A model generated the notes under the pieces. It worked only from the letters and a program-made list of their open reading frames with translations. It was not told where the DNA came from and did no database searches. Positions 1-64,000 of a DNA stretch of 64,000 bases are shown here, piece by piece; the stretch's first letter is position 1, and every line of letters starts with the position of its first letter. Both the position numbers and the translations under genes were made by a program. Source of the DNA: Halobellus sp. MBLA0158 (GTDB lineage: Archaea; Halobacteriota; Halobacteria; Halobacteriales; Haloferacaceae). Where the stretch lies: the NCBI RefSeq assembly GCF_041477585.1, contig NZ_JBGNYA010000001.1:1922001-1986000 (forward strand). Reading direction: 5' to 3'.

Positions 1-143
1 CGCGGCTTCGGATCGGATCGAAAAAAGCCGTCCGGCCGCGGATCGGCTGCCGACGGACTCCCGACACCGTGGACCGATCCACTGCCGCGCACCGTAAGAG
101 TGTAGTCCGTGTCCGGTCTCAGTAATCGTGTGGAAAATAGACT

Positions 144-542
144 ATGACGTACACGACATCAATCTCCGTCGACGGGTCGTTCGAGGACGTGGTCGAGACG
201 ACGACGGACGCGCTCGCAGCGGAGGGGTTCGGCGTCCTCTGCGACATCGACGTGCAGGCGACGCTGAAGGAGAAACTCGGCGAGGAGTTCCGCGACTATC
301 GGATCCTGGGCGCCTGCAATCCCGAATTCGCCCATCAGGCGATGGAGGAGGAACTGGAACTTGGCGCGCTGCTGCCCTGCAACGTCATCGTCTACGCGGA
401 CGACGACGGGGGCGTCGTCGTGAGCGCGGTCGCGCCCGACAAACTGCTCTCGGTGGTCGAAAACGACGCGCTCGACCCGGTCGCCGACGAGGTCGACGAA
501 CGGCTCCAGTCGGCGCTCGCGACCGTCGAAGCGGCGTACTGA
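144..542 (+). CDS. DUF302 family protein
   Basis: Predicted soluble acidic protein of 132 residues. It carries the pattern typical of the DUF302 family: a GVLCDIDVQAT segment near residues 30-40, GACNP at 57-60, an AHQAMEEE stretch and LLPCN at 76-80. DUF302 proteins are small alpha/beta domains with no agreed biochemical role. The two conserved cysteines (in GACNP and LPCN) have led to suggestions of metal or redox binding, which this sequence neither proves nor rules out. It stands alone: the next gene is on the other strand and ends 40 bases beyond its stop. The ATG at 144 is chosen because the family homology begins almost at once. Family assignment is firm; function is not known. Confidence 0.88.
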   Translation: MTYTTSISVDGSFEDVVETTTDALAAEGFGVLCDIDVQATLKEKLGEEFRDYRILGACNPEFAHQAMEEELELGALLPCNVIVYADDDGGVVVSAVAPDKLLSVVENDALDPVADEVDERLQSALATVEAAY

Positions 543-581
543 CGGCCGTACGTCCGATCGTGAAGACGGACACTATCCATC

Positions 582-1016
582 CTACTCGACGACCAGCTCG
601 AAGCGGAGGTCGGCGCCGTCCGCGAGCGCCTCGACGAGGTCGCGGTCGACGTCTGCGGCCGCGCCGTCGGCATCGACGAGCACCGTCCGATCGTCCACGT
701 AGTCGCTGGTGCGACCGACGTGGCTCCGCTCGTTCTCGAAGGAGAGGTCCGGATCGCCGCTGCCGGTGATCGTTTGGGTGTAGGTGTCGCCGTCGGCGGT
801 CGTCGCGGTGAGGGTCGCGGTGATCGTCGCGTCGGCGTCGCGGCAGGCCGCGACGAAGTCCGCGTCGAAGTCGGCCGGCACCCGGTCGGCCTCGACCGCG
901 AGGATGCAGTCGCCGGCGGGGGTCAGCCAGTCGTCGCTCGTCACCTCGAACGTGCTCGCGTGTTCGGCGGAGACGTTCTCGTGTCCGCGCGCGTGAACGA
1001 CCTCTCGCAGTGTCAT
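582..1016 (-). CDS. DUF371 family protein
   Basis: Predicted 144-residue soluble protein. The N-terminus (VHARGHENVSAEHASTFEVT followed by LTPAGDCILAV) is the signature of DUF371, an archaeal family of about 130-150 residues. It has no membrane segment or signal peptide. No enzymatic role has been established for the family; the conserved HxN and GDCI segments suggest a ligand-binding fold, but that is inference. It converges with the DUF302 gene, and its start at 1016 opens onto a 333-base intergenic region that contains TATA-like elements on both strands. Confidence 0.85.
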   Translation of the reverse strand: MTLREVVHARGHENVSAEHASTFEVTSDDWLTPAGDCILAVEADRVPADFDADFVAACRDADATITATLTATTADGDTYTQTITGSGDPDLSFENERSHVGRTSDYVDDRTVLVDADGAAADVDRDLVEALADGADLRFELVVE

Positions 1017-1349
1017 ACTGCCGACTCCGGGACTCCCGGGTAAATCCCGACCGATTCCACACCGCGATCGGCCGTCCGTATGCGAACAGTTCCCACTTTC
1101 TTTTATATATGACTCGTGTACACTGCGAACGTCTCACAAGGCCCGTATGGGGTGTGAGAGCGGCTTTCAGCCCGTCAGTTCACCGGCAGATTTATATGTA
1201 GTAGCCGACAACTGATAGGTACCAGAACGCCTCCGGCGTTCCGGCGGCACAGCACGCAGAATGATCGGGAATTCTTATCCACGGTCGGCAGCGATCCACC
1301 AGCGGCCGCCACGGTCCGGAGCGGTGATGGTATCGAGGTTTGATTACGT
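1017..1349. other. 333-bp gene-free region with two TATA-like boxes and a hairpin
   Basis: No convincing reading frame. An AT-rich box (TTTTATATA, about 1101-1109) could drive either direction, including the DUF371 gene. A second box (TTTATATG, 1191-1198) reads rightward. About 27 bases past it lies a perfect 7-bp stem with a 3-base loop (GAACGCC-TCC-GGCGTTC, 1225-1241). The remaining ~110 bases before the coiled-coil gene have no clear TATA near -27, so either the coiled-coil gene has an unusually long leader or a short RNA is made here. Confidence 0.5.
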
Positions 1350-2273
1350 ATGGTAACGAAGCAAGACGTTCTTCAGGAATACGACGTACAGGAACTCAAA
1401 GACGCAGACAACATCGAGCTCACCGACGACAAGCTCGAAAACGGTTCTAAAGGCCAGCTCATCAAGGTCGCCGGACAGCTCCGGGACCGACGAAACGAGC
1501 TCAATCAGATGGCCTCCGAGCGCGCCTCCAAGCGCGACGACCTGAACGCCAAGACGCGCGAGAAGGTCGACGAGGCCCAGGAACACCGCGAGAAGCGCGA
1601 CGAGCTCAACGAGCAGGTCCAGGAACACAAAGAAAAGCGCAACGAGCTCAACGCGGAGGCCAACGAGCTCTTCGACCAGGTCGAGGAGATGAAAGAGGAC
1701 CTGGAGCTCGACGACGGCAAGGACATCGAGGAGCTCGAAGACGAGATCGAGCAGCTCGAATTCCGCCAGCAGACCGAGGTCCTCTCGACCGAGGACGAGC
1801 GCGAACTCATCGAGAAGATCGAGGACAAGCGCGAGGAGCTCCGCCAGAAGAAGGAGAAGGTCGAAGACAGCGGTGAACTCGAAGAGCTCATCGAGGAGGC
1901 CGAAGAGGTCCGCTCGGAGGCGTCCCAGCACCACCAGAAGGTGACAGAGCTCGCCGACGAGGCCCAGGAACACCACAACCAGATGATCGAGGCCTACCGC
2001 GAGGCCGACGACATCCGCGACAAGGCCGACGCGATGCACGAGCTCTTCGTCGAGGCCCAGGAGGCCGCCGACCAGCACCACGAGGACTTCGTCCGCGTCC
2101 AAAAGCGGCTCCGCGAACTCGACAAGCAGGAGGAAGAAGAGCGCGAGGACGAGCGCGCCGAGGAGCGCGAGGCCGCCAAGGAGGAGGCCGAAGAGATCTA
2201 CCAGAAGTTCAAGGAAGGCGAGACCCTCGACACCGAGGACCTGATGAAGCTCCAGAAGACGGGGCTTCTCTAA
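1350..2273 (+). CDS. Archaeal coiled-coil protein (COG1340-like)
   Basis: Protein of 307 residues, almost wholly charged heptad-type helix rich in Glu, Lys, Arg and Gln from about residue 35 to 285, with no membrane segment. It resembles the archaeal uncharacterised coiled-coil family COG1340, whose haloarchaeal members have sometimes been labelled phosphoserine phosphatase without catalytic motifs. None of the DxDGT-type HAD motifs is present here, so that label is not supported. The short C-terminus (ETLDTEDLMKLQKTGLL) is a conserved tail. A structural or scaffolding role, perhaps in chromosome or translation-related complexes, is only a guess. A GC-rich palindrome and T-run follow the stop. 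Confidence 0.85.
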   Translation: MVTKQDVLQEYDVQELKDADNIELTDDKLENGSKGQLIKVAGQLRDRRNELNQMASERASKRDDLNAKTREKVDEAQEHREKRDELNEQVQEHKEKRNELNAEANELFDQVEEMKEDLELDDGKDIEELEDEIEQLEFRQQTEVLSTEDERELIEKIEDKREELRQKKEKVEDSGELEELIEEAEEVRSEASQHHQKVTELADEAQEHHNQMIEAYREADDIRDKADAMHELFVEAQEAADQHHEDFVRVQKRLRELDKQEEEEREDERAEEREAAKEEAEEIYQKFKEGETLDTEDLMKLQKTGLL

Positions 2274-2297
2274 GCGCCGACGCTTCCGGATTCGACG

Positions 2298-2312
2298 CGG
2301 CCGCGGTTTTTT
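2298..2312 (+). terminator. Probable terminator after coiled-coil gene
   Basis: A GCGGCCGC palindrome followed by six T residues, 25-40 bases after the stop of the coiled-coil gene. Archaeal termination depends chiefly on T-runs, so this is a reasonable terminator. Confidence 0.45.
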
Positions 2313-2400
2313 CGACGGGACGGACGTGACACGTAGCCGTAGCTTCGCTTCCCTGTCGCTGACCGGGAGGCCTTTAACCGAGTGAACCCTTCGCACGACC

Positions 2401-3507
2401 GTGACCACGCTCGTCCTCTGTGTCGATCGGTCCAACGACGTCGGTCACGCGGCCGGCCTCGAACTCCCGATCGTGGGGTGGGAGGCCGTCCAGTCGCTCG
2501 TGACCGACGTCGGCCTCGCCGATCCGGAGGATTCGAGCGTGAACTGCCTGCTGGAGGCGCTGCGAGTCGCTCGCGACCTCCGCGACGAACGCGAGGAGAC
2601 CGTCGTCGCGGTCGTCGCGGGCGGCAGGGACTCGCTCGTCGGCGCCGACCGCTCGCTGTCGACCCAGGTGGACGCGCTCGTCGAGGAGTACGACCCCGAC
2701 TCCGCGATCGTCGTCCTCGACTCCGCGAACGACGAGCGCGTCGTCCCCGTGATCGAGAGCCGCGTGCGCGTCGACTCCGTCGACCGCGTCGTCGTCCGGC
2801 AGGCCCACGACATCGAGTCGACGTACTACCTCCTCAAGCAGTTCCTCGCCGACGAGGAGCTCCGATCGACGGTCCTGGTGCCCCTGGGGGCGACGCTGCT
2901 CTTCCTGCCGATCCTGCTGACGCAGTTTCCGCCCGCCGTCGCGCTCGCGGGGCTGGCCGCGGTGCTCGGGGCCGCGCTGCTCTACAAGGGGCTCGCGGTC
3001 GACGAGTACCTCGCCGAGGTCCCCGACCGCGTCCGCGCGGCGCTGTACTCCGGCCGCGTCTCCGTCGTCACCTACGCCGTCAGCCTCGGGCTCGGCCTCG
3101 TCGGCATCTTCCTGGGCGCGCTGTCGGTGTCGCCGCAGCTCGGCCCCGAGTCGGTCGTCCTCCGGACGATGCAGTTCACCTACAATGCCGTCCCCTGGCT
3201 CGCGCTGGCCGCGCTCACCGCCAGCGCCGGCCGGCTGCTCGACGAACTCATCGGCACCGACGGCGTGAGCACGCCGTACCTGAACCTCCCGTTCGGCGTC
3301 GTCGCGCTCGGGCTCGTCGTCCGCGGCTTCGCCGGGTGGTTCCTCCAGCGCGAGGCCGTCCTGCCCGACCCGTTCATCTTCGGCTACATCGTGACGCCCC
3401 AGCAGCGGCTCGCGGCGTTCATCGTCGTGGGGATCGTCGTCAGCATCGTCGGCGTCCGCGTCGCCGCCAGCGTGAGCGGCGAGTCGATCGAGGACGTCGT
3501 GCAGTAG
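2401..3507 (+). CDS. DUF373 family membrane protein
   Basis: Protein of 368 residues beginning with GTG at 2401, where the family N-terminus (MTTLVLCVDRSNDVG) starts. Residues 1-155 form a soluble alpha/beta domain; from about 155 on there are roughly six hydrophobic segments (for example LVPLGATLLFLPILL and VALAGLAAVLGAALL). This two-part design matches archaeal DUF373, an integral membrane family of unknown function. No transport or catalytic motif was recognised. It lies about 125 bases after the coiled-coil gene on the same strand, beyond a T-run, so it probably has its own transcript. Confidence 0.87.
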   Translation: MTTLVLCVDRSNDVGHAAGLELPIVGWEAVQSLVTDVGLADPEDSSVNCLLEALRVARDLRDEREETVVAVVAGGRDSLVGADRSLSTQVDALVEEYDPDSAIVVLDSANDERVVPVIESRVRVDSVDRVVVRQAHDIESTYYLLKQFLADEELRSTVLVPLGATLLFLPILLTQFPPAVALAGLAAVLGAALLYKGLAVDEYLAEVPDRVRAALYSGRVSVVTYAVSLGLGLVGIFLGALSVSPQLGPESVVLRTMQFTYNAVPWLALAALTASAGRLLDELIGTDGVSTPYLNLPFGVVALGLVVRGFAGWFLQREAVLPDPFIFGYIVTPQQRLAAFIVVGIVVSIVGVRVAASVSGESIEDVVQ

Positions 3508-3549
3508 CGCGGTAGGCCGAAAGCCGCCGCGTCGGATTTCCTCGTTATC

Positions 3550-3741
3550 TCAGGTCCCGGCGCGGTACTCGCCGTGTTTGACGCCGATCGCGACGCAGAT
3601 CACGCCGAAGACGAGCATCGACGGCGTCACCATCATCAGCACCGTGCTCGTCGCCATCACGCCCGACGCGACGAGGACCGCCGTTCCCACGGCGACGAGC
3701 GCGACGAGCGCGCCCACCGTGGTTCCGAGTGTGAAGTCCAT
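3550..3741 (-). CDS. Small two-helix membrane protein
   Basis: Protein of 63 residues with two hydrophobic helices (about residues 8-28 and 32-54) and a short polar tail (KHGEYRAGT). It resembles the many small haloarchaeal membrane proteins of unknown function. It converges on the DUF373 gene with a 42-base gap. No motif points to a role. It is called because the reading frame has haloarchaeal composition, the hydrophobic pattern is regular and the gap between neighbours fits. Confidence 0.65.
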   Translation of the reverse strand: MDFTLGTTVGALVALVAVGTAVLVASGVMATSTVLMMVTPSMLVFGVICVAIGVKHGEYRAGT

Positions 3742-3789
3742 ACGGGTCGTTCGACCCCGACCGACAAGGCCGTTGCGCCCGCCGGAGCC

Positions 3790-4614
3790 TCACCAGGGCG
3801 AGAAGCTGGGGTCGACCTGGCGGTCCGTCCGGTCGATGGCGTCGATGGCGGCCACGTCCTCGTCGTCGAGGTCGAGGTCGACCGACGCGAGGTTGTCGAG
3901 GACGTGCGCCTCGCCCGTCGCTTTCGGGATCGCCGTCACGCCCTTCTCGCGGAGCCACGCCAGCGACACCTGGGCCTCGCTGACGCCGTGTTTCTCCGCG
4001 ATCTCGGTGATCTCGGGGACGTTGAACACCTCGCCGCGAGCCAGCGGCGAGTAGGCGACGACCTCGACGTCGCGGTCGGCGCAGTGCGCGCGGAGCTCCT
4101 CCTGGGGGAGCAGCGGGTGGAGCTCGACCTGGTTCGCGAAGATCGGCGCGTCCGCGTGGTCGATGGCCTCGTCGACCTGCTCGGGCAGGAAGTTGCTGAT
4201 ACCGATCCGCTCGACCTTCCCCGCGTCGACGAGCTCGTCGAAGGCGCGGAGCGTCTCCTCGGGGTCGTACGCCCGGGAGGGCCAGTGGACGTACAGGAGG
4301 TCGACGTAGTCGACGCCGAGCTTATCGAGGCTCGCCTCGGTCGTCGAGAGCACGTCGTCGTACGCGAGGTTGTCGATCCAGACCTTCGTCGCCAGGAAGA
4401 CGTCCTCGCGGTCGACGTCGGCCGCCTCGATCCCGCGGCCGACGGCCTCCTCGTTGCCGTAGGCCTGCGCCGTGTCGATATGGCGGTAGCCCTCGTTGAG
4501 GGCGGTCTCGACCGTGTCTGCGCAGGTGTCGGGATCGTCGTTCTGCCAGGTGCCGAGGCCCAGCATCGGCATCTCGCTCGCGAGCGGTACGCGTCGCTCA
4601 CCTTGCTGACTCAT
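3790..4614 (-). CDS. Aldo/keto reductase
   Basis: Cytosolic NAD(P)H-dependent oxidoreductase of 274 residues, the usual length for the family. The catalytic tetrad is visible as Asp47 (HIDTAQ), Tyr52 (AYGNE), Lys77 (TKVW) and His110 (YVHWPS). GxGTWQ near residues 20-24 and the ISNF and PKATGEAHVLDN cofactor-binding segments complete the TIM-barrel signature. The pattern is that of the 2,5-diketo-gluconate reductase-like branch, which reduces sugar aldehydes, methylglyoxal and related carbonyls. The physiological substrate cannot be read from sequence. It lies 54 bases upstream of the geranylgeranyl reductase gene's stop on the same strand but is probably transcribed separately. Confidence 0.93.
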   Translation of the reverse strand: MSQQGERRVPLASEMPMLGLGTWQNDDPDTCADTVETALNEGYRHIDTAQAYGNEEAVGRGIEAADVDREDVFLATKVWIDNLAYDDVLSTTEASLDKLGVDYVDLLYVHWPSRAYDPEETLRAFDELVDAGKVERIGISNFLPEQVDEAIDHADAPIFANQVELHPLLPQEELRAHCADRDVEVVAYSPLARGEVFNVPEITEIAEKHGVSEAQVSLAWLREKGVTAIPKATGEAHVLDNLASVDLDLDDEDVAAIDAIDRTDRQVDPSFSPW

Positions 4615-4667
4615 ATCCGAGTGAAGGTCCCTCGGACGGTTAGGGGTTTGGATAGCGGCGTGTCAGG

Positions 4668-5903
4668 TCACTCGGCGAGCCGCTGTTTCGCAAAGCGCGC
4701 AAGAAGCGGCACGTCGTCGAGGTGGATGAGCTTCGAGAGGCCGCGGATGCTGCCGTCGTTGGCGTCGCTGAGCGTCTCTACGTCCATCGCGTTCAGGTCG
4801 TTCATCAGGCGGTCGTAGCGGTCGTTCGGCGCGAGGTACAGCAGCTGGGTCATCGTCAGCCGCGTGCGCATATCCGGGGCGACCCGGGCGTGCCAGAGGT
4901 CGTCGTAGGCGGCCATCGCGTCCGCCGAGGTGTCGACCTGCGATCCCATCAGGCAGCGGTCCGCCGTGATGGCGGCCGCGCGCGCGGACTCCATACACTT
5001 GTGGATGCCCTCGCCCCACAGCGGGTCGATGGTGGGCACGGTGTCGCCGATGGCCATAAAGCTGTCCGTGCTGAGGTCCGCCGGCATCTGGATGTGTGCG
5101 CTGCCGCGGTGCTGTTGTTTGTCCGCGATGCGGTGGGCGTCGGCGAACCGGGGGTCGGTCTCCAGCCAGTGATTGAGGTGGTCGTCGATGCTCTTCGAGG
5201 CGTCGCCGAACCGCTGGTAGCTCTCGTTTTGGATGTAACACAGGCCGACTTTCGCGGTGTCGCCGCCCGTGTGGAAGATCCACGAGTAGCCGCCGGGCGC
5301 GTACTCGTGGTCGAGGCGCAGCATCATCGCGTCGGTGAGGTCTGCGAACTCGGGGTGGTCGACGTCGACGCCCTCCATCTCCCACTCGATGCCGACCGCC
5401 TGATTCTGCCGTTCGAGACCGCAGACGTCGAGTTTCTTCGCGAGCGGCGCCGCCGGCCCCGTGGCGTCGATGACAATCTCTCCGAACACCTCCTCGTCGC
5501 CGGCGTACCGGACGCCGACCACGTCGCCGTCTTCCACGACGGGGTTGTTCACGCGCGCGTCGAAGCGGTACTCCGCGCCGTGGTCGCGCCCCTCCGCGAC
5601 CAGCCAGCGCTTGAAGTCCGCGAATTCGAGGACGGCTCCGGGCTGGTACTGGACGAAGTGCCTGTTGGGGGATTCGAGGACGACGTCGTCGGTGTAGTTC
5701 ATCACGACGTCGTCGGGGATCCCAAAGGCGCCCGTCATCGACGCGAACGTCCCCGCCGTGGACTTGTTCGACTGCCGGGGGAACCCGTCTTCGGGCTCAG
5801 CCTCGAGCACGAGCACGTCGTAGTCGCGCTGTGCGAGGTCCCGCGCGCACTGTGCTCCGGCCGGCCCCGCGCCGGCGATGACGACGTCGTAGTGCTCAGA
5901 CAT
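4668..5903 (-). CDS. Geranylgeranyl reductase family FAD-dependent oxidoreductase
   Basis: Flavoprotein of 411 residues starting at the ATG at 5903, which places the Rossmann FAD motif GAGPAG at residues 11-16. Further family marks are the substrate-side motif YSWIFHTGG (equivalent to the YxWxFP loop of the group) and the second FAD motif GDTVPTIDPLWGEGI. The family reduces isoprenoid double bonds of archaeal ether lipids, menaquinone side chains or chlorophyll precursors. In haloarchaea several paralogs exist, so assignment to digeranylgeranylglycerophospholipid reduction is plausible but unproven. The frame is open further upstream, but that extension is basic and lacks homology. A 9-base TTACCGTAA near-palindrome lies at 6039-6047. 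Confidence 0.85.
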   Translation of the reverse strand: MSEHYDVVIAGAGPAGAQCARDLAQRDYDVLVLEAEPEDGFPRQSNKSTAGTFASMTGAFGIPDDVVMNYTDDVVLESPNRHFVQYQPGAVLEFADFKRWLVAEGRDHGAEYRFDARVNNPVVEDGDVVGVRYAGDEEVFGEIVIDATGPAAPLAKKLDVCGLERQNQAVGIEWEMEGVDVDHPEFADLTDAMMLRLDHEYAPGGYSWIFHTGGDTAKVGLCYIQNESYQRFGDASKSIDDHLNHWLETDPRFADAHRIADKQQHRGSAHIQMPADLSTDSFMAIGDTVPTIDPLWGEGIHKCMESARAAAITADRCLMGSQVDTSADAMAAYDDLWHARVAPDMRTRLTMTQLLYLAPNDRYDRLMNDLNAMDVETLSDANDGSIRGLSKLIHLDDVPLLARFAKQRLAE

Positions 5904-6186
5904 AGCGTACTCCCGTGGTGTGCGTCGGCTGCGCGCCCCGGCGCGCCAGTGCGGTTGTCGCACAGACGCCGCGTGGCGAGCGCTGTTCCCCCCGCACACG
6001 TCTTCGGTCGGGCGTCACGGCGTCCGCGGTCATTGGTATTACCGTAAATCGGGGCGCGGGTAAAAAACGCGCCGGAACATTCCTGACGCCCACGAGAGGG
6101 CGGAATTCGGGACTCGGGATTCGAAGCGATCGATGCCGCGGCCGGCGAGCACGTGACCGCCGCGAGGGCGTCGGCCTCGACCGCCG

Positions 6187-7275
6187 CTACACCGCCGGCC
6201 GTTCGGCCCCGCCCACGCCGGCGCCGATCCGACGACGGAGGGCGGGAATGACCGTTCCGTCGAGCGAGAGCGCGCCCGCGCCGGTCACCATCAGCGCCGA
6301 CGACAGCCCGAAGAGCGTGACGTGGGCCAAGACCGGATCGTCCGGGAGGCCGAAAAGCGTCGTCGTCAGGATGACGAACGCCGCGGTCGCGGTCCCGCGG
6401 GTGAACGTCCCGGTCAGGAGGAACACGCCGACGACGGCCTCGGTGAGGCCCGCGCCGAAGATCCACAGCTCCGGCGAGACGGGGACGACCCCGGTGAGCC
6501 CGTACTTCTCCACGACGGCCGCCGCCTGGGCGGGCTGGAACCACTTCTGGACGACGCCCAGGTACACGAAGTTCGCGCCGAGGAAGACGCGGATCAAAAG
6601 CGGCGCGGTCCCCTGGGTCAGGCCGAGCTCCGAGAGGACGTCCTCGGGCTTTGGGAATCCCCTGAAGCGGCTGAGGAGGGTCCCCTCGGCGGCCACGATC
6701 CGCCTGAGCATCATATCGGCGCTGGGCTGGCCGGGCCCCACGACGAAGATGCCGAGGAAGCCGGCGACGTACTCGCTGGCGAGGAGGAGTTCGGGGAAGG
6801 CGCCCGCGAGCGCCCAGAAGTACGCGAGCAGGCCGACGGCCGCCACGACGCGCGTCAGCAGGCCGAACAGCAGGAGGAATCCGATCCCGACCTGGAGGAG
6901 CCGCGCGTCGGCGGTGACGGTCGGCGAGAACAGGTAGCCCGAAAAGCCCGCGCCCACGAGCGGTAGGCCGACCGAGAGCCGGAGCATCCACGGCAGGTAC
7001 GGGCGGTACGACGCCAGCGTCCGACGGGCCACCTCGACGTCCCGCAGGGACGCCGAAAAGCGGAGGTACCCGAGGGCCGCCACCGCGACGGTGGCCCCGC
7101 CGCCGGCGAGCAGCGCGAGCGCGAGCGGCGAGGACATCACCGCCGCGAAGAGCTCCGCCGCCGATCCGGGCGCGGTGTCCTCTGTGACGTAGTCGACGTG
7201 GGCCGCCGCGGATCCGGTGGCCACCGCGAGCGCTCCGACTGTCGCGCACACTGAACGCAGGGCTCTTCGGACCAT
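6187..7275 (-). CDS. DoxX-like multispan membrane protein
   Basis: Protein of 362 residues with an N-terminal signal-like helix (residues 1-25, ending SAAAH) and seven or eight further hydrophobic segments. Segments such as LLQVGIGFLLLFGLLTRVVA and the C-terminal GLTEAVVGVFLLTGTFTRG resemble DoxX/SURF4-type membrane proteins, two of which seem to be arranged in tandem. DoxX proteins are linked to quinone or thiol redox chemistry in the membrane in some organisms; no catalytic residue can be identified here. The gene stands alone, 60 bases from the korB stop. Membrane location is sure, the DoxX assignment likely, the function unknown. Confidence 0.75.
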   Translation of the reverse strand: MVRRALRSVCATVGALAVATGSAAAHVDYVTEDTAPGSAAELFAAVMSSPLALALLAGGGATVAVAALGYLRFSASLRDVEVARRTLASYRPYLPWMLRLSVGLPLVGAGFSGYLFSPTVTADARLLQVGIGFLLLFGLLTRVVAAVGLLAYFWALAGAFPELLLASEYVAGFLGIFVVGPGQPSADMMLRRIVAAEGTLLSRFRGFPKPEDVLSELGLTQGTAPLLIRVFLGANFVYLGVVQKWFQPAQAAAVVEKYGLTGVVPVSPELWIFGAGLTEAVVGVFLLTGTFTRGTATAAFVILTTTLFGLPDDPVLAHVTLFGLSSALMVTGAGALSLDGTVIPALRRRIGAGVGGAERPAV

Positions 7276-7335
7276 ACGCCTATGGTACGAAGTGACACGG
7301 GAAAAACGGTGCGCTGCGAGGCCGCCCCTGGCCCC

Positions 7336-8199
7336 TCAGTAGAACTCGCGGACGAGGTCCATCGCGCCCTCGGGGGCGCCGTCGTCGATCTGGGACATGT
7401 CGGCGTCGACGCCGTGCTTCTCGCTGTAGGGGATCGACTTCTCCGACTGCCAGATGACGCCCTGGTACTCCTTGCTGGCGTCGAGGATCTTCTCCTTGGC
7501 GGCGTCGTAGTCGGTGCGGTCGTGGCCCTCCTCGGCGACGTCGACGAGGTTGTCGCGGAAGTAGTCGTAGGTGTCGACGTCGTTGAAGGTGACACAGGGA
7601 CTGAAGACGTTGACGAAGCCGAAGCCGTCGTGTTCGATCGCCTCCTGGACGATCTCGGCGTGGCGCTGGGCGTCCGTCGAGAACGACTGCGCGATGAACG
7701 TCGCGCCCGACGCGAGCGCGAGCGCCAGCGGATTGACCGGGGGCTGCTGGGGCCCCTCGGGCGTCGTCGACGTCTCGAAGTCCTTGCGCGAGGTGGGCGA
7801 GGCCTGGCCCTTCGTGAGGCCGTAGATGCGGTTGTCCATCACGACGTAGGTCATGTCGACGTTCCGGCGGACGGCGTGGACGAAGTGGCCCGCGCCGATC
7901 GAGTAGCCGTCGCCGTCGCCGCCGGCGACCATCACTTCGAGGTCGGGGTTCGCGAGCTTGACGCCGGTGCCGACCGGGAGCGCGCGCCCGTGGACGCCGT
8001 GGAGCGCATAGGAGTGCATGTACGTCCCGATCTTCCCGGAACAGCCGATCCCGGCCACGACGAACGTGTTGTCGGGGTCGTTGCCGGTGTTCGCGAGCGC
8101 TTTCATCATCCCGTTCATCGTCCCGAAGTCGCCGCAGCCGGGACACCACGTCGGTTGCTTGTCCGATTTGAAGTCGGTGAAACGTACGTCTGAGCTCAT
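7336..8199 (-). CDS. korB: 2-oxoglutarate:ferredoxin oxidoreductase, beta subunit
   Basis: Thiamine-diphosphate-binding subunit, 287 residues. CPGCGD at 19-24 and the ThDP/Mg2+ motif GDGDGYS at 94-100 followed by a downstream Asn (VVMDNRIYGLTKGQ) are intact. It closely resembles haloarchaeal KorB rather than the longer PorB, so oxidative decarboxylation of 2-oxoglutarate to succinyl-CoA with ferredoxin reduction is the best assignment. It completes the oxidative TCA cycle in haloarchaea. Its ATG overlaps the korA stop by four bases (ATGA), implying translational coupling and a stoichiometric complex. Confidence 0.93.
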   Translation of the reverse strand: MSSDVRFTDFKSDKQPTWCPGCGDFGTMNGMMKALANTGNDPDNTFVVAGIGCSGKIGTYMHSYALHGVHGRALPVGTGVKLANPDLEVMVAGGDGDGYSIGAGHFVHAVRRNVDMTYVVMDNRIYGLTKGQASPTSRKDFETSTTPEGPQQPPVNPLALALASGATFIAQSFSTDAQRHAEIVQEAIEHDGFGFVNVFSPCVTFNDVDTYDYFRDNLVDVAEEGHDRTDYDAAKEKILDASKEYQGVIWQSEKSIPYSEKHGVDADMSQIDDGAPEGAMDLVREFY

Positions 8200-9950
8200 T
8201 GGTCTGCCTCCTGGAGGGTCGCTTTGATGTCGTCTGCGAGTTCGTCGGCCTTGAACCGCACGCCGTCGTACTTGTTCAGGCGGTCGACCCGCGAGAGCGT
8301 GTCGTGTTCGACGACGTCGGCGAACTGCCCCGTGGCGTTACACTCGACGACGATGACGTTCTCCGCGGACTCGACCTCCGCTGTGAGGTCCGGCCGAGGG
8401 AACAGATACGGCACCGAGAGGAACCGGACGTCGACGCGGTCCTCTTCGAGGAACTCGATCGCCTCCTCCATCGCGCCCTCGTTCGACCCCCACGAGATCA
8501 CGAGGTTCTCGGAGTCGGGGTCGCCGAACTCCCGCGGCTCCCAGTTTTCTTCCTCACGCGCGGTCTCGACCTTGCGGTTGCGCTTGTCGACCTGTTCGAC
8601 GCGCATCTCGGTGTCTTCGGTCCGGCGGCCGAGTTCGTCGTGTTCGAGGCCCGTCGACATATGTGCGCCCTCGGCGGTGCCGGGGAACGCCCGCGGGGAG
8701 ACGCCGTCGTCGGTGATGGCGTGCGGCTTGAACTGGCCCTTCTCGTTTTGCCACTCCTCGATGGACTCCTCGTCGACGACCTTGCCGCGCTCGATCTCGA
8801 CCTCGTCCATATCGAACGTCTCCGGCGGGAAGGTCTGTTCTGTGACCGCAAGCGAGAGGTCGGCGGCGATGTAGACCGGCGTCTGGTACTTCTCGGCGAG
8901 GTTGAACGCCTCGACGGTCTTCCAGAAGCACTCCGAGATGGTCGTCGGCCCGAGGACGAACCGGGGAATCTCGCCGTGGCCGCCGTAGAGCATCATGTTC
9001 AGATCGCCCTGTTCCTGCTTCGTCGGCATCCCCGTCGAGGGGCCCGACCGCATCACGTCGACGACGACGAGCGGCGTCTCGGAGGTCGCCACCAGGCCGA
9101 AGGTCTCGGCCATCAGGTCGATCCCGGGCCCGGAGGTCGCGGTCATCGAGCGGGCGCCGGCGCGCGCCGCGCCGAGCGCGATGTTGATCGCCGAGAGCTC
9201 GTCTTCGGCCTGGACGACGTGGCCGCCGAACTGCTCGATCCGGCCGGTGAGGTACTCCATCACGTCGGTCGCGGGCGTGATCGGATAGCCGGCGTAGAAC
9301 TTACAGCCGGCGGCGATCGCGCCCATCCCGATGGCCTCGTCGCCGTTCAGGAGGACGTAGTCCGAATCCGTCGTCTCCAGTTCGTAGTCGAAGTCGTGGT
9401 CGTACTCGTCGGCGACGTAGTCGCGGCCCTTCCGGGCGGCCTCCTTGTTGTTGTCGACGAGGGCCTTCCCCTTCGAGCCGAAGCGCTTCTCCAAGGCGCT
9501 GTCGAGGTTCTCGATCGGGAAGTCCGCGACCTCGCAGGCGGCGCCGAGCGCGACGACGTTGCGCATGATCGCGCCGCCGGCCTCCTCGGCGAGGCGCTTG
9601 AGGGGGACGTTCAGCCCGATCATCCCCTCGGGGATCTCGACGTTCTCCATCGTCGTGCGCTCGCCGTCGTAGATGATGACGGAGCCGTCGTGGAGCTCGT
9701 CGAGGTTCTCCTCGATCGTGCGCGGGGTCAGCGCGATGAGGACGTCGAGCCGGTCGACGACGCTCTGGACGGGATCGACCGCGGTTCGAACCTTGTACGC
9801 CGTGTAGCCGCCACGGATCCGGGACGCGAAGTCCTTCGACGTGAACACGTGTCGCCCGGCCCGAGAGAGTGCCTGGGCGAAGATTTTTCCCGTCGAGTCG
9901 ATGCCATCGCCGGCTTCCCCGCCGATGGCCCAGTTGAAGTCCGCAGGCAT
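8196..9950 (-). CDS. korA: 2-oxoglutarate:ferredoxin oxidoreductase, alpha subunit (gamma-alpha fusion)
   Basis: Subunit of 584 residues in which the gamma domain (about 1-180, beginning WAIGGEAGDGI) is fused to the alpha domain (from about 200, with KFYAGYPITPATDVMEYL). This fused layout is normal for haloarchaeal KorA and PorA. Together with KorB it forms the CoA-dependent 2-oxoacid:ferredoxin oxidoreductase. The start at 9950 gives the canonical N-terminus. The upstream region has an AT-rich stretch (10020-10100) that includes a leftward TATA-like box near 10047-10058, suitable for a korAB promoter with a leader of some 70-80 bases. Confidence 0.93.
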   Translation of the reverse strand: MPADFNWAIGGEAGDGIDSTGKIFAQALSRAGRHVFTSKDFASRIRGGYTAYKVRTAVDPVQSVVDRLDVLIALTPRTIEENLDELHDGSVIIYDGERTTMENVEIPEGMIGLNVPLKRLAEEAGGAIMRNVVALGAACEVADFPIENLDSALEKRFGSKGKALVDNNKEAARKGRDYVADEYDHDFDYELETTDSDYVLLNGDEAIGMGAIAAGCKFYAGYPITPATDVMEYLTGRIEQFGGHVVQAEDELSAINIALGAARAGARSMTATSGPGIDLMAETFGLVATSETPLVVVDVMRSGPSTGMPTKQEQGDLNMMLYGGHGEIPRFVLGPTTISECFWKTVEAFNLAEKYQTPVYIAADLSLAVTEQTFPPETFDMDEVEIERGKVVDEESIEEWQNEKGQFKPHAITDDGVSPRAFPGTAEGAHMSTGLEHDELGRRTEDTEMRVEQVDKRNRKVETAREEENWEPREFGDPDSENLVISWGSNEGAMEEAIEFLEEDRVDVRFLSVPYLFPRPDLTAEVESAENVIVVECNATGQFADVVEHDTLSRVDRLNKYDGVRFKADELADDIKATLQEADQ

Positions 9951-10140
9951 GTGGCTAAGGGGTTGCCCAGGCCCGAAGAAAAGCCTTCTGAAAAGCCTTG
10001 AAAAAAGAAACGGTTCGAGACAGCCAAAAGTTAACAGTAACAGGCATTATACGGAATATAAATTGAAGAAGTAATATAATATACCAAAATTTCCATCTAG
10101 AATGATCAAATGTCCATCCGAAATTTCCGGTCGCGAACGC

Positions 10141-10210
10141 CGTCGACTCGCCGGTTCGGCGGCACTTATACCGGGCGTCGACTCGCCGGTTCGGCGGCAC
10201 TTATACCGGG
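10141..10210 (+). repeat. Perfect 35-bp tandem duplication carrying a TATA-like box
   Basis: Two exact, adjacent copies of a 35-base block (10141-10175 and 10176-10210). Each holds a CTTATA element (10165-10170 and 10200-10205) preceded by GGCGGCA. The block lies in the 355-base divergent space between korA and the flavoprotein gene that starts at 10306. The second TATA would place transcription start near 10228. The remaining intergenic DNA (9951-10140) is AT-rich and probably serves korA. Confidence 0.85.
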
Positions 10211-10305
10211 GATTCCTCGTCGTCGTGCGCGCGAGCGGAATCGCCGGAGCGTCGACTACGAGGCCGGAAGGCAAAGGCCTTCTCGCCGGATCCGATAGTG
10301 GGGAT

Positions 10306-10944
10306 ATGGACGCGACAGTCACCGTCAGTGCGGTCCGCGACGTCGGACCCCACACGATCGCACTCGAACTGGAGTCGCCGGACGGATTCGACGCCGAGCC
10401 CGGGCAGTTCGTGAAGCTCCGCGGCACCGTCGACGGCGAGGACTACGCCCGGTTCTACACGCTCTCGTCGCCCGACGCAGACGCGACGTTCGAGGTCACC
10501 GTCGGCGTCGATCCCGACGAGGCGGGCCCGTTCAGTCAGTACCTCCTCGATCTTGCCGCGGGCGACACCCTGGAGATTTCCGGGCCGTTCGGGCGGAGCT
10601 TCTACGACGGGGAACCGCGCGCGGTCGTCCTCGCGGGCGGCCCGGGGATCGGCCCCGCGGTCGGGATCGCCGAGGCGGCCGTCGCCGGCGGCAACGAGGC
10701 CGCGATCGTCTACCAGACCGACGCTCCGGCCCACGAGGATCGCCTCGACGCGCTCGAAGACGCCGGCGTGTCGATCGTCGTCACCGACGGCGACATCACC
10801 GACGCGGTCGGCGACGCGGCCACCGGCGCCGAGGGCGAGCAGATCTTCGTCTACGGCTTCGCCGACTTCGTCGACGACGCGACGGCGGCGCTCGAAGCGG
10901 CGAGCGTCGACACCGACCGGGCGAAGTTCGAGAATTTCGGCTGA
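10306..10944 (+). CDS. FAD-binding oxidoreductase (ferredoxin reductase-like)
   Basis: Cytosolic protein of 212 residues of the ferredoxin-NADP+ reductase superfamily. Residues 1-100 form the FAD-binding barrel with the RFYTLSS motif at 49-55 (Arg-x-Tyr-Thr/Ser). Residues about 105-212 are the nucleotide-binding half, with GGPGIGP near 111-117. No iron-sulfur or ferredoxin domain is attached, so it must pass electrons to a separate partner. The ATG at 10306 is chosen because family similarity (VTVSAVRDVGPHT) starts there. The frame is open back to 10102, and an in-frame GTG at 10225 sits 25 bases after the second TATA box, so a longer form cannot be excluded. Confidence 0.85.
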   Translation: MDATVTVSAVRDVGPHTIALELESPDGFDAEPGQFVKLRGTVDGEDYARFYTLSSPDADATFEVTVGVDPDEAGPFSQYLLDLAAGDTLEISGPFGRSFYDGEPRAVVLAGGPGIGPAVGIAEAAVAGGNEAAIVYQTDAPAHEDRLDALEDAGVSIVVTDGDITDAVGDAATGAEGEQIFVYGFADFVDDATAALEAASVDTDRAKFENFG

Positions 10945-11034
10945 GGAGAGATCCGAAATCGAGATGGTCGGAGCGCCGGCCGAGACGACAGCCATCCCTC
11001 CGAACGACGATTTAAATAGTCCTCCAAGGACGCA

Positions 11035-11970
11035 TCACATCTCGGTCTCGATCTCATCGACGACCGGCCAGACCCGCCAGACGGCGATCGCGAGGGCGCC
11101 GAGCCACCAGAGCAAGAGGCCGAACGCGTTCGCCAGCGCGTTTCCCGCGGCGACGTCGGCCCCGCCGACGACGCCCACGGCCGACGAGAGCACGAGCCCG
11201 CGGAACGCGCTGTTGGGGCTCAGCGCCAGCAGCGCCGCCACTACCTCCTCGGAGACGAAGCCGCCGGCCAGCCCGGCCACGAGCGCTGTATCGATCCCCA
11301 ACACGAGCGTCACCGCGAGCGCGGCCGCGAGCGCGAAGGCCGTCCGGACGGTCCGGGCCGCCGCGGAGATGGCGACCGTCGCCGCGAGGACGACGAGCGT
11401 GAACGCCGCCGCGAGCGCCACGAAGCGGACGTAGCGGACGCCCGAATCGGCCGCGGCGTTGATCGCCAGGAACGTCGGGATGTCCGCGGTGAGAAGCGGG
11501 ACGAGCAGGCCGACGGCGACGAGCGCCCCGACGACGACGCTCACCAGCGCCAGCGCGCGCCCGAGGTAGATCCCGCCGACGTAGGCGAGCCGGGGGACGT
11601 CGAACGTCCGGAGGACGTCCAGTTCGCCCGTCTCGCGGTCGCCGAGGATCGACCGGTATCCGAACGCGATTGCCAGGAGGGGCACCAGCACCTCGACGAA
11701 CGTGAGCAGGTCCAGCGTGAGGGGGACGAACCCCCCGCCGCCGCCCGTGCCCGCCCAGGCAACGGCGACAACGCTCGCGACGAACGCCGCAGACAGCGCC
11801 AGCAACGCGGGCGTCCGGGCGATGGTCCGGAGTTCGCGCGTCGCGACGACCAGCAGGTCGGTCCGGATCCGCTCGGAGCGGGTCCACGTCGTCGCATCGG
11901 AATCCCTCTCGGGGGCGTCTCCGTTCCCACCACCCGTCGCCCCGGTTGCCTCGCTATTCGCTTCACTCAT
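11035..11970 (-). CDS. nosY: NosY-type ABC transporter permease
   Basis: Integral membrane protein of 311 residues with six hydrophobic segments after a polar N-terminus of about 40 residues. [12 protein letters not shown], the [19 protein letters not shown] segment and the overall layout match ABC-2-type permeases of the NosY group. With NosF it forms the ATP-driven membrane complex that serves NosD during copper-site assembly of nitrous oxide reductase. Its start overlaps the nosF stop by eight bases. It is the last gene of the nosLDFY operon and converges on the ferredoxin-reductase-like gene. Confidence 0.85.
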
Positions 11971-12784
11971 CGTCCCGCACCTCCGTTTCCTCGGCGTCTC
12001 CGCTTTCGCTTCCGCCTCCGCCGGCGCCGGCCCGCACCGTCGATTCCCCGGCCTCAGCGCGGACGAGCCGGAGGAACGCCTCCGAGAGCGATGCGGTATC
12101 GGTCTCGTCGAGGAGCGTCGCGGGCGCGCCGCTCGCCACGAACCCGCCGTCGTCGAGGACGTAGACGGTGTCGGCGTGGGCCTCGACGGCCGGGAGCTCG
12201 TGGGATGCGACGACGACGCCTGTGCCCTCCGCGGCGAGATCGCCGACCACGGCGAACAGCCGCTCGACCATCGCGGGGTCGAGGCCGCTGCCGGGCTCGT
12301 CGAGGAGCAGTACCGCGGGATCGCCGAGGACGGCCTGTCCGAGGCCGAGCAGTCGGGTCATTCCGCCCGAGAGCGAGCCGACCGCGCGGTCGCCCACGTC
12401 GGCGAGGCCGACTCGACCGAGCGTGGCCGCGACGGCGTTGCTCCCGACGCCCGGGAGCAGCGACGCGTAGAATTCCAGGGTGTCGCGGGCGGTGAAGCCC
12501 TCGCGGAACGCGGGCTGCTGGGGGAGGAAGCCCACGCGCCGGGCGCCCCCGGCGCCGCTCGGGACCGCGACGTCGCCGCCGGCGGCCCCGTCGAGGCCCG
12601 CGAGGACCCGGAGCAGGGTCGACTTCCCCGATCCGTTGGGACCGACGACCGCCGCGACCTCGCCGCGCTCGACCGTCAGGTCCACGCCCGAGAGCACCTC
12701 GACGTCGCCGAACGCCTGTTCGATACCGTCTGCGCGCAGGGCGACCGCGTCCCCGCTCGGACCCTCGCTCGCGCCGTCGCTCAC
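11963..12784 (-). CDS. nosF: NosF-type ABC transporter ATP-binding protein
   Basis: Cytoplasmic ATPase of 273 residues starting with GTG at 12784. Walker A is GPNGSGKST, the signature loop LSGGM, and Walker B LLLDEP, followed by the switch His in [12 protein letters not shown]. The C-terminal 40 residues are low-complexity Gly/Glu. Position between nosD and nosY identifies it as NosF, the energising subunit of the NosDFY complex. The GTG shares four bases (GTGA) with the nosD stop. Confidence 0.9.
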
Positions 12785-14859
12785 GCCGCCTCACCCCCGG
12801 TCGGTCCGTGTGTCGGCTCGGGGACGGGCGTGCTCGATCCGTCCGAGGCGGCCGATTCGGACGCGTTCCGCGCGGCCGCGACGAGATCGGGGTGGAAGGG
12901 CCGCGTCCGGGCGGCGGCGTCGACGACGCCCGACTGCCGGAGGCCGGAGACGGCGTCTTGGACCCGCCGGAGCGTCGCCACCGCGGGCGACTGCGCGAGC
13001 GTCGTCGCGCCCGCGGCCGCGCCGAGCCGGGAGTCCACCGGCCCCGTGGGACGGTACGGCCGGTCGTAGACGCCGTCCCCGTCGCCGTCGGCGATCGGGA
13101 GCGCGCCCCAGTGGTTGCCGACGCCGCGGTGGGACCACGTCCGGAGCGGGCCGATTCTCGCCTCCACCGCGCGTCCGTTGCCGACGAAGTCGTTGCGGAC
13201 GACCCAGTTCGACGGCAGGATCTCGCCTGCCCGCGCGCCGACGCGGTTGTCGACGACGACGTTGCCGACGAAGGCGTTCCGGTCGCCCGCGACGGTGATC
13301 CCGTACTCGTTGCCGGCGACGACGTTGCGGGCGTAGTAGGAGGCGCCGCCTGCCGGTACGACGCCGTAGGTGCTGTCGCGCACGTCGTTGCCGACCACGA
13401 GATTCCTGGTCGGACGCGTCATCACGATGACGCCGGCCTGGGCGTCGCGGACGGTGTTGTTCGCGACCAGCGACGCGGAGGTGTACATCTCGTGGACGCC
13501 GTACCGGCCCGGGTCCGCGCGGTTGTCGCGGATGACGCTCCCGTCCGCGCGGTGGGTGTAGACGCCGTCTCGGCCGCCGAGAAACGTCGAGTCCTCGACG
13601 ACGCTCGGCGCGCCGATAAGCACGACGCTCATAAAGCCCTCGCTGGCCGTGTCGGCGCCGCGGACGGTCAGTCCCGAAATCACGCTCTGCGGGCTCTCGC
13701 GGACGATGACGCCGCTCGCGGGCGTATCGATCGCGACGTCCGCGACGGCGGCGCCGGCCGCCCCGTCGAGGACGATCCCGGCGTCGCCGTAGCCGTAGGC
13801 CAGCTGGACCGTGGTGTCCCAGTCCGCCGACTCGTTCCGGCGCTCGCGGCCGCGGCTTCCGATGTCGCCGACGCCCGCGATCCGGAGGTCCGTCACGGCG
13901 GCGCCATCGGCCCTGACCACGACGACGGTCCCGTTGCCGTCGCCGCGGAGGGTCGTCGGGGGCGCGGCTCCGTCGCCGCCCGCTCCGCCGGTCGCAGTCG
14001 CACCAGCGCCAGCGCCGGCCAGCGTCACCGAGCGGTTCAGCACGACCTGGTCGACGTCGTAGCTCCCGGCCGGGACGTAGACGGTCGTGTTCGGCGGCGC
14101 GCTCCCGACCGCGGCCGCGACCGTCGGCGCGGTCTCTACGTCCGCAGGCGTGCCCGAAGCCGCGGCGCCGCCGCTGCCGACGACGACGCTCACGGGCCGG
14201 TCACGTCGCTCGGCGGCTTCGCCGACCGTCCGGTTCGCCCAGGCCTGACGCTCTTCGATCGACGCCTCGAACTCGGCCAGTCGAGCGTCGAGCGGGTCGC
14301 CGGCGCTGTCTTTCAGCGCCTCCCAGCCGGCGACCGAACCCCCGTGCGCCGCGGCGAACCGCTCGGCGTCGTCACGCTCGGAGAAGGGCACGACGATCGT
14401 CCCCGAGGGGATTCGCGCGTCGCTGTCGACGACGAAGTGGGCGCTCTCGGCGGGCGTCCAGCCGACCGCGCGGCCGCGCTCGGGGACGACGTAGCCCTCG
14501 TCGGTCAGGGTCGGCGTGACCGTCGAGAAGTCCGAGACGTAGACCGCGAGCGGGTCGCCGAACTGCCGCCGGGCGCTCGCGTCGCCGAGTTCGCTCGCGA
14601 CGGTCTCGATGCCGACGTAGCCGACGACGTAGCGGTATCCGGAGTAGAACACCTGGGCGCGGGGGAGCGCGAATCCCTCGGCTTCGGCCCGCCGGGCGTC
14701 GACGCCCGTCCCGCCCATACTCACGGTGTCCTCGAAGTCCACGGGGCGGAGCGTCTCGCCGCTGGCCGGCGTCAGCGCGAACGAGAGGCTCGCGACGACG
14801 AGCACGAGCGCGACCCCCGCGGTCAGCCACGCGGTCCCGGACGGCGAGAGCAGCGCCAT
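12781..14859 (-). CDS. nosD: NosD with an N-terminal NosL-like domain
   Basis: Protein of 692 residues. An N-terminal hydrophobic helix (residues 9-30) acts as signal or anchor. Residues about 65-185 align by eye with the NosL encoded next door: FYSGYR against FYADQR, a central VYVSDFS against YVTDYS, then [19 protein letters not shown] against TYVVDSEVKGTMGRDLIAF, and [12 protein letters not shown] against SDAEAFQTEHGG. This domain has no cysteine, so the NosL copper motif is absent. Residues about 240-620 are a right-handed parallel beta-helix with repeated G.SVI.DN/N.V.GN motifs, as in NosD carbohydrate-binding/sugar-hydrolase (CASH) domains. NosD works outside the membrane with NosFY in maturation of nitrous oxide reductase. 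Its ATG overlaps the nosL stop by one base (TGATG). Confidence 0.87.
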
Positions 14860-15488
14860 CACTTGCCGAGGCCGGCGACGACCTCCGGGGTCACGCCGTC
14901 GTGGGTCGTGAGCGACCCGCCGTGTTCGGTCTGGAACGCCTCCGCGTCGCTTTCGCTCGTGAACGCGATGAGGTCTCTGCCCATCGTTCCCTTCACCTCG
15001 GAGTCGACGACGTAGGTCACGTCGCTCGCCGGCGCGAACGCCGACGCCTCGTAGTGCCGCGAGATGAGGGTGTCGCCGCCGTCCTCGAACACCTCGTAGT
15101 CGACCGCGGAGTAGTCGGTGACGTAGAACGCGACGTCCTCCCACTCCCCCTCGCGCTCGAACTCGTACTGGTAGGCCTCCCAGGTGCTGTCGAACCGCGC
15201 GGGGTTGTCGTGGCCGTTCGGCCGCTGGTCCGCGTAGAAGATCTCGGTCGTCGGCCCCGGGTGCTGTCGGATCGTCATCCCGCAGACGTCGCAGGTGGCG
15301 CCCTCGGGGACCGTGACCGCCGCGGGGGCGTCGGCGTCGTCGCTGCCGCCGTCCCCGTTGCCTCCGCCGCCGAGACACCCGGCCAAAGCCGTCGTCGCCG
15401 CGCCGGCCCCGGCGAGGAGGAACGGTCGCCGCCGGACGCCGGCGGTGTCGATACGGGCGTCGCCCGCCGCCCGTCGCTCGTCTCTCAT
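14859..15488 (-). CDS. nosL: NosL copper-binding lipoprotein
   Basis: Lipoprotein of 209 residues. The N-terminus has a twin-arginine-like motif (RRRPFLLAG) and a lipobox LAGC, so it should be exported and anchored on the outer face of the membrane. The Cu(I)-binding motif CDVCGM spans residues 66-71 with both cysteines and the methionine. The conserved YVVDSEVKGTMG and HGG segments confirm NosL. NosL delivers copper for the catalytic site of nitrous oxide reductase, working with NosDFY. It is the first gene of the operon. A TATA-like box sits 26 bases upstream of the ATG. Confidence 0.92.
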   Translation of the reverse strand: MRDERRAAGDARIDTAGVRRRPFLLAGAGAATTALAGCLGGGGNGDGGSDDADAPAAVTVPEGATCDVCGMTIRQHPGPTTEIFYADQRPNGHDNPARFDSTWEAYQYEFEREGEWEDVAFYVTDYSAVDYEVFEDGGDTLISRHYEASAFAPASDVTYVVDSEVKGTMGRDLIAFTSESDAEAFQTEHGGSLTTHDGVTPEVVAGLGK

Positions 15489-15510
15489 ACCCGAGCGTAG
15501 ACGTGCGCCG

Positions 15511-15518
15511 GATAAAAC
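15511..15518 (-). promoter_or_regulatory. Putative nosL TATA box
   Basis: On the minus strand a TTTTATC-type box is centred about 26 bases upstream of the nosL ATG, as expected for a leaderless haloarchaeal transcript. Further upstream (15554-15579) an AT-rich imperfect inverted repeat (GGATATTT...AAATACC) lies between nosL and acs and could be an operator for either. Confidence 0.5.
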
Positions 15519-15614
15519 ACGCGGGTCGGTTCCAGCCTCGTGAGAAATGTTTGGGATATTTACAATATTAGGAAATACCGATCGGGGGATGGACCGTGCG
15601 AACGCGTCGCGAGG

Positions 15615-15622
15615 ATTTATGA
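15615..15622 (+). promoter_or_regulatory. Putative acs TATA box
   Basis: An ATTTATGA element in the divergent nosL/acs region, centred about 32 bases before the ATG at 15650. It supports that ATG rather than the one at 15635, which would lie too close to the box to be on the transcript. Confidence 0.4.
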
Positions 15623-15649
15623 ACTGGTGACAGAATGTTTCGAACGACT

Positions 15650-17629
15650 ATGACCGACGACGGAGACGGAGACCTCGAAGCCCGCCTCGTCGAACAGGAG
15701 ACGTTCGAGCCGTCCGACGAGTTCGTCGAGCAGGCGAACGTCTCGGACGAGTCCATCTACGAGGAGTTCGAGGAGGACTGGCCCCGGTGTTGGACCCGCG
15801 CGGCCGACCTCCTCGACTGGGACTCGCCGTACAGCGAGGTGCTCGACGACTCCGAGGAGCCGTTCTACGAGTGGTTCGCCGACGGCACCCTGAACGCCTC
15901 CTACAACTGCGTCGACCGCCACGTCGAGAGCGGCGACAAGAACCGCGCCGCGATCAAGTGGGAGGGCGAACACGGCGAGACGCGCACCTACACCTACCAG
16001 GACCTCTACCGCGAGGTCAACGAGTTCGCCGCGGCGCTCCGGGAGCTGGGCGTCGAGGAGGACGACGTCGTCACGCTGTATATGCCGATGGTCCCCGAGC
16101 TCCCGATCGCGATGCTGGCCTGTGCGCGGATCGGCGCGCCGCACTCTGTCGTCTTCGCGGGCTTCTCGGCGGACGCGCTCGCGACGCGGATGAACTCCGC
16201 CGACTCGCGGTATCTGATCACCTGCGACGGGTACTACCGCCGCGGCGACCCGCTCGACCACCTCGCGAAGGCGAACGAGGGCCTCGCGGGCGTCGACCAC
16301 GGCGTCGACGCGACGGTCGTCGTCGACCGCCTCGGCGAGGACGGCTTCGGCCACGACCTCAGCGGGAACCAACACGACTGGGACGACCTCGTCGCCGACC
16401 ACCAGGGCGCCCGCGTCGACCCCGTCGAGCGCGACGCCGAGGATATGCTGTTCCTGATGTACACCTCGGGGACGACCGGCGAGCCGAAGGGCGTCAAGCA
16501 CACCACCGGCGGCTACCTCGCCTATGCGACCTGGACCTCCCACGCGGTACTGGACCTCGAACCCGAGGACACCTACTGGTGCTCGGCGGACATCGGGTGG
16601 ATCACGGGCCACTCCTACATCGTCTACGGCCCGCTGTCGCTCGGCACGACGACGGTGATGTACGAGGGCACGCCCGACTACCCCGAGCGCGACCGCCTGT
16701 GGGAACTGGTCGAGAAGTACGCCGTCGACGTGTTCTACACGGCGCCGACGGCGATTCGGGCGTTTATGAAGTGGGGTTCGGAGTTCCCCGAGCGACACGA
16801 CCTCTCCAGCCTGCGACTGCTGGGGACGGTCGGCGAGCCGATCAATCCCCGCGCGTGGAAGTGGTACTACAAGCACATCGGGAACGAGGAGTGCCCGATC
16901 GTCGACACGTGGTGGCAGACCGAGACCGGCGGGATGATGGTCACCACCCTGCCCGGCGTCGGCACGATGAAGCCCGGGTCGGCGGGCCCGCCGCTTCCGG
17001 GTATCGACGCGCGCGTCGTCGACACCGAGGGCGAGGAGGTCGGCGCCGGCCGCGCGGGCTATCTGACGGTCGATAAACCCTGGCCGGGGATGTTGCGGAC
17101 GCTGTACAACAACGACGAGCGGTTCATCGGGGAGTACTGGGAGGAGTACTCCGACCCCGACGCCGACGAGTGGGTGTACTTCCCTGAGGACGGCGCGAAG
17201 ATCGACGACGACGGCTACATCACCATCCTGGGCCGCGTCGACGACGTGATCAACGTCTCGGGCCACCGCCTGGGGACGATGGAGATCGAGTCCGCGATCG
17301 TCGGCGTCGAGGGCGTCGCCGAGGCCGCCGTCGTCGGCGGCGACCACGAGGTCAAGGGCGAGGCCGTCTACGCCTACGTGATCCTCGAAGACGGCTACGA
17401 CGGGTCCGAGGAGATGCGCGAGGCGATCATCGAAGGCGTCGAGGACGCGATCGGGCCGATCGCCCGCCCCGAGCAGGTGATCTTCACGCCCGAGCTCCCG
17501 AAGACCCGGTCCGGGAAGATTATGCGTCGCTTGCTGGAGGAGATCGCCAACGGCGAGGAACTCGGCGACACGACGACCCTCCGCAATCCCGAAATCGTCG
17601 AGGACATCCAGGCGAAAGTGTCCGACTGA
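15650..17629 (+). CDS. acs: Acetyl-CoA synthetase (AMP-forming)
   Basis: Cytosolic enzyme of 659 residues, standard length for AMP-forming acetate:CoA ligase. It makes acetyl-CoA from acetate, ATP and CoA. The adenylation P-loop reads YTSGTTGEPKGV, the A5 region WWQTETG, the hinge region GRVDDVINVSGHRLGT, and the C-terminal acetylation-site motif RSGKIMRR with the catalytic lysine is intact. The ATG at 15650 is preferred from promoter spacing; an ATG at 15635 would add five residues. It supports growth on acetate and is divergent from nosLDFY. Confidence 0.93.
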   Translation: MTDDGDGDLEARLVEQETFEPSDEFVEQANVSDESIYEEFEEDWPRCWTRAADLLDWDSPYSEVLDDSEEPFYEWFADGTLNASYNCVDRHVESGDKNRAAIKWEGEHGETRTYTYQDLYREVNEFAAALRELGVEEDDVVTLYMPMVPELPIAMLACARIGAPHSVVFAGFSADALATRMNSADSRYLITCDGYYRRGDPLDHLAKANEGLAGVDHGVDATVVVDRLGEDGFGHDLSGNQHDWDDLVADHQGARVDPVERDAEDMLFLMYTSGTTGEPKGVKHTTGGYLAYATWTSHAVLDLEPEDTYWCSADIGWITGHSYIVYGPLSLGTTTVMYEGTPDYPERDRLWELVEKYAVDVFYTAPTAIRAFMKWGSEFPERHDLSSLRLLGTVGEPINPRAWKWYYKHIGNEECPIVDTWWQTETGGMMVTTLPGVGTMKPGSAGPPLPGIDARVVDTEGEEVGAGRAGYLTVDKPWPGMLRTLYNNDERFIGEYWEEYSDPDADEWVYFPEDGAKIDDDGYITILGRVDDVINVSGHRLGTMEIESAIVGVEGVAEAAVVGGDHEVKGEAVYAYVILEDGYDGSEEMREAIIEGVEDAIGPIARPEQVIFTPELPKTRSGKIMRRLLEEIANGEELGDTTTLRNPEIVEDIQAKVSD

Positions 17630-17856
17630 GTCGGCGCGTCGACGCTGCCGCGCTGGTGTATCGCGCCTTCCGCACGCTCGTCGGCGCTGAAGGGTCGACC
17701 GCGATGAGATGGTACAGGACAGGACGGGACCGCAGTCGTTTCGTCCGTTTCGTCTCCTCGCTTGGAATTCATCCGTCCGTCGTCGATCTTGCCCGTCGAA
17801 GAATCGCCGGCCATCCCACCAATAGGTTTACCGGGAGACCGGCGCGATAGTACTGT

Positions 17857-18831
17857 ATGAGCCGGTATGGGTACGAGGTCGACTCCGAGACCGACGTCGA
17901 CAACATCGAGGGAAGCGCTCAGTCCTCAGCGGAGCAGGGGCACCTCGGAACGGAGTCCACCGAGGAGCGACTGCTCCCCGCAGAGGCGTTCTCGCTGCTC
18001 GGGAACGACACCCGTATCGAAATCTTACAGGCGATGGTGGACGCGGACGCCGACGCGACGCCGGTCGGTTTCACGGAGCTGTTCGAGCGGGTCGACATCG
18101 TCGACAGCGCGAACTTCAATTACCACCTGCAGAAGCTCACCGGCCACTTCATAAAACAGACCGAGGACGGCTACGAGTTCCGTCACCCGGGGCGAAAGGT
18201 GGTGAGCTCGATATTCGCCGGGACCCTCACCGACCGCGCCCAGGTCGGGTTCTTCCCGGTCGACGGCACGTGCCACTCCTGCGACGGCGACCTCCACGGG
18301 TGGTACGTCGACGAGGTCCTCACCATCGCCTGCGTCGATTGCACGACCGTTCTCGTGCGGTATCCGTTCCCGCCGGGCGGCATCGACGAGCGAACTCCCT
18401 CCGAGTTGCTGCAGGCGTTCCACCACTACGTTCGCCACCACTACTGTATGGCCGCCGACGGCGTCTGTCCCGAATGCACCGGGCCCGTCGAGACCGAGCC
18501 CGTCTACGATCCCTCGGAGAGCGACACCTTCGACGTGACGGTCGAACACACCTGCCAGCGGTGCGGATACGATCTGCAGTCGAGCGTGGGCGTGAATCTG
18601 CTCGACAACGCCGAGGTCCTGATGTTCCACTCGGAACGGGGCGTCGATCTGAGCACCGAGCCGTTCTGGCACTTCGAGTGGTGCGTGAGCGACAAGCACA
18701 CGACGGTCCTGTCTGAGGACCCGCTCCGTCTGCGCATCGACATCCGGTGCGACGGGGACGAACTGCAGATCGTACTGGACGACACGCTCTCGGTGATCGA
18801 GACGACGAGGGACGACGCGCGCTCGGAGTGA
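17857..18831 (+). CDS. Winged-helix regulator with two zinc ribbons
   Basis: Protein of 324 residues. After an acidic tail (1-38), residues 40-120 form an ArsR-like winged helix (AFSLLGNDTRIEILQAM, then a NFNYHLQKL recognition helix). The C-terminal part holds two zinc ribbons: Cys139/142 with Cys159/162, and Cys204/207 with Cys233/236. Such proteins are common haloarchaeal transcription regulators of unknown targets. The C-terminal ribbons could sense metal or redox state or serve only as fold. It follows acs on the same strand after 227 bases, so it may be independent; whether it controls acs or the nearby nos genes is not known. Confidence 0.82.
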   Translation: MSRYGYEVDSETDVDNIEGSAQSSAEQGHLGTESTEERLLPAEAFSLLGNDTRIEILQAMVDADADATPVGFTELFERVDIVDSANFNYHLQKLTGHFIKQTEDGYEFRHPGRKVVSSIFAGTLTDRAQVGFFPVDGTCHSCDGDLHGWYVDEVLTIACVDCTTVLVRYPFPPGGIDERTPSELLQAFHHYVRHHYCMAADGVCPECTGPVETEPVYDPSESDTFDVTVEHTCQRCGYDLQSSVGVNLLDNAEVLMFHSERGVDLSTEPFWHFEWCVSDKHTTVLSEDPLRLRIDIRCDGDELQIVLDDTLSVIETTRDDARSE

Positions 18832-18922
18832 GCGGCGCCGTTCTGTCCCCCGGGCCAGCGTCAAAACGGGGACGACCGATGATGCCTACCGGTCGGAACG
18901 GCGGGAGTACCGCCGTGCTGGA

Positions 18923-19525
18923 TTACTCGAAGAGTTCGACGGCCTGTTCGTAGCGGGCGGTGGGTTCGTCCCAGTCGACGACCTCGAAGAAGTTGTCGAT
19001 GAAGTCGCCGCGGGCCGGGCCGTAATCGTGGTAGTAGGAGTGCTCCCAGACGTCCAGCGCCAGGATCGGGTGGGAACCCCAGAGTGCGCCCTGGTCGTGC
19101 TTGTCGACGACGACGTTGCGCAGTTGGTTCGAGAACGAATCGTAGACCAGCAGCGCCCAGCCGCCCGCGTTGGACGCGGCGGCCTCGAACTCGCCCTTCC
19201 AGGCCTCGTAGGAGCCGAAGTCCTCTTCGATGCGGTCCGCGAGGTCGCCCGAGGGCTCGTCGCCGCCTTCAGGCGACATCGAGTTCCAGAAGAGGTCGTG
19301 CAGGATGTGACCCGACCCGTTGTGGGTCACGTCCCGGATCGCTCCGGCGGACGAGGAGAAGTCGCCCGCCTCGCGGTTCTCTTCGAGCGTCTCTTCGGCG
19401 CTGTTCCAGCCGTTCACGTAGCCCTGGTGGTGCGTGTCGTGATGCCACGTCAGCACCTGCTCGGAAATGTGCGGTTCCAGTGCGTCGTAGTCGTACGGCA
19501 ACGGTGGGAGATCGTATTCTGCCAT
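18923..19525 (-). CDS. sod: Superoxide dismutase (Mn/Fe family)
   Basis: Cytosolic enzyme of 200 residues converting superoxide to oxygen and hydrogen peroxide. The four metal ligands are His28 (LTWHHDTHH), His76 (HDLFW), Asp158 and His162 (LDVWEHSYY), aligned by eye with the bacterial Mn-enzyme. Haloarchaeal members are usually manganese enzymes; metal choice cannot be read with certainty. The ATG at 19525 gives the conserved N-terminus (MAEYDLPPLPYDYDALEPH). Upstream are a TTACGGTAA near-palindrome (about 19582-19590) and a perfect 7-bp inverted repeat at 19621-19640, which are candidate operators. Confidence 0.95.
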   Translation of the reverse strand: MAEYDLPPLPYDYDALEPHISEQVLTWHHDTHHQGYVNGWNSAEETLEENREAGDFSSSAGAIRDVTHNGSGHILHDLFWNSMSPEGGDEPSGDLADRIEEDFGSYEAWKGEFEAAASNAGGWALLVYDSFSNQLRNVVVDKHDQGALWGSHPILALDVWEHSYYHDYGPARGDFIDNFFEVVDWDEPTARYEQAVELFE

Positions 19526-19620
19526 TGCTATCACCAGTAGCCACAACGGGCGACGAGAATATGAGCGTTTTCTGTACTGCCTTACGGTAATTTTGCTGTC
19601 ATACTATCTTGGGCCGAAAT

Positions 19621-19640
19621 ACTGGTATTAGCGTACCAGT
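19621..19640. promoter_or_regulatory. Perfect inverted repeat upstream of sod
   Basis: ACTGGTA and TACCAGT, separated by six bases (TTAGCG), form a perfect 20-base dyad about 96 bases before the sod ATG and 140 bases after the acetyltransferase stop. The geometry fits a dimeric repressor site, though it could also be an RNA hairpin downstream of the acetyltransferase. The rest of 19526-19780 has no reading frame of note. Confidence 0.5.
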
Positions 19641-19780
19641 ACCGGGTCCGAATCCGCAGGCGCAGAAAACCAACAGACGCGTGATAAGAATCGCCGGGGA
19701 GCGACCCGTACTCGATTCCTGTGATGCGTGATCCACGGAACGCATCGACGAATCTCACGCCGGCCCGAAGGTCACTCGAA

Positions 19781-20536
19781 TCAGAGGTAGGCGGCGTCCC
19801 AGCGGACGGGCTTGCGTCGGTTGCCGCAGGCGTTGCACTCCAGGCGCTCCATCGTATCCATCGCGATGTCGAGGCTCTCGTCGACGCCGCACATCCAGCC
19901 GTACTTCTCCGTCCGGTCGCCGTCGAGATAGACCGCGAAGAACGGCGCGTCCGAGCCCCGGACGGACTCGTCGTAGGCGACGTGGACCGTCGTCCCGTCG
20001 GCGTCGCGCTCGACGAGCCCCGTGGGGTCGGTCTCTTCCTCGTCGAGGAACGTCGAGTAGACCCGCTCGGTGAAGGTCTCGCCGTGGATCTCGACGGGCC
20101 GTTCGCCGACCTCGCTGAAGCCCTGTTCCTCGTAGAACGAGACGCCCTCTTCGTTCTCGGTGAGCACGCGGCCCTCCAGGCGGTCGACGCCGCCGTCGAC
20201 GAGCTCCTGTTCGAGCCGCGCGAGCAACTGCGAGCCGATCCCCTCGCCGCGGTGCGCCGGGACGACGTGGAGCCAATCGAGGTAGCCGACGGTCTCGCGG
20301 CCGTCGGAAATCTCGCTTTGGGCGAATCCGACGACGCTCCCCTCGTCTTCCGCGAGGACGAACACCTCGCTGTCGTCGCCGAGCGAGTCCGTCACGCGCT
20401 CTGTGCTGTACCACTTGTCGACGGCCGCGGTGATCACGTCCTCGTCTATGGCGTGGCCGTAGGAGGCCCGTAACGATTCGGTGGCGACCCGGCGAATCTC
20501 GTCGACGTCGTCCGTCGTCGCATCGCGCACGTCCAT
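19781..20536 (-). CDS. GNAT acetyltransferase with C-terminal Cys-containing domain
   Basis: Protein of 251 residues. Residues 1-150 are a GNAT fold with the acetyl-CoA loop RGEGIGSQLL near 95-104 and the VSFYEEQGFSEVG terminal strand. Residues about 165-251 form a second domain with a beta-rich segment (FFAVYLDGDRTEKYGWMCG) and a CxxC (LECNACGNRRKP) near the C-terminus, resembling the haloarchaeal DUF5816 type. The CG near residue 218 plus the CxxC may bind zinc. The substrate is unknown; protein or small-molecule N-acetylation are both possible. Confidence 0.82.
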   Translation of the reverse strand: MDVRDATTDDVDEIRRVATESLRASYGHAIDEDVITAAVDKWYSTERVTDSLGDDSEVFVLAEDEGSVVGFAQSEISDGRETVGYLDWLHVVPAHRGEGIGSQLLARLEQELVDGGVDRLEGRVLTENEEGVSFYEEQGFSEVGERPVEIHGETFTERVYSTFLDEEETDPTGLVERDADGTTVHVAYDESVRGSDAPFFAVYLDGDRTEKYGWMCGVDESLDIAMDTMERLECNACGNRRKPVRWDAAYL

Positions 20537-20682
20537 AGTAGTCGATTCGGCGTCCTCCTACTTGACATTCAGGGACATCGGCGCCTGGGTGGGACTCTTT
20601 CCCAATACGAACGGAGATACCCGGAAATTACTGAATGGATGTCAAATTCGACGCGTCGACGGCGGCGTGCCGCGCGCCCGAG

Positions 20683-20690
20683 CATATAAG
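20683..20690 (+). promoter_or_regulatory. TATA box of the SPYxG-repeat gene
   Basis: CATATAAG centred about 27 bases before the ATG at 20714. This indicates a leaderless transcript and decides that start over the in-frame upstream ATG at 20690. Confidence 0.6.
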
Positions 20691-20713
20691 TGCGCAGCGG
20701 ACGCCCTCCCGGT

Positions 20714-21133
20714 ATGAGCGGCCCCGACGACGGGACGGCGGACGAGGCGGCCGAGGACGCCGGATCGGTCACCTTCACCGTCGCCATCGAGCACGGCGAG
20801 ACGATCATCACGATGCGCGGCGACCGCGACACCGCGGTGATCGTGCGCTCCGAGATGGGCGAGCGGATCTACCTCCCGCCGGAGGACTTCGAGCGCGAGG
20901 CCAAGAGCGCGAGTCCATATCAAGGCGCCGAGGACGCCAGCCCCTACCGCGGCGCCGAGAGTTCCAGCCCGTATCAGGGCGCCGAAAGCTCCAGTCCCTA
21001 CCGCGGCATCGAGAGCGACAGCCCGTATCAGGCCGCGCGCGAGGAACTTCCGAGCGAGGGAATGGTCCCCACCGCGGACGGCTATCGGATCCGCCACCCC
21101 GAGCCCGCACGCGACGTGCGCGTGTTACGCTAA
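20714..21133 (+). CDS. SPYxG-repeat protein of unknown function
   Basis: Predicted soluble acidic protein of 139 residues. Residues 16-60 form a beta-rich segment (VTFTVAIEHGETIITMRGDRD). Residues about 66-110 contain five nine-residue repeats of the type xSPYQGAEx, in which Gln and Arg alternate after the Tyr (SPYQ, SPYR, SPYQ, SPYR, SPYQ). The C-terminus (GYRIRHPEPARDVRVLR) is basic and may be a separate conserved tail. I recognise no catalytic motif. Its TAA overlaps the stop of the convergent glycosyltransferase gene. Confidence 0.75.
   Translation: MSGPDDGTADEAAEDAGSVTFTVAIEHGETIITMRGDRDTAVIVRSEMGERIYLPPEDFEREAKSASPYQGAEDASPYRGAESSSPYQGAESSSPYRGIESDSPYQAAREELPSEGMVPTADGYRIRHPEPARDVRVLR
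20909..21043 (+). repeat. Five 27-bp coding repeats
   Basis: Five in-frame 27-base units encode the xSPY(Q/R)GAEx repeats. Alternate units are closest to each other (TATCAGGGC-type against TACCGCGGC-type), which suggests growth by 54-base steps. The last unit has drifted (QAARE). Confidence 0.8.
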
Positions 21134-22203
21134 GAACCGCTCGCTTCCTGACTCCCGTCGCCGAGGATCTCCTCGTAGAAGCCGACCGTCTCGTCGACGA
21201 CTTCCGCCCAGGTGATCGGCTCGTACTCGGGCGTCCCTTCGAGGTCGAGGCCGCGTTCGATCCCCGCGGCGATCGACTCCGAGTCGGGGTCGACCTCGAC
21301 GACGCAGTCGTCGGGGAGCACCTCGTTGACGCCGCTTTCTGTCGCCACGACGCGGGTCCCCGCCGAGAGCGCCTCCGTGATCGTGATGCCGAACGGCTCC
21401 GCGAGCGACGGCGAGACGAACAGGTCCGCCGAGGCGTAGTAGTCGCCCAGTTCCTCCTCGGGCACGTAGCCCACCCACTCGATCCGGTCGTCGACGCCGA
21501 GCAGTTCGGCGAACCGCTTCAGCTGGTCGGTGAGGTGACCCGAGCCGCCCATCACGAGCGTCACGTCGTCGCGGCGGAGCTTATCGAGGGCGTAGACCAG
21601 GTGGGAGATGCCCTTCTGGTCGGTGTGGCGGCCGACGAAAAAGAGCATCTTCCCGTCGATGCCGAGCTCGGCCTTGTAGTCGCGGCCGGTCGTCTCGCAC
21701 TCCGAGAAGCCGTTGTAGATGACTCGGCAGTCGCCGCCGTACTGCCTGCGCACCTCGTCGGCGGTGAGCTGGCTCACCGCGATCAGGTGATCCGCGCGCT
21801 CGACGAGGCGCCGCTCGGTCTCGACCTCGCGCTTCGGCGGATCGACGTTCCGGTCGTTCGAAAGCGAGTGGAAGGTGGTCACCCACTCGACGTCGGCGTT
21901 CGAGGCCGCGCGCGATCCCGGGCCGTAGCCGAACCAATCGTGGGTGTGGATGAGGTCCGCGTCCGCGGCGCGCTCGGCGAACGTCGAACTCATCCGGCCG
22001 ACCCGGGTGATAATGTCGCCGTCGCCGGTCGGGACGGCGACGATTCCCTCCCGGTCCCGCGGCGCGTACTCGGCTGGGAGCACCAGTTCGACGTCGAGGC
22101 CGCGTGCCCGCATCCCGTCGAACAACTCCCCGACGTGGGTGTCGAGTCCGCCGCTCACGTTCGGGGGGAACCCCCAACCGAGCATCAGCACTTTCGGCGA
22201 CAT
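21130..22203 (-). CDS. Glycosyltransferase family 4 (GlgA-like)
   Basis: Cytosolic GT-B glycosyltransferase of 357 residues. The N-terminus (MLGWGFPPNVSGGLDTHVGEL) is the acceptor-side glycine loop of GT4. The donor half holds FVGRHTDQKGISHLV and the E-x7-E motif EPFGITITEALSAG. It resembles glycogen-synthase-like and sucrose-synthase-like archaeal GT4 enzymes; donor and acceptor are unknown. The ATG at 22203 fits the family start, nine codons after an earlier in-frame ATG. Its TAG stop shares bases with the TAA of the convergent repeat-protein gene. Confidence 0.88.
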   Translation of the reverse strand: MSPKVLMLGWGFPPNVSGGLDTHVGELFDGMRARGLDVELVLPAEYAPRDREGIVAVPTGDGDIITRVGRMSSTFAERAADADLIHTHDWFGYGPGSRAASNADVEWVTTFHSLSNDRNVDPPKREVETERRLVERADHLIAVSQLTADEVRRQYGGDCRVIYNGFSECETTGRDYKAELGIDGKMLFFVGRHTDQKGISHLVYALDKLRRDDVTLVMGGSGHLTDQLKRFAELLGVDDRIEWVGYVPEEELGDYYASADLFVSPSLAEPFGITITEALSAGTRVVATESGVNEVLPDDCVVEVDPDSESIAAGIERGLDLEGTPEYEPITWAEVVDETVGFYEEILGDGSQEASGS

Positions 22204-22319
22204 CTCTTTGGAACCACCACGTTCGATCACATAAGTTCTGTCGCCGCGGCAGCGTCCCGAGGGGCCGTCGATCGACGATAAACCGAAATCCGCTTGACGT
22301 GTCGGCGTCAGGGTCCCGT

Positions 22320-22988
22320 ATGCACGTCGTCGTCAACGCCGCCGTCAGCGCCGACGGGAAGCTCTCGACGCGCCGGCACGAGCAGGTCCGGATCAGCGGC
22401 CCCGACGACTTCGACCGCGTCGATCGGCTCCGCGCGGAGAGTGACGCCGTCCTCGTCGGCGTCGGCACCGTGCTCGCGGACGACCCGCACCTCACGCTCG
22501 ACGACCCCGACCGCCGGGCAAATCGGGAGCGGCGCGGCGAGGAGCCCACCCCCGCCCGCGTCGTCGTCGACTCGACGGGCCGGACCCCGACCGACGCGCG
22601 GATCCTCGACGACGCGGCGACGACGTACGTCCTCGCCGCGGAGGCCATCGCCGACGAACGCCGGGCGGCGCTCGAATCGGCGGGCGCGGAGGTGCTCGTC
22701 GCCGGCGAGGAGCGCGTGGCGCTCGCGGCGGCGCTCGACGCGCTCGAAGACGAAGGGATCGAGGCGCTGATGGTCGAGGGCGGCGGCGAGATCATCTTCT
22801 CGCTCTTCGAGGCCGGTCTCGTCGACGAGCTCTCGGTGTACGTGGGCTCGCTGCTCATCGGCGGCCGCGACGCCCCGACTCTCGCCGACGGCGAGGGATT
22901 CGTCGAGTCGTTCCCCTCGCTCTCGCTCCGGGACGTATCTCGGATCGACGACGGCGTCCTCCTGCGGTACGACGTCGGGACTGAGTGA
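22320..22988 (+). CDS. 2,5-diamino-6-(ribosylamino)pyrimidinone phosphate reductase
   Basis: Cytosolic enzyme of 222 residues related to the RibD reductase domain and archaeal ArfC/RIB7. It should reduce the ribosyl side chain of the pyrimidine intermediate in riboflavin and F420 precursor synthesis with NADPH. Marks are NAAVSADGKLSTR at 6-18, GVGTVLADDPHLT near 51-63, and the MVEGGGEII motif near 159-167. The ATG at 22320 is the family start. No other riboflavin gene is nearby; thioredoxin follows on the same strand after 83 bases. Confidence 0.9.
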   Translation: MHVVVNAAVSADGKLSTRRHEQVRISGPDDFDRVDRLRAESDAVLVGVGTVLADDPHLTLDDPDRRANRERRGEEPTPARVVVDSTGRTPTDARILDDAATTYVLAAEAIADERRAALESAGAEVLVAGEERVALAAALDALEDEGIEALMVEGGGEIIFSLFEAGLVDELSVYVGSLLIGGRDAPTLADGEGFVESFPSLSLRDVSRIDDGVLLRYDVGTE

Positions 22989-23071
22989 GCCGCGGCGCCG
23001 ACTCCGGCGGTCGTGCGGCGGTCGCCCCAACCCTCGAAATAGGTAAGAGGCTCCCCCGACTACGGGACGGT

Positions 23072-23410
23072 ATGAGTACGCCAGAAGCGACCGGCGCGCC
23101 GATCCACATCGAGAGCCAAGCGCAGTTCGACGAGCTCGTGGCCGACCACGACGTCGTCCTCGTCGACTATCACGCCGAGTGGTGCGGCCCCTGCAAGATG
23201 CTCGAACCGACCGTCGAAGAGCTCGCCGCCGAGACCGACGCGGTCGTCCTGAAGGTCGACATCGACGAGCATCAGGACCTCGCGCGCGATGCGGGCGTCC
23301 GGTCGGTGCCGACACTGGAGTTCTACAAGAACGGCGAGTCCCAGGACCGCGTCATCGGCGTCCAGGACAAAGACGACCTCCTCAACGTCATCGAGGAGCT
23401 CTCGGCCTGA
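23072..23410 (+). CDS. trxA: Thioredoxin
   Basis: Protein of 112 residues with the redox motif WCGPCK at 37-42, the cis-proline region VRSVPTLEFYKNG and the C-terminal helix. It is a cytosolic dithiol-disulfide reductase. The start at 23072 gives an N-terminal extension of about 15 residues before the core fold, usual in haloarchaea. Haloarchaea carry several thioredoxins, so the symbol is generic. It converges with the small C2H2 protein gene. Confidence 0.92.
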   Translation: MSTPEATGAPIHIESQAQFDELVADHDVVLVDYHAEWCGPCKMLEPTVEELAAETDAVVLKVDIDEHQDLARDAGVRSVPTLEFYKNGESQDRVIGVQDKDDLLNVIEELSA

Positions 23411-23494
23411 CGGACGCGAACGTCGGCGACCGTCGGTTCTCGGAGTGAAATCACAGAATGGATCGAGGAGAAAGGGGGACCGTAGACTGGGTTT

Positions 23495-23683
23495 TCATTC
23501 GAGTTCGACTGCTGTGATCGGGGCGAGTTCGACGTTGTGGCCGGTCTCGGCACGATGGGCCTCCAGCTGCTCTTGGGCCACCCGTTCGCCGGCAATGACG
23601 GATTCGGTCGGGCAGTCGTGACAGACCAGGTGGTAGACGGACCGTTGCTCCTCGGAGGTGTTGGTGTCGACGGCGTGTGTCAC
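23495..23683 (-). CDS. 62-residue C2H2-type mini zinc-finger protein
   Basis: Small acidic protein of 62 residues with Cys21 and Cys24 (LVCHDC) and His43 and His49 (EAHRAETGH). The spacing C-x2-C-x18-H-x5-H suggests a single zinc-binding finger. Haloarchaea encode many such one-domain zinc-finger microproteins; some have been tied to lipid, biofilm or stress regulation. It may bind nucleic acid or a protein partner. It has no membrane segment. The gene is isolated between thioredoxin (convergent) and a 209-base region upstream of SBDS that contains a TCAGTG/CACTGA inverted repeat (23739-23754). Confidence 0.75.
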   Translation of the reverse strand: MTHAVDTNTSEEQRSVYHLVCHDCPTESVIAGERVAQEQLEAHRAETGHNVELAPITAVELE

Positions 23684-23892
23684 GGTTGAACACTATCGCC
23701 GACAGCTATAACTAATCGTGAATTATGCATCCGATCGCTCAGTGTAACCACTGATTAATCGGGGAGCCCCGCGGTCACGGTCGTGATTGATCCGAGCGCT
23801 CAGGTCGACGGGGTACGGTGATCCGCGCCCGACCCGGCGGCGACGCGGCGCGGCGGGGAGGGCTTTTTACCCCCGAGAGAGAAAGAAGCGGT

Positions 23893-24618
23893 ATGATCTC
23901 ACTTGACGAGGCCGTGACGGCCCGGCTCGAATCGCACGGCGAGCGGTTCGAGGTGCTCGTCGATCCGGACGCGGCGCTGGCGATCAAACGCGGCGAGTTC
24001 GAGGGCGACCTAGAGGACGTGATCGCCGCCGAGGACGTCTTTGAGGACGCGTCCCGCGGCGACCGGCCCGCCGAGTCCGACTTAGAGACCGTCTTCGGGA
24101 CGACAGATCCCCTAGAGATCATCCCCGAGGTCGTACAGCGCGGGGAGATCCAAATCACGGCCGAGCAGCGACGCGAGATGCAAGAACAGAAGCGCAAACA
24201 GCTGATCAACCGCATCGCGCGGAACGCGGTGAACCCCCAGATGGACAACGCGCCGCACCCGCCCGAGCGGATCGAGCGCGCGCTCGAAGAGGCGGGCTTC
24301 CGCGTCGACCCGATGGAGCCGGTCGAATCGCAGGTCGACGACGCGCTGGACGAGTTGCGGCCGGTGATTCCGATCCGGTTCGACGAGGTGACCGTCGCGG
24401 TCCAGATCCCCGCGGAGTACGCCGGCAAGACCCAGGCCCAGGTGCGGGAGTACGGTGACCTCGAACGCGAGGAGTGGCAGCCCGACGGCTCGTGGGTCGG
24501 CGTCGTCACCTTCCCCGCGGGGATGCAGAACGACTTCTACGATCTCGTGAACGAACACACCTCCGGCGAGGCGGAGACGCGCATCATCAAAGACAAGGAC
24601 GAACTCAGCACGCGATAG
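23893..24618 (+). CDS. Ribosome assembly protein SBDS
   Basis: Protein of 241 residues, the archaeal homologue of the Shwachman-Bodian-Diamond protein. It acts in late maturation of the large ribosomal subunit, in eukaryotes by freeing eIF6 together with an EF2-like GTPase. The N-terminal FYSH domain ([19 protein letters not shown]) is followed by a helical domain ([29 protein letters not shown]) and a ferredoxin-like C-terminal domain. The ATG at 23893 lies just after a purine-rich AGAGAGAAAGAAG tract. Operon partners often seen in archaea (exosome, proteasome) are not beside it here; FUN14 lies convergent downstream. Confidence 0.95.
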
Positions 24619-24652
24619 CGGCGACAGCGGCCAAAATCGGCGCCGAAGACGA

Positions 24653-24985
24653 TTACCCCTTCTTGAAGCCGACGAGGAAGCCGCCGGTGAAGCCCGCCGA
24701 GATCGACAGCGTCGAGAGGATCGTCGAGAGCCAGTCCGGCGGGGCGCCCGTCGCGGCGTTCTGGGCCGGCTCTATGATCCCCGCCGTGAGCCGCTCCCAG
24801 TCGACGGTGAGGATGCCGCGCGATTCGAGGAACTTGAAGAGCGCGAGTTCGAGGCCGACGATCACGGCGATGATCTTCGCGACCTTCTTCGCCGCGAACC
24901 CGATGATCCCCCCGATGACCGCGCCGCTCCCGAATTCGAGGCCGAGCTGAGTCGGGTCCAGGGACAACTGCAACGACTCGAACAT
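24653..24985 (-). CDS. FUN14 family membrane protein
   Basis: Membrane protein of 110 residues with a glycine-rich helix GSGAVIGGIIGFAAKKVAKI, a second hydrophobic helix and a C-terminal helix ISAGFTGGFLVGFKKG. This small glycine-helix layout is typical of the prokaryotic FUN14 family. Eukaryotic FUN14 proteins are mitochondrial outer-membrane factors; the archaeal role is unknown. The ATG at 24985 is chosen as the family start. It converges on SBDS with a 34-base gap. Confidence 0.82.
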   Translation of the reverse strand: MFESLQLSLDPTQLGLEFGSGAVIGGIIGFAAKKVAKIIAVIVGLELALFKFLESRGILTVDWERLTAGIIEPAQNAATGAPPDWLSTILSTLSISAGFTGGFLVGFKKG

Positions 24986-25120
24986 AGCTGACCTCCGCTT
25001 CGGCGGTATAAGTCGTTTGTGGAGGTTCGGCCCCCGATCGTTCACGCGACTTGACATATATCGGGGCTCTGACAGGCGCAATATACAACTAATGTGGGAC
25101 GAAACGGACCCCATCGGAAT

Positions 25121-25606
25121 ATGGACGAACGCGATATTCGCCTCCTGAAAGCTATCTCGGACCTCGGTACCGGGAGCCCGGAGCGGCTTCACGAAGAGAC
25201 CGACATCCCGGTCTCGACGATCCACTACCGCCTGAACAACCTCCGCGAAGCGGGCATCATCGAGAACGACCTCTACGACATCGACCTCGAAGCCGTCGGC
25301 CTCGGCGTGACCGTCATCGTGGAACTGCTGACGGACTACAACGGCTCACACCACGACTTCGAGGACAAGATCCTCGACGTCGAGGGCGTCTCGCAGGCGT
25401 ACTTCACGATGGGCGAGACCGACTTCGTCGTGATCGCACACCTCCCCGACCAGGAGATGGTCGAGCGGCTCATCACCGACCTGGAGACCATCGAGGAGAT
25501 CCGGCGGACGAACTCGACGTTCGTCGTCTCGTCGCTCCGACACAGCACGCGGGCGTTCGAACACTACGATCTGGAGACGCTCCTGGAGGAACTGGCCGAC
25601 GAGTGA
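25121..25606 (+). CDS. Lrp/AsnC family transcription regulator
   Basis: Protein of 161 residues. An N-terminal winged helix-turn-helix (ERDIRLLKAISDLG, then PVSTIHYRLNNLREAGII) is followed by an alpha/beta RAM-like domain (YFTMGETDFVVIAHLPD) that in this family binds amino acids and builds octamers. The ATG at 25121 directly precedes the HTH. The target genes are not evident. Neighbours are FUN14, divergent, and tRNA-Lys, which starts 8 bases beyond its stop on the other strand. Confidence 0.9.
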   Translation: MDERDIRLLKAISDLGTGSPERLHEETDIPVSTIHYRLNNLREAGIIENDLYDIDLEAVGLGVTVIVELLTDYNGSHHDFEDKILDVEGVSQAYFTMGETDFVVIAHLPDQEMVERLITDLETIEEIRRTNSTFVVSSLRHSTRAFEHYDLETLLEELADE

Positions 25607-25614
25607 AGAACGAA

Positions 25615-25688
25615 CGGGCCGGACGCGATTTGAACGCGCGACCGTCTGATTAAGAGTCAGACGCTCTGCCGGACTGAGCTACCGGCCC
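25615..25688 (-). tRNA. tRNA-Lys (CTT)
   Basis: The minus strand folds as a full cloverleaf: acceptor GGGCCGG/CCGGCCC, D-arm with TAGCTCAGT, anticodon stem TCTGA/TCAGA around loop CTCTTAA (anticodon CTT), T-arm with TTCAAAT, and discriminator G. It has no intron and no encoded CCA. It decodes AAG, the common lysine codon at high GC. Confidence 0.95.
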
Positions 25689-25810
25689 ACTGCAATCGCT
25701 CATTCCGGTGGGGTAAGTAAAGATGTTTCCTTTCGGCCGGCGGGCTCGGATACGGGGACGCCGCGCGAACGAGTGCTGTTAAGTGGCGGCCGACCGCAGT
25801 GGTCCACATA

Positions 25811-27265
25811 ATGAGCGCCGGGGTCACTATCTCGTCGATGTCGTCGTACGCGATCCTCGGGTGCGGAAGCGTCGGCTACGCCGTCGCGGAGGATCTCGTC
25901 GAGGACGGCAAGGACGTCCTCATCCTCGACAAGGACGAGAGCCGGGTCGAGTCCCTCCGCGATCAGGACCTGAACGCACAGCAGACCGACATCGCGGATC
26001 CGGACGTCGTCGACGCGGTCGCCGATCGCGACGTCGTTCTCATCCTCGCGTCCGACGTCGAAGCGAACAAGGCCGCGGTGTCGGCGATCCGCGAGCGCGG
26101 CGGCGACCAGTTCGTCGTCGTCCGCGCTTCGGACCCCGTCTCGGAGGACGAACTCTCCGAGCTGGGCGCCGACGTCGTGATCAATCCCTCGGAGGTCATC
26201 GCCGACTCCGCGCTCCGCTCGCTGGAGTCCGGCGAACTGGAGTACAAGGCCCGCCAGCTCGCGGAGGTCCTCGAAAGCGCCGACGAGGGGCTCGCGGTCC
26301 TCACCCACGACAACCCCGACCCCGACTCGATCGCCTCCGCGGTCGCGTTGCAGGCGATCGCCCGCGAGCACGGCATCGACGCCGTGATCAACTACGACGG
26401 CGAGATCGGCCAGCAGGAGAACCGCGCCTTCGTGAATCTCCTCGGCATCGAACTCGTGCCGCTCTCGGAGGGCAAGCCGCTCTCGGAGTACGGCGCGGTC
26501 GCGCTCGTCGACCACATGAAATCGGGCGATCCCGAACTCGACGTCGACGTCGACATCTTCATCGACCACTACGAGCCCGAGGAGGCCATCGAGGCGGCGT
26601 TCACCGACGTTCGCCCGAACGTCTCCTCGACGTCGACCATCCTCACGAAGTACCTCCAGGAGTTCGACATCTCGCCGAGCGAGGCGGTCGCCACGGCGCT
26701 CCTGTACGGGATCCGCTCGGAGACGCTCGACTTCAAGCGCGAGACCACGCCCGCGGACCTGACCGCCGCGGCGTACCTCTATCCCTTCGCCAACCACGAC
26801 ACGCTCGAACAGGTCGAGTCGCCGTCGATGTCCCCGGAGACGCTCGACGTCCTCGCGGAGGCTATCCAGAACCGGGAGGTCCAGGGGAGCCACCTCGTCT
26901 CGAACGCGGGCTTCATCCGCGACCGCGACGCGCTCGGACAGGCCGCCCAGCACCTCCTCAAACTGGAGGGGATCACAACCACGGCGGTCTTCGGGATCGC
27001 CGACGACCGGATCTACCTCTCGGCCCGCTCGAAGGACATCCGGATGAACATCGGGAAGATCCTCGAAGACGCCTTCGCGGGGATCGGCGAGACCGGCGGC
27101 CACTCCACCCAGGGCGACGTCGAGATCCCGCTCGGCATCTTCACAGGGATCGAGACGAGCGACGACAACCGCGACACGCTCCTCCAGCTCACCGAGGAGG
27201 CCGTCCGACGGAAGCTGTTCGAGGCGATGGGCGTCGAGAGCGCCGAAAGCGGGAACGGAAGCTGA
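25811..27265 (+). CDS. RCK(TrkA-N)-DHH phosphoesterase fusion
   Basis: Cytosolic protein of 484 residues. Residues about 10-130 are a Rossmann RCK/TrkA-N domain (YAILGCGSVGYAVAEDL, then a terminal acidic strand LILDKD). Residues 160-330 are a DHH phosphoesterase domain with motif I HDNPDPDSIAS, a motif II Asp in VALVD and motif III IDHYEP, where DHH reads DHY. A DHHA1-type domain follows, with a GGHSTQGDVEIP glycine-rich region. The family includes nanoRNases and cyclic dinucleotide phosphodiesterases; the RCK half suggests control by a nucleotide. The exact substrate is unknown. The ATG at 25811 follows an in-frame GTG at 25799. Confidence 0.85.
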   Translation: MSAGVTISSMSSYAILGCGSVGYAVAEDLVEDGKDVLILDKDESRVESLRDQDLNAQQTDIADPDVVDAVADRDVVLILASDVEANKAAVSAIRERGGDQFVVVRASDPVSEDELSELGADVVINPSEVIADSALRSLESGELEYKARQLAEVLESADEGLAVLTHDNPDPDSIASAVALQAIAREHGIDAVINYDGEIGQQENRAFVNLLGIELVPLSEGKPLSEYGAVALVDHMKSGDPELDVDVDIFIDHYEPEEAIEAAFTDVRPNVSSTSTILTKYLQEFDISPSEAVATALLYGIRSETLDFKRETTPADLTAAAYLYPFANHDTLEQVESPSMSPETLDVLAEAIQNREVQGSHLVSNAGFIRDRDALGQAAQHLLKLEGITTTAVFGIADDRIYLSARSKDIRMNIGKILEDAFAGIGETGGHSTQGDVEIPLGIFTGIETSDDNRDTLLQLTEEAVRRKLFEAMGVESAESGNGS

Positions 27266-27306
27266 CGGGCGTCGGGCTTTTCTCCGTCAGCGCGCTACCG
27301 TAGGGT

Positions 27307-27738
27307 ATGAAGGCCTCTGCCGAGATCGTCGTCGACCGACCGCGAGAAGCCGTCTTCGAGTACATGGACGTCCCCGAGAACCAGGCACGGATCTCGCCCC
27401 GCCTCTCGGCGGTCGAGACCCTGGGAACGCTCGACAACGGCGGGAAGCGGGCGTCGTACACCTACCGCCTGGGGCTCGGCTTCGATGGCGAGGTCCGCGG
27501 CGTCGTCCACGAGCCGCCGGAGCGGGTCGTCTTCGAGATGGACGGCGACATCGAGGGCCGGATCGAGTGGACGTTCGAGGAGGACGACGGCGGGACGCGC
27601 GTCACCTACACGGCCGAGTACGATCTCGGGCTGCCGACGGCGCTCGACCTCCTCCTCAGGCCGCTCACGAACCGGTACAACCGCCGAGAGCTGGAGCGGA
27701 CGCTGGCGAACCTCGCGGACAGACTGGCCGACGACTGA
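27307..27738 (+). CDS. SRPBCC-fold (polyketide cyclase-like) protein
   Basis: Protein of 143 residues with the START/SRPBCC pattern: an opening strand with IVVDRPREAVFEYMDVPEN, a central beta-sheet (DGEVRGVVHEPPERVVFEMDG), and a C-terminal helix (RRELERTLANLADRL). The fold forms a hydrophobic cavity for lipids or polyketide-like ligands. No ligand can be named. It starts 41 bases after the RCK-DHH gene on the same strand, so cotranscription is possible. A 12-bp inverted repeat begins immediately after its stop. Confidence 0.85.
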   Translation: MKASAEIVVDRPREAVFEYMDVPENQARISPRLSAVETLGTLDNGGKRASYTYRLGLGFDGEVRGVVHEPPERVVFEMDGDIEGRIEWTFEEDDGGTRVTYTAEYDLGLPTALDLLLRPLTNRYNRRELERTLANLADRLADD

Positions 27739-27740
27739 TC

Positions 27741-27823
27741 GTGATTACTCTCACTGTTTCCAGCCGAACACCACCCCCGGTGACGGCGTTTGGTGGGAAG
27801 AGACGAGAGACGAGAGTAATCAC
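27741..27823. repeat. 12-bp inverted repeat with 59-bp spacer
   Basis: GTGATTACTCTC (27741-27752) and its exact reverse complement (27812-27823) flank 59 bases in the gap between the SRPBCC gene and the next gene. The left arm starts two bases after the SRPBCC stop. It could fold as a long-loop RNA structure or mark a small element. Confidence 0.6.
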
Positions 27824-27918
27824 TACGAGAACGGATCCGTCCCGCCGGGAGCGGGTGCTGCGGCCGCAAGCGGCAAATGAGTTCGGTCCTCAGGGGTCGC
27901 AACCGGACACCGTCCCGT

Positions 27919-29259
27919 ATGACCCACCCCACGCCGATCCCGCCGGACGTCTTCGCCGACGCAGTCGCGCGATTGGACGAGTCCGAACTCGCCGCGTTCG
28001 TCGGCGCGCTCCAGCGGGGGACGGGCGGGGACGTCGCGGTCGAGATCGATCCCCCGTACGTCACCGTCGGGAGCGACGATACCCGGACGACAGTCCTCGT
28101 GGCGGGCGCGTCGGGCGAACCCGACCGACCGACGGACGCCGATCGGATCGTCCGGCCTGTCGAGGACGACGCGGATGCGGCCGACCCGTCGATTCTCACG
28201 CTCTCGGACCTTCGGGAGCAGTTGCTGTACGGACTCGCTCCCGAGGAGGCCGAGGCGGTCTGCGAGGAGTTCCTCGGGACGGCCGCGCGGTCTGTGTCCT
28301 ACGCCTCCGAGATCGCCGAATCGACGGGGCCCCAGCGGACCGTGGGCGCGAAGACCGACGATTCGAGGCCTGGAGCAGGAGCGTCCGGCGGCCGTCAGAC
28401 CCCGTCGTCGCAATCGAAAGGATCGAAACGGGAGTCGACCTCGACGGGTCCGAGCGGAAGGGACGCTGACGAGGGGTCGGACTCCCGGAGGCACCCGACG
28501 ACCGCGACGCGCCTGTCGAATGCAGTCAGTACACGGCGTGCGGTCGTGGTTGCCCTCGTCCTCCTCGTCGCCGCGGGCGGTGTGGCCTCCGTGGCCGATC
28601 GGCCGCTCGGCGACGCCGCGGGACTGCTCTCGGGATCCGCCGGCGACGGCGGTGAGTCGCTGACAGGACCGGAGGGGGAGGTGACCGGCGCCGCTCCCGC
28701 GACGGGGACGGCGACGACCGAAGAGCCGGGGACCTCGACCGGTGCCGGAATGGAAGCCGAGGTCCTCGACGACGGGACGAACGGGAGCGAGGCGGGCGTT
28801 CAGGACGGGATCTCGGAACGCGAGCGACACTTCAGGCCGGAACCGACGTGTACGCGCTCGTTCCTGTTGGTCACGCAGATTCAGATGAACGCGCTGCGGT
28901 ACAACGACAACGAGACCGACGCGGGCATCCGGACGGTCAGGCGGTTCGCCTCGCCCACGAACCGCCGCGCCGTCGAGAGCTTCAGCGAGTACGCCGAGGT
29001 GATCCGCAGTCCGACCTACGCGGCGATGCTCACCTACGAGAGCGTGCAGTACGACCCGGTCCGCACCGGCGAACGCACCGCACAGGTGCGGGTCGTGACG
29101 CGCGAAAACGACACCGTGACCGGACGCTACGCGTTCTTCCTGCGGAAGGTCGGAGACGGTGAGTACGACGGCTGCTGGATGACCGACGCCGTGCTGACGC
29201 AGTCGACGGTGGTCCTCGATGCCGATCCCGTCGCGAGCGAGGAGTCGATCGGCGCTTGA
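27919..29259 (+). CDS. Single-pass membrane protein with DUF4864-like C-terminus
   Basis: Protein of 446 residues. Residues 1-130 are a soluble domain (PDVFADAVARLDESELAAFVGALQ). Residues 140-205 are a low-complexity Ser/Gly/Arg linker. One membrane helix spans about 208-226 (AVVVALVLLVAAGGVASV). After a Thr/Gly-rich stretch, residues about 315-430 resemble the NTF2-like DUF4864 family (repeated RRFASPTNR, SPTYAAMLTYESV, GRYAFFLRKVGDGEYDGCW), probably outside the cell. Function unknown; an anchored ligand-binding or sensing protein is a guess. The ATG at 27919 is preferred because it begins the conserved N-terminal domain. Confidence 0.72.
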   Translation: MTHPTPIPPDVFADAVARLDESELAAFVGALQRGTGGDVAVEIDPPYVTVGSDDTRTTVLVAGASGEPDRPTDADRIVRPVEDDADAADPSILTLSDLREQLLYGLAPEEAEAVCEEFLGTAARSVSYASEIAESTGPQRTVGAKTDDSRPGAGASGGRQTPSSQSKGSKRESTSTGPSGRDADEGSDSRRHPTTATRLSNAVSTRRAVVVALVLLVAAGGVASVADRPLGDAAGLLSGSAGDGGESLTGPEGEVTGAAPATGTATTEEPGTSTGAGMEAEVLDDGTNGSEAGVQDGISERERHFRPEPTCTRSFLLVTQIQMNALRYNDNETDAGIRTVRRFASPTNRRAVESFSEYAEVIRSPTYAAMLTYESVQYDPVRTGERTAQVRVVTRENDTVTGRYAFFLRKVGDGEYDGCWMTDAVLTQSTVVLDADPVASEESIGA

Positions 29260-29404
29260 GGCCGTGCAGAGTGCGACTCGGTCCGGGGTCCGTTTCCGCT
29301 CTCGCTCGGTTGTTTTCCGTAGATACCGTTATTCGGCGTGATCGATAGGTCGTCTTCATTTTTGATTCTATCGGAGCAAAACCGACGGACTGGGGCGGGG
29401 TCAG

Positions 29405-29427
29405 ATGCGCGGGACAGGATTCGAACC
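29405..29427 (-). repeat. Duplicated 3' end of tRNA-Leu (relict attachment site)
   Basis: The 23 bases here are identical to 29515-29537, the 3' end of the tRNA-Leu gene (T-arm and acceptor 3' strand plus discriminator). The two copies lie exactly 110 bases apart. The 87 bases between them contain CGCTC-rich short repeats and a GATTCGAATC palindrome but no gene. Confidence 0.8.
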
Positions 29428-29515
29428 ACGGTCGCTCTGCTCGCTCCGCTCGCGTCGCTCCCTGATTCGAATCCTTCGGAACGAGATTCGTCCTCGCTGT
29501 CGCTCGGACAGAATA

Positions 29516-29598
29516 TGCGCGGGACAGGATTCGAACCTGCGGACCCCTATGGGACAGCGTCCTAAGCGCTGCGCCTTTGACCGCTTGGCTACCCGCGC
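29516..29598 (-). tRNA. tRNA-Leu (TAG)
   Basis: The minus strand forms a class II tRNA: acceptor GCGCGGG/CCCGCGC, D-arm TAGCCAAGCGGTCAAAGGC, anticodon stem CAGCG/CGCTG around loop CTTAGGA (anticodon TAG), a variable arm, T-loop TTCGAAT, and discriminator A. No intron and no encoded CCA. Its 3' end is duplicated 110 bases away. Confidence 0.95.
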
Positions 29599-29651
29599 GC
29601 AGACGCCACTACACCCAAGTCCCAAATCAACCTATCGCTCCGCGCGGAGGA

Positions 29652-29659
29652 TTCTTATA
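29652..29659 (+). promoter_or_regulatory. TATA box of the mini-TFB gene
   Basis: TTCTTATA is centred 25 bases before the GTG at 29681, indicating a leaderless transcript and supporting that GTG start. Confidence 0.6.
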
Positions 29660-29680
29660 CGATCCCGACCCACTCCGGGT

Positions 29681-29989
29681 GTGTACAGCGCCCGCGACCG
29701 CGTCGCCAACGAGGAGTGGCTGGCCCGCATCGAACAGGCGGCCGACCGCCTGGACCTCGGGTCGGAAGCCCGCTCGTTCGCGACGGATATGTTCCTCTCG
29801 GAGGTCCCGGACGAGGATCGCTCGAAGCGGGCGATCGCCGCCGCGAGCCTCTATGCGGGCGCGCTGATCGCCGGTGAGGAGCGCTCGCAGTCGCGCGTCG
29901 CCGACGCGATGGACGTCAGTCGGCTCAGCGTCCAACAGAACTGGAAGCCCGTGCTCGAAGCGGCGGGATTCCGGCCGCCGTCGTGGTGA
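29681..29989 (+). CDS. Miniature TFB-like protein (single cyclin-type repeat)
   Basis: Protein of 102 residues starting with GTG. It consists of one TFIIB/TFB cyclin-like repeat: RIEQAADRLDLGSEARSFATDMF, then SKRAIAAASLYAGALIAGEERSQSRVADAMDVSRLSVQQNWKPVL. Normal archaeal TFB has an N-terminal zinc ribbon, a linker and two such repeats, in about 300 residues; here the ribbon, B-finger and one repeat are absent. The second-repeat recognition helix (DVSRLSVQQNW) is kept, so DNA contact near the BRE is possible. It could modulate basal transcription or be a small DNA-binding regulator. It is not a truncated pseudogene, since it has its own promoter and a clean stop. Confidence 0.8.
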   Translation: MYSARDRVANEEWLARIEQAADRLDLGSEARSFATDMFLSEVPDEDRSKRAIAAASLYAGALIAGEERSQSRVADAMDVSRLSVQQNWKPVLEAAGFRPPSW

Positions 29990-30011
29990 GGTCTCGGAGC
30001 CGAACCGACCG

Positions 30012-30515
30012 TCACCCGTCCGCGCTCGGCCGCTCCGCGCCGCGGCCCTCGCGCTCCGGGGTTATGTTGCCGTGGCGGTCGATCTCGCCTTTGACGATCC
30101 GAGTCGAGGAGATCCGCTCGCCGTCCTCCGCGGTGACGTGATCGACGACTTCGATCTCCAGCGGGTCGTAGCCGCGTTCACGCCGGATCTCGTTGATCCG
30201 CTCGCCCCCGTCTTTGGTCTCCGGAGAGACGATCAGGTAGTCGAACTGCTTTTCGGTGGCGATCCCGGTCGGCTCGGTCAGCTCCCGGACCTCGAAGTCG
30301 CGGTCGTGCGCCTCCGCGAGCGGCTCCAGCTCGGCGACGAGGTCGCGCTTCCGCTCGTCGAACGGCCGGACGTAGCGGTCGACGTGGCGGGTCTTCGGCG
30401 CGAGTTCGTCGCTCGTCAGCCCGACGGTGACATCACCCAACTCGAAGGCGCGCTCGAAGAGCGCGTGGTGGCCGTCGTGGACCGGATCGAACGTCCCGCC
30501 CAGCGCGACGTGCAT
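30012..30515 (-). CDS. coaD: Phosphopantetheine adenylyltransferase (archaeal type)
   Basis: Cytosolic nucleotidyltransferase of 167 residues that joins ATP and 4'-phosphopantetheine to give dephospho-CoA. The motif GGTFDPVHDGHHALF at residues 6-20 carries the HxGH site, and ISSTRI near 139-144 is the second signature. The length and the extended C-terminal tail fit archaeal enzymes of this step. It converges on the mini-TFB gene with a 22-base gap and is followed upstream by tfx on the same strand. Confidence 0.93.
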   Translation of the reverse strand: MHVALGGTFDPVHDGHHALFERAFELGDVTVGLTSDELAPKTRHVDRYVRPFDERKRDLVAELEPLAEAHDRDFEVRELTEPTGIATEKQFDYLIVSPETKDGGERINEIRRERGYDPLEIEVVDHVTAEDGERISSTRIVKGEIDRHGNITPEREGRGAERPSADG

Positions 30516-30573
30516 ATCCGGCCGAGGTCCTCCCGGAACTTAAACGGGACGGGTCCGGGTCGACGGTCTGCGG

Positions 30574-30999
30574 TCACGACTCGTCGGCGAACACCCGCAC
30601 GTCGCCGTCGCTCGTCAGCCCCACGCTGACCGCGGCGTTCAGCATATTCTCGTTCGCGACGTCGCCGAGGACGCCGTAGAGGTGGGCGTACAGCTCCGGT
30701 CGGCAGTAATCGACTTTCAGGCCGGCCTCGTCGCCGCGCTCGTAGATGCGATCGACGAGGTCCTCGAAGCACGTCCCCGCCGGGACTGTGAATCGCGCGG
30801 GCGCGCGGAGCGTCCGGACCAGATCCAGCGTCCGTCGCGCTTTCTCGACGTTCTCCTCTGCGGCCCGTTCGATGGCGCTCACGTTCGAGTCGGTCGTGCC
30901 GAGCTCCGCTGCGACCTCCCGCTGTGTCCGCCCGCGCTCGCGGAGCTCTAACACCTCCACCTGTCGGTCGGTCAGGATCGTCGCCCCGGGGTCGGTCAT
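30574..30999 (-). CDS. Tfx family DNA-binding regulator
   Basis: Protein of 141 residues. The N-terminal helix-turn-helix (LTDRQVEVLELRERGRTQREVAAELGTTDSNVSAIERAA) is that of Tfx, and the C-terminal domain (RFTVPAGTCFEDLVDRIYERGDEAGLKVDYC) is the conserved Tfx extension. In Methanothermobacter, Tfx binds downstream of the promoter of the molybdenum formylmethanofuran dehydrogenase operon. Here the gene is divergent, 60 bases from a tungstate/molybdate-type ABC importer, which fits a role as its metal- or oxyanion-linked regulator. The intergenic dyad and repeats (31005-31046) are the likely operators. Confidence 0.9.
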   Translation of the reverse strand: MTDPGATILTDRQVEVLELRERGRTQREVAAELGTTDSNVSAIERAAEENVEKARRTLDLVRTLRAPARFTVPAGTCFEDLVDRIYERGDEAGLKVDYCRPELYAHLYGVLGDVANENMLNAAVSVGLTSDGDVRVFADES

Positions 31000-31004
31000 A
31001 CCCT

Positions 31005-31046
31005 GTCAAACAGATCCGTTTGAGGTAAGTTTATTGGTCAAACAGA
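31005..31046. promoter_or_regulatory. Candidate Tfx operators around the importer TATA box
   Basis: A dyad TCAAAC-n6-GTTTGA spans 31006-31023. The 10-base GTCAAACAGA occurs at 31005-31014 and again at 31037-31046, 32 bases apart, about three helical turns. The TATA-like GTTTATT (31029-31035) lies between the two direct repeats and is 28 bases upstream of the importer ATG at 31060. Bound protein would cover the promoter. Confidence 0.6.
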
Positions 31047-31059
31047 ATATGTTGCCCCT

Positions 31060-31980
31060 ATGCCGACTCCCCCGCGCCGTCTCGTCCGCCGTCGGTCCGT
31101 TCTCGCGGGTATCGGGGCCGCGTTCGGTGGCGTCGCGGGCTGTGTGGGGACCTCGGGAGGCTCCGGGGGGACAGGGACCGTCTCGATGCTCGCCGCGGGC
31201 AGCCTGAACAACGCATTGGAGAACGGTCTCCGGCCGGCCGTCGACGCGCGACTCCGCGTCGAGTCTCACGGCTCGGCGCAGGTCGCTCGCCTCGTCGCGG
31301 AGGGACAGAAGGACCCCGACATCGTGTCCTTGGCGGACGTGGCGCTGTTCGACGGCCCGCTCGATCCCGAGTGGTACGCGGAGTTCGCTACGAACGCGAT
31401 CGTGGTCGCCTACAACCCCGAGACCGAGGGCGGACGGCGCGTGGCCGACGCCGGCCGCGACGGGTGGTATCGGCCGATCGTGTCGGGCGAGGTCGATCTC
31501 GGCCGGACCGACCCTGACCTCGATCCGCTGGGCTACCGGACGCTCTTCGCGCTCGAACTCGCGACCGACTACTACGGCACCGAACGGGACCTCCGGACTG
31601 CGATTCCCGAGCGCGACCAGATCTACCCAGAGACCCAACTCATCAGCCAGTTCGAGACGGGCTCGATCGACGCCGCGATCGCCTACCGCAGTATGGCCGT
31701 CGAGCGCGACTACGACTACCTCGATCTGCCCGCCGAGATCGATCTCAGCGATCCCGCGTTCGCGGAGTCGTACGCGACGTCGACCTACGAACTCCCGAGC
31801 GGGAAGGTAATCGAGGGCGGCCCGATCAGCTACGGCTCGACGATCAGACACGACGAGCCCTCCGTCCGCGACGTCTTCGAGGCGCACGTCGCGGGCGACT
31901 ACCTCCCGGCGTATGGATTCGACCGGCCCGATGACCACCCCCGATACAGTGGAGATGTTCCCAGCGAAATCGCGGGCTAG
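31060..31980 (+). CDS. Tungstate/molybdate-type substrate-binding lipoprotein (copy 1)
   Basis: Exported lipoprotein of 306 residues. A twin-arginine motif (RRRSVLAG) precedes a lipobox VAGC at about residues 25-28. The mature protein matches the WtpA/ModA-like group: AAGSLNNALE opening, SHGSAQVARLVAEGQKDPD, GRTDPDLDPLGYRTL near 148-162 (the WtpA hallmark GRxDPxxDPxGYR), and FETGSIDAAIAYRSMA. It captures tungstate or molybdate outside the cell; which oxyanion is preferred cannot be told. The permease gene begins inside its 3' end, overlapping by about 50 bases. Confidence 0.88.
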   Translation: MPTPPRRLVRRRSVLAGIGAAFGGVAGCVGTSGGSGGTGTVSMLAAGSLNNALENGLRPAVDARLRVESHGSAQVARLVAEGQKDPDIVSLADVALFDGPLDPEWYAEFATNAIVVAYNPETEGGRRVADAGRDGWYRPIVSGEVDLGRTDPDLDPLGYRTLFALELATDYYGTERDLRTAIPERDQIYPETQLISQFETGSIDAAIAYRSMAVERDYDYLDLPAEIDLSDPAFAESYATSTYELPSGKVIEGGPISYGSTIRHDEPSVRDVFEAHVAGDYLPAYGFDRPDDHPRYSGDVPSEIAG

Positions 31981-32764
31981 GCCGATCGAGGGGCGGCTCG
32001 ACTGGCTCTCGGTGGCGTTCGTTCTCGGTGCGGTGCTTCTGGTGTACTACCTGTTTCCGCTGGTGTCGCTCCTCGTGAGCCAGCCGCCGGGGGCCGTGAT
32101 CCGCCGTCTGTCGAGTCCGGACGTCGTCGCAGCCGCGACGACCTCACTGGTCGCTGCGACCGCGAGCGCCGCCATTGCGACCGCGTTCGGACTCCCGCTC
32201 GCGTACTGGCTCGCACGCGCGGACGGGCGGATCGAGACCCTGGTGACCGCGCTCGTGGTCCTGCCGCTCGTCCTCCCGCCGATCGTCAGCGGGATGGTGC
32301 TTCTCACCGTGGTCGGCCCCGAGACGCTCGTCGGGCGGCTCGCCGCGGCGAACGGCCTCCCGCTGACGCGCTCGCTCGCTGGCGTCGTCCTCGCGCAGAC
32401 GTTCGTCGCCTCGCCGTTCGTCGTCGTCACCGCGAAGGCCGCCTTCGAGAGCGTCGATCGGAGCCTCGAATACGCCTCGCGGTCGCTTGGAAAGAGCCGG
32501 CTCGTCACGGTCAGGCGCGTGACGCTTCCGCTGGCCTGGCCGGGCATCCTCGCGGGGATCACGCTGGCGTTCGCGCGCTCGATCGGCGAGTTCGGCGCGA
32601 CGATTATGCTGGCGTACTACCCGCGGACGATGCCCGTCCAGATCTGGGTCTCGTTCACGACGCTCGGCCTCGATCGGGCGTTTCCCACCGCCGTCGTCCT
32701 CGTCGCGATCGCCGTCGCGACGCTCGTCGTGCTCAACGCCCTCGGGCGGAATCCACTGGAGTAG
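31931..32764 (+). CDS. Tungstate/molybdate-type ABC permease (copy 1)
   Basis: Integral membrane protein of 277 residues with six helices. The cytoplasmic EAA loop reads EYASRSLGKSRLVTVRRVTLP, which contacts the ATPase. SIGEFGATIMLAYYP near the C-terminus is characteristic of the ModB/WtpB/CysTW group. Start choice is ambiguous: ATG at 31931 or at 31955, both within the binding-protein gene. The ATPase gene follows after two bases. Confidence 0.88.
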   Translation: MTTPDTVEMFPAKSRARPIEGRLDWLSVAFVLGAVLLVYYLFPLVSLLVSQPPGAVIRRLSSPDVVAAATTSLVAATASAAIATAFGLPLAYWLARADGRIETLVTALVVLPLVLPPIVSGMVLLTVVGPETLVGRLAAANGLPLTRSLAGVVLAQTFVASPFVVVTAKAAFESVDRSLEYASRSLGKSRLVTVRRVTLPLAWPGILAGITLAFARSIGEFGATIMLAYYPRTMPVQIWVSFTTLGLDRAFPTAVVLVAIAVATLVVLNALGRNPLE

Positions 32765-32766
32765 CG

Positions 32767-33792
32767 ATGCTCGAACTCACAGACCTCACGAAGCGCTACG
32801 ACGGGTTCGCGTTCGGCCCCCTCGATCTGACCGTCGAGGACGACGTCCTCGCGGTGCTCGGTCCCTCGGGGAGCGGCAAGACGACGTTGCTGTCGCTGAT
32901 CGCCGGGATCGTCGAACCGGACGACGGAACGCTCGCACTGCGCGGGCGGTCGCTTGTCGGCACGCCGCTCGAATCCCGACGGACCGGACTCGTGTTCCAG
33001 GACGGCGCGCTGTTCCCGCATATGACCGCGCGTGAGAACGTCAGGTACGCGGCCGCAGACTCCGAGCGCGTCGACGAACTGGCCGAACGCCTCGAAATCA
33101 GCGGCATCCTCCACCGCAAGCCCGGACAGCTGTCGGGCGGCGAGCGCCAACGGGTGGCGCTGGCCCGAACGCTCGCCGCCAACCCGGACGTGTTGCTCTT
33201 GGATGAACCGCTATCGAGCCTCGACGCGCCGATCAGACGTCGCCTCCGGAGCGAACTGCACACGCTCTTCGACTCGCTTTCGATTCCGGTGGTCTACGTG
33301 ACCCACGACCAACGCACGGCGACCGCACTCGGCGACCGAATGGCGATCTTTCGAGACGGCCGGATCGAACAGATCGGCGACGCCGAGTGCGTGCTCTGTG
33401 AGCCCGCGAACGAGTTCGTCGCCCGGTTCACCGGCACCGAGAACGTGTTCGACGCCGTCGGCGACGGCCGGTCGCTCCGAGTCGGCGACCGCACACTCAA
33501 CGTCGACGAATCCGTCCCGGAGGGAGCTTCCGTGACGGCCTGTATCCATCCCTCCCGCATCGGACTCGTCTCGCCGGACGACCAAGCAGGTGACGAGGCG
33601 ACTACCCTCCCGGGAACGGTGGACCACTGGCTCAACGAGGGCGGAGAGTACCGGATCGTCGTCGACGTCGAAGGAGTTCCGGCACCGATCGTCGCGGCGG
33701 TCCAGCCGCCCGTGTTCGAGGCGTTGCGCGCGGCCGACGGGACAGCCGTCCGCGTCGTGATTCCCCGCTCTTCCGTTCACCTCATCCGGTAG
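32767..33792 (+). CDS. Tungstate/molybdate-type ABC ATP-binding protein (copy 1)
   Basis: Cytoplasmic ATPase of 341 residues. Walker A GPSGSGKTT, signature LSGGERQ, Walker B LLLDEP, and switch THD are intact. A C-terminal region of about 100 residues (from SVTACIHPSRIGLV) is a TOBE/Mop-type domain, which in ModC/WtpC can bind the oxyanion and shut off transport. It completes the importer operon. The 137-base gap to the recombinase gene contains an imperfect hairpin (33887-33911). Confidence 0.9.
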   Translation: MLELTDLTKRYDGFAFGPLDLTVEDDVLAVLGPSGSGKTTLLSLIAGIVEPDDGTLALRGRSLVGTPLESRRTGLVFQDGALFPHMTARENVRYAAADSERVDELAERLEISGILHRKPGQLSGGERQRVALARTLAANPDVLLLDEPLSSLDAPIRRRLRSELHTLFDSLSIPVVYVTHDQRTATALGDRMAIFRDGRIEQIGDAECVLCEPANEFVARFTGTENVFDAVGDGRSLRVGDRTLNVDESVPEGASVTACIHPSRIGLVSPDDQAGDEATTLPGTVDHWLNEGGEYRIVVDVEGVPAPIVAAVQPPVFEALRAADGTAVRVVIPRSSVHLIR

Positions 33793-33886
33793 CGTTCCCC
33801 TACTCCGGCGTTTCGGCCCCGAGAACCGTAGAATTCTGGATGCCTGCTTTCGAACTGATCGTAGATCCGCTCACCAAATTCTATAT

Positions 33887-33911
33887 AGCGAGATACAATA
33901 TATCAGTCGCT
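33887..33911. repeat. Imperfect AT-rich hairpin between importer and recombinase
   Basis: AGCGAGATA and TATCAGTCGCT form an imperfect dyad around CAATA, in the gap between two convergent genes. It could be a bidirectional terminator or a remnant recombination site of the adjacent tyrosine recombinase. Confidence 0.35.
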
Positions 33912-33929
33912 CTCCGAACGGCTGTCGTG

Positions 33930-35000
33930 TCAATACAACGAATAGATGTGGCGCTCGTAGGTCTCTCGGACTCGATCGCCCCAGTTGTGGGTGTACGTGT
34001 CGATGATGTCGCCGCCGACGTCGCCGCGGAGATACTTGACGATCCCCCGGTCACCGGTCCGATCTCGGAGGTGCGTCGTGAAGAAGTGCCGAAAGTAGTG
34101 CGGGGTGACGTTCTCGTCGGCCCCCCCGCCGGATCGATGCCAGCCGGCGGCCTTCGCGTGGCGCTCGACGATGTGATGGACCATATCCGGCGTCAGCCGC
34201 GCCCCCCAGGTACCAGACGTGCTAGCGAACAGGGGCTCCGCGGGAGATCGTGTCGCCGGGCGCACGGCGAGCCAGCGACGGAGCGCCGTTTCGAGCTCCT
34301 CGTCCACCGGAACGACCGTCGCGCGCTTCCGCTTGTTGGACGCCGAGCGTTCCTCGTCGTTGAGGACCTCGCCGGCCGTGGGTTCGGCAGAGACGTACAG
34401 CGACGGTCCGCGGCCGTCAAGCTGCGTCCGGGAGACGACGTCGCCGTTCGTGACAGCACGTAGCGGTGTATCGTCGGCCAGGGAGACGTCGCGCAAGTCC
34501 AGATTGCAGAGTTCGCCGACCCGCATTCCGGTCTTCAGGAGGGTACAGACCACCGCGTGATCGAGCGGATGGGTGACGTCGCGGACGAACTCCCGCATCG
34601 CCGGCAGGGAGATCTCACGGCGAGACGGGTCGGTGTCGATCTGTTCGTCCATCTCCTCCATCACGAGCGCCATCGGATTCGAATCGAAGGTCCCGACCTG
34701 CGTCAGATACGCGTAGAATCGATGGAGGTACGAGGCGTACGTCGCGATCGTGCTGTCGGCCGCGTCGGAACGCCTGAGCGTGTGTATCCAGGCCATACAG
34801 TCCCGATAGGTGGCCTCAGCGACGTCTATCGAGGCGTTCTGTGGATTCGCGCCGGGATCAGCGAGGAACGCCTCAAACCGTCTGAGAACCCGCTCGTACG
34901 CCTCGCGAGTCCTTTCTGACTTCCCGTGGTAGGTCATATCCTCCAGGAAGTAGGCGATCGGATCTTCGGGCCGCTCTGTGGTGACCGATTCACCGCTCAT
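33930..35000 (-). CDS. Tyrosine recombinase / site-specific integrase
   Basis: Protein of 356 residues. Residues 12-105 form the SAM-like core-binding domain (SERTREAYERVLRRFEAFL). The catalytic domain has Arg160 (KTGMRVGELCNL), His301 and Arg304 (PHYFRHFFTTH), and the nucleophile Tyr336 (DIIDTYTH), so all key residues are present. It resembles haloarchaeal Xer-like recombinases that are carried with a small ribbon-helix-helix partner, as here. Chromosomal dimer resolution or mobility of an element are both possible. The start overlaps the partner gene's end by 11 bases. It lies between two molybdate/tungstate importers. Confidence 0.9.
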   Translation of the reverse strand: MSGESVTTERPEDPIAYFLEDMTYHGKSERTREAYERVLRRFEAFLADPGANPQNASIDVAEATYRDCMAWIHTLRRSDAADSTIATYASYLHRFYAYLTQVGTFDSNPMALVMEEMDEQIDTDPSRREISLPAMREFVRDVTHPLDHAVVCTLLKTGMRVGELCNLDLRDVSLADDTPLRAVTNGDVVSRTQLDGRGPSLYVSAEPTAGEVLNDEERSASNKRKRATVVPVDEELETALRRWLAVRPATRSPAEPLFASTSGTWGARLTPDMVHHIVERHAKAAGWHRSGGGADENVTPHYFRHFFTTHLRDRTGDRGIVKYLRGDVGGDIIDTYTHNWGDRVRETYERHIYSLY

Positions 35001-35433
35001 CGACGCCCTCCGCGGACTCCGCGAGGGTGTACCCGCCGTGACGACCGCTGTACTGCACGGCGTTCGACGCCTGTAACTCCTGGAGCGTCGCGTCGAGTCG
35101 GTCTTCGATATCGTCTGTCAGCTCTGCCAGCAGTTCGTCCCACGAACGGTACTCGGATGCCGAGAGGACGCGCTTGACGCGGCGCTCGAAGCCGTCCTCC
35201 GGATCGTTGGTCCGGTCGGACTCGGGGGTCGACGCCCCGGAATCGGCCTCATCTCCGTCCGTCGTCAGCGAGGGGACCTCGAAGTCTCGCCGCCCGGCCT
35301 GGACCATCGTACGAACGAACTCGCTTTGGCTCATTCCCAGCTCCTCGGCGTGGGTCGCCCACCGCTCTTTCTGATAGGCCGGCACGTACGTCATCACCGT
35401 GGTCCGCTCCGTATCCGATCCCTCAGTCGACAT
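34990..35433 (-). CDS. Ribbon-helix-helix partner of the recombinase (DUF5805-like)
   Basis: Protein of 147 residues. Residues 12-50 look like a ribbon-helix-helix or related DNA-binding segment (TVMTYVPAYQKERWATHAEELGM, then SQSEFVRTMVQAGRRDF). An acidic linker follows, then a second helical domain (FERRVKRVLSASEYRSWDELLAEL) ending in a winged-helix-like part (LQASNAVQYSGRHGGYTLAES). It resembles haloarchaeal DUF5805 proteins. Cotranscription and 11-base overlap with the recombinase suggest that it guides or regulates recombination. A TCAAAC/GTTTGA dyad lies 79 bases upstream. Confidence 0.78.
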   Translation of the reverse strand: MSTEGSDTERTTVMTYVPAYQKERWATHAEELGMSQSEFVRTMVQAGRRDFEVPSLTTDGDEADSGASTPESDRTNDPEDGFERRVKRVLSASEYRSWDELLAELTDDIEDRLDATLQELQASNAVQYSGRHGGYTLAESAEGVDER

Positions 35434-35511
35434 AGAACCGACTGCGAACGCGATCCACTTCAGTGTTTGCAGATACCAGGATAAGAGAGATTAGGTGTGT
35501 TTGTAAATGCG

Positions 35512-35527
35512 TCAAACGAGGGTTTGA
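35512..35527. promoter_or_regulatory. TCAAAC/GTTTGA dyad upstream of recombinase operon
   Basis: TCAAAC-GAGG-GTTTGA, with the same half-sites as the dyad between tfx and the first importer but a spacer of four rather than six bases. It is 79 bases upstream of the DUF5805-like start, in AT-rich DNA (TTTAATTATTTG follows). Confidence 0.45.
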
Positions 35528-36482
35528 GTTTAATTATTTGTGTGACTATGAGCAAATTTAGCAAGAGAGAATATACTTACACATCTAATATTTGTTGGAT
35601 GCAAAAGGTCATAGTATGCCTGAGAAATCCCGCTATTTCTTCGATTACGATTTCCGATGAACAACTTCGATTCGGTGTCGGCGGGAACGAAAATCCAAAA
35701 TCGGATCGGGGGTCTTCGGAACGTTACCCCTGGGGTCGATGGGGTGAAGAAGCCCTTCCAGATGTGAAGTCTCAAAAACAGTTTCGCCCGAATTGACGTG
35801 GTTTCTCGAACTCATCGTTCTCGACTCAATCACGTAGTGTTGAGATAGCGAACAGAGGTCCCCCATAATTGGTACAACGAGAATTCGACGGACTGTGAAC
35901 GACATCCGTCTCCTCACTTCCCACGATGGTTCGTGACTGGAGTTCGCACCCGCTCGGTGGGAGGTCAGATTTTCGGATGCATTCGAATGGAGACTGCCGT
36001 TCGATTCCTGACCACCGCACTGATTCGATAGCGAGCGCGGTGAATCCCATTAGAGCGCATCAAGCCATCAGCGAGTGGGATTCTTCGTAGATACAGCCGA
36101 TCTTCGGAGCCCGTGTGCAGGTAGATATGCGGAATCCTGGCCAACTACGGCTCCACTGAACTGTGCTGGGAATCACGAGTCAGTTCTCGCTACACAGGAA
36201 CCAAAGCGGTCCTCACGAAAGGGTAGGATCTATTGGTCCCGACGCACGGGGACCTCCGGACGCTGAACGAGTCTGCGTCATCCGTTTTTGCATTCTCTTC
36301 TCGTCTAGTTTCGATCGACAGTAATATTTGGTAACATTCTACATATCCACGACTGTCTTCGCTCGCACTTGTAAATTATATACCGCTATATCGATTGGCC
36401 GGTGCTCACGCTATGCAATTTGGTTGTAAATTGGCACATCCGTGACGCGACTGAGTAACAGGAACTCAGATAGTCCGGATCC

Positions 36483-36507
36483 TACCGATCGCCGAATTAG
36501 ATCGGTA
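36483..36507. terminator. Hairpin downstream of the MATE gene
   Basis: TACCGATC and GATCGGTA form a perfect 8-bp stem with a nine-base loop, about 115 bases beyond the MATE stop. It may be a terminator or a protein-binding dyad; no strong T-run follows in the MATE direction. Confidence 0.35.
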
Positions 36508-36620
36508 AAATCGGTCACTTACCCTCGCTCACGGACAAACGCCAAGAATCGATCACCGAGAGCCACCAAGAGAGTCGGACGGAAGTAGCGGAGGCCGTGA
36601 CGAGCGGCCCGTCAGTAAAC

Positions 36621-38114
36621 TCAATCATCCGCCGGGACTTCCCGTTCGCGGCCTCGCTCGATCACGCCGTCGGTCCAGGTGCCGCGCCGGAAGTACAGTC
36701 CCGAGATGAGCACCATCGCGACGTTGGCGAGGGCGATCCCGTACCAGACGCCGGTCGCGCCGAGATCGAACCACGCGAGCAGGACGTATGCCGGCGGCAC
36801 GCGGAGGAGAATCAGCCCGAGCACGCCGAAGATCATCGCCAGCCGAGTGCTTCCGCTCCCGCGGTAGGCGCCCTGGAGGACGTGGAACACGCCGAGGAAG
36901 GCGTACGTCGCGCCGACGATGCGGAGGTACTCGGCCCCGACCGCGACGACGCGTGTGGCGTCGGGGCCGGTGATGAAGACGTCGACGATGGCGGCCGCAC
37001 CGAGATACACGATCACGGAGACGACGGCGAGCACGACAGCGGTAATGGCAGCGCTCGCGACGACCGACTGCTTCGCCCGGTCGGGCTGCTTCGCGCCGAG
37101 GTTCTGCCCGACGATCGTCTCCGTCCCGCGCGCGAGGCCGAGCGCGGGCAGCACGACGAGCGAGGTGACCCGCGTTCCGATTCCGTAGGCCGCGACCGCG
37201 TCGGCGCCAGCGAGCGCGACGAGCGCGGTGACGACCGTCACGCCCAGGGACTGGGTGCTCATCTCGATGCTGGCCGGGCCGCCGATCCGGACGATCTTTC
37301 GGATCGTCTCGCGCGTGGGAACGAAATCACGCGGTGCGAGGTGGATCCCGACGCGGCCGGAGAGCAAGAGCCCGATCGCGACGACGGCCCCTAGGCCCCG
37401 CGAGGCGATCGTCGCGATCGCCGCGCCCTGGACGCCGAAGCCGGTGAATCCGGTCGCGGCGAACAGGTCCGCCTGCAGCGCCGTCAGGCCCGCGACCTCG
37501 AACAGGAGATTGTCCTGGAAACCGAGGATCAGGAAGGGATCGGCGACGACGTTGAGCACGACGCCGAGGAGCATCAGGTACAGCGGCGTGCGGGTGTCGC
37601 CCCAGCCCTGGAGGAGCGACTGGAAGATGAAGAAGCCGAAGACGAACGGGATCCCCAGAAACATCGTCCGTGTGTAGGTCACAGAGAGGGCGAACACCTC
37701 GGTCCCGGGCGTCGCGCCGATCAGTCGGAGCAGCCACGGCGCCAGCGCGTAGCCGACTACCGAGAGCAGAACCGACGCCCCGATGACGAACGCGATCGTC
37801 TGCCCGGCGACCGCGCTGATCCGATCAAGGTTGCCCGCGCCCTTGTTCTGAGCGACGAGGACCGTCCCGGCGACGGTGAAGCCGGCGGCGAGGGTGATGA
37901 TCAGGAAGACGATCGCCCACGAGAACGAGAGGGCGCTGACCGCGTCCTGGCCCAGTCGACCGACCCAGAAGGTGTCCGCGAGGTTGTAGGCGACCTGCAG
38001 GAGGTTCGTGAGCACGATCGGCAGCGACAGCACCACGAGCGGCTTGAGCAGGGGGCCGTCGGTGACGTTCACCGCGCGCCGCCCGCCCGAATCGGGGGCG
38101 TCGCTCCCGCTCAT
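36621..38114 (-). CDS. MATE family efflux transporter
   Basis: Integral membrane protein of 497 residues with twelve predicted helices in two similar halves. Family motifs include LSLPIVLTNLLQVAYNLADTFWVGRLG at the first helix, GWGDTRTPLY in the first half and GRGTETIVGQNLGA-like LARGTETIVGQNLGA in the second. MATE proteins export cationic drugs, metabolites or flavins in exchange for Na+ or H+. The substrate is unknown. It lies 145 bases from the MOT1 permease stop on the same strand; whether this placement has meaning for molybdenum handling is not clear. Confidence 0.92.
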   Translation of the reverse strand: MSGSDAPDSGGRRAVNVTDGPLLKPLVVLSLPIVLTNLLQVAYNLADTFWVGRLGQDAVSALSFSWAIVFLIITLAAGFTVAGTVLVAQNKGAGNLDRISAVAGQTIAFVIGASVLLSVVGYALAPWLLRLIGATPGTEVFALSVTYTRTMFLGIPFVFGFFIFQSLLQGWGDTRTPLYLMLLGVVLNVVADPFLILGFQDNLLFEVAGLTALQADLFAATGFTGFGVQGAAIATIASRGLGAVVAIGLLLSGRVGIHLAPRDFVPTRETIRKIVRIGGPASIEMSTQSLGVTVVTALVALAGADAVAAYGIGTRVTSLVVLPALGLARGTETIVGQNLGAKQPDRAKQSVVASAAITAVVLAVVSVIVYLGAAAIVDVFITGPDATRVVAVGAEYLRIVGATYAFLGVFHVLQGAYRGSGSTRLAMIFGVLGLILLRVPPAYVLLAWFDLGATGVWYGIALANVAMVLISGLYFRRGTWTDGVIERGREREVPADD

Positions 38115-38258
38115 CGTTCCGCTCCCGTCGGGAGCGCGTCGTCGGTCGGAGGGCGGTCGCGGTGGACCAGTTGCAGTGCCGTCGTCAACGTCGTAGTGGT
38201 ATCAGGTCCCGCTGGATAGCGGTTGCGTTCCGCGCCCGCGAGGACGTCGCGGACGCGG

Positions 38259-39353
38259 TCACGCGTCGGCGACGCGTCGGCGGAGACGGGCGGCGACGAC
38301 GCCGACCACGAACGCGATCCCGACGTTCGTCGCCACGCCGAGGAGCCCGACCCCGACGGTGATCGGGAGGTCGTCCGTATCCAGGCCGGCTCGGCCCAGT
38401 TCGACGGCGATGACCGCGAGGACGACGCCCAGCATCGAGAGGGGAAAGGCGGCCACCGCGCCGACCGCGACGACGGCCGCGAGCGCGTAGAGGACGCCGA
38501 GGATCACGTTCGCGCCGGCGGTCCGGGCGCCGAAGGCGTACTTGCCCGCGACGCCGCCGCTGCCGTGGCACATCGGCATCGCGCCGACGGGGATCGCGAG
38601 GAGGTTCATCGCGCCCATACTGCTCGCGAGGTCGTCGGCGGAGACGTCGGCGTCGAAGTAGTCCGAGAGCAGGAGCGACGTCGCCACGGCGGCGTTGCCG
38701 ACCGTCATCGCGAGCTGGCCGACGGTCGCGCCGACGGCGTCGGTCGAGAGCGCGACGGCGCCGGGAGGGACGAACGCGAGCGTTGGGAGGTGCGGGCTCG
38801 GCATCCCGGTCTCGGCGAGCGCGACGGCGATCCCGACCGCGAGGACCGCGAGCGTGCTGCCCCGACGGTATCCGACCGCGACGGTCCCGGCGACGACGCC
38901 GATCGCGACGAGCGCGTACACCGGGCCGCCGAGGCTCAGTTCGACGCCCGTGCGGAGGAGCACGAGCCCGACCGCGAGCTGGACGCCGCGGATCACCGGC
39001 CGGTCGACGTAGCGCTCGATCCGGGCCAGCGTCCCCGTCGCGCCGACGGCGAGCAGCGTGACGCCCGCGAGCAGGCCAGCCGCCGCGAGCTCCGACGGCG
39101 TGAGCGAGCCCGCGATCACGAGCGCGGCGAGCGCCTTCATCGGCTCGACGGAGATCGGGAGCCCGTAGTAGAGCCCCCAGACGACCTGGAAGACCGCGAA
39201 GCCGAGCAGCAACCGCGACAGCGAGAGGTCCGTGAGCGCCGCGACCGCGACGACGACCGGAAGAACCGTAACCGAATCCCCTAACGCCCCGGTCAGCTCG
39301 CTCCGGGAGAGTTCGAACCCCGAGAGCCGCCGGACGCGAGCGAGGTTCTCCAT
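38259..39353 (-). CDS. MOT1-type molybdate/sulfate permease
   Basis: Integral membrane protein of 364 residues with about ten helices. The pattern matches MOT1, a SulP-related molybdate transporter family lacking the STAS domain: YYGLPISVEPMKALAALVIAG near the first third and AIPVGAMPMCHGSGGVAGKYAFGARTAG in the second half. These PxxPMK and PxCHGSGG segments are the two MOT1 signatures. It would import molybdate without ATP. The ATG at 39353 is preferred over a GTG one codon upstream. It sits between two ABC importers for the same type of anion. Confidence 0.88.
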   Translation of the reverse strand: MENLARVRRLSGFELSRSELTGALGDSVTVLPVVVAVAALTDLSLSRLLLGFAVFQVVWGLYYGLPISVEPMKALAALVIAGSLTPSELAAAGLLAGVTLLAVGATGTLARIERYVDRPVIRGVQLAVGLVLLRTGVELSLGGPVYALVAIGVVAGTVAVGYRRGSTLAVLAVGIAVALAETGMPSPHLPTLAFVPPGAVALSTDAVGATVGQLAMTVGNAAVATSLLLSDYFDADVSADDLASSMGAMNLLAIPVGAMPMCHGSGGVAGKYAFGARTAGANVILGVLYALAAVVAVGAVAAFPLSMLGVVLAVIAVELGRAGLDTDDLPITVGVGLLGVATNVGIAFVVGVVAARLRRRVADA

Positions 39354-39529
39354 CACATTCGTACAGTATCCGGCCCTACATAACCGCTTGGTTCGGAAGG
39401 CGGATTCGGCTAGGAAGTAGATTCCGCCGTGTCAGGTCTGCGATCGCGATCAGTGGTGACGGTTACCCACTCCGAAAACGAAACCACGTACGGTTTCGTT
39501 CGTCGATGTCGACGACGGCGCGGACGCGA

Positions 39530-40216
39530 TCAGACGGAGATGCCGCGGGTCGCCGTCGCCTTGAACGAGACGACCACGTCGCTTCCGGGCGCCAGCCCCA
39601 ACTTCTCGCGGCTGTCCTGAGTGACAAGCGCCAGGAGCGGCTCCTCGGTCCCGATATCGACGGCGATCCGGGCGATGCGCTCTCCCGACTCGACGCCGGT
39701 GACCGTCCCCGAAAAGCGGTTTCGCGCGCTCGTGTGCTCGGGGACGGGGGTGTCGGCGGGGTCGGTCAGCGTCACGGCGTCGGCGCGGATCGACAGCTGT
39801 ACGCGGCCCTCGCCCTCTGGGACGAGTGCGCGGACGGGCCCCGCGTCGGTGTCGACGGTGACGAGCTCGCCGTCCCGCGCCGTGATCTCGCCCTCCAGGA
39901 CCGTCTCGGCGATGTCGGCGACGCCCTCGAAGCTCTGTTGGGTCCGCTCGAAGGCCGTGAGGAGATCGTTGGCGGTCTCTGTGAGTTCGCTCCCGCCGCC
40001 GCCGGACCCGCCGCGACGGCGCTCGACGAGCGATCCGAACGCCTCTTCGAGTTCGACGACGCGCCGCTGGGCGTGTGCGTACGATCGGCCGAGGACCTCC
40101 GCGGCGTGATTGAGCGAGCCCTCCCGGTCGATGGCGCGCAGGAGCGCGGCGTCGCGGGCGTCGAGCGTCACGCCGTCGTTCCGGATGTAAGCGTCGAACG
40201 AGGGGCGAACGTCCAT
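39530..40216 (-). CDS. ModE-like regulator with TOBE/Mop domains
   Basis: Protein of 228 residues. Residues 15-90 form the ModE winged helix (DARDAALLRAIDREGSLNHAAEVLGRSYAHAQRRVVELEEAFG) with the LVERRRGGSGGGGSELTE glycine-rich turn. Residues about 100-228 hold two TOBE/Mop-type segments (EGEITARDGELVTVDT... and RNRFSGTVTGVESGERIARIAVDIG), which bind molybdate or tungstate. ModE proteins repress import genes when the oxyanion is abundant. The gene is divergent from the second importer with a 63-base gap, which contains a near-palindrome TCGTGGCCGCGA (40226-40237). Confidence 0.92.
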   Translation of the reverse strand: MDVRPSFDAYIRNDGVTLDARDAALLRAIDREGSLNHAAEVLGRSYAHAQRRVVELEEAFGSLVERRRGGSGGGGSELTETANDLLTAFERTQQSFEGVADIAETVLEGEITARDGELVTVDTDAGPVRALVPEGEGRVQLSIRADAVTLTDPADTPVPEHTSARNRFSGTVTGVESGERIARIAVDIGTEEPLLALVTQDSREKLGLAPGSDVVVSFKATATRGISV

Positions 40217-40279
40217 AGCTGTTCTTCGTGGCCGCGAGCAAAAGCATTATGTCTCCGCTGATAAAACGGGGATGTATCT

Positions 40280-41410
40280 ATGTCGGAACAACGATCCGAA
40301 CGCAGAGACACAGCAGAGAGCGGATGGAGAAAGGCAGCCTCCCGTCGACAATACCTGACCGCAGCCGGTGCCGCGGGCGTCGCCGCCCTCGCCGGGTGTT
40401 CGGGCGGTAATAGCGGTGGCGGAGGGTCCGAAGACACCGAGACGGAGGCCTCCGGGGGCGACTCGACCGCCACCGAGACCGGGACGCCGACCGCGACTCC
40501 GATGGGTGACTCGATGACGATCTTCCACGCGGGGTCGCTCGCGCCGCCGTTCAGCGAGGCCGAGCCGCAGTTCGAAGAGGAGTACGGCGTCGACGTCACT
40601 CGCGAGGCGAAGGGCTCAGTCGCGTCGACCCAGAAGATCACCCAACAGGGTCGCTCGGCCGACGTCCTCGGCGTATCGGACTTCCGGCTGATCCGGAACC
40701 GGATCCTCCCGGACTACGGCGACTGGTACGCCATCTTCACGACGAACTCGATGTCGATCCAGTACCGCGAGGACTCCCCCGGCGCCGACGAGATCTCGTC
40801 GGACAACTGGTGGGAGATCCTCACCCGCGACGACGTCACCATCGGCCACTCCGATCCCGCAGTCGACCCCGGCGGCTACCGCGCGGTGATGTCCCAGCAG
40901 CTCGGTGCGATCGAGTTCCAGGGCGAGCGCCTCTACGACGACGCCACCTACCAGCAACTCCGGGAGAACTCGACGGTCCCGACGGGCACCGAGACCAACC
41001 TCGAAGGCCAGCTCGAATCCGGCGAGCTCGACTACGTCTTCTACTACCAGTCGATCTCAGCGAGCTCCGGCCTCCCGTACGTCGACCTCCAGCCCGAGGT
41101 CGACCTCTCGCGGGCGAACAGCGAGTACGCAGAACACTACGCGAAGGCCGAGGTCGAGACGGGCTCGGGGACGTTCACCGGCGCGCCGATCGCCTACGGG
41201 ATCACCGTCCCCTCCGTCGCGGAGTCTCCGGGCCGCGGCGCCCAGTGGGTCGAGTACTTCGCGACCGACCCCGGCCGGACCGTGCTCGAGGACTTGGGGC
41301 TCGTGCCGGTCGATCCGATCGTCGTCCCGGCGGGCGCCGAGGACGCCGTCCCCGACAGCGTGATGGAGGTCGCGAGCGCGCAAGAGAACCTCGGCCCGCT
41401 GGAGCTATAG
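40280..41410 (+). CDS. Tungstate/molybdate-type substrate-binding lipoprotein (copy 2)
   Basis: Exported lipoprotein of 376 residues. SRRQYLTAAG is the twin-arginine motif and LAGC the lipobox near residues 37-40; a Thr/Glu-rich linker follows. The binding domain opens with MTIFHAGSLAPPF and contains AKGSVASTQKITQQGRSAD, IGHSDPAVDPGGYRAV (the GxSDPxxDPxGYR hallmark) and LESGELDYVFYYQSISAS. It differs from copy 1 by about 70 additional residues and by sequence, so it is a paralog from a different branch and not a recent duplicate. Confidence 0.9.
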   Translation: MSEQRSERRDTAESGWRKAASRRQYLTAAGAAGVAALAGCSGGNSGGGGSEDTETEASGGDSTATETGTPTATPMGDSMTIFHAGSLAPPFSEAEPQFEEEYGVDVTREAKGSVASTQKITQQGRSADVLGVSDFRLIRNRILPDYGDWYAIFTTNSMSIQYREDSPGADEISSDNWWEILTRDDVTIGHSDPAVDPGGYRAVMSQQLGAIEFQGERLYDDATYQQLRENSTVPTGTETNLEGQLESGELDYVFYYQSISASSGLPYVDLQPEVDLSRANSEYAEHYAKAEVETGSGTFTGAPIAYGITVPSVAESPGRGAQWVEYFATDPGRTVLEDLGLVPVDPIVVPAGAEDAVPDSVMEVASAQENLGPLEL

Positions 41411-41437
41411 GCGGGGCCGCTCTCTTCTGGACTCACG

Positions 41438-42421
41438 ATGGCCACAGAGACCGGACCCCGACTGGACGTCGACGCCGGCGGGATCAACAGCGCCGCGCTC
41501 GTCGCCGCGTTCGTCGGCCTCCAAGCGGTCGCGTTCGCGGCGGCGTACACCGCCGGGCGCCCCACGTGGTACGCCTACTTTATGATCGGGAGCACCGCGG
41601 TCACCGCCTACGCGCTCGACGGCTCCTCGTTCGTCGTCGCGAGCGCGACGCTCGGGAGCGTCCTCGTCGTCGCGCTCGGCCTGCCGCTGTTTATGTTCGT
41701 CGCGCGGCAGACGCCGTCGCTCGTCGTCGAGAAGGCCCTCGATCCCGGCGTTCACCGCGTGCTGTACCTCGGCGTCTACGGGCCGCTACTGGCGGCGCTC
41801 CTCAGCCTCGCGTTCGGCGTCCCGCTGGCGCACCTGCTGGCCGAGGGCTTCCGCGGCCAGCCGCTCGTCGAGAGCCTCGTCGACCTCCCGCTCGTCGTGC
41901 CGCACTCCGTCGCCGGCATCCTGATCCTCTTCGGCTTCGGGAAGGGCGGCGCGTTCCCCAACGTCTCCGTGCTGGGGTCGATGATCGGGATGGTACTCGC
42001 GATGGCGTTCGTCGCGGCGCCCTACGCAGTCAACGCCACGCGTGAGGCGTTCGAGGCGATCGACAACCGCCTCGAATACGCCTCTCGGATCCACGGCGCG
42101 AACCGCTGGGAGACCTTCCGCCGGGTCACGGGTCCGCTGGCCGCCCGCGGGATGATCACCGGCGGCGTGCTGGCGTGGGCCCGCGCCGTCTCGGAGTTCG
42201 GTGCGGTCGCCGTCGTCGCCTACAGCGTGGAGTTCTTCTACCCGTTCGAGGGCGGGGACGTGACCGCCCAGCACGCCCCGGTGTTCGTCTACAACACCTA
42301 CCTCCAGGGCGGCCTCGAGGAGAGCGGCGCCGTGGCCTTCCTGCTCTTGGCGGTCTCTGCGGTCATCTTCCTGATCGTCCGCTACCTGACCGACGACAAC
42401 ACGATGGGGGGTGTGCCGTGA
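41438..42421 (+). CDS. Tungstate/molybdate-type ABC permease (copy 2)
   Basis: Membrane protein of 327 residues. In addition to the six core helices it has extra N-terminal helices (AALVAAFVGLQAVAFAAAYTAG, then WYAYFMIGSTAVTAYAL), which copy 1 lacks. The EAA loop is EYASRIHGANRWETFRRVTGP, and AVSEFGAVAVVAYSVEFFYPF marks the C-terminal gate. It starts 27 bases after the binding-protein stop, and its own stop overlaps the ATPase GTG by four bases. Confidence 0.9.
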   Translation: MATETGPRLDVDAGGINSAALVAAFVGLQAVAFAAAYTAGRPTWYAYFMIGSTAVTAYALDGSSFVVASATLGSVLVVALGLPLFMFVARQTPSLVVEKALDPGVHRVLYLGVYGPLLAALLSLAFGVPLAHLLAEGFRGQPLVESLVDLPLVVPHSVAGILILFGFGKGGAFPNVSVLGSMIGMVLAMAFVAAPYAVNATREAFEAIDNRLEYASRIHGANRWETFRRVTGPLAARGMITGGVLAWARAVSEFGAVAVVAYSVEFFYPFEGGDVTAQHAPVFVYNTYLQGGLEESGAVAFLLLAVSAVIFLIVRYLTDDNTMGGVP

Positions 42422-43419
42422 GCTACCTCGCCGCGGACGTCGTCTCGACGTTCACCGCCGAAGGGGCCGAGCCGTTCACCGTCAACGCCGGCGTCGAGGT
42501 CGGGGCGGCCGAGAATCTGGTCATCCTCGGGCCGTCGGGGAGCGGCAAGACGCTCCTCCTGGAGTCGATCGCGGGCTTCCACGAACACGACGGCACCGTG
42601 ACCGTCGACGAGACCGACATCACCGACCACGCTCCGGAGGACCGCGACTTCGGCTTCGTGTTCCAGGACTACGCGCTGTTCCCGCATATGACCGTCCGCG
42701 AAAACGTCGAGTACGGGGCGCGCTACCGGGACTCGTCGCGCGAAGCCGACGAACTGCTCGCAGAACTCGGCGTCTCCCACCTGGCCGAGCGGAACCCGCC
42801 GACGCTCTCGGGCGGAGAGAAACAGCGCGTCGCGCTCGCCCGCGCGCTTGCGGTGCGTCCGGACGTCCTCCTCTTAGACGAGCCGCTCGCCGCGTTGGAC
42901 GTGCCGACGCGGCAGTTGCTGCGGGACGATCTCGTCGACGTCCTCGCGGACGTGACCTCGATCTACGTCACGCACAACCGCACGACTGCGCGGGCGATCG
43001 CCGATCGGATCGCCGTGATGCAGGACGGGAGCGTCGTCCAGCGCGGCACGCCCGAGGAGGTGTTCGAGCGGCCCGAATCCCCGACAGTCGCGAGCTTCAC
43101 TGGATCGAACGTCGTCGACCTCACGTCGGCACCTTCGCTGCGCTCGCGCCTGAACGGGACGCTCACGAACGCCGAGACGGACTCGGGGTCCGAGCCCGAG
43201 CGCGTCGCGATCAGGCCGGAGGCCGTCCGCTTCGACGGAGACGCGAGCGGCGACGGCGACGTCCGCGCGCGGGTCGAACGCGTCGTCCGTGAGGACGCGA
43301 CGAACCGCATCACGCTGGCCTTCGACGACGTGACCGTCGAGGCGTTCGCCGACCGCCCGCCGGAGGTCGGCAGCGAGATCGTCGTCTCGTTCCCGCGCGA
43401 CCGGCTCCACCCCTGCTGA
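42418..43419 (+). CDS. Tungstate/molybdate-type ABC ATP-binding protein (copy 2)
   Basis: ATPase of 333 residues starting with GTG at 42418, which shares GTGA with the permease stop. Walker A GPSGSGKT, signature LSGGEKQ, Walker B LLLDEP and switch THN are visible; the usual switch histidine is kept but the following Asp is Asn. The C-terminal 100 residues form a TOBE-like domain (RVAIRPEAVRFDG...RVVREDATNRITLAFDD). It powers copy 2 of the importer. Confidence 0.9.
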   Translation: MSYLAADVVSTFTAEGAEPFTVNAGVEVGAAENLVILGPSGSGKTLLLESIAGFHEHDGTVTVDETDITDHAPEDRDFGFVFQDYALFPHMTVRENVEYGARYRDSSREADELLAELGVSHLAERNPPTLSGGEKQRVALARALAVRPDVLLLDEPLAALDVPTRQLLRDDLVDVLADVTSIYVTHNRTTARAIADRIAVMQDGSVVQRGTPEEVFERPESPTVASFTGSNVVDLTSAPSLRSRLNGTLTNAETDSGSEPERVAIRPEAVRFDGDASGDGDVRARVERVVREDATNRITLAFDDVTVEAFADRPPEVGSEIVVSFPRDRLHPC

Positions 43420-43441
43420 CGGCCGACCCCGACCCTCTCAC

Positions 43442-44152
43442 TCACTCAGCTTCGACCGGCTCGATCAGGCTCGGGTCGTCGTTCGCGGGGCTGTTCACCC
43501 GCGTCGAGACCGGATGGGCCGTCCACTCCTCGCCGGGGTGCGGATCCAGCAGTTCCGCGGCCTCGTCGGTCGAGCCGTGGAGCCACTTTTCCTCCTCGTC
43601 GGGGTCGAGGACGACCGCCATCCGGTGGTGGAGGTCGGCGACGACGTCGTTGGGCTCGGTCGTGACGATCGCGAACGACTCGATCGTCTTGGGCTCGGTG
43701 TCGGTCGCGCCGCCAGCGCCGAAGTCGCCGAGGCCGGTCTGGGTGTGGGACGGCTCCCAGCGCTCCCACAGGCCGGCCATCGCGAACGGGCGATCGTCGT
43801 CGAGCGCGACCCGGTAGGGCCGTTTGGTCTCCCCCTCCTGCACCCACTCGTAGAAGCCGTCGGCGGGGACCAGACACCGGCGGCGCTCGTAGGCCTCCGA
43901 GAAGGAAGCCTTCTCGGAGACCGTCTCCGCGCGGGCGTTGATGCGGTCGTTGCCGGCGGACTCGTCGTCGGCCCACGAGGGGATCAGTCCCCACTTGAGG
44001 CGGCGGAAGGTGTCCGGTGCGTCGTTCCTGACGACCGGCAGCGACTGCCCCGGCGCGCAGTTGTACCGCGGCCCCGGCGGCTCCGCGAAGGTCGCATCGA
44101 ACCGCGCTTCGAGCTCGTCGGCGGGCGTGAAGAGCGTGTAGCGGCCGCACAT
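43442..44152 (-). CDS. SRAP domain protein (HMCES/YedK family)
   Basis: Protein of 236 residues that binds abasic sites in single-stranded DNA covalently through Cys2, which is exposed when Met1 is removed. The N-terminus MCGRYTLF fixes the start at 44152. RYNCAPGQ, RINARAET, DGFYEW (catalytic Glu) and LHHRMAVVL (His) complete the active site. Family members shield abasic sites at replication forks. It converges on the second importer with a 22-base gap. Confidence 0.94.
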   Translation of the reverse strand: MCGRYTLFTPADELEARFDATFAEPPGPRYNCAPGQSLPVVRNDAPDTFRRLKWGLIPSWADDESAGNDRINARAETVSEKASFSEAYERRRCLVPADGFYEWVQEGETKRPYRVALDDDRPFAMAGLWERWEPSHTQTGLGDFGAGGATDTEPKTIESFAIVTTEPNDVVADLHHRMAVVLDPDEEEKWLHGSTDEAAELLDPHPGEEWTAHPVSTRVNSPANDDPSLIEPVEAE

Positions 44153-44249
44153 ACCCGCCCCTGGTCGCCCGGGGGGAAAACGGAATCGGCCGTGGCGTTG
44201 CCCGCGTCCGTCCGACACCCTTAGGCCCCCGCCACCCCCTGACTCGGAT

Positions 44250-45032
44250 ATGCGAATCGAGAACAGCTTCGTCCCCGCGGAGGGCGTCGGCGAGGCCCGC
44301 GAGCGCTCGCTGTGGGAGGCCGGAATCGTGCGGTGGGCGGACTTCGACCCCGACCGCGCGCCGCTCGGCCCGAAGACGAGCGAGCGCGTCGAGTCCTTCC
44401 TCGCCGAGGCGCTCGAACGGCTCGACGACGGCGACGCGCGCTACTTCGGCGAGCGGTTCCCCGCCAAAGAGACGTGGCGCTTCTACGAGAACTTCCGCGA
44501 CGAGGCGCTCTTCTTCGACATCGAGACGACCGGCCTCGACGCTCACACCGAGGATGTCACCACCGTCTCCGTCACTCGCGGCGGCGAGACCACGACGCTC
44601 GTCCGCGGCGAGAACCTCACGAGCGAGGCGCTCGCCGAGCAGTTCCGGGGCGCGCCGCTCGTGATCTCCTTCAACGGCAAGCAGTTCGACGTGCCCTTCC
44701 TCGAACAGAACTTCGAGGTCTCTATCGACGCGCCGCACTTAGACCTCATCTATCCCTGCCGGCGCATCGACCTGACGGGCGGCCTGAAAGCGATCGAGAC
44801 GGAGGTCGGCATCGACCGCGACCGCCCGGATCTCTCGGGGCGGGACGCCGTCCGGCTCTGGTACCGCTACGCCCGCGACGGCGACGACGACGCGCTCGAC
44901 ACGCTCGTCTCGTACAACCGCGACGACACCGAGAACCTCCGGAACCTCGCCGACGTCGTCGCCCGCCGGCTCCACGAGACGTCGATCGGCGCGGTCGCCG
45001 GCGAGCCAGCCGGAATCCCCGACCCGCGCTGA
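44250..45032 (+). CDS. RNase H-like exonuclease domain protein (YprB type)
   Basis: Protein of 260 residues. Residues about 88-235 form a DEDD exonuclease fold: Exo I FFDIETTGLD, Exo II SFNGKQFDVPFLEQNF, and Exo III SYNRDDTENLRNL. This matches the ribonuclease H-like domain (DUF/YprB_RNaseH_like) of prokaryotic proteins. The first 85 residues are a helical module with HhH-like features (WEAGIVRWADF). It probably trims DNA or RNA; the substrate is unknown. A terminator-like hairpin follows its stop. Confidence 0.87.
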   Translation: MRIENSFVPAEGVGEARERSLWEAGIVRWADFDPDRAPLGPKTSERVESFLAEALERLDDGDARYFGERFPAKETWRFYENFRDEALFFDIETTGLDAHTEDVTTVSVTRGGETTTLVRGENLTSEALAEQFRGAPLVISFNGKQFDVPFLEQNFEVSIDAPHLDLIYPCRRIDLTGGLKAIETEVGIDRDRPDLSGRDAVRLWYRYARDGDDDALDTLVSYNRDDTENLRNLADVVARRLHETSIGAVAGEPAGIPDPR

Positions 45033-45052
45033 GGAGACGTTCGCTCGCCGAC

Positions 45053-45070
45053 TTTTTGGCGAACCTAAAA
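45053..45070 (+). terminator. Hairpin terminator after the exonuclease gene
   Basis: TTTTTGG and CCTAAAA pair with one mismatch around a CGAA loop, 20 bases after the stop. It also lies just before the TATA-like region of the next gene. Confidence 0.4.
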
Positions 45071-45101
45071 GTTCAAATATCCCCGGCGGAAACGGCGGGT
45101 A

Positions 45102-45785
45102 ATGACCGAGTACACCTTCGACGACCTCGCGGTCGTGATGGGGACCTACAACGAGGAGGCGGCCATCGAGACAGTCCTGGCAGACATCGACGACGTCACC
45201 GACGGCTGCGCGGAGGTCGTCTGCGTCGACAGCTCCGACGACCGGACCCCCGAGATCGCCCGCGAGCACGGCGCGACGGTGATCGAACAGCCGCCGATGG
45301 GCTACGGCTACGCCGTCCGGGAGGCGGTGCTCACGCCCGACCGACCGGTGGTCGTCACGACCGACTGCGACGACACCTACCCGATGGAGAAGCTCCCCGA
45401 GTTTCTGGATCTGATCAACGAGGGCTACGACGTGGTCTCCGGCGACCGGCTCTACCACGGCGCCGACGCGATGCCCGACTTCAATCGCCTGGGCAACGTC
45501 GCGTTCGCGCTCGTCGCGTCCGCGCTGATGGGCGAGCGCGTCCACGACACCACGACCGGGATGCGCGCCTACCGACGGGAACTCCTCCACGACATCGAGT
45601 GGACCGAGAACACCGGGCTGTCGGCCGAGCTCCTCATCCGGCCGCTGATGCGGGGCTACGAGGTCCGCGAGGAGCCGATTCCCTATCGCGAGCGCGCCGG
45701 CGAGACGAAGCTCGATCCGCTCGGCGGCGGCGCGGCCATCGCGAAGTCGATCGTGAAGGTGTGTCTCGAAGAGCGGTTCGGGTAG
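45102..45785 (+). CDS. Glycosyltransferase family 2 (dolichyl-phosphate hexosyltransferase-like)
   Basis: GT-A enzyme of 227 residues. VVMGTYNEEAAIETVLADI at the N-terminus and the DxD-like TDCDDTYPMEKLPEFL near 85-100 mark GT2. It ends without membrane helices, unlike many polyprenyl-phosphate sugar synthases, so it would act at the inner face of the membrane on a lipid acceptor. It resembles haloarchaeal dolichyl-phosphate hexose transferases of S-layer N-glycosylation. Donor sugar and acceptor are not known. Confidence 0.87.
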   Translation: MTEYTFDDLAVVMGTYNEEAAIETVLADIDDVTDGCAEVVCVDSSDDRTPEIAREHGATVIEQPPMGYGYAVREAVLTPDRPVVVTTDCDDTYPMEKLPEFLDLINEGYDVVSGDRLYHGADAMPDFNRLGNVAFALVASALMGERVHDTTTGMRAYRRELLHDIEWTENTGLSAELLIRPLMRGYEVREEPIPYRERAGETKLDPLGGGAAIAKSIVKVCLEERFG

Positions 45786-45807
45786 CGCGGCCGACGCGGA
45801 AGGCGGA

Positions 45808-46005
45808 TCAGCGGATGATGTCCTTGATCCGCCGGGGTTCGCCGCTCAGCGCGGGGTTTTCCTCGACGATCTTCAGTACCTCGTGGTCGGTGACGTCGGG
45901 GTAGGACTTCTCTGTCGCCTCCTCGATGAGTTCCTTTTCGAGGCGGAACTCGGTCCCCTCGTAGACGACGTCGACGCCGTCCTCGTCGAAAGAGAGTGCG
46001 GTCAT
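45808..46005 (-). CDS. Small acidic protein (DUF5800-like)
   Basis: Protein of 65 residues (TALSFDEDGVDVVYEGTEFRLEKELIEEAT...) that resembles a conserved haloarchaeal family of this length, probably DUF5800. It has a short beta hairpin and a helix and no cysteines or membrane segment. Function unknown. It converges on the GT2 gene with a 22-base gap. Confidence 0.75.
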   Translation of the reverse strand: MTALSFDEDGVDVVYEGTEFRLEKELIEEATEKSYPDVTDHEVLKIVEENPALSGEPRRIKDIIR

Positions 46006-46100
46006 ACGCGGATCTACTCGGCCGCGGAGTAAAAGCCCATCAGTCCGCGTCGCGGCGGGGTCGCTCCCGACCGCTCGTCCGACGGGCGTCTGACGCGCCG

Positions 46101-46107
46101 TTTATTA
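46101..46107 (+). promoter_or_regulatory. TATA box of the bactofilin-like gene
   Basis: TTTATTA centred 27 bases before the GTG at 46131 and 18 before the ATG at 46122. The spacing favours a leaderless message starting at the GTG. Confidence 0.5.
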
Positions 46108-46130
46108 CGACGCGTGCGCTGATGCGGAGT

Positions 46131-46982
46131 GTGGCACTCGGGAAGGACCCGCTCGACGCCCTGGAGATCCCCGACGGGACGACCGTCGAGGAGCACGACC
46201 TCGTGACCGACGGCGACGTCGTCGTCGGCGGGCAGAGCACCGTCGAGTTCGGCGTCCGCGGCCGGAACGTCCTCGCCGGCGAGCGCGTCACCTTCGGCGG
46301 CGACATCGAAGCCGAGGGCGACTGCCGGCTGGACGTCTGGTGCGACGTCGCCGGCAACGTCCTCGTCGGCGAGGACGCCTACCTCGGCGAGCGCGTCCAC
46401 ATCGGCGGCCGGCTGATGGTCTCCGGCGACCTCGACATCGGCGACGACGTCGACATCGAGGAGGGCTTCGAGGCCAACGGCTGGATCGTCATCCGCAATC
46501 CGGTGCCGACGCTCGTCTTCTACTTCGTCGTCCTCTCACAGCTCCTCCGCCTGGGCGAGAACGACGCGGCCGACGAACTCGCGGAGGCGCTCTCCGGCGA
46601 CAGCGAGGACGACCCGCTCGTGATCCCGCGGGGGTCGACCGTCTCCGACGACGCCTGGCAGGCCTCGACGCCCGCGGTCGTCGGCGACGGCTGTCGGCTC
46701 CACGGCAACATCCGGGCCGAGCGGCTCGAAGTGGGCGAGGACAACAACATCTTCGGGAGCCTCCGCGCCCGCGGCGACATCTCGATCGCGGAGGGCACCC
46801 GGATCCACGGCGACGTGACGACCCGCGACGGGACGGTCACGATCGCCGACGGCGCCCAGATCCTCGGTGACGTCTCCTGCTCGGCGCTGGAACTCCACGA
46901 CGGCGCGGAGGTCGACGGAACGATCCGCGCCCAGGGCGACGTTCGGCTCGTCCGCTCGAACGCCTCCCGCGACGCGGAGTGA
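46131..46982 (+). CDS. Bactofilin-like polymer-forming protein
   Basis: Protein of 283 residues. Two stretches of short beta-helix rungs (about 20-115 and 175-270) with repeated G.V..G..V..G patterns (GDVVVGGQSTVEFGVRG, GNVLVGEDAYLGERVHIGG; later HGNIRAERLEVGEDNNIFGSLRARGDISI) match the bactofilin family, whose members polymerise into filaments. Between them is a hydrophobic segment (WIVIRNPVPTLVFYFVVLSQLL) that could bind the membrane. The GTG at 46131 is chosen from promoter distance; an ATG at 46122 would add three residues. Role in cell shape is inferred from the family only. Confidence 0.82.
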   Translation: MALGKDPLDALEIPDGTTVEEHDLVTDGDVVVGGQSTVEFGVRGRNVLAGERVTFGGDIEAEGDCRLDVWCDVAGNVLVGEDAYLGERVHIGGRLMVSGDLDIGDDVDIEEGFEANGWIVIRNPVPTLVFYFVVLSQLLRLGENDAADELAEALSGDSEDDPLVIPRGSTVSDDAWQASTPAVVGDGCRLHGNIRAERLEVGEDNNIFGSLRARGDISIAEGTRIHGDVTTRDGTVTIADGAQILGDVSCSALELHDGAEVDGTIRAQGDVRLVRSNASRDAE

Positions 46983-47017
46983 CAGGTCCCCGATAAGAGT
47001 CGAGTCGCGGACGAGAT

Positions 47018-47140
47018 CTTATATACTGTACCGCGGCCAGCGCCGCCGTGACGTAGCGACGGCCCCGCGCCGGCCGCGGTTGTCCGGCCACCCGGTGCGG
47101 GCGAGGCGACGGACGGCCGGCTGTTTGCCCCTTGGGAAAC
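47018..47140 (+). other. Strong TATA box and structured GC-rich leader
   Basis: TTATATA at 47019-47025 is the best TATA match nearby. It is followed by a hairpin with CCGCGGCC/GGCCGCGG outer arms (47031-47038 and 47072-47079) and a GCCGT/ACGGC inner stem, then CCGGCC/GGCCGG (47084-47089 and 47115-47120), then GTTT...AAAC (47123-47140). There is no reading frame. A normal TATA distance would start RNA near 47047, inside the first hairpin. Confidence 0.45.
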
Positions 47141-47201
47141 TCAAAGACCCCTTTGTGCCATCGGCGCGTCTTTCCCGTGAGGTGTCGTACCCGTATCCGT
47201 G

Positions 47202-48158
47202 ATGACATCGAGACGCACGCTTGCGACCCTCGCGCTCGTCGCGCTCGTCGCGCTGGCCGGCTGTGGCGCGACCGGCAGCGGCGGCGCGGGCGGCGGCGAC
47301 GCCGGCGGCTACGAACAGGCCACCCAAGCGGCCGCGGGGCCGGAAGCCACCGGCGCCCCGACGGGAACCGCCGTCGCGCGGGACGCCGCGAGCGGCTCCG
47401 GCGGCGACGGCGGGGGCGGAGGCGGTGACGCCGTGAACGTCCAGGAGCGACAGGTGATCAGGACCGGAACCGTGGTCGTCGAGGTCGACGACTTCGAGCG
47501 CGCCCGGGCGGACATCACCTCGACGGTCGAAGGCTACGGGGGCTACGTCAGCGACACCGCTCAGGACCGCCGCGAGATCGACAACGAGACCTGGGTCCGC
47601 GGACAGGTCGTCCTGCGCGTGCCACAGGACCGCTTCGAGGGCCTCGTCGAGGACGCGAAGGCGCTCGGGGAAGTCGAATCGGTCGAGACCAACGCCCGCG
47701 ACGTCACCGGACAGATCGTCGACATCCAGGCCCGACTGGAGAACCTCCGCGCGGAGCGCGACCGCCTGCGCGAACTCTACGATCAAGCGAACACCACCGA
47801 GGACGTGCTGGCCGTCCAGCGCGAGCTCTCGGACGTCCAGGGCGAGATCGAGCGCTTGGAGGCCCGACTGCAGTCCCTGCAGAATCAGGTCGCCTACTCG
47901 ACGCTGACAGTCAGGCTGGAGGAGCCGCGGCCGACGCCGAACCGCGTCGCGCCCGATCGGTGGTACGACACGCCCGTCGTCTCGGCGTTCCTGCAGTCGG
48001 TCGACGGCGTCGTCGTGGTCGCCAGAGCGATCGTCGTCGGGCTTGCCTACGCGCTCCCGTACCTCATCGCGTTCGGCCTCCCGGTGGTGCTCGTCGGCGG
48101 CGCGATCTGGCGGTACCGCGGCCGGATCGGCCTCCCGAGCCGCGGCAACGGCGACTGA
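47202..48158 (+). CDS. DUF4349 membrane lipoprotein
   Basis: Protein of 318 residues. An N-terminal signal with lipobox LAGC (near residue 20) precedes a Gly/Ala-rich linker. Residues about 85-235 form the DUF4349 domain: a beta-rich part (IRTGTVVVEVDDFERARADITSTVEGYGGYVSD) and a long coiled coil (LENLRAERDRLRELYDQANTTEDVLAVQRELSDVQGEIERLEARL). A C-terminal helix pair (VVVVARAIVVGLAYALPYLIAFGLPVVLVGG) anchors it in the membrane. The family is of unknown function, outside the cell. A GTG one codon earlier is the alternative start. The leader is long for a haloarchaeon. Confidence 0.87.
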   Translation: MTSRRTLATLALVALVALAGCGATGSGGAGGGDAGGYEQATQAAAGPEATGAPTGTAVARDAASGSGGDGGGGGGDAVNVQERQVIRTGTVVVEVDDFERARADITSTVEGYGGYVSDTAQDRREIDNETWVRGQVVLRVPQDRFEGLVEDAKALGEVESVETNARDVTGQIVDIQARLENLRAERDRLRELYDQANTTEDVLAVQRELSDVQGEIERLEARLQSLQNQVAYSTLTVRLEEPRPTPNRVAPDRWYDTPVVSAFLQSVDGVVVVARAIVVGLAYALPYLIAFGLPVVLVGGAIWRYRGRIGLPSRGNGD

Positions 48159-48164
48159 TTCGAG

Positions 48165-48917
48165 CTACTCCGCGTCCGTCTCGTCTGCTTCGCCGCCCTC
48201 CTCGCTGTCGGCGCCCGGCCCGTCGCTGACGGTGACCTGTGCCTCCCGGACGACCGATCCGGCCATCTCGTAGCCGGGGCGGTATACCTCCGCGACCGTT
48301 CCCTCGGGCTGGTCGGCGTCCTCGACGCGCATCAGTACCTCGTGGCGCGTCGGGTCGACGTCCTCGCCGGCCGCCGGCTCGATCGCCGAGACCTCCTCCT
48401 CGTCGAGGATGCGGTCGAACTCCTCCAAGGTCGATTCGATCCCCGGGCGGATGTCGGCGTCCTCGTCCTGGTCGAGCGCGCGCACGAGGTTGTCGCGGAC
48501 GCTGACGATCCGGCCCACGAAGTCCTCCGTGGCCCGCTCGCGGATCTCCTCCTGGCGCTTCTTCGCGCGCTTCTTGTAGTTCTTGAAGTCCGCCTTCGAG
48601 CGCTTCAGCGCCGACTCCAGTTCCTCGATGCGGCCGTCCCGTTCTTCGAGCTCGGATTCGAGATCGGCGACTCGCGACTCCAGCGCCGCGACCTCGTCGG
48701 CGAGCGCCTCGTCGTACTCCGCCACTCGGTCGGCGAGATCCGATTCCTCGTGGTCGTCCCCGGAGCCCGCCCCGTCGGCGTCCGCCTGCTCGTCGGGTGC
48801 GGCGTCGTCGGACACGTCCGCGTCCGCATCCGCCTGCGCGTCCGTGGCCTCGTCGTCCGCGTCTACGTCGGAGTACTCGGCGGCCGCGGTGCGGCTCTCG
48901 GGGGACTCATCGCTCAT
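48165..48917 (-). CDS. grpE: Nucleotide exchange factor GrpE
   Basis: Protein of 250 residues. The first 75 residues are a very acidic Ala/Asp-rich tail. A long helix (about 75-135, EVAALESRVADLESELEERDGRIEELE) leads into the GrpE core with ADFKNYKKRAKKRQEEI and a C-terminal beta domain (GTVAEVYRPGYEMAGSVVREAQVTVS). It releases ADP from DnaK in protein folding. In many haloarchaea grpE neighbours dnaK and dnaJ; neither is seen here. Confidence 0.93.
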   Translation of the reverse strand: MSDESPESRTAAAEYSDVDADDEATDAQADADADVSDDAAPDEQADADGAGSGDDHEESDLADRVAEYDEALADEVAALESRVADLESELEERDGRIEELESALKRSKADFKNYKKRAKKRQEEIRERATEDFVGRIVSVRDNLVRALDQDEDADIRPGIESTLEEFDRILDEEEVSAIEPAAGEDVDPTRHEVLMRVEDADQPEGTVAEVYRPGYEMAGSVVREAQVTVSDGPGADSEEGGEADETDAE

Positions 48918-48993
48918 ATCCGGTGAGAGTGGACGACGAGCCTTAAACGTGTAGAAAGGGGGTCGACCGGCGGGACCGCTGCGCTACTGTACT

Positions 48994-49737
48994 CTACTGG
49001 TACATCCCGATCGGCCGGGCCTGGGTGCTCTCCTCGCCGGCCTCCTCCATCCGCTTGGCGAGGCGCTCTTTCGCCTGTCGGATCTGCTCGGCGCGGTCGA
49101 CGAGGTCGTCGACGGGCACGTCCAGCCCCGTCAGCGGTTCGATGCCCTGCTTGATCAGGATCCGGGCCGCCTCCGGGTCCGGGAACCGCGGGTCCGATTC
49201 GACGACCAGCCCGACCGCCGTCCGCCCGGACTCGACGGCGTGATTCAGGAGGACGCCCGTCGGTCCCGAGACGAGGCCCATCTCGTGTGGGACCTCGATC
49301 CCGACCTCGGAGATCCGATCGACGCCGTCGGCGATGCCGAGGCCGTACAGCGACGGGACGGTGCCCTGGTCCTTCTCCCGCGGGATCCCCGAGAGGTACA
49401 GCGGCGTCACGTTCAGTTCGTCGAACCACCCGGACAGGCAGTCGGCCAGTTCGACGGCGGCGTCCGGTCGGATCGGGACGTCGCTCTGGAGGACGAGCAG
49501 GTCGCGGTCGGCGTCGGCGTAGATCCGGACCGGCGGTCGGAGCTCGGCGTCGTCCTCGGCGTAGACCGCGACCTTCGGCAGCCCGTCGCAGTAGACGTTG
49601 GCGTAGTGGACCATCTCGAACTCCTCGACGAGGTGGTCGGCGGCGATCTTGCCGACGAGGCCGACGCCCGGGAACCCCTCGACCAGCGACGGTTCCGACA
49701 GCGACACGTCGGCGGCGAGCGTGGAGATGCGAGCCAT
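48994..49737 (-). CDS. PAC2 family (proteasome assembly chaperone-like) protein
   Basis: Protein of 247 residues. LVEGFPGVGLVGKIAADHLVEEF near residues 17-39 is the PAC2 signature. GIADGVDRISEV and MGLVSGPTGVLLNHAVESG belong to the same fold. The C-terminus is a charged helix (RAEQIRQAKERLAKRMEEAG). Archaeal PbaA/PbaB-like proteins are related to proteasome assembly chaperones, though several do not bind the 20S core. The ATG at 49737 fits the family start; it is divergent from the RNA methyltransferase. Confidence 0.88.
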   Translation of the reverse strand: MARISTLAADVSLSEPSLVEGFPGVGLVGKIAADHLVEEFEMVHYANVYCDGLPKVAVYAEDDAELRPPVRIYADADRDLLVLQSDVPIRPDAAVELADCLSGWFDELNVTPLYLSGIPREKDQGTVPSLYGLGIADGVDRISEVGIEVPHEMGLVSGPTGVLLNHAVESGRTAVGLVVESDPRFPDPEAARILIKQGIEPLTGLDVPVDDLVDRAEQIRQAKERLAKRMEEAGEESTQARPIGMYQ

Positions 49738-49853
49738 ACGGTCACCACGGCGCCGACCGTGGTAAAACCGCTGGGAACCGGACCGAACCACCGTGCTCGG
49801 AGGGGAGTCGCGGAACCGACACCCACAAGCGGGCCCGCCGAGTTGCCTCCCCT

Positions 49854-50792
49854 ATGGAACCACTCGAGCGGTACGCGTCGCTCGTCGACGACTTCGACGC
49901 GTTCCGCAGGGCGTGCGAGCGGCCGCTCCCCTCGGTCGTCCGCGTCAACACCCTGAAGGCCTCCGTCGACCGCGCCCGCGAGGCGCTCGACGACGAGGGT
50001 GTCGACTACGAAGTCACCGACTGGCATCCCGGAATCTTCCGGCTCGACGAGCGCGGCCCGGGGACGTCGTGGCCGTACTTCCACGGCTGGCTCCACGGCC
50101 AGGAGGAGGTATCGGCGCTGCCCGCGCTGGCGCTCGATCCACGGCCGGGAGACGTCGTCTGGGACGCTTGCGCCGCGCCGGGGAGCAAGACCACCCAGCT
50201 CGCGGACCTGATGGACGATTCCGGCCTCCTGATCGGCAACGACAACAACCTCGGGCGGCTCTCGGCGCTCCGGCACAACGCCGAGCGCCTCGGGATCACG
50301 AACCTCGCGGTGACGAATCAGGACGCGCGGAACTTCTCGTTCAAGCCGTTCGGCGACCGCACCGACCACGACAACCGAGTCGAGGCCTTCGACCGCGCGC
50401 TCGTGGACGCGCCCTGCTCGTGTGAGGGGACGATCCGCAAGAATCCCGACGCTCTGGACCGCTGGTCGATGGACCACGTCGAGAGCGTCGCGGGCATCCA
50501 GAAGGGCATCCTCCGGCGGGCGATCCAGGCGACGCGACCCGGCGGCACCGTCGTCTACTCGACCTGTACCTTCGCGCCCGAAGAGAACGAGGCCGTCCTG
50601 GACCACGCGCTCGAATCCGAGGACTGCGAGCTCCGCGAGTGGGAGGCCCCCGACGGCTTCGAGACGGATCCGGGCGTCACCGAGTGGGACGGCGAGGAGT
50701 ACGATCCGGCCGTCGAGCGGGCCCACCGCGTCTACCCGCACCGCAACGACACGGGCGGGTTCTTCTGTGCGAAACTGGAGGTGACGGGATGA
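49854..50792 (+). CDS. RNA m5C methyltransferase (RsmB/NOP2/NSUN family)
   Basis: Protein of 312 residues. VVRVNTLKAS near residue 27-36 starts the fold. SAM-binding motif I reads WDACAAPGSKTTQLA. Motif IV DAPCSCEGTIRKNP holds one catalytic Cys, and motif VI YSTCTFAPEENEAV the second. It transfers methyl from S-adenosylmethionine to C5 of cytosine in tRNA or rRNA; the site is unknown. Its stop overlaps the next gene's ATG by four bases (ATGA). Confidence 0.93.
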   Translation: MEPLERYASLVDDFDAFRRACERPLPSVVRVNTLKASVDRAREALDDEGVDYEVTDWHPGIFRLDERGPGTSWPYFHGWLHGQEEVSALPALALDPRPGDVVWDACAAPGSKTTQLADLMDDSGLLIGNDNNLGRLSALRHNAERLGITNLAVTNQDARNFSFKPFGDRTDHDNRVEAFDRALVDAPCSCEGTIRKNPDALDRWSMDHVESVAGIQKGILRRAIQATRPGGTVVYSTCTFAPEENEAVLDHALESEDCELREWEAPDGFETDPGVTEWDGEEYDPAVERAHRVYPHRNDTGGFFCAKLEVTG

Positions 50793-51334
50793 CTGACGAG
50801 ACGGAGGACGGTAGCGGCGGCGACCCGCCCGAGAACGACGGTCAGCGGTTCGACCGCCTGCCGGCGACGCCCGACGAGCGCGAGGTCCCGGGGCGGCCGG
50901 CCCGCTCGGAGGTCGTCGACTGGTGGCACGACCGCTACGGGATCCCGCCGGAGATCTGGGACGACTACACCTTCTGGGAGAAGGGCAACGGCAAGCTCTG
51001 GGCGTTCGCCGCCGACGTCGTCTCCCCCATCTCAGTGGAGGGGCTCGGGCTGCGGATCCTCCGCGCGCGCCAGGAGCACTGGAAGCCCTCGACGAACGCG
51101 GTCCAGCGGTTCGGCGGTGCGGCGACCGAGAACGTCGTCGTCCTGGGAGGGGAAGAGGCCGAGCGCTTCGCCCGCGGCGACGACCAGGACCTGCCGCGCT
51201 GGGACGGCGACTGGGGCTACGTGATCGCCGCCCACGATATCGCCGGCGACGTCGACCCGATCGGCGTCGGGCTCTACCTCCACGGCGAACTCCGGTCGAC
51301 GATCCCGAAGGGCCGCCGCGAGGACCTCTCGTAG
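50789..51334 (+). CDS. PUA-like partner of the RNA methyltransferase
   Basis: Protein of 181 residues. After an acidic tail (1-45), residues about 60-175 resemble the RNA-binding PUA-like C-terminal domain of RsmF/NOP2-type methyltransferases: YTFWEKGNGKLWAFAADV, GLGLRILRARQEHWKPSTNAVQRFGGAATENVVVL, then GYVIAAHDIAGDVDPIGVGLYLHGELRSTIPKGRR. Overlap with the methyltransferase gene suggests that the two halves of a fused enzyme are encoded separately here. No catalytic residue is seen. Confidence 0.78.
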   Translation: MTDETEDGSGGDPPENDGQRFDRLPATPDEREVPGRPARSEVVDWWHDRYGIPPEIWDDYTFWEKGNGKLWAFAADVVSPISVEGLGLRILRARQEHWKPSTNAVQRFGGAATENVVVLGGEEAERFARGDDQDLPRWDGDWGYVIAAHDIAGDVDPIGVGLYLHGELRSTIPKGRREDLS

Positions 51335-51336
51335 CG

Positions 51337-52959
51337 CTACGGCTCTTTCTCCTCGATCGTCCCGCCGCCGAGGCTCTCCCACGCGACCCGATAGCCGAGC
51401 CGCGAGAGGACGGCGGATGTGTCGTCGATGCCGCGGTCCGCCAGCACCGACTCGGCCTCCGACAGCGACAGCCCCGGCTCGATGTCCGCCGCGAGCGCGT
51501 CGAGCACCGCCGGGCGAATCAGCGTCCGACCCACGCGCTCGTGCTCGGGGAACGACACCGACTCGATGGCTGAGGCGCTCACGCCGTGGTCGCGCGCCAG
51601 GGTATCGAGGTGGACCACGTCGTCGTCGGGGACGAGCGAGTCGGGGAGCGATTCCGCCGCGGCGTCGACCAGGGCCGACTCGTACTCCCGGAGGGCGTCG
51701 ACGACGTCCTTCACGCGCACCCGATCGGTGAAGGTGACCACCCGGTGGTCGAGGGCCTTGATCTCCTCGCCGACGCCGAGGGACTCGTCGACCGCGACGA
51801 GAAGTTCGACGTCGTCGTCGACGCTTCCGAACTGGTCGAGCTTCTTCTCGACGTACTCGGGCGTCCAGAACCCCATCACCTCGAAGAACACCCGGAGCGC
51901 GGGCGCGTCGGCGCCGCCGGGCCGGTAGTCGAACGCGAAGTCGGGGATCATCGCCCGCGCGCCCGCCGCGAGCGGCTCGGGCTCCCGCGAGAGTTCCCAG
52001 TCGAGGTCGAGGCCGGCGAACCGGGCGGCGAAGTCGGCCTCGACGCCGCTGTCGTAGGTCGGTTCCGCGACGGGATCGACGTCCGGCACGGAGACGTCCC
52101 CCGAGTCGAGCCGGAGTTCGCGCTCGGTGCCGCGGTCGTCGATCGTCGCCGACAGCGACCACTCGGCCGTGCCTGCGACGCTCCGCAGGAGGCGCGCGAA
52201 GGCGGTCCCGTAGCGGCGAGTCCGCCGGAAGAGCGCGTCGGGGCCGGTCACGACGAGCTCGCGCTCGGCGATGCTGTCGTCCGCGTGGCCTCCGCTCCCT
52301 CCCTCACGACGGATCTCGTACATCAGACCGAGGCGTTTGACGGCCGAGACGAGCCGCTTCGGGTCCGAGCTCCGGACGCGGACCTCCGTCGCGTCGAAGA
52401 GGGCGGTCTGGGCCAGCGAGAGGTTGTACTGCTCGATGAGCTGGTCGGGATCCCACCGCGGCTCGAACGACGACAGCACCTCGTTTACCTCCCGATCGGC
52501 GTACAGCGACGTCTCGATGGACTCGACGTCGGTCCCGAGCGCGTCGGCCGCCGTCTCCAGCGCCTCCAGCCGGTCGCTCTCGGTCACGACCGCGCCGACT
52601 CCCTCCGCGGACTCGAAGACGACGCGCCTGACCCGCTCGGGCGGGTGCGGCGCGCGCGTCTCGAAGACCCCCTCGCGTTCTACGAGCGCCGCGAACCCGC
52701 GGACGAGCTTGAAGTCGTCGGCGTCGCGTTCGAGGTCGTCGAGCGCCTCGTCCAGGCGCCGGCGCGGCTCGCCGACGTGCCCCTGGAAGACGCCGATGAC
52801 GCGCGCGGCGAGCGGCCGGTCCTCGCGTCCCGCGAACTGCGGATGGTAGCCGCCGCCTGCCCTGGAGACCCGGAGGAGGTCCTTTCGCAGCACGCTCCCG
52901 CGTTGGCGGCCGCGGGCCAAGAGCGTGCCGCTCTCGCAGGTCCCGAGGAGAAGACTCAT
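51337..52959 (-). CDS. Bax1 nuclease (DUF790), XPB partner
   Basis: Protein of 540 residues of the DUF790 family, known as Bax1. N-terminal residues 1-170 (LLRVSRAGGGYHPQFAG opening) form the XPB-binding part. The nuclease domain carries MIPDFAFDYRPG and FFEVMGFWTPEYVEKKL, with the acidic residues expected for a restriction-like fold. A C-terminal helical tail follows. Bax1 works with archaeal XPB as a helicase-nuclease in DNA repair. It converges on the PUA-like gene by a two-base gap. The ATG at 52959 is chosen; two GTG codons precede it. Confidence 0.9.
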   Translation of the reverse strand: MSLLLGTCESGTLLARGRQRGSVLRKDLLRVSRAGGGYHPQFAGREDRPLAARVIGVFQGHVGEPRRRLDEALDDLERDADDFKLVRGFAALVEREGVFETRAPHPPERVRRVVFESAEGVGAVVTESDRLEALETAADALGTDVESIETSLYADREVNEVLSSFEPRWDPDQLIEQYNLSLAQTALFDATEVRVRSSDPKRLVSAVKRLGLMYEIRREGGSGGHADDSIAERELVVTGPDALFRRTRRYGTAFARLLRSVAGTAEWSLSATIDDRGTERELRLDSGDVSVPDVDPVAEPTYDSGVEADFAARFAGLDLDWELSREPEPLAAGARAMIPDFAFDYRPGGADAPALRVFFEVMGFWTPEYVEKKLDQFGSVDDDVELLVAVDESLGVGEEIKALDHRVVTFTDRVRVKDVVDALREYESALVDAAAESLPDSLVPDDDVVHLDTLARDHGVSASAIESVSFPEHERVGRTLIRPAVLDALAADIEPGLSLSEAESVLADRGIDDTSAVLSRLGYRVAWESLGGGTIEEKEP

Positions 52960-52985
52960 CACCACGGCCGGCCGTTCGTGGCACG

Positions 52986-53387
52986 ATGGACCGACGCACC
53001 GTACTCGCCGCCGCGGCCGGGTCGCTCTCGGCGCTTCTCGGCGGCTGCCTCGGCGCGGCGCCGGGAGCGACGGGTCCGCGCCACCCGCCCGACGCGCCCG
53101 CCGGCGAACCCCGCCGAACGACGGCCCCGCCCCCTCTCAGCGTCGGCACCTTCGACTTCGAGGCGACGGACGCGGGCGACCTCCGCGTGTTCGGGACGGT
53201 CCGGAACCGAAGCGACGCCGAGCGGACCGCGACCGTGACGGTCACCGTCGGCCTCGGCGACGAGGAGTTCGAGCGGGAGGCGTCGCTCGCGGTTCCCGCG
53301 GGGGAGACGGCCGAGTGGTCGGTGACGTTCGACGTCGCCTACGAGCGGTTCACGACGAACGGGAATCTCAGCGTCGACGTCGCCTGA
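52986..53387 (+). CDS. Lipoprotein with FxLYD-like beta domain
   Basis: Protein of 133 residues. MDRRTVLAAAAGSLSALLGGC is a twin-arginine-like signal with lipobox LGGC at residues 17-20. After a Pro-rich stretch, residues 50-133 form a beta-sandwich (VGTFDFEATDAGDLRVFGTVRNRSDAERTATVTVTV) like the FxLYD fold. It should be anchored outside the cell. Function unknown. It lies on the opposite strand between Bax1 and XPB genes. Confidence 0.8.
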   Translation: MDRRTVLAAAAGSLSALLGGCLGAAPGATGPRHPPDAPAGEPRRTTAPPPLSVGTFDFEATDAGDLRVFGTVRNRSDAERTATVTVTVGLGDEEFEREASLAVPAGETAEWSVTFDVAYERFTTNGNLSVDVA

Positions 53388-53414
53388 GCACCGTCTCGAT
53401 CACACTGATCACAC

Positions 53415-54764
53415 TCACCGGCGCCGGTCCGCGACGCGCTCTTCGGCGGTCTCCTCGCTCACGACCTCGTACAGCAGCGCGCGTCCGCCGTCGTCCTTCG
53501 GGCGGAGGATCCGTCCGAGCCGCTGGGTGAACTCCCGCTCGGAGCCCGACCCGGCGAGCACGACCGCGACGTTGGCGTCGGGGACGTCGACGCCCTCGTC
53601 GAGAACGTTCGCGGTCACGACCCGCGAGTACGTCCCGTCCCTGAATCGGTCGAGGATCTCCCGGCGCTCGCTCGCGCCGGTCTCGCTCGTGATCGCCGGA
53701 AGCAGGTACCGCTCCGAGAGCCGATAGACCAGGTCGGTGTGGGCCGTGAAGACGATCACCCGGTCCTCGCGGTGGCGATCGAGCAATCGGCCGAGCGTCT
53801 CCACCTTCGCGTCGGCGTTCATCATGATCCGCCGGGCGCGCTGCTTCGCCAGGAGCGCCTCGCGGGCCTTCGGATCGTTGCCGGAACGCATCACCAGCTT
53901 CCGGTAATCGGAGCCGCTCTTCAGCGAGAGGTTCGAGCGCTTGAGGTAGTCGACGAAGGTCCCCTGGGCCGCCTCGTAGGCCTCGCGCTCCTCGGGGCCG
54001 AGTTCGACCTCGACGCGCCGGACCTCGTAGTCCGCGAGGTGCTCGCCCGCGAGGTCGTCGACGCCGGCCTCGTAGACTTTCGGCCCGACGAGGTCCTCGA
54101 TGATCTCGTGGGCGCCGTCGGGGCGCTCGAAGGTCGCCGTCAGCCCGAGGCGGGCGGGCGCGGCCACGAGCCGCGCGACGTCGCGGTAGCCCTCGCCGCC
54201 GAGGTGGTGGACCTCGTCGAAGACGACGAGCCCGAAGTCGCCGCCGACGTCTTCGGCGCGCAGGTACGCCGAGTCGTAGGTCGAGACCGTGATCGCCTCC
54301 TGGGTCTGCTCCCCGCCGCCGAACTGCCCCACGGGGACGTCGAACTCGGTCTCCAGTTCGCGCTTCCACTGGTCGAGGAGGTCGATCGTCGGGACGACCA
54401 CGAGCGTCGGCACCCCGAGTCGAGCGATGACGTCGACCGCGAGGACGGTCTTCCCGGCGCCCGTCGGGAGTTCGACGACGCCGCGGTCGTCGCCGGCGCG
54501 CCAGGCGTCGATCGCCTCCTCCTGGTACGGGCGGAGGTCGTACGCGTGCGACAGCGAGAGGGACGTCTCCGGGAGCACCCGATCCTCGAAGCGGACGTCG
54601 GCCTCGCGGAGCGCGCGCCGGAGGTCGGCGTAGCGGTGGGCGGGCGCGCGAGCGACGAGGCCGCGGTCGTCCCAGGCGACGCCCGGGAGCGAGTCGGACC
54701 CGACGTCGGACTCGTCGAGCCCGTCGATCCGGATCGTTCCGTCCTCGAACCGGAACGTGAGCAC
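53415..54764 (-). CDS. XPB-type DNA repair helicase
   Basis: SF2 helicase of 449 residues starting with GTG at 54764, 26 bases after a TATA box. The N-terminal damage-recognition domain (1-90) is followed by RecA domains: Q-motif region LRPYQEEAIDAW, motif I PTGAGKTVLA, II DEVHH, III TATFERPDG, V VVTANVLDEGVDVPDAN and VI QRLGRILRPK. A central ThM-like segment has the RED-type region replaced by DYEVRRVEVELGPEE. It unwinds DNA in nucleotide-excision-like repair with Bax1. Confidence 0.94.
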   Translation of the reverse strand: MLTFRFEDGTIRIDGLDESDVGSDSLPGVAWDDRGLVARAPAHRYADLRRALREADVRFEDRVLPETSLSLSHAYDLRPYQEEAIDAWRAGDDRGVVELPTGAGKTVLAVDVIARLGVPTLVVVPTIDLLDQWKRELETEFDVPVGQFGGGEQTQEAITVSTYDSAYLRAEDVGGDFGLVVFDEVHHLGGEGYRDVARLVAAPARLGLTATFERPDGAHEIIEDLVGPKVYEAGVDDLAGEHLADYEVRRVEVELGPEEREAYEAAQGTFVDYLKRSNLSLKSGSDYRKLVMRSGNDPKAREALLAKQRARRIMMNADAKVETLGRLLDRHREDRVIVFTAHTDLVYRLSERYLLPAITSETGASERREILDRFRDGTYSRVVTANVLDEGVDVPDANVAVVLAGSGSEREFTQRLGRILRPKDDGGRALLYEVVSEETAEERVADRRR

Positions 54765-54786
54765 AGGCGTGAGTCCGTCGCGGTCG

Positions 54787-54794
54787 TATTTATA
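54787..54794 (-). promoter_or_regulatory. TATA box of the XPB gene
   Basis: On the minus strand TATAAATA is centred about 26 bases upstream of the GTG at 54764, so the message is leaderless and the GTG is the start. Confidence 0.65.
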
Positions 54795-54873
54795 TGTGGG
54801 CCGGTGGCACCGGGCGCGACGTCGCCGCCGCCGCGACGGCGCGCTTTTCACACTCGGGACGAGACGGTCGGGT

Positions 54874-55077
54874 ATGACTGACGACGCTGACGCGGCCGAT
54901 CCCGAAGCCGAAGCATCGAACGAGAGCCTCGACGACGTCGTGACGGAGTTCCTCCGCGACGTCGACGCGGCACGCGAAGACTACGACCGCGGCTACACCG
55001 ACGCTGACGCGACGCTGTCGGTCGTGCTCTCGCACGTCGACCGACTGCGGGAGGCGTTCGAGGACAGCGACGAATAG
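54874..55077 (+). CDS. Small acidic helical protein
   Basis: Protein of 67 residues, about one third Asp and Glu, largely helical (LDDVVTEFLRDVDAAREDYDRGY and LSVVLSHVDRLREAFEDSDE). No motif recognised. It is divergent from XPB by 109 bases and converges on the ABC ATPase gene. The start at 54874 is preceded by a purine-rich GGTCGGGT. Its composition is haloarchaeal and it is likely real. Confidence 0.65.
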   Translation: MTDDADAADPEAEASNESLDDVVTEFLRDVDAAREDYDRGYTDADATLSVVLSHVDRLREAFEDSDE

Positions 55078-55094
55078 CGGGGGCGAAACCCGAC

Positions 55095-55886
55095 TCACTC
55101 GCCGATCAGGCCGCGGATCCGATCGACGTGCTCGCCGAACGCCGGGTCGGTGCGCTCGCGCGGGCGGTCGAGGTCGACGGAGACGACCTCCCGGACGCGG
55201 CCCGGATTGGCCGCCATCACGACCACCCGATCGGAGAGCTTCACCGCCTCCTCGACGTCGTGGGTCACGAACAGCACCGTCTTCTCTGTCTCGGACCAGA
55301 TCCGGAGGAGTTCTCCGTGGAGCATATCCCGGGTCTGTGCGTCGACGCTGCCGAACGGCTCGTCGGCGAGCAGGATCTCCGGGTCGACCGCGAGCGCCCG
55401 CGCGATGCCGACGCGCTGTTTCATCCCGCCGGAGAGCTCCTTCGGGTAGGCGTCCGCGAAGTCCGAGAGCCCGACCAGATCGAGCATCTCGTCGATCCGG
55501 CGCGTCCGCTCGGCGCCGTCGACGCCCTGCTCTTCGAGGCCGAAGGCGACGTTGCCGCGGACGGTCCGCCAGGGGAACAGGCCGTACTCCTGGAAGACCA
55601 TCCCCCGGTCCGTTCCGGGCCCGGTGACGGGCTCGCCGTCGAGGCGGATCTCGCCGCTCGTCGGCGCCTCCAGCCCCGCGATCGTCCGGAAGAGCGTCGT
55701 CTTACCGCAGCCCGACGGGCCGACGAGACAGACGAACTCCCCGTCGGAGACCGAGAAATTCACGTCCGAGAGCGCCTCGACGCGCTGGCGCTCCGACTCG
55801 TAGACCCTGCCCACGCCGTCGACGACGACCTTCGGGCTGGCGTCGGACTCGTCTGAGCCGGCCGCCGCGCCCGGGTCGTCGCTCAC
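55095..55886 (-). CDS. ABC transporter ATP-binding protein (nitrate/sulfonate/taurine type)
   Basis: ATPase of 263 residues starting with GTG at 55886. Walker A GPSGCGKTT, signature LSGGMKQRVGIARAL, Walker B ILLADEPFGSVDAQTR and switch THD are intact. The FGSVDAQTR segment is typical of the SsuB/TauB/NrtD group. It forms the importer with the overlapping permease (GTGA junction) and the binding protein. Substrate class is set by the binding protein, which is of the NMT1/SsuA type. Confidence 0.92.
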   Translation of the reverse strand: MSDDPGAAAGSDESDASPKVVVDGVGRVYESERQRVEALSDVNFSVSDGEFVCLVGPSGCGKTTLFRTIAGLEAPTSGEIRLDGEPVTGPGTDRGMVFQEYGLFPWRTVRGNVAFGLEEQGVDGAERTRRIDEMLDLVGLSDFADAYPKELSGGMKQRVGIARALAVDPEILLADEPFGSVDAQTRDMLHGELLRIWSETEKTVLFVTHDVEEAVKLSDRVVVMAANPGRVREVVSVDLDRPRERTDPAFGEHVDRIRGLIGE

Positions 55887-56764
55887 TCCCGCCACGCCAG
55901 AACCCTCCGTTCGACCCGGCGGAATAGCCCGTCGCTCACGAGGAAGACGAGGCTGATGACGCCCATATACGCCACGCTCACGTCCGTCGCGAGGTTCTGG
56001 GCGGCGTTGATGATCTGGAAGCCGACGCCCGGCGCGCCGAACAGCTCGGCGGCGACGACGATCATCCAGCACTGCCCGATGCTGGTCCGGATCCCCGTCG
56101 CGATCGAGGGGGTCGCCGCGGGCAGGACCACCTTCCGGATCATCGTGAGGTCGTCGTCGACGCCGAGGCTCGCCGCGACCTCCTTCAGGTGGGTCGAGAC
56201 GCCCTCGACGCCCGCGTAGGCGTTGTAGAAGTTGATCCAGAAGGCGCCGATGCCGACGATGAACGCCGCGCCGCCGTGGCCGATGCCGATCCAGACGATC
56301 GCGAAGACGATCCACGCCAGCGGCGGGATCGGCCGGAGGAACCGAGTGACGGGCGTGAGCGCGTCGTCGAGGCGGGCGCTCCAGCCCATCCCGACGCCCA
56401 GCGCGATGCCGAGGACGCTCCCGACGACCAGGCCGGGGACGTAGTGGAGCAGGCTCTGTGCGAGGTTCGCGATCAGGCGCGTCGCCGGGACGGTGACGCC
56501 GACGAACGGGACGGCGAACGTCGTCGGCGCGGTGAACTCGACGACGAACGCGGTCGCGACCTCGACCGGCGAGGGGAGGAGGTACGTCCGACCCACCGCC
56601 ATCGCCGCGGCCTGCCAGACCGCGAGGAAGACGACCGATCCGACGGCGCCGTACGCCAGACCGACCGTGTCGAGGCCCGAGGCTCCCTCGGTCTCGCCGT
56701 CGCTGCGGGACCGCGCGACGTCGGTCGTGCTCGACTCCGACGCCGTCCCGGCCTCGACGCTCAT
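55883..56764 (-). CDS. ABC transporter permease (nitrate/sulfonate/taurine type)
   Basis: Membrane protein of 293 residues with a polar N-terminus of about 30 residues and six helices. YLLPSPVEVATAFV near residue 61 and the EAA loop EVAASLGVDDDLTMIRKVVLPAATPSIATGI mark the SsuC/TauC type. PLAWIVFAIVWIGIG is the conserved core helix. Stop and start overlap neighbours by four bases on each side. Confidence 0.92.
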   Translation of the reverse strand: MSVEAGTASESSTTDVARSRSDGETEGASGLDTVGLAYGAVGSVVFLAVWQAAAMAVGRTYLLPSPVEVATAFVVEFTAPTTFAVPFVGVTVPATRLIANLAQSLLHYVPGLVVGSVLGIALGVGMGWSARLDDALTPVTRFLRPIPPLAWIVFAIVWIGIGHGGAAFIVGIGAFWINFYNAYAGVEGVSTHLKEVAASLGVDDDLTMIRKVVLPAATPSIATGIRTSIGQCWMIVVAAELFGAPGVGFQIINAAQNLATDVSVAYMGVISLVFLVSDGLFRRVERRVLAWRE

Positions 56765-57843
56765 AGCGAGTCGTACACCCCGAAGTCGAACATCGCGTCG
56801 TTCGAGAGCGCCTCGCTCGTCTTGCCGAGCTGGGCGGCGTACTCCGAGAAGACCTGTGCGCCGTCGGCGATCTTGTGCGGGTCCGTGATGAAGTCCGACG
56901 CCGGCGAGTCCATCGCGCGGCGCGCGGTCTCGACCGGCAGCGACGACTCGCCGATGACGGTGCTGGCGTGCTGTGCGGCCTGATCGGGGTTCTCGGTGGC
57001 GAACGTCGTCGCGCGCTGGTGCTGCTCGACGAACGCCGCCGCCTGCTCGGGGTTGTCCTCGCGGAGCCGGTCGTGCATCAGCGTCACCGCCGCGGGCTGG
57101 CCGGGCATGAAGTCGCCCGCCCAGGCGATCGACTGGTACGGCGCGTCGTTCATCTCGGCGATGGTCGGGACCGGCTCCATAATCGAGGTGCCGTCGATCT
57201 CGCCGGCCAGGAGCGCCTGCCGAACCGGGCCGGCACCGCCGAGCGCCGTGATGTTCACGTCGTTTTCGGGGTCGACGCCGACGATCTCCGCGAGCCAGTA
57301 GCGGAGCAGGATGTCGGGGACAGAGCCCGGCGGGAACGTCCCGAACTTGAACTTCCGGCCGCGTTCTTCCTCGAAGCGGGCGAAGGCGTCGGCGCCCGAG
57401 TCGGCCTCCTCCCAGATCGCCGCGAAGTCGTCGTGGGCGAGGATCTGCATCGCGTTCTGGATGTTCGCGGCGGTGATCTTCGAGGGGATGCCCTTGTCCA
57501 TCACGATCATCGCGGGGACGATCCCGAACATCATCACGTCGAAGTCGCCCGTCGCCGACGCCTGCACGATGCTCGGACCGTCGGAGAACACCTCCCCCTC
57601 GACGGTGGCCGACAGCTCGTCGAAGTACCCCTCCTGGTCCATCACGAAGTACTGCATATCGGGGTAGATCGGCATGTACGCGACGCGGATCTCGTCGAGG
57701 CCGCCGCCCGATCCGCCGCTGCCGCTACCGCCGCCGGTGCAGCCGGCGATGCCAGCCAGTCCGGCGGCCGAGACACCGGCCGTCGATTTGAGGAGTCGTC
57801 GTCGCGAGATCGCAGTCCCGTCGGTCATAGCGTCGTTCGTCAT
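56761..57843 (-). CDS. ABC substrate-binding lipoprotein (NMT1/SsuA type)
   Basis: Exported lipoprotein of 360 residues. SRRRLLKSTAG is the twin-arginine motif and IAGC the lipobox near residues 33-36; a Gly/Ser linker follows. The binding domain has IRVAYMPIYPDMQYFVMDQEGYFDEL and GGAGPVRQALLAGEIDGTSIMEPVPTIA, as in the NMT1/SsuA family that binds sulfonates, nitrate, thiamine precursors or bicarbonate. Ligand unknown. A second ATG at 57828 is the alternative start. Confidence 0.9.
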   Translation of the reverse strand: MTNDAMTDGTAISRRRLLKSTAGVSAAGLAGIAGCTGGGSGSGGSGGGLDEIRVAYMPIYPDMQYFVMDQEGYFDELSATVEGEVFSDGPSIVQASATGDFDVMMFGIVPAMIVMDKGIPSKITAANIQNAMQILAHDDFAAIWEEADSGADAFARFEEERGRKFKFGTFPPGSVPDILLRYWLAEIVGVDPENDVNITALGGAGPVRQALLAGEIDGTSIMEPVPTIAEMNDAPYQSIAWAGDFMPGQPAAVTLMHDRLREDNPEQAAAFVEQHQRATTFATENPDQAAQHASTVIGESSLPVETARRAMDSPASDFITDPHKIADGAQVFSEYAAQLGKTSEALSNDAMFDFGVYDSL

Positions 57844-58078
57844 TTTACGACGTTAGGGGTCTCAGCCCTATTTAGACCGCGCACGCGGCGAGCATCGCGC
57901 TGATACTCGACGGGGCGAATCCGGCGCTTCAGCCGGCAGGCGTCCGAACGAAGGCGTATTTCAGAGGCATAAGGGAACAGATGCGTCGTAGATAGAAGAA
58001 AAAATTGCTTGTATATTTTCGCCGAGCCCCCGACCGCGACCAGCAAGACCTAACTCGGTGGCCTCCCCGGGCGAGCAT

Positions 58079-59200
58079 ATGACGCACTTTTCGGACCGTG
58101 TCGAGCAGGTGTCGATCAGCGGCATCCGCGAGGTCTTCGAGGCCGCCGGCGAGGACGCCATCAACCTCGGGCTGGGCCAGCCAGACTTCGCGGCGCCGCC
58201 CCACGCCCGCGAGGCCGCCGCGGAGGCCATCCGCGAGGGGCTCGCCGACGGCTACACCGAAAACAAGGGCACCCGCTCCCTCCGCGAAGCCATCGCCGAC
58301 AAGCACGCGCGGGACCAGGGGCTCGACGTCGATCCCGACGACGTGATCGCCACCGCGGGCGGCTCCGAGGCGCTGCACGTCGCTCTGGAGGCCCACGTCG
58401 ACGCCGGCGACGAGGTCATCATCCCGGATCCGGGGTTCGTCTCCTACGACGCCCTCACGCGACTCACCGGCGGGACGCCCGTCCCCGTGCCGCTCCGCGA
58501 CGATCTCACGATCGACCCCGCGGCGGTCGAAGAAGCGATCACCGACGACACCGCGGCGTTCGTCGTCAACAGCCCCGGCAACCCCACCGGCGCGGTCTCG
58601 CCGCCCGAGGACGTCCGGGAGTTCGCCCGGATCGCCGACGAACACGACGTGCTCTGCATCTCTGACGAGGTCTACGAGTACACCGTCTTCGACGGGAAGT
58701 TCCGCTCGCCGATCGAGTTCGCCGACTCCGACAACGTCGTCGTCGTCAACTCCGCCTCGAAGCTCTACTCGATGACGGGCTGGCGGCTCGGTTGGGTCAC
58801 AGCCTCCTCACGCAGAGTCGAGCGGATGCTCCGCGTCCACCAGTACGCCCAGGCCTGCGCCGCCGCGCCGTCGCAGTTCGCGGCCGAGGCCGCCCTCACG
58901 GGGCCGCAGGATCAGGTCGACGAGATGACCGAATCGTTCCGGGAGCGCCGGGACCTCGTCGTCGAGGGGTTAGAGGAGATCGGCCTCGACGTTCCCACCC
59001 CGGGCGGCGCGTTCTACGTGATGCCGGAGGTGCCCGAGGGCTTCGTCGACGAGTGTCTGGACCGCGGCGTCGTGATCGTCCCCGGCGACGCCTTCGGCGA
59101 GCACGGCGACGGCTACGCGCGGCTCTCGTATGCGACCGACGAGGACTCGCTGCGGGAGGCGCTCGACATTATGGAAGACGCCTACGACGCGGTGGTCTGA
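58079..59200 (+). CDS. PLP-dependent aminotransferase (class I/II)
   Basis: Cytosolic enzyme of 373 residues. The PLP lysine lies in SASKLYSMTGWRLGW; NSPGNPTGAV, SDEVYEYTVF and the C-terminal RLSYATDEDSLREAL arginine segment complete the fold type I pattern of aspartate/aromatic aminotransferases. The donor amino acid is not determined. The ATG at 58079 gives the usual MTHFSDRVEQVSISGIREV start. A TATA-like TGTATATTT lies about 65 bases upstream. Confidence 0.92.
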   Translation: MTHFSDRVEQVSISGIREVFEAAGEDAINLGLGQPDFAAPPHAREAAAEAIREGLADGYTENKGTRSLREAIADKHARDQGLDVDPDDVIATAGGSEALHVALEAHVDAGDEVIIPDPGFVSYDALTRLTGGTPVPVPLRDDLTIDPAAVEEAITDDTAAFVVNSPGNPTGAVSPPEDVREFARIADEHDVLCISDEVYEYTVFDGKFRSPIEFADSDNVVVVNSASKLYSMTGWRLGWVTASSRRVERMLRVHQYAQACAAAPSQFAAEAALTGPQDQVDEMTESFRERRDLVVEGLEEIGLDVPTPGGAFYVMPEVPEGFVDECLDRGVVIVPGDAFGEHGDGYARLSYATDEDSLREALDIMEDAYDAVV

Positions 59201-59227
59201 GCGCGACCTCGCTCCCGCGTAGGGCTG

Positions 59228-59602
59228 TCAGTTTCGACTGTGAAGCCACTCGTACCACTCCCCGAGGTCGACCAGTCGGCCGCTGACTCCGTCAGGCCCG
59301 TACTGGGTGAACACCTCGTCGACGGCGCGAGCGAGCCCTTCCGGGTCGGCGTCGGGGAGGCTCTGATCGTAGTAGAGTAAGATCCCCGCGTGATCGATCT
59401 CGCCGTGGAGCGCCTCGAAGTCCTTCGCGTTGTTCGTCAGCAGGACGCTGTCGGAGTCCCCGCACCACGACAGAAGTTCCGGATCGCTCGTGTGTTCTCC
59501 GAAGCGGTCTTTCGCCTGCTCGACCTCGTAGCCGCGTTCCCGGAGCAGTCGCTCGAAGACTCGTCCGACGTGCTCGTCCAGCAGGATCCGAACGCCCGTC
59601 AC
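59228..59602 (-). CDS. DUF5615 PIN-like toxin
   Basis: Protein of 124 residues with ILLDEHVGRVFERLLRERGYEVEQ at the N-terminus, HTSDPELLSWCGDSDSVLLTNNAKDFEALH in the middle and a helical C-terminus. This is the DUF5615 or Mut7-C type PIN-like fold; the acidic residues Asp9, Glu10 and the later TNNAKDF motif form the putative RNase site. It overlaps the DUF433 antitoxin gene by four bases, the usual order. Probably a type II toxin-antitoxin pair. Confidence 0.87.
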   Translation of the reverse strand: MTGVRILLDEHVGRVFERLLRERGYEVEQAKDRFGEHTSDPELLSWCGDSDSVLLTNNAKDFEALHGEIDHAGILLYYDQSLPDADPEGLARAVDEVFTQYGPDGVSGRLVDLGEWYEWLHSRN

Positions 59603-59874
59603 TGCACGGTCTCTTTGGGCTTCAGGGACGACTCGCGAACGCGATCGAACGCCGCTTCGTTCTCCCGTTCGAGTTCGCGCATCTCGTCGATGTGAGCGTA
59701 GTAATACGAGAGAGATTCGTACACGTCGGCGAGAGCGACGTCGAACTGATCCGCGACGTGGGCGGGCGACTGCCCGCCGTCTATCACCCGCGCGGCGACG
59801 TGGCGGACGCCGACGCGCGTGCCGGCAATCCGCGGCTCGCCCCCGAGTACGTCATCGTTACGGGTGATACTCAT
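59599..59874 (-). CDS. DUF433 antitoxin
   Basis: Protein of 91 residues. DDVLGGEPRIAGTRVGVRHVAARVIDGGQSPAHVADQFDVALADVYESLSYYYAH is the DUF433 winged-helix signature (GxPRIxGTRVxV). It binds DNA and the DUF5615 toxin. The ATG at 59874 is preferred to a GTG at 59883. Charged C-terminal helix (MRELERENEAAFDRVRESSL) probably caps the toxin. Confidence 0.9.
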   Translation of the reverse strand: MSITRNDDVLGGEPRIAGTRVGVRHVAARVIDGGQSPAHVADQFDVALADVYESLSYYYAHIDEMRELERENEAAFDRVRESSLKPKETVQ

Positions 59875-59943
59875 ACGGCTCACTAAGCACCCTCATCGGT
59901 TATATCTTTTCGGCGGCTTCCGCAAGAACCGCAGAAGGCGCCC

Positions 59944-61119
59944 TCAGTTCGCCGTGCTGACGATCTTGATCACGTCGCCCTCCTCCAACTGATAGTCCTC
60001 CGCGATCCGACGCTTCGACCGCGCGTCGACCGCGTGGAGGTAGCCCTCGCCGATGTCGGAGTGGACGGCGTACGCGAGGTCCTTCGGCGTCGACCCGCGC
60101 GGCAGGAGGAAGGCGTCGGGGAGCACCTCGCCGGTCCCGTCGGTCCACTTCGACTCGCTCTGGACGGGGTAGACCGTCACCATATCCAGGACGTCGTAGA
60201 CGGCGGTGTTGATCGCCTGCTGGACGCCCGTTCCGCCGTGGGCGTCGAGCACCTCGCGGATGGTGTCGAGGCCCTGACGCTGGGCGTCGGAGACGTCGCC
60301 CGCGATGCGGAAGTCGTCGTCGCCGGGGAGGTACTCGACGACGCCGCCCTCGGCCGCCGTTCGGAGGGCTTGCTCGCCGTCGGCGGTCGCGGGGATCACG
60401 GGCTTTTCTGCCTCGCTCAGTCGTTCGAGGTTCTCCGGCGGCGCGGCGTCGGCCTTGTTCGCCACGAGGACGATGGGCTTCGTCCGCTCGCGGATGTCCG
60501 TCGCCAGGCGCTCGCGGTCCTCGTCGGTCCACTGTTGGGGATCTTCGGGGTAGTCGAGCGCCCGGAGCGAGGCCGCGACGTCGTACTCCGTCGCGCCGAA
60601 CCCAGTCAGCATCTCGGTCAGCGCCTCGTCGATGTCGAAGTCCGGCGAGCGCGACTTCCGGACGACGCTCTCCCAGTTGCGCTCGATGATCCCCGCGAGC
60701 CACTGTTCCAACTCGGCTTCGACGAAGTCGGCCTCCTCGACGGGGTCGTAGGTCCCGACCTCGACCGGCTCGCCCTTGGCGTCGGTGGCGCCGGCGGCGT
60801 CGACGACCGCCAGGATGGCGTCCGCGTCGGTGAGCGCGTCGAGGAACTGATTGCCCAGCCCGCGTCCCTCGTGGGCGCCGGGGACGAGCCCCGCGACGTC
60901 GAGCAGTTCCACGGGGACGTATCGGACGCCGTCCTCGCAGTTGCCGCAGCGCTCCTCCCGGTCGAGGCAGGGACAGCGCGTCCGGGCGTGGGTCACGCCG
61001 CGGTTGGGATCGATCGTCGTGAAGGGGTAGTTGCCGACGTCGACGTCGGCCATCGTCGCCGCCTTGTAGAAGGTAGACTTGCCCGCGTTGGGCTTGCCGG
61101 CGAGCGCGAGCGAGAGCAT
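59944..61119 (-). CDS. ychF: YchF/Ola1-type GTPase-like ATPase
   Basis: Protein of 391 residues. G1 is GKPNAGKSTF, G3 DVAGLV, and the G4 region NKAD; the ATP-preferring family Obg/YchF reads NxxE or similar here as VANKADAA. A Cys-rich insert (CPCLDREERCGNC) between G2 and G3 is usual for archaeal members. A C-terminal TGS domain (DAFLLPRGSTPKDLAYAVHSDIGEG) is present. It binds ribosomes and acts in stress and translation. The start at 61119 gives the family N-terminus (MLSLALAGKPNAGKS). Confidence 0.93.
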   Translation of the reverse strand: MLSLALAGKPNAGKSTFYKAATMADVDVGNYPFTTIDPNRGVTHARTRCPCLDREERCGNCEDGVRYVPVELLDVAGLVPGAHEGRGLGNQFLDALTDADAILAVVDAAGATDAKGEPVEVGTYDPVEEADFVEAELEQWLAGIIERNWESVVRKSRSPDFDIDEALTEMLTGFGATEYDVAASLRALDYPEDPQQWTDEDRERLATDIRERTKPIVLVANKADAAPPENLERLSEAEKPVIPATADGEQALRTAAEGGVVEYLPGDDDFRIAGDVSDAQRQGLDTIREVLDAHGGTGVQQAINTAVYDVLDMVTVYPVQSESKWTDGTGEVLPDAFLLPRGSTPKDLAYAVHSDIGEGYLHAVDARSKRRIAEDYQLEEGDVIKIVSTAN

Positions 61120-61175
61120 ACCGGACGGACGGCCGTCTGCGGCAAGTAGGTTTCCGTCCGCACTCGGTCGTTCTG

Positions 61176-61415
61176 TCAGTCCGACGCCTCGCGAATCCGC
61201 CGCTGTGCGATCTCGTCGATCCGATCGGCGAGCTCCGCGGCGTCGGCGTCGCTGATGTCCGTGTCGGCGGTCGCCTCCTCGACGAGCTCCAGCGTCTCCA
61301 GCCTCTCGCGGATCGCCCGCCGCGACACCTCGTCCCACTCGACGTCGCCGTACTGTTCCATCCGCTCCTTGAGGGGTTCGCCCACGTCGACGGTGATCGA
61401 TGGCACGCGTGTCAT
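61176..61415 (-). CDS. Orphan VapB-like antitoxin / ribbon-helix-helix protein
   Basis: Protein of 79 residues. Residues 1-35 (VPSITVDVGEPLKERMEQYGDVEWDEVSRRAIRERLE) resemble VapB-type ribbon-helix-helix antitoxins. The C-terminus is a charged helix. No PIN toxin lies beside it. Two palindromes overlap and precede the start codon (61409-61438), typical of autoregulation by such proteins. Confidence 0.78.
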   Translation of the reverse strand: MTRVPSITVDVGEPLKERMEQYGDVEWDEVSRRAIRERLETLELVEEATADTDISDADAAELADRIDEIAQRRIREASD

Positions 61416-61438
61416 ATGACACCACAACACACTGTGTT
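61409..61438. promoter_or_regulatory. Two palindromes at the orphan antitoxin start
   Basis: GTGTCATATGACAC (61409-61422) is a perfect 14-base palindrome that includes the start codon. AACACACTGTGTT (61426-61438) is a perfect odd-centred palindrome four bases further upstream. Their centres are about 16-17 bases apart. They are good candidates for RHH dimer binding. Confidence 0.65.
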
Positions 61439-61472
61439 TTTCGGTCGTTTTCACCCGCTGAGGACCGGTCGG

Positions 61473-62765
61473 TCAGACGAGCGACTCGTAGACGATGCCC
61501 TCTCTGCGCGTGACGATCCGGCGGCCGTCGACGACGATCGGCGTCGCCATCGCGTCGAAGGCCTCGTCGAGGTCGGCGAACTCCGGCCAGTCGGTCACGA
61601 CGAGCGCGGCGTCGGCGTCGTCGAGGGCCGCTTCGGCCGTCTCGGCGTAGTCGATGTCGGGGTATCGCTCGCGGAAGTTCTCGGTCGCCACGGGATCGTA
61701 GCCGACGACGTCGGCGCCAGCATCGACGAGCGCGTCGACGAGCGGGAGCGCGCGCGAGTTCCGGATGTCGTCGGTGCCGGGTTTGAACGCGAGGCCGAGC
61801 ACGGCCACTCGCGCGCCGTCGGGGTCGACGTGCCCGCGGAGCAGTTCCAGGAGCCGGACGGGCTGGCGGTCGTTCACTTCCACCGCGGCCTGCAGCATCG
61901 CGGGCTCGTAGCCGACGTCGCGGGCCGCGGCGATGATCGCCGCGACGTCCTTCGGGAAGCAGCTACCGCCCCAGCCGACGCCCGCGCCGAGGAACGCCGC
62001 GCCGATCCGGTGATCCAGCCCGATCGCCTCCAGCACCTCCTCGGAGTCGATGCCGTACTCCTTACAGATGTTCGCGAGGTCGTTCGCCAGCGAGATCTTC
62101 GCGGCCAGGAAGCCGTTGTTGGCGTACTTGATCATCTCCGCTTCGGCGACGCCGGTCTCGACGATCGGCGGCTCGCCGGCCCGCTCGGCAAGCGGCTCGA
62201 ACACCCCGCGGAGCGTCGCTTTGGCGCGGTCGCTCTCCGCGCCGAGGACGATCTTGTCGGGATCGAGGAAGTCCGAGACCGCACTGCCCTCCCGGAGGAA
62301 CTCGGGATTCATCCCGATTCCAAGGTCCTGGCCGAGGACCTTACCGGACTCCTCGGCGAGGATCGGCGCGATCACCTCCTCGGTGGTCGTCGGCACGACG
62401 GTGCTCTTGGTGACGACGACGTGGTAGTCGTCCTTCTCGGCGAGCGCGGCGCCGAGCGACCGCGCGCCCGCCTCCATAATCGAGAGGTCGATGTGGCCGT
62501 CCGCCTCGGAGGGCGTCGGGAGCGCGAGGAAGGTCGCGTCGGTGTCGCGGACGGCGCCGTAGTCGGTCGTCGCCCGGAGCCGATCGCCGGCGTGTTCGAC
62601 GACCAGCTCGTCGAGTCCCGGTTCGTGGATCGGCGCCCGCCCGTCGTTGATCGTCTCGACGATCTCCTCGTCGATGTCGACGTTGACGACGTCGTGGCCG
62701 ACCTCGGCGAAGCAGGCCGCGATGGTCGTGCCGACGTAGCCGCTGCCGACGATGCTGATCTCCAT
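61473..62765 (-). CDS. aglM: UDP-glucose/UDP-sugar 6-dehydrogenase
   Basis: NAD-dependent enzyme of 430 residues. GSGYVGTTIAACFA at residues 7-20 is the NAD motif. The catalytic Cys lies in GWGGSCFPKDVAA, and the Lys in EAEMIKYANNGFLAAK. GLAFKPGTDDIRNSRAL marks the C-terminal UDP-binding domain. It oxidises a UDP-hexose to the uronate; in Haloferax AglM makes UDP-glucuronate for S-layer N-glycans, so the symbol is tentative. The ATG at 62765 gives the family start. Confidence 0.9.
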   Translation of the reverse strand: MEISIVGSGYVGTTIAACFAEVGHDVVNVDIDEEIVETINDGRAPIHEPGLDELVVEHAGDRLRATTDYGAVRDTDATFLALPTPSEADGHIDLSIMEAGARSLGAALAEKDDYHVVVTKSTVVPTTTEEVIAPILAEESGKVLGQDLGIGMNPEFLREGSAVSDFLDPDKIVLGAESDRAKATLRGVFEPLAERAGEPPIVETGVAEAEMIKYANNGFLAAKISLANDLANICKEYGIDSEEVLEAIGLDHRIGAAFLGAGVGWGGSCFPKDVAAIIAAARDVGYEPAMLQAAVEVNDRQPVRLLELLRGHVDPDGARVAVLGLAFKPGTDDIRNSRALPLVDALVDAGADVVGYDPVATENFRERYPDIDYAETAEAALDDADAALVVTDWPEFADLDEAFDAMATPIVVDGRRIVTRREGIVYESLV

Positions 62766-62858
62766 AGGCCAAGGCACGCCAGCCCTGGATTTCAATTTTC
62801 GCTCTCCGTCCGGCTCCGAAGCGAAAGGTCGGAGTAGGGGGCGCCTCAACGCCACGCT

Positions 62859-63893
62859 ATGTCGAGAGAGCAGGACGGGTCGGCGGGCGTGACGGAGTCG
62901 GAGGCCGCTGCCGACGACGTCGGCACCGAGCTCCTGTCCGACGACTCGTCGTGGCTCGTGATCTTCCTGAAGGGCGTCTGTATGGGCGCCGCGGACGCGG
63001 TTCCCGGCGTCTCGGGGGGCACGATCGCGCTCATCACCGGGATCTACGAGCGGCTGATCAGTGCGATCACCGCCGTTTCCATCGATCGGATCCGCGACGT
63101 CCTCCTCGGCGTCCTCCCGGACCGCCGCCAGAGGGCTTACGAGGCCCTTCGCGCCGTCGACACCGTGTTCCTGATCGTGCTGGGCCTGGGCATCGCGTCG
63201 GCGATCGTCACCGTCACCCGCGTCGTCCACGCGGGCATCCAGTCGATGCCGGTGCTCACCTTCGGGTTCTTCTTCGGCCTCATCGCCGCCTCGGCGTGGG
63301 TCCTCTTCTCGGAGGTCAGCGTCGATACGCCGCCCCGGATGGCCGCTGCCGTCGCCGGGTTCGCCGTCGCGTTCGTCGTCTCCGGCCGCGCGGCCGCGAC
63401 GCTGGGCCAGAGCCTCCCGGTGACGGTGCTCGCGGGCGCCGTCGCCGTCAGCGCGATGATCCTCCCGGGCATCTCCGGCTCGCTCATCCTCGTGATCCTC
63501 GGCCAGTACGAGTATATGACGGGGACCCTGTCGTCGTTCGTCGACGGCCTCCTCGCGCTCGTGACCGGCGGCCCCGTCGATCCCGTCAGGGAACACGGCG
63601 TCGTCGTCGTCGCGTTCGTCGGGGGCGCCGTCGTCGGCCTGTTCACCGTCGCCCACGCCGTGCGCTTCGCGCTTGACCGCGCCCGGACCGCGACGCTCGC
63701 CTTCCTGGTGGCGCTGATCGTCGGCGCGCTCCGCGCGCCGGTCGTCCGGACCGGCGAGCAACTGGCCGACCTCGGTCGGACGTGGACGCCGACGGCGATC
63801 GCGCTGTTCGCGGGCGCTGCGGTCGTCGGCGCGGTGTTCGTACTACTCTTGGAGCGCTACACCGGGATCGCCGAAATGGACGAAGCAGTCTGA
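62859..63893 (+). CDS. DUF368 (PopT-like) membrane protein
   Basis: Membrane protein of 344 residues with about nine helices. An inverted-repeat pair of motifs, GAADAVPGVSGGTIALI near residue 46 and SAMILPGISGSLILVILGQYEYM in the second half, marks DUF368. Bacterial members (PopT) move undecaprenyl phosphate across the membrane. Here, next to aglM, it may recycle dolichyl phosphate for N-glycosylation; this is inference. It is divergent from aglM by 93 bases. Confidence 0.88.
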   Translation: MSREQDGSAGVTESEAAADDVGTELLSDDSSWLVIFLKGVCMGAADAVPGVSGGTIALITGIYERLISAITAVSIDRIRDVLLGVLPDRRQRAYEALRAVDTVFLIVLGLGIASAIVTVTRVVHAGIQSMPVLTFGFFFGLIAASAWVLFSEVSVDTPPRMAAAVAGFAVAFVVSGRAAATLGQSLPVTVLAGAVAVSAMILPGISGSLILVILGQYEYMTGTLSSFVDGLLALVTGGPVDPVREHGVVVVAFVGGAVVGLFTVAHAVRFALDRARTATLAFLVALIVGALRAPVVRTGEQLADLGRTWTPTAIALFAGAAVVGAVFVLLLERYTGIAEMDEAV

Positions 63894-63952
63894 ACTAAGC
63901 GACGGACGGCGCGAGGGCTACGCGGTAGGTCTCGAAGGACGGTGAGCCGGAC

Positions 63953-64000
63953 GTGACTGACGACGGCAAGACACAGGATCTCCGACCGTCGCGGCGGTCG
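63953..64000 (+). CDS. Possible start of a gene cut by the window edge
   Basis: A GTG at 63953 opens 16 codons (VTDDGKTQDLRPSRRS) that run to the window end. The beginning Thr-Asp-Asp and a GGTGAG sequence ten bases before it look like a haloarchaeal gene start, but it is too short to judge. Confidence 0.25.
   Translation, partial: MTDDGKTQDLRPSRRS

Follow-up and report, generated by a model that had tools for sequence, protein, structure and literature searches.

The 64,000-nt window of the Halobellus sp. MBLA0158 genome analysed here contains two complete importers of the WtpABC type, which are probably placed under two independent local switches, the putative repressors Tfx-b and a ModE-like protein. 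Judging from sequence, wtpABC1 is most likely repressed locally by Tfx, which would also repress its own gene, while wtpABC2 is most likely repressed by ModE. The computation shows which genes are present, that their adjacency is conserved, that the operators are specific, that the regulators have switched and that the metal ligands are retained; protein-DNA binding, repression as opposed to activation, the oxyanion signal and the metal preference are inferred. The gene order originally predicted (tfx divergent from wtpABC1, then MOT1, then modE divergent from wtpABC2) was correct in both coordinates and families (Table 1). Start codons were adjusted using homologues and gene overlaps: ATG at 31955 was preferred over 31913 for WtpB1, the MOT1 gene presumably starts with the ATG at 39353, and the probable GTG start of WtpC2 overlaps wtpB2 by 4 nt.

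Table 1. Features of the two importer loci (positions are those of the window)
Feature	Position	Strand	Basis
tfx (Tfx-b clade), divergent from wtpABC1	30574..30999	-	TIGR00721, PF14601 above cut-offs
Predicted Tfx-b operator site 1, TCAAACAGATCCGTTTGA	31006..31023	.	sole exact genome match
TATA-like A/T-rich box, shared, TAAGTTTATT (TAAGCTTA in relatives); putative promoter element	31026..31035	.	sequence
Second, weaker Tfx-like dyad, TCAAAC-N7-GTTG	31038..31054	.	sequence
wtpA1, binding lipoprotein	31060..31980	+	WtpA family; both metal ligands (Asp, Glu) retained
wtpB1, permease	31955..32764	+	family match; start adjusted
wtpC1, ATPase with C-terminal TOBE domain (TOBE_2)	32767..33792	+	domain match
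MOT1-family permease, on the modE strand, downstream of modE	38259..39353	-	PF16983, 3e-44
modE-like HTH+TOBE regulator (HTH_1), divergent from wtpABC2	39530..40216	-	PF00126, PF03459 above cut-off
ModE-type dyad 1, CATTATGTCTCCGCTGATAAAACG, on TATA region	40245..40268	+	sequence
ModE-type dyad 2, GGATGTATCTATGTCGGAACAACG, over wtpA2 start codon	40270..40293	+	sequence
wtpA2, binding lipoprotein	40280..41410	+	WtpA family; Asp and Glu ligands retained
wtpB2, permease	41438..42421	+	family match
wtpC2, ATPase with TOBE domain (TOBE_2), putative GTG start	42418..43419	+	domain match

Both operons were identified as complete molybdate/tungstate importers by homology and by conserved metal-ligand residues, in line with the original prediction. 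The carboxylates Asp160 and Glu218 of Pyrococcus furiosus WtpA give octahedral metal coordination (PMC10221389), and the Asp and Glu ligand residues are present in WtpA1, WtpA2 and all 64 aligned WtpA rows. The best PDB matches of both binding proteins were all archaeal WtpA/ModA. Their TIGR03730 scores (122 bits for WtpA1, 231.8 bits for WtpA2) fall below the NCBIfam equivalog cut-off of 242.75, and the permeases are likewise below theirs, so the substrate assignment rests on homology together with the ligand residues. As had been proposed, the two systems are not a recent duplication: the A, B and C components share 29%, 35% and 53% identity, respectively, and the WtpA copies belong to different clades of the tree.

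The 60-bp gap between tfx and wtpA1 contains the dyad TCAAAC-N6-GTTTGA, which has no other exact match in the 3.29-Mb genome and occupies an equivalent position in other Tfx/WtpA gaps. A search of 195 genomes for the site plus promoter start, allowing up to one mismatch, gave nine matches, each of them a WtpA promoter. The dyad was also present, with 0-1 mismatch, in seven of seven further haloarchaeal loci; it is degenerate in the three Tfx-paired loci that diverge most. The weaker dyad lies 32 bp from site 1 and is conserved in part among relatives, and the TATA-like box is ∼30 bp from the start codons of tfx and wtpA1 alike. Pattern searches of the genome revealed no wider Tfx regulon: apart from the one exact site, matches with up to two mismatches did not greatly exceed those in a reversed control (28 versus 17 per strand).

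The regulator beside wtpABC2 carries an N-terminal ModE/LysR-type HTH (PF00126, above cut-off) and a C-terminal TOBE domain (PF03459, 64.8 bits; TIGR00638, 56.1 against a cut-off of 55), although its TIGR00637 score of 61.4 bits is below the cut-off of 98.5. Its TSARN motif (SARN type) aligns to ModE and Mop structures. There is one clear TOBE domain (residues 162-222), TOBE_2 spans 141-223, and the region ∼100-140 has no assigned domain. The ModE-paired importers share a tandem dyad distinct from the Tfx dyad, the two copies here being 25 bp apart. No wider ModE regulon was found in the genome (13 matches in all, 6 in the control; those with two mismatches outside the modE/wtpA2 gap looked like background), and no ModE box was found upstream of MOT1 or MATE.

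The two cis codes follow the regulators. The ModE box was found at 24 of 25 ModE-paired importers and at none of the 12 paired with Tfx, while the Tfx box was found at 9 of those 12 and at none of the 25; each of the two importer promoters in the window has solely the dyad of its own regulator. Some unpaired sisters (G051 and G113; G080 and G167) have kept a dyad matching their clade. Divergent tfx/wtpA and modE/wtpA pairs are found again in many families, with dyads conserved in the intergenic gaps, and so are not due to chance. The WtpA tree implies at least three swaps of the partner regulator, Tfx for ModE or the reverse; 18 of 38 type-1 importers had neither regulator adjoining in these searches. 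The separate control originally envisaged is thus supported at the cis level, whereas nothing found here supports the idea that the regulators sense different oxyanions: that Tfx and ModE have replaced each other beside one type of importer speaks for equivalent signals. Related species equip the first importer with one regulator or the other, which suggests that Tfx stands in for ModE, the classic regulator for molybdate.

The Tfx regulators are widespread among archaea; to our knowledge, very few members of the family have been characterised, and no ligand is known for TFX_C. The protein encoded here scores 103.2 bits with TIGR00721 (cut-off 60.25) and 53.3 with PF14601 (TFX_C; cut-off 27), and matches PDB structures 1nr3 and 8hno. 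It belongs to a distinct clade, Tfx-b, apart from the Tfx carried by most haloarchaea (support 100/100). The 195 genomes contain 15 Tfx-b genes, of which 12 are arranged divergently to a WtpA gene, as are those of the seven further loci, four of which are not near-copies of sampled ones; no Tfx was found in the other WtpA regions examined (9-19 kb each). Outside Halobacteria, the tfx-wtpA pairing was seen in 8 of 40 sampled Tfx loci, and several others adjoin Mo enzyme or Mo-cofactor genes. Given this recurrence, the pairing may be old in Halobacteriota. We tentatively put forward, as an idea less likely than not, that the Tfx proteins are archaeal repressors which sense molybdate/tungstate, a second such family that replaces ModE at importer promoters, the oxyanion being bound by the TFX_C of the WtpA-linked clade (conserved P-E-L-Y segment). 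The open-access papers searched contained no mention of a link between Tfx and WtpA or of the operators described here.

As predicted, no Mo/W enzyme was found in the window. The genome search identified ten, all outside it: four AOR-type, four DMSO-reductase-type and two xanthine-dehydrogenase-type. WtpABC1 relatives or Tfx-b sit in Mo-hydroxylase/Mo-cofactor clusters, and WtpABC1 would most likely serve mainly Mo enzymes of the xanthine-dehydrogenase/CO-dehydrogenase type. No Mo/W enzyme genes were found within ∼5 kb of type-2 importers, so the metal preference of WtpABC2 cannot be read from context.

In the proposed mechanism, a Tfx-b dimer would bind site 1 and the weaker copy, the two dyads flanking the single shared TATA box. 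With sufficient oxyanion, Tfx-b would shut off the importer and its own gene, and starvation would release both. The ModE-like protein, loaded with molybdate or tungstate via its TOBE domain, would repress at its two dyads, one on the TATA box of wtpA2 and the other over its start codon. Several observations weigh against the Tfx part of this model: TFX_C has no known ligand, EnfR acts on a CO dehydrogenase cluster, one Tfx-b gene (in G069) is not beside wtpA, many type-1 importers adjoin neither regulator, and the dyad is degenerate in some Tfx-paired loci. It is unlikely, though conceivable, that Tfx-b instead activates wtpABC1 by recruiting TBP/TFB from site 1, covering the start of its own gene. 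Site 1 is indeed the stronger dyad; it precedes the TATA box of wtpA1 and covers the region where tfx starts. Moreover, Methanothermobacter tfx is linked with an operon that is expressed in the presence of molybdate (PMC3087415). However, site 1 stops 2 bp short of the TATA-like box and would extend into the BRE, and the second dyad lies between this box and the wtpA1 start. ModE, the replacement of Tfx at these promoters, is a repressor in E. coli. So is EnfR, the sole relative whose sign has been tested (PMC10570040). Very improbably, the dyads reflect core-promoter and start-codon constraint only: they do overlap TATA boxes, and the ModE dyad also a start codon, but dyad type tracks the regulator rather than the importer type, the unpaired sisters retain it, and the Tfx dyad is virtually absent elsewhere.

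Also rather unlikely, if slightly less so than activation, is that Tfx-b responds to a different cue (redox state, electron donor, CO or aldehyde), wtpABC1 being induced to supply Mo for a pathway and not by Mo/W shortage. EnfR controls a CODH cluster (PMC10570040), the Tfx-b gene of G069 adjoins an aldehyde dehydrogenase gene instead of wtpA, and that of G113 lies ∼4 kb from a CoxG/CoxM/XDH-type cluster. Against this, the regulator that trades places with Tfx at these promoters, ModE, is of the oxyanion type, most Tfx-b genes pair with an importer rather than an enzyme, and methanogen tfx is repressed by tungstate (PMC3087415). It is quite unlikely that the systems are redundant neighbours by chance, making separate control meaningless for Mo versus W. 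A congener (G115) has modE-wtpABC2-MOT1 with other genes in the coaD-xerC slot, and chance proximity is itself likely; the predicted island is a juxtaposition, tfx-wtpABC1 occupying a slot of variable content that is flanked by coaD and a xerC-like gene. Yet each module is conserved alone with its own cis code, and Halobellus inordinatus has the identical order coaD-tfx-wtpABC1-xerC. No convincing insertion boundaries emerged when repeats were sought around tfx-wtpABC1, and xerC is a doubtful candidate for having mobilised the importer, as G115 also has xerC-DUF5805 without it.

The importers resemble P. furiosus WtpABC and Archaeoglobus fulgidus ModBC-A in operon components, sequence family and the two carboxylate metal ligands, but here the importer is present in two copies that have diverged from one another, both with a local regulator in divergent orientation, and the binding proteins and permeases score below equivalog cut-offs. 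As in E. coli modE/modABC, an HTH+TOBE regulator adjoins the importer, and the CGTT...AACG-type dyad presumably resembles the E. coli ModE box; in contrast, there is one clear TOBE domain instead of two, the dyads are in tandem with one over the wtpA coding start, and a MOT1 gene lies downstream of modE. Methanothermobacter Tfx (fmdECB) shares the family and the Mo/W context, and its transcript is repressed by tungstate (PMC3087415), but its target is a Mo enzyme operon bound downstream of the promoter, whereas here the target is an importer and the dyads surround a TATA box that both genes share. EnfR of Thermococcus onnurineus (TON_1525, PDB 8hno), also a Tfx family member, is a dimeric repressor acting on a pseudo-palindrome (PMC10570040); it binds a different DNA sequence, targets CO dehydrogenase and has no known ligand. 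Testable predictions on the control of archaeal Mo/W supply follow from the defined operator, its dedicated target and the Tfx/ModE switches that nature provides as a series, and the operators provide a means to annotate many haloarchaeal importers.

The MOT1 permease matches PF16983 (MFS_MOT1) in two stretches (3.2e-44). It had been viewed as a third element between the systems, but it belongs to the block of ModE and WtpABC2, present in congeners that lack tfx-wtpABC1, and it adjoins ModE or WtpC2 in four loci (L128, L129, L134 and L145). MOT1 is probably co-transcribed with modE; its link to ModE/WtpABC2 is genomic, and by family it is a candidate molybdate permease.

All of the genes named in the original prediction, namely tfx divergent from wtpABC1 (module 1), MOT1, and the modE-like gene divergent from wtpABC2, are present at the locus, which lies on a haloarchaeal chromosome in a 3.29-Mb, two-contig genome. 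With WtpA2 as the query, only WtpA1 and WtpA2 were identified as WtpA proteins in the whole genome, the remaining matches being restricted to the N-terminal signal/low-complexity region. The two copies are indeed not a recent duplication, since the identities between the systems are low (A, 29%; B, 35%; C, 53%) and the binding protein phylogeny placed WtpA1 and WtpA2 in separate, well supported clades. The genome search for Mo/W enzymes revealed, all outside the window, four AFOR-type enzymes, four molybdopterin oxidoreductases of the DMSO reductase type and two xanthine-dehydrogenase-type (XDH) enzymes; therefore both metals may be needed by this organism.

Coordinates of features in the window (corrected starts are the most likely ones)
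Feature	Position	Strand
tRNA-Leu 3' end and its 23-bp copy	29405-29427, 29515-29537	
95-aa TFIIB-repeat protein gene	29702-29986	
tfx	30574-30999	-
Dyad 1, TCAAAC-N6-GTTTGA	31006-31023	
Shared TATA-like box	31026-31035	
Second dyad, weaker	~31038-31054	
wtpABC1	31060-33792	+
wtpB1 start (corrected)	31955	+
XerC-like integrase and DUF5805 genes	33930-35433	
Low-GC stretch	35500-36500	
MOT1 start (corrected)	39353	-
modE-like gene	39530-40216	-
ModE-type boxes	40245-40268, 40270-40293	
wtpABC2	40280-43419	+
wtpC2 start (corrected)	42418	+
NMT1-like binding protein and permease pair	55883-57843	

The nearest structural relatives of WtpA1 and WtpA2 are archaeal WtpA/ModA chains. The tungsten ligands Asp160 and Glu218 of P. 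furiosus WtpA (PMC10221389) correspond to chain positions 132 and 190 of PDB structure 3cg1 (offset 28 for each), and this Asp and Glu are kept in WtpA1, WtpA2 and 64/64 aligned relatives. Scores against the NCBIfam equivalog model (122 bits for WtpA1, 232 bits for WtpA2) are both below the cut-off of 243. Given these structural relatives and conserved ligands, together with the TOBE domains on the ATPases WtpC1 and WtpC2, both systems likely import Mo/W, the sequence not deciding between the metals.

In 195 Halobacteriales genomes, Tfx forms two groups: a form carried by most of the genomes, and a separate clade, Tfx-b, which includes the window protein (100/100 support in a 31-protein tree with 15 Tfx-b members). 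A WtpA gene is divergent from Tfx-b in 12 of these 15 cases, with the matched stretches 64-106 bp apart. The unpaired Tfx-b genes are located ~4 kb from a CoxG/CoxM/XDH-type cluster (genome G113), near MoaC (G025; the matching record L255 adds two MoeA genes) and divergent from an aldehyde dehydrogenase gene (G069; L118:5596-7620). A degenerate Tfx dyad lies between Tfx-b and the aldehyde dehydrogenase gene of G069, and the G069 importer is ModE-paired. No Tfx was found in the other fetched WtpA regions (L122-L167, ~9-19 kb each). A separate collection contained seven more haloarchaeal Tfx-b loci (Halobellus inordinatus, Halorubrum salinum, two each from Natrinema hispanicum and Natribaculum breve, Halorientalis marina), all divergent from WtpA, of which about four are independent, those of Natrinema and Halorientalis being close to sampled genomes. 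Two plasmids of one N. breve strain (L249, L250) each carry a tfx-wtpABC module, with differing WtpA types; the module therefore travels on plasmids. In other families of the phylum, 8 of 40 Tfx loci directly adjoin a divergent WtpA gene; DMSO-reductase-type, MoeA or MoaC genes are near several of the rest. WtpA-linked Tfx proteins are mostly grouped in a tree whose deep support is weak. The open-access literature searched contained no report of a Tfx-WtpA link.

The 60 bp between the tfx and wtpA1 start codons contain two dyads and a shared TATA-like box. Dyad 1 is the only exact match to its pattern in the genome. The 195 genomes were scanned with the dyad extended by the promoter start GWTAA, allowing up to two mismatches, with the reversed pattern as a control. 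All nine sites with 0-1 mismatch are in WtpA promoters, eight of them adjoining Tfx-b; two-mismatch sites were about as frequent as in the control (32 vs 33). The ninth site (G051, where Tfx-b was not detected) and a two-mismatch site in G113, whose Tfx-b is elsewhere, belong to the importers closest to the Tfx-paired G035 importer in the WtpA tree. Each of the seven additional loci has the dyad with 0-1 mismatch, and similar AAAC-N6-ATT/GTT dyads were seen by inspection in some tfx/wtpA gaps outside Halobacteria.

A different element, CGTTRTRTC-N7-GAACAACG, is common to the ModE-paired importers of all three WtpA types and overlaps the wtpA start codon; many loci have a second copy on the TATA region, 25-27 bp further upstream. 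When both boxes were tested jointly, the ModE box was found in 24/25 ModE-paired and 0/12 Tfx-paired promoters, and the Tfx box in 9/12 Tfx-paired and 0/25 ModE-paired promoters; the three exceptions are the most divergent Tfx-paired promoters, in which the dyad is degenerate. Two type-2 importers (G080, G167) retain the ModE box without an adjacent divergent ModE. Well supported branches of the WtpA tree force at least three changes of the partner regulator between Tfx and ModE. In the 195 genomes, type 1 importers are accompanied by Tfx in 6 cases, ModE in at least 14 and neither in 18 among the matches listed; for type 3 the corresponding numbers are 6, at least 8 and 60 among the matches listed, and at least 29 of 38 type 2 importers have a divergent ModE. 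Neither importer promoter in the window carries the other regulator's box and the boxes follow the partner regulator, which supports, at the cis level, the predicted separate control of the two operons.

ModE is a repressor, and from its family membership the ModE-like protein would repress module 2. Tfx-b could instead activate wtpABC1, which we consider less likely: repression of module 1 is favored by the position of the dyads around the TATA box, by Tfx taking the place of ModE, and by the example of the Thermococcus onnurineus relative EnfR (PMC10570040). The repression of Methanothermobacter tfx by tungstate (PMC3087415) fits an oxyanion as the Tfx signal; no ligand for any Tfx was reported in the literature searched.

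The neighbours of type-1 importers or Tfx-b include MocA-like, MoeA and XDH/Cox-type genes (G014, G045), MoeA, MocA, XdhC and XDH (G190) or a Cox/XDH cluster (G053, G113). As XDH/Cox-type hydroxylases are Mo enzymes, module 1 probably supplies Mo. MOT1 adjoins ModE in two congeners, and two other genomes have it after WtpC2; it is therefore part of module 2. The congener G115 has collinear flanks and a modE block, but between coaD and xerC it carries other genes; H. inordinatus has the order of the window (coaD, tfx, wtpABC1, xerC, DUF5805). Thus, the predicted island of two importers with MOT1 between them stands as to genes and layout, but consists of two modules, inherited separately and lying side by side, with MOT1 belonging to the second.

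The XerC-like/DUF5805 genes adjoin wtpC1 in the window and in H. inordinatus, lie beside WtpABC1 in G027/G056 in a different arrangement, and are beside MOT1 in G115; this may be a spot where cargo lands. A ~1-kb stretch (47-51% GC in a 67% GC region) between DUF5805 and a MATE gene shows no convincing gene; the MATE gene was not seen here in G115. The NMT1-like pair is missing from the collinear G115 region. About 110 bp from the tRNA-Leu gene, its 3' end recurs as an exact 23-bp copy, the pattern that an old integration site would leave. Beside coaD, in G115 as well, is a gene for a 95-aa protein with a single TFIIB cyclin repeat, a possible miniature TFB.
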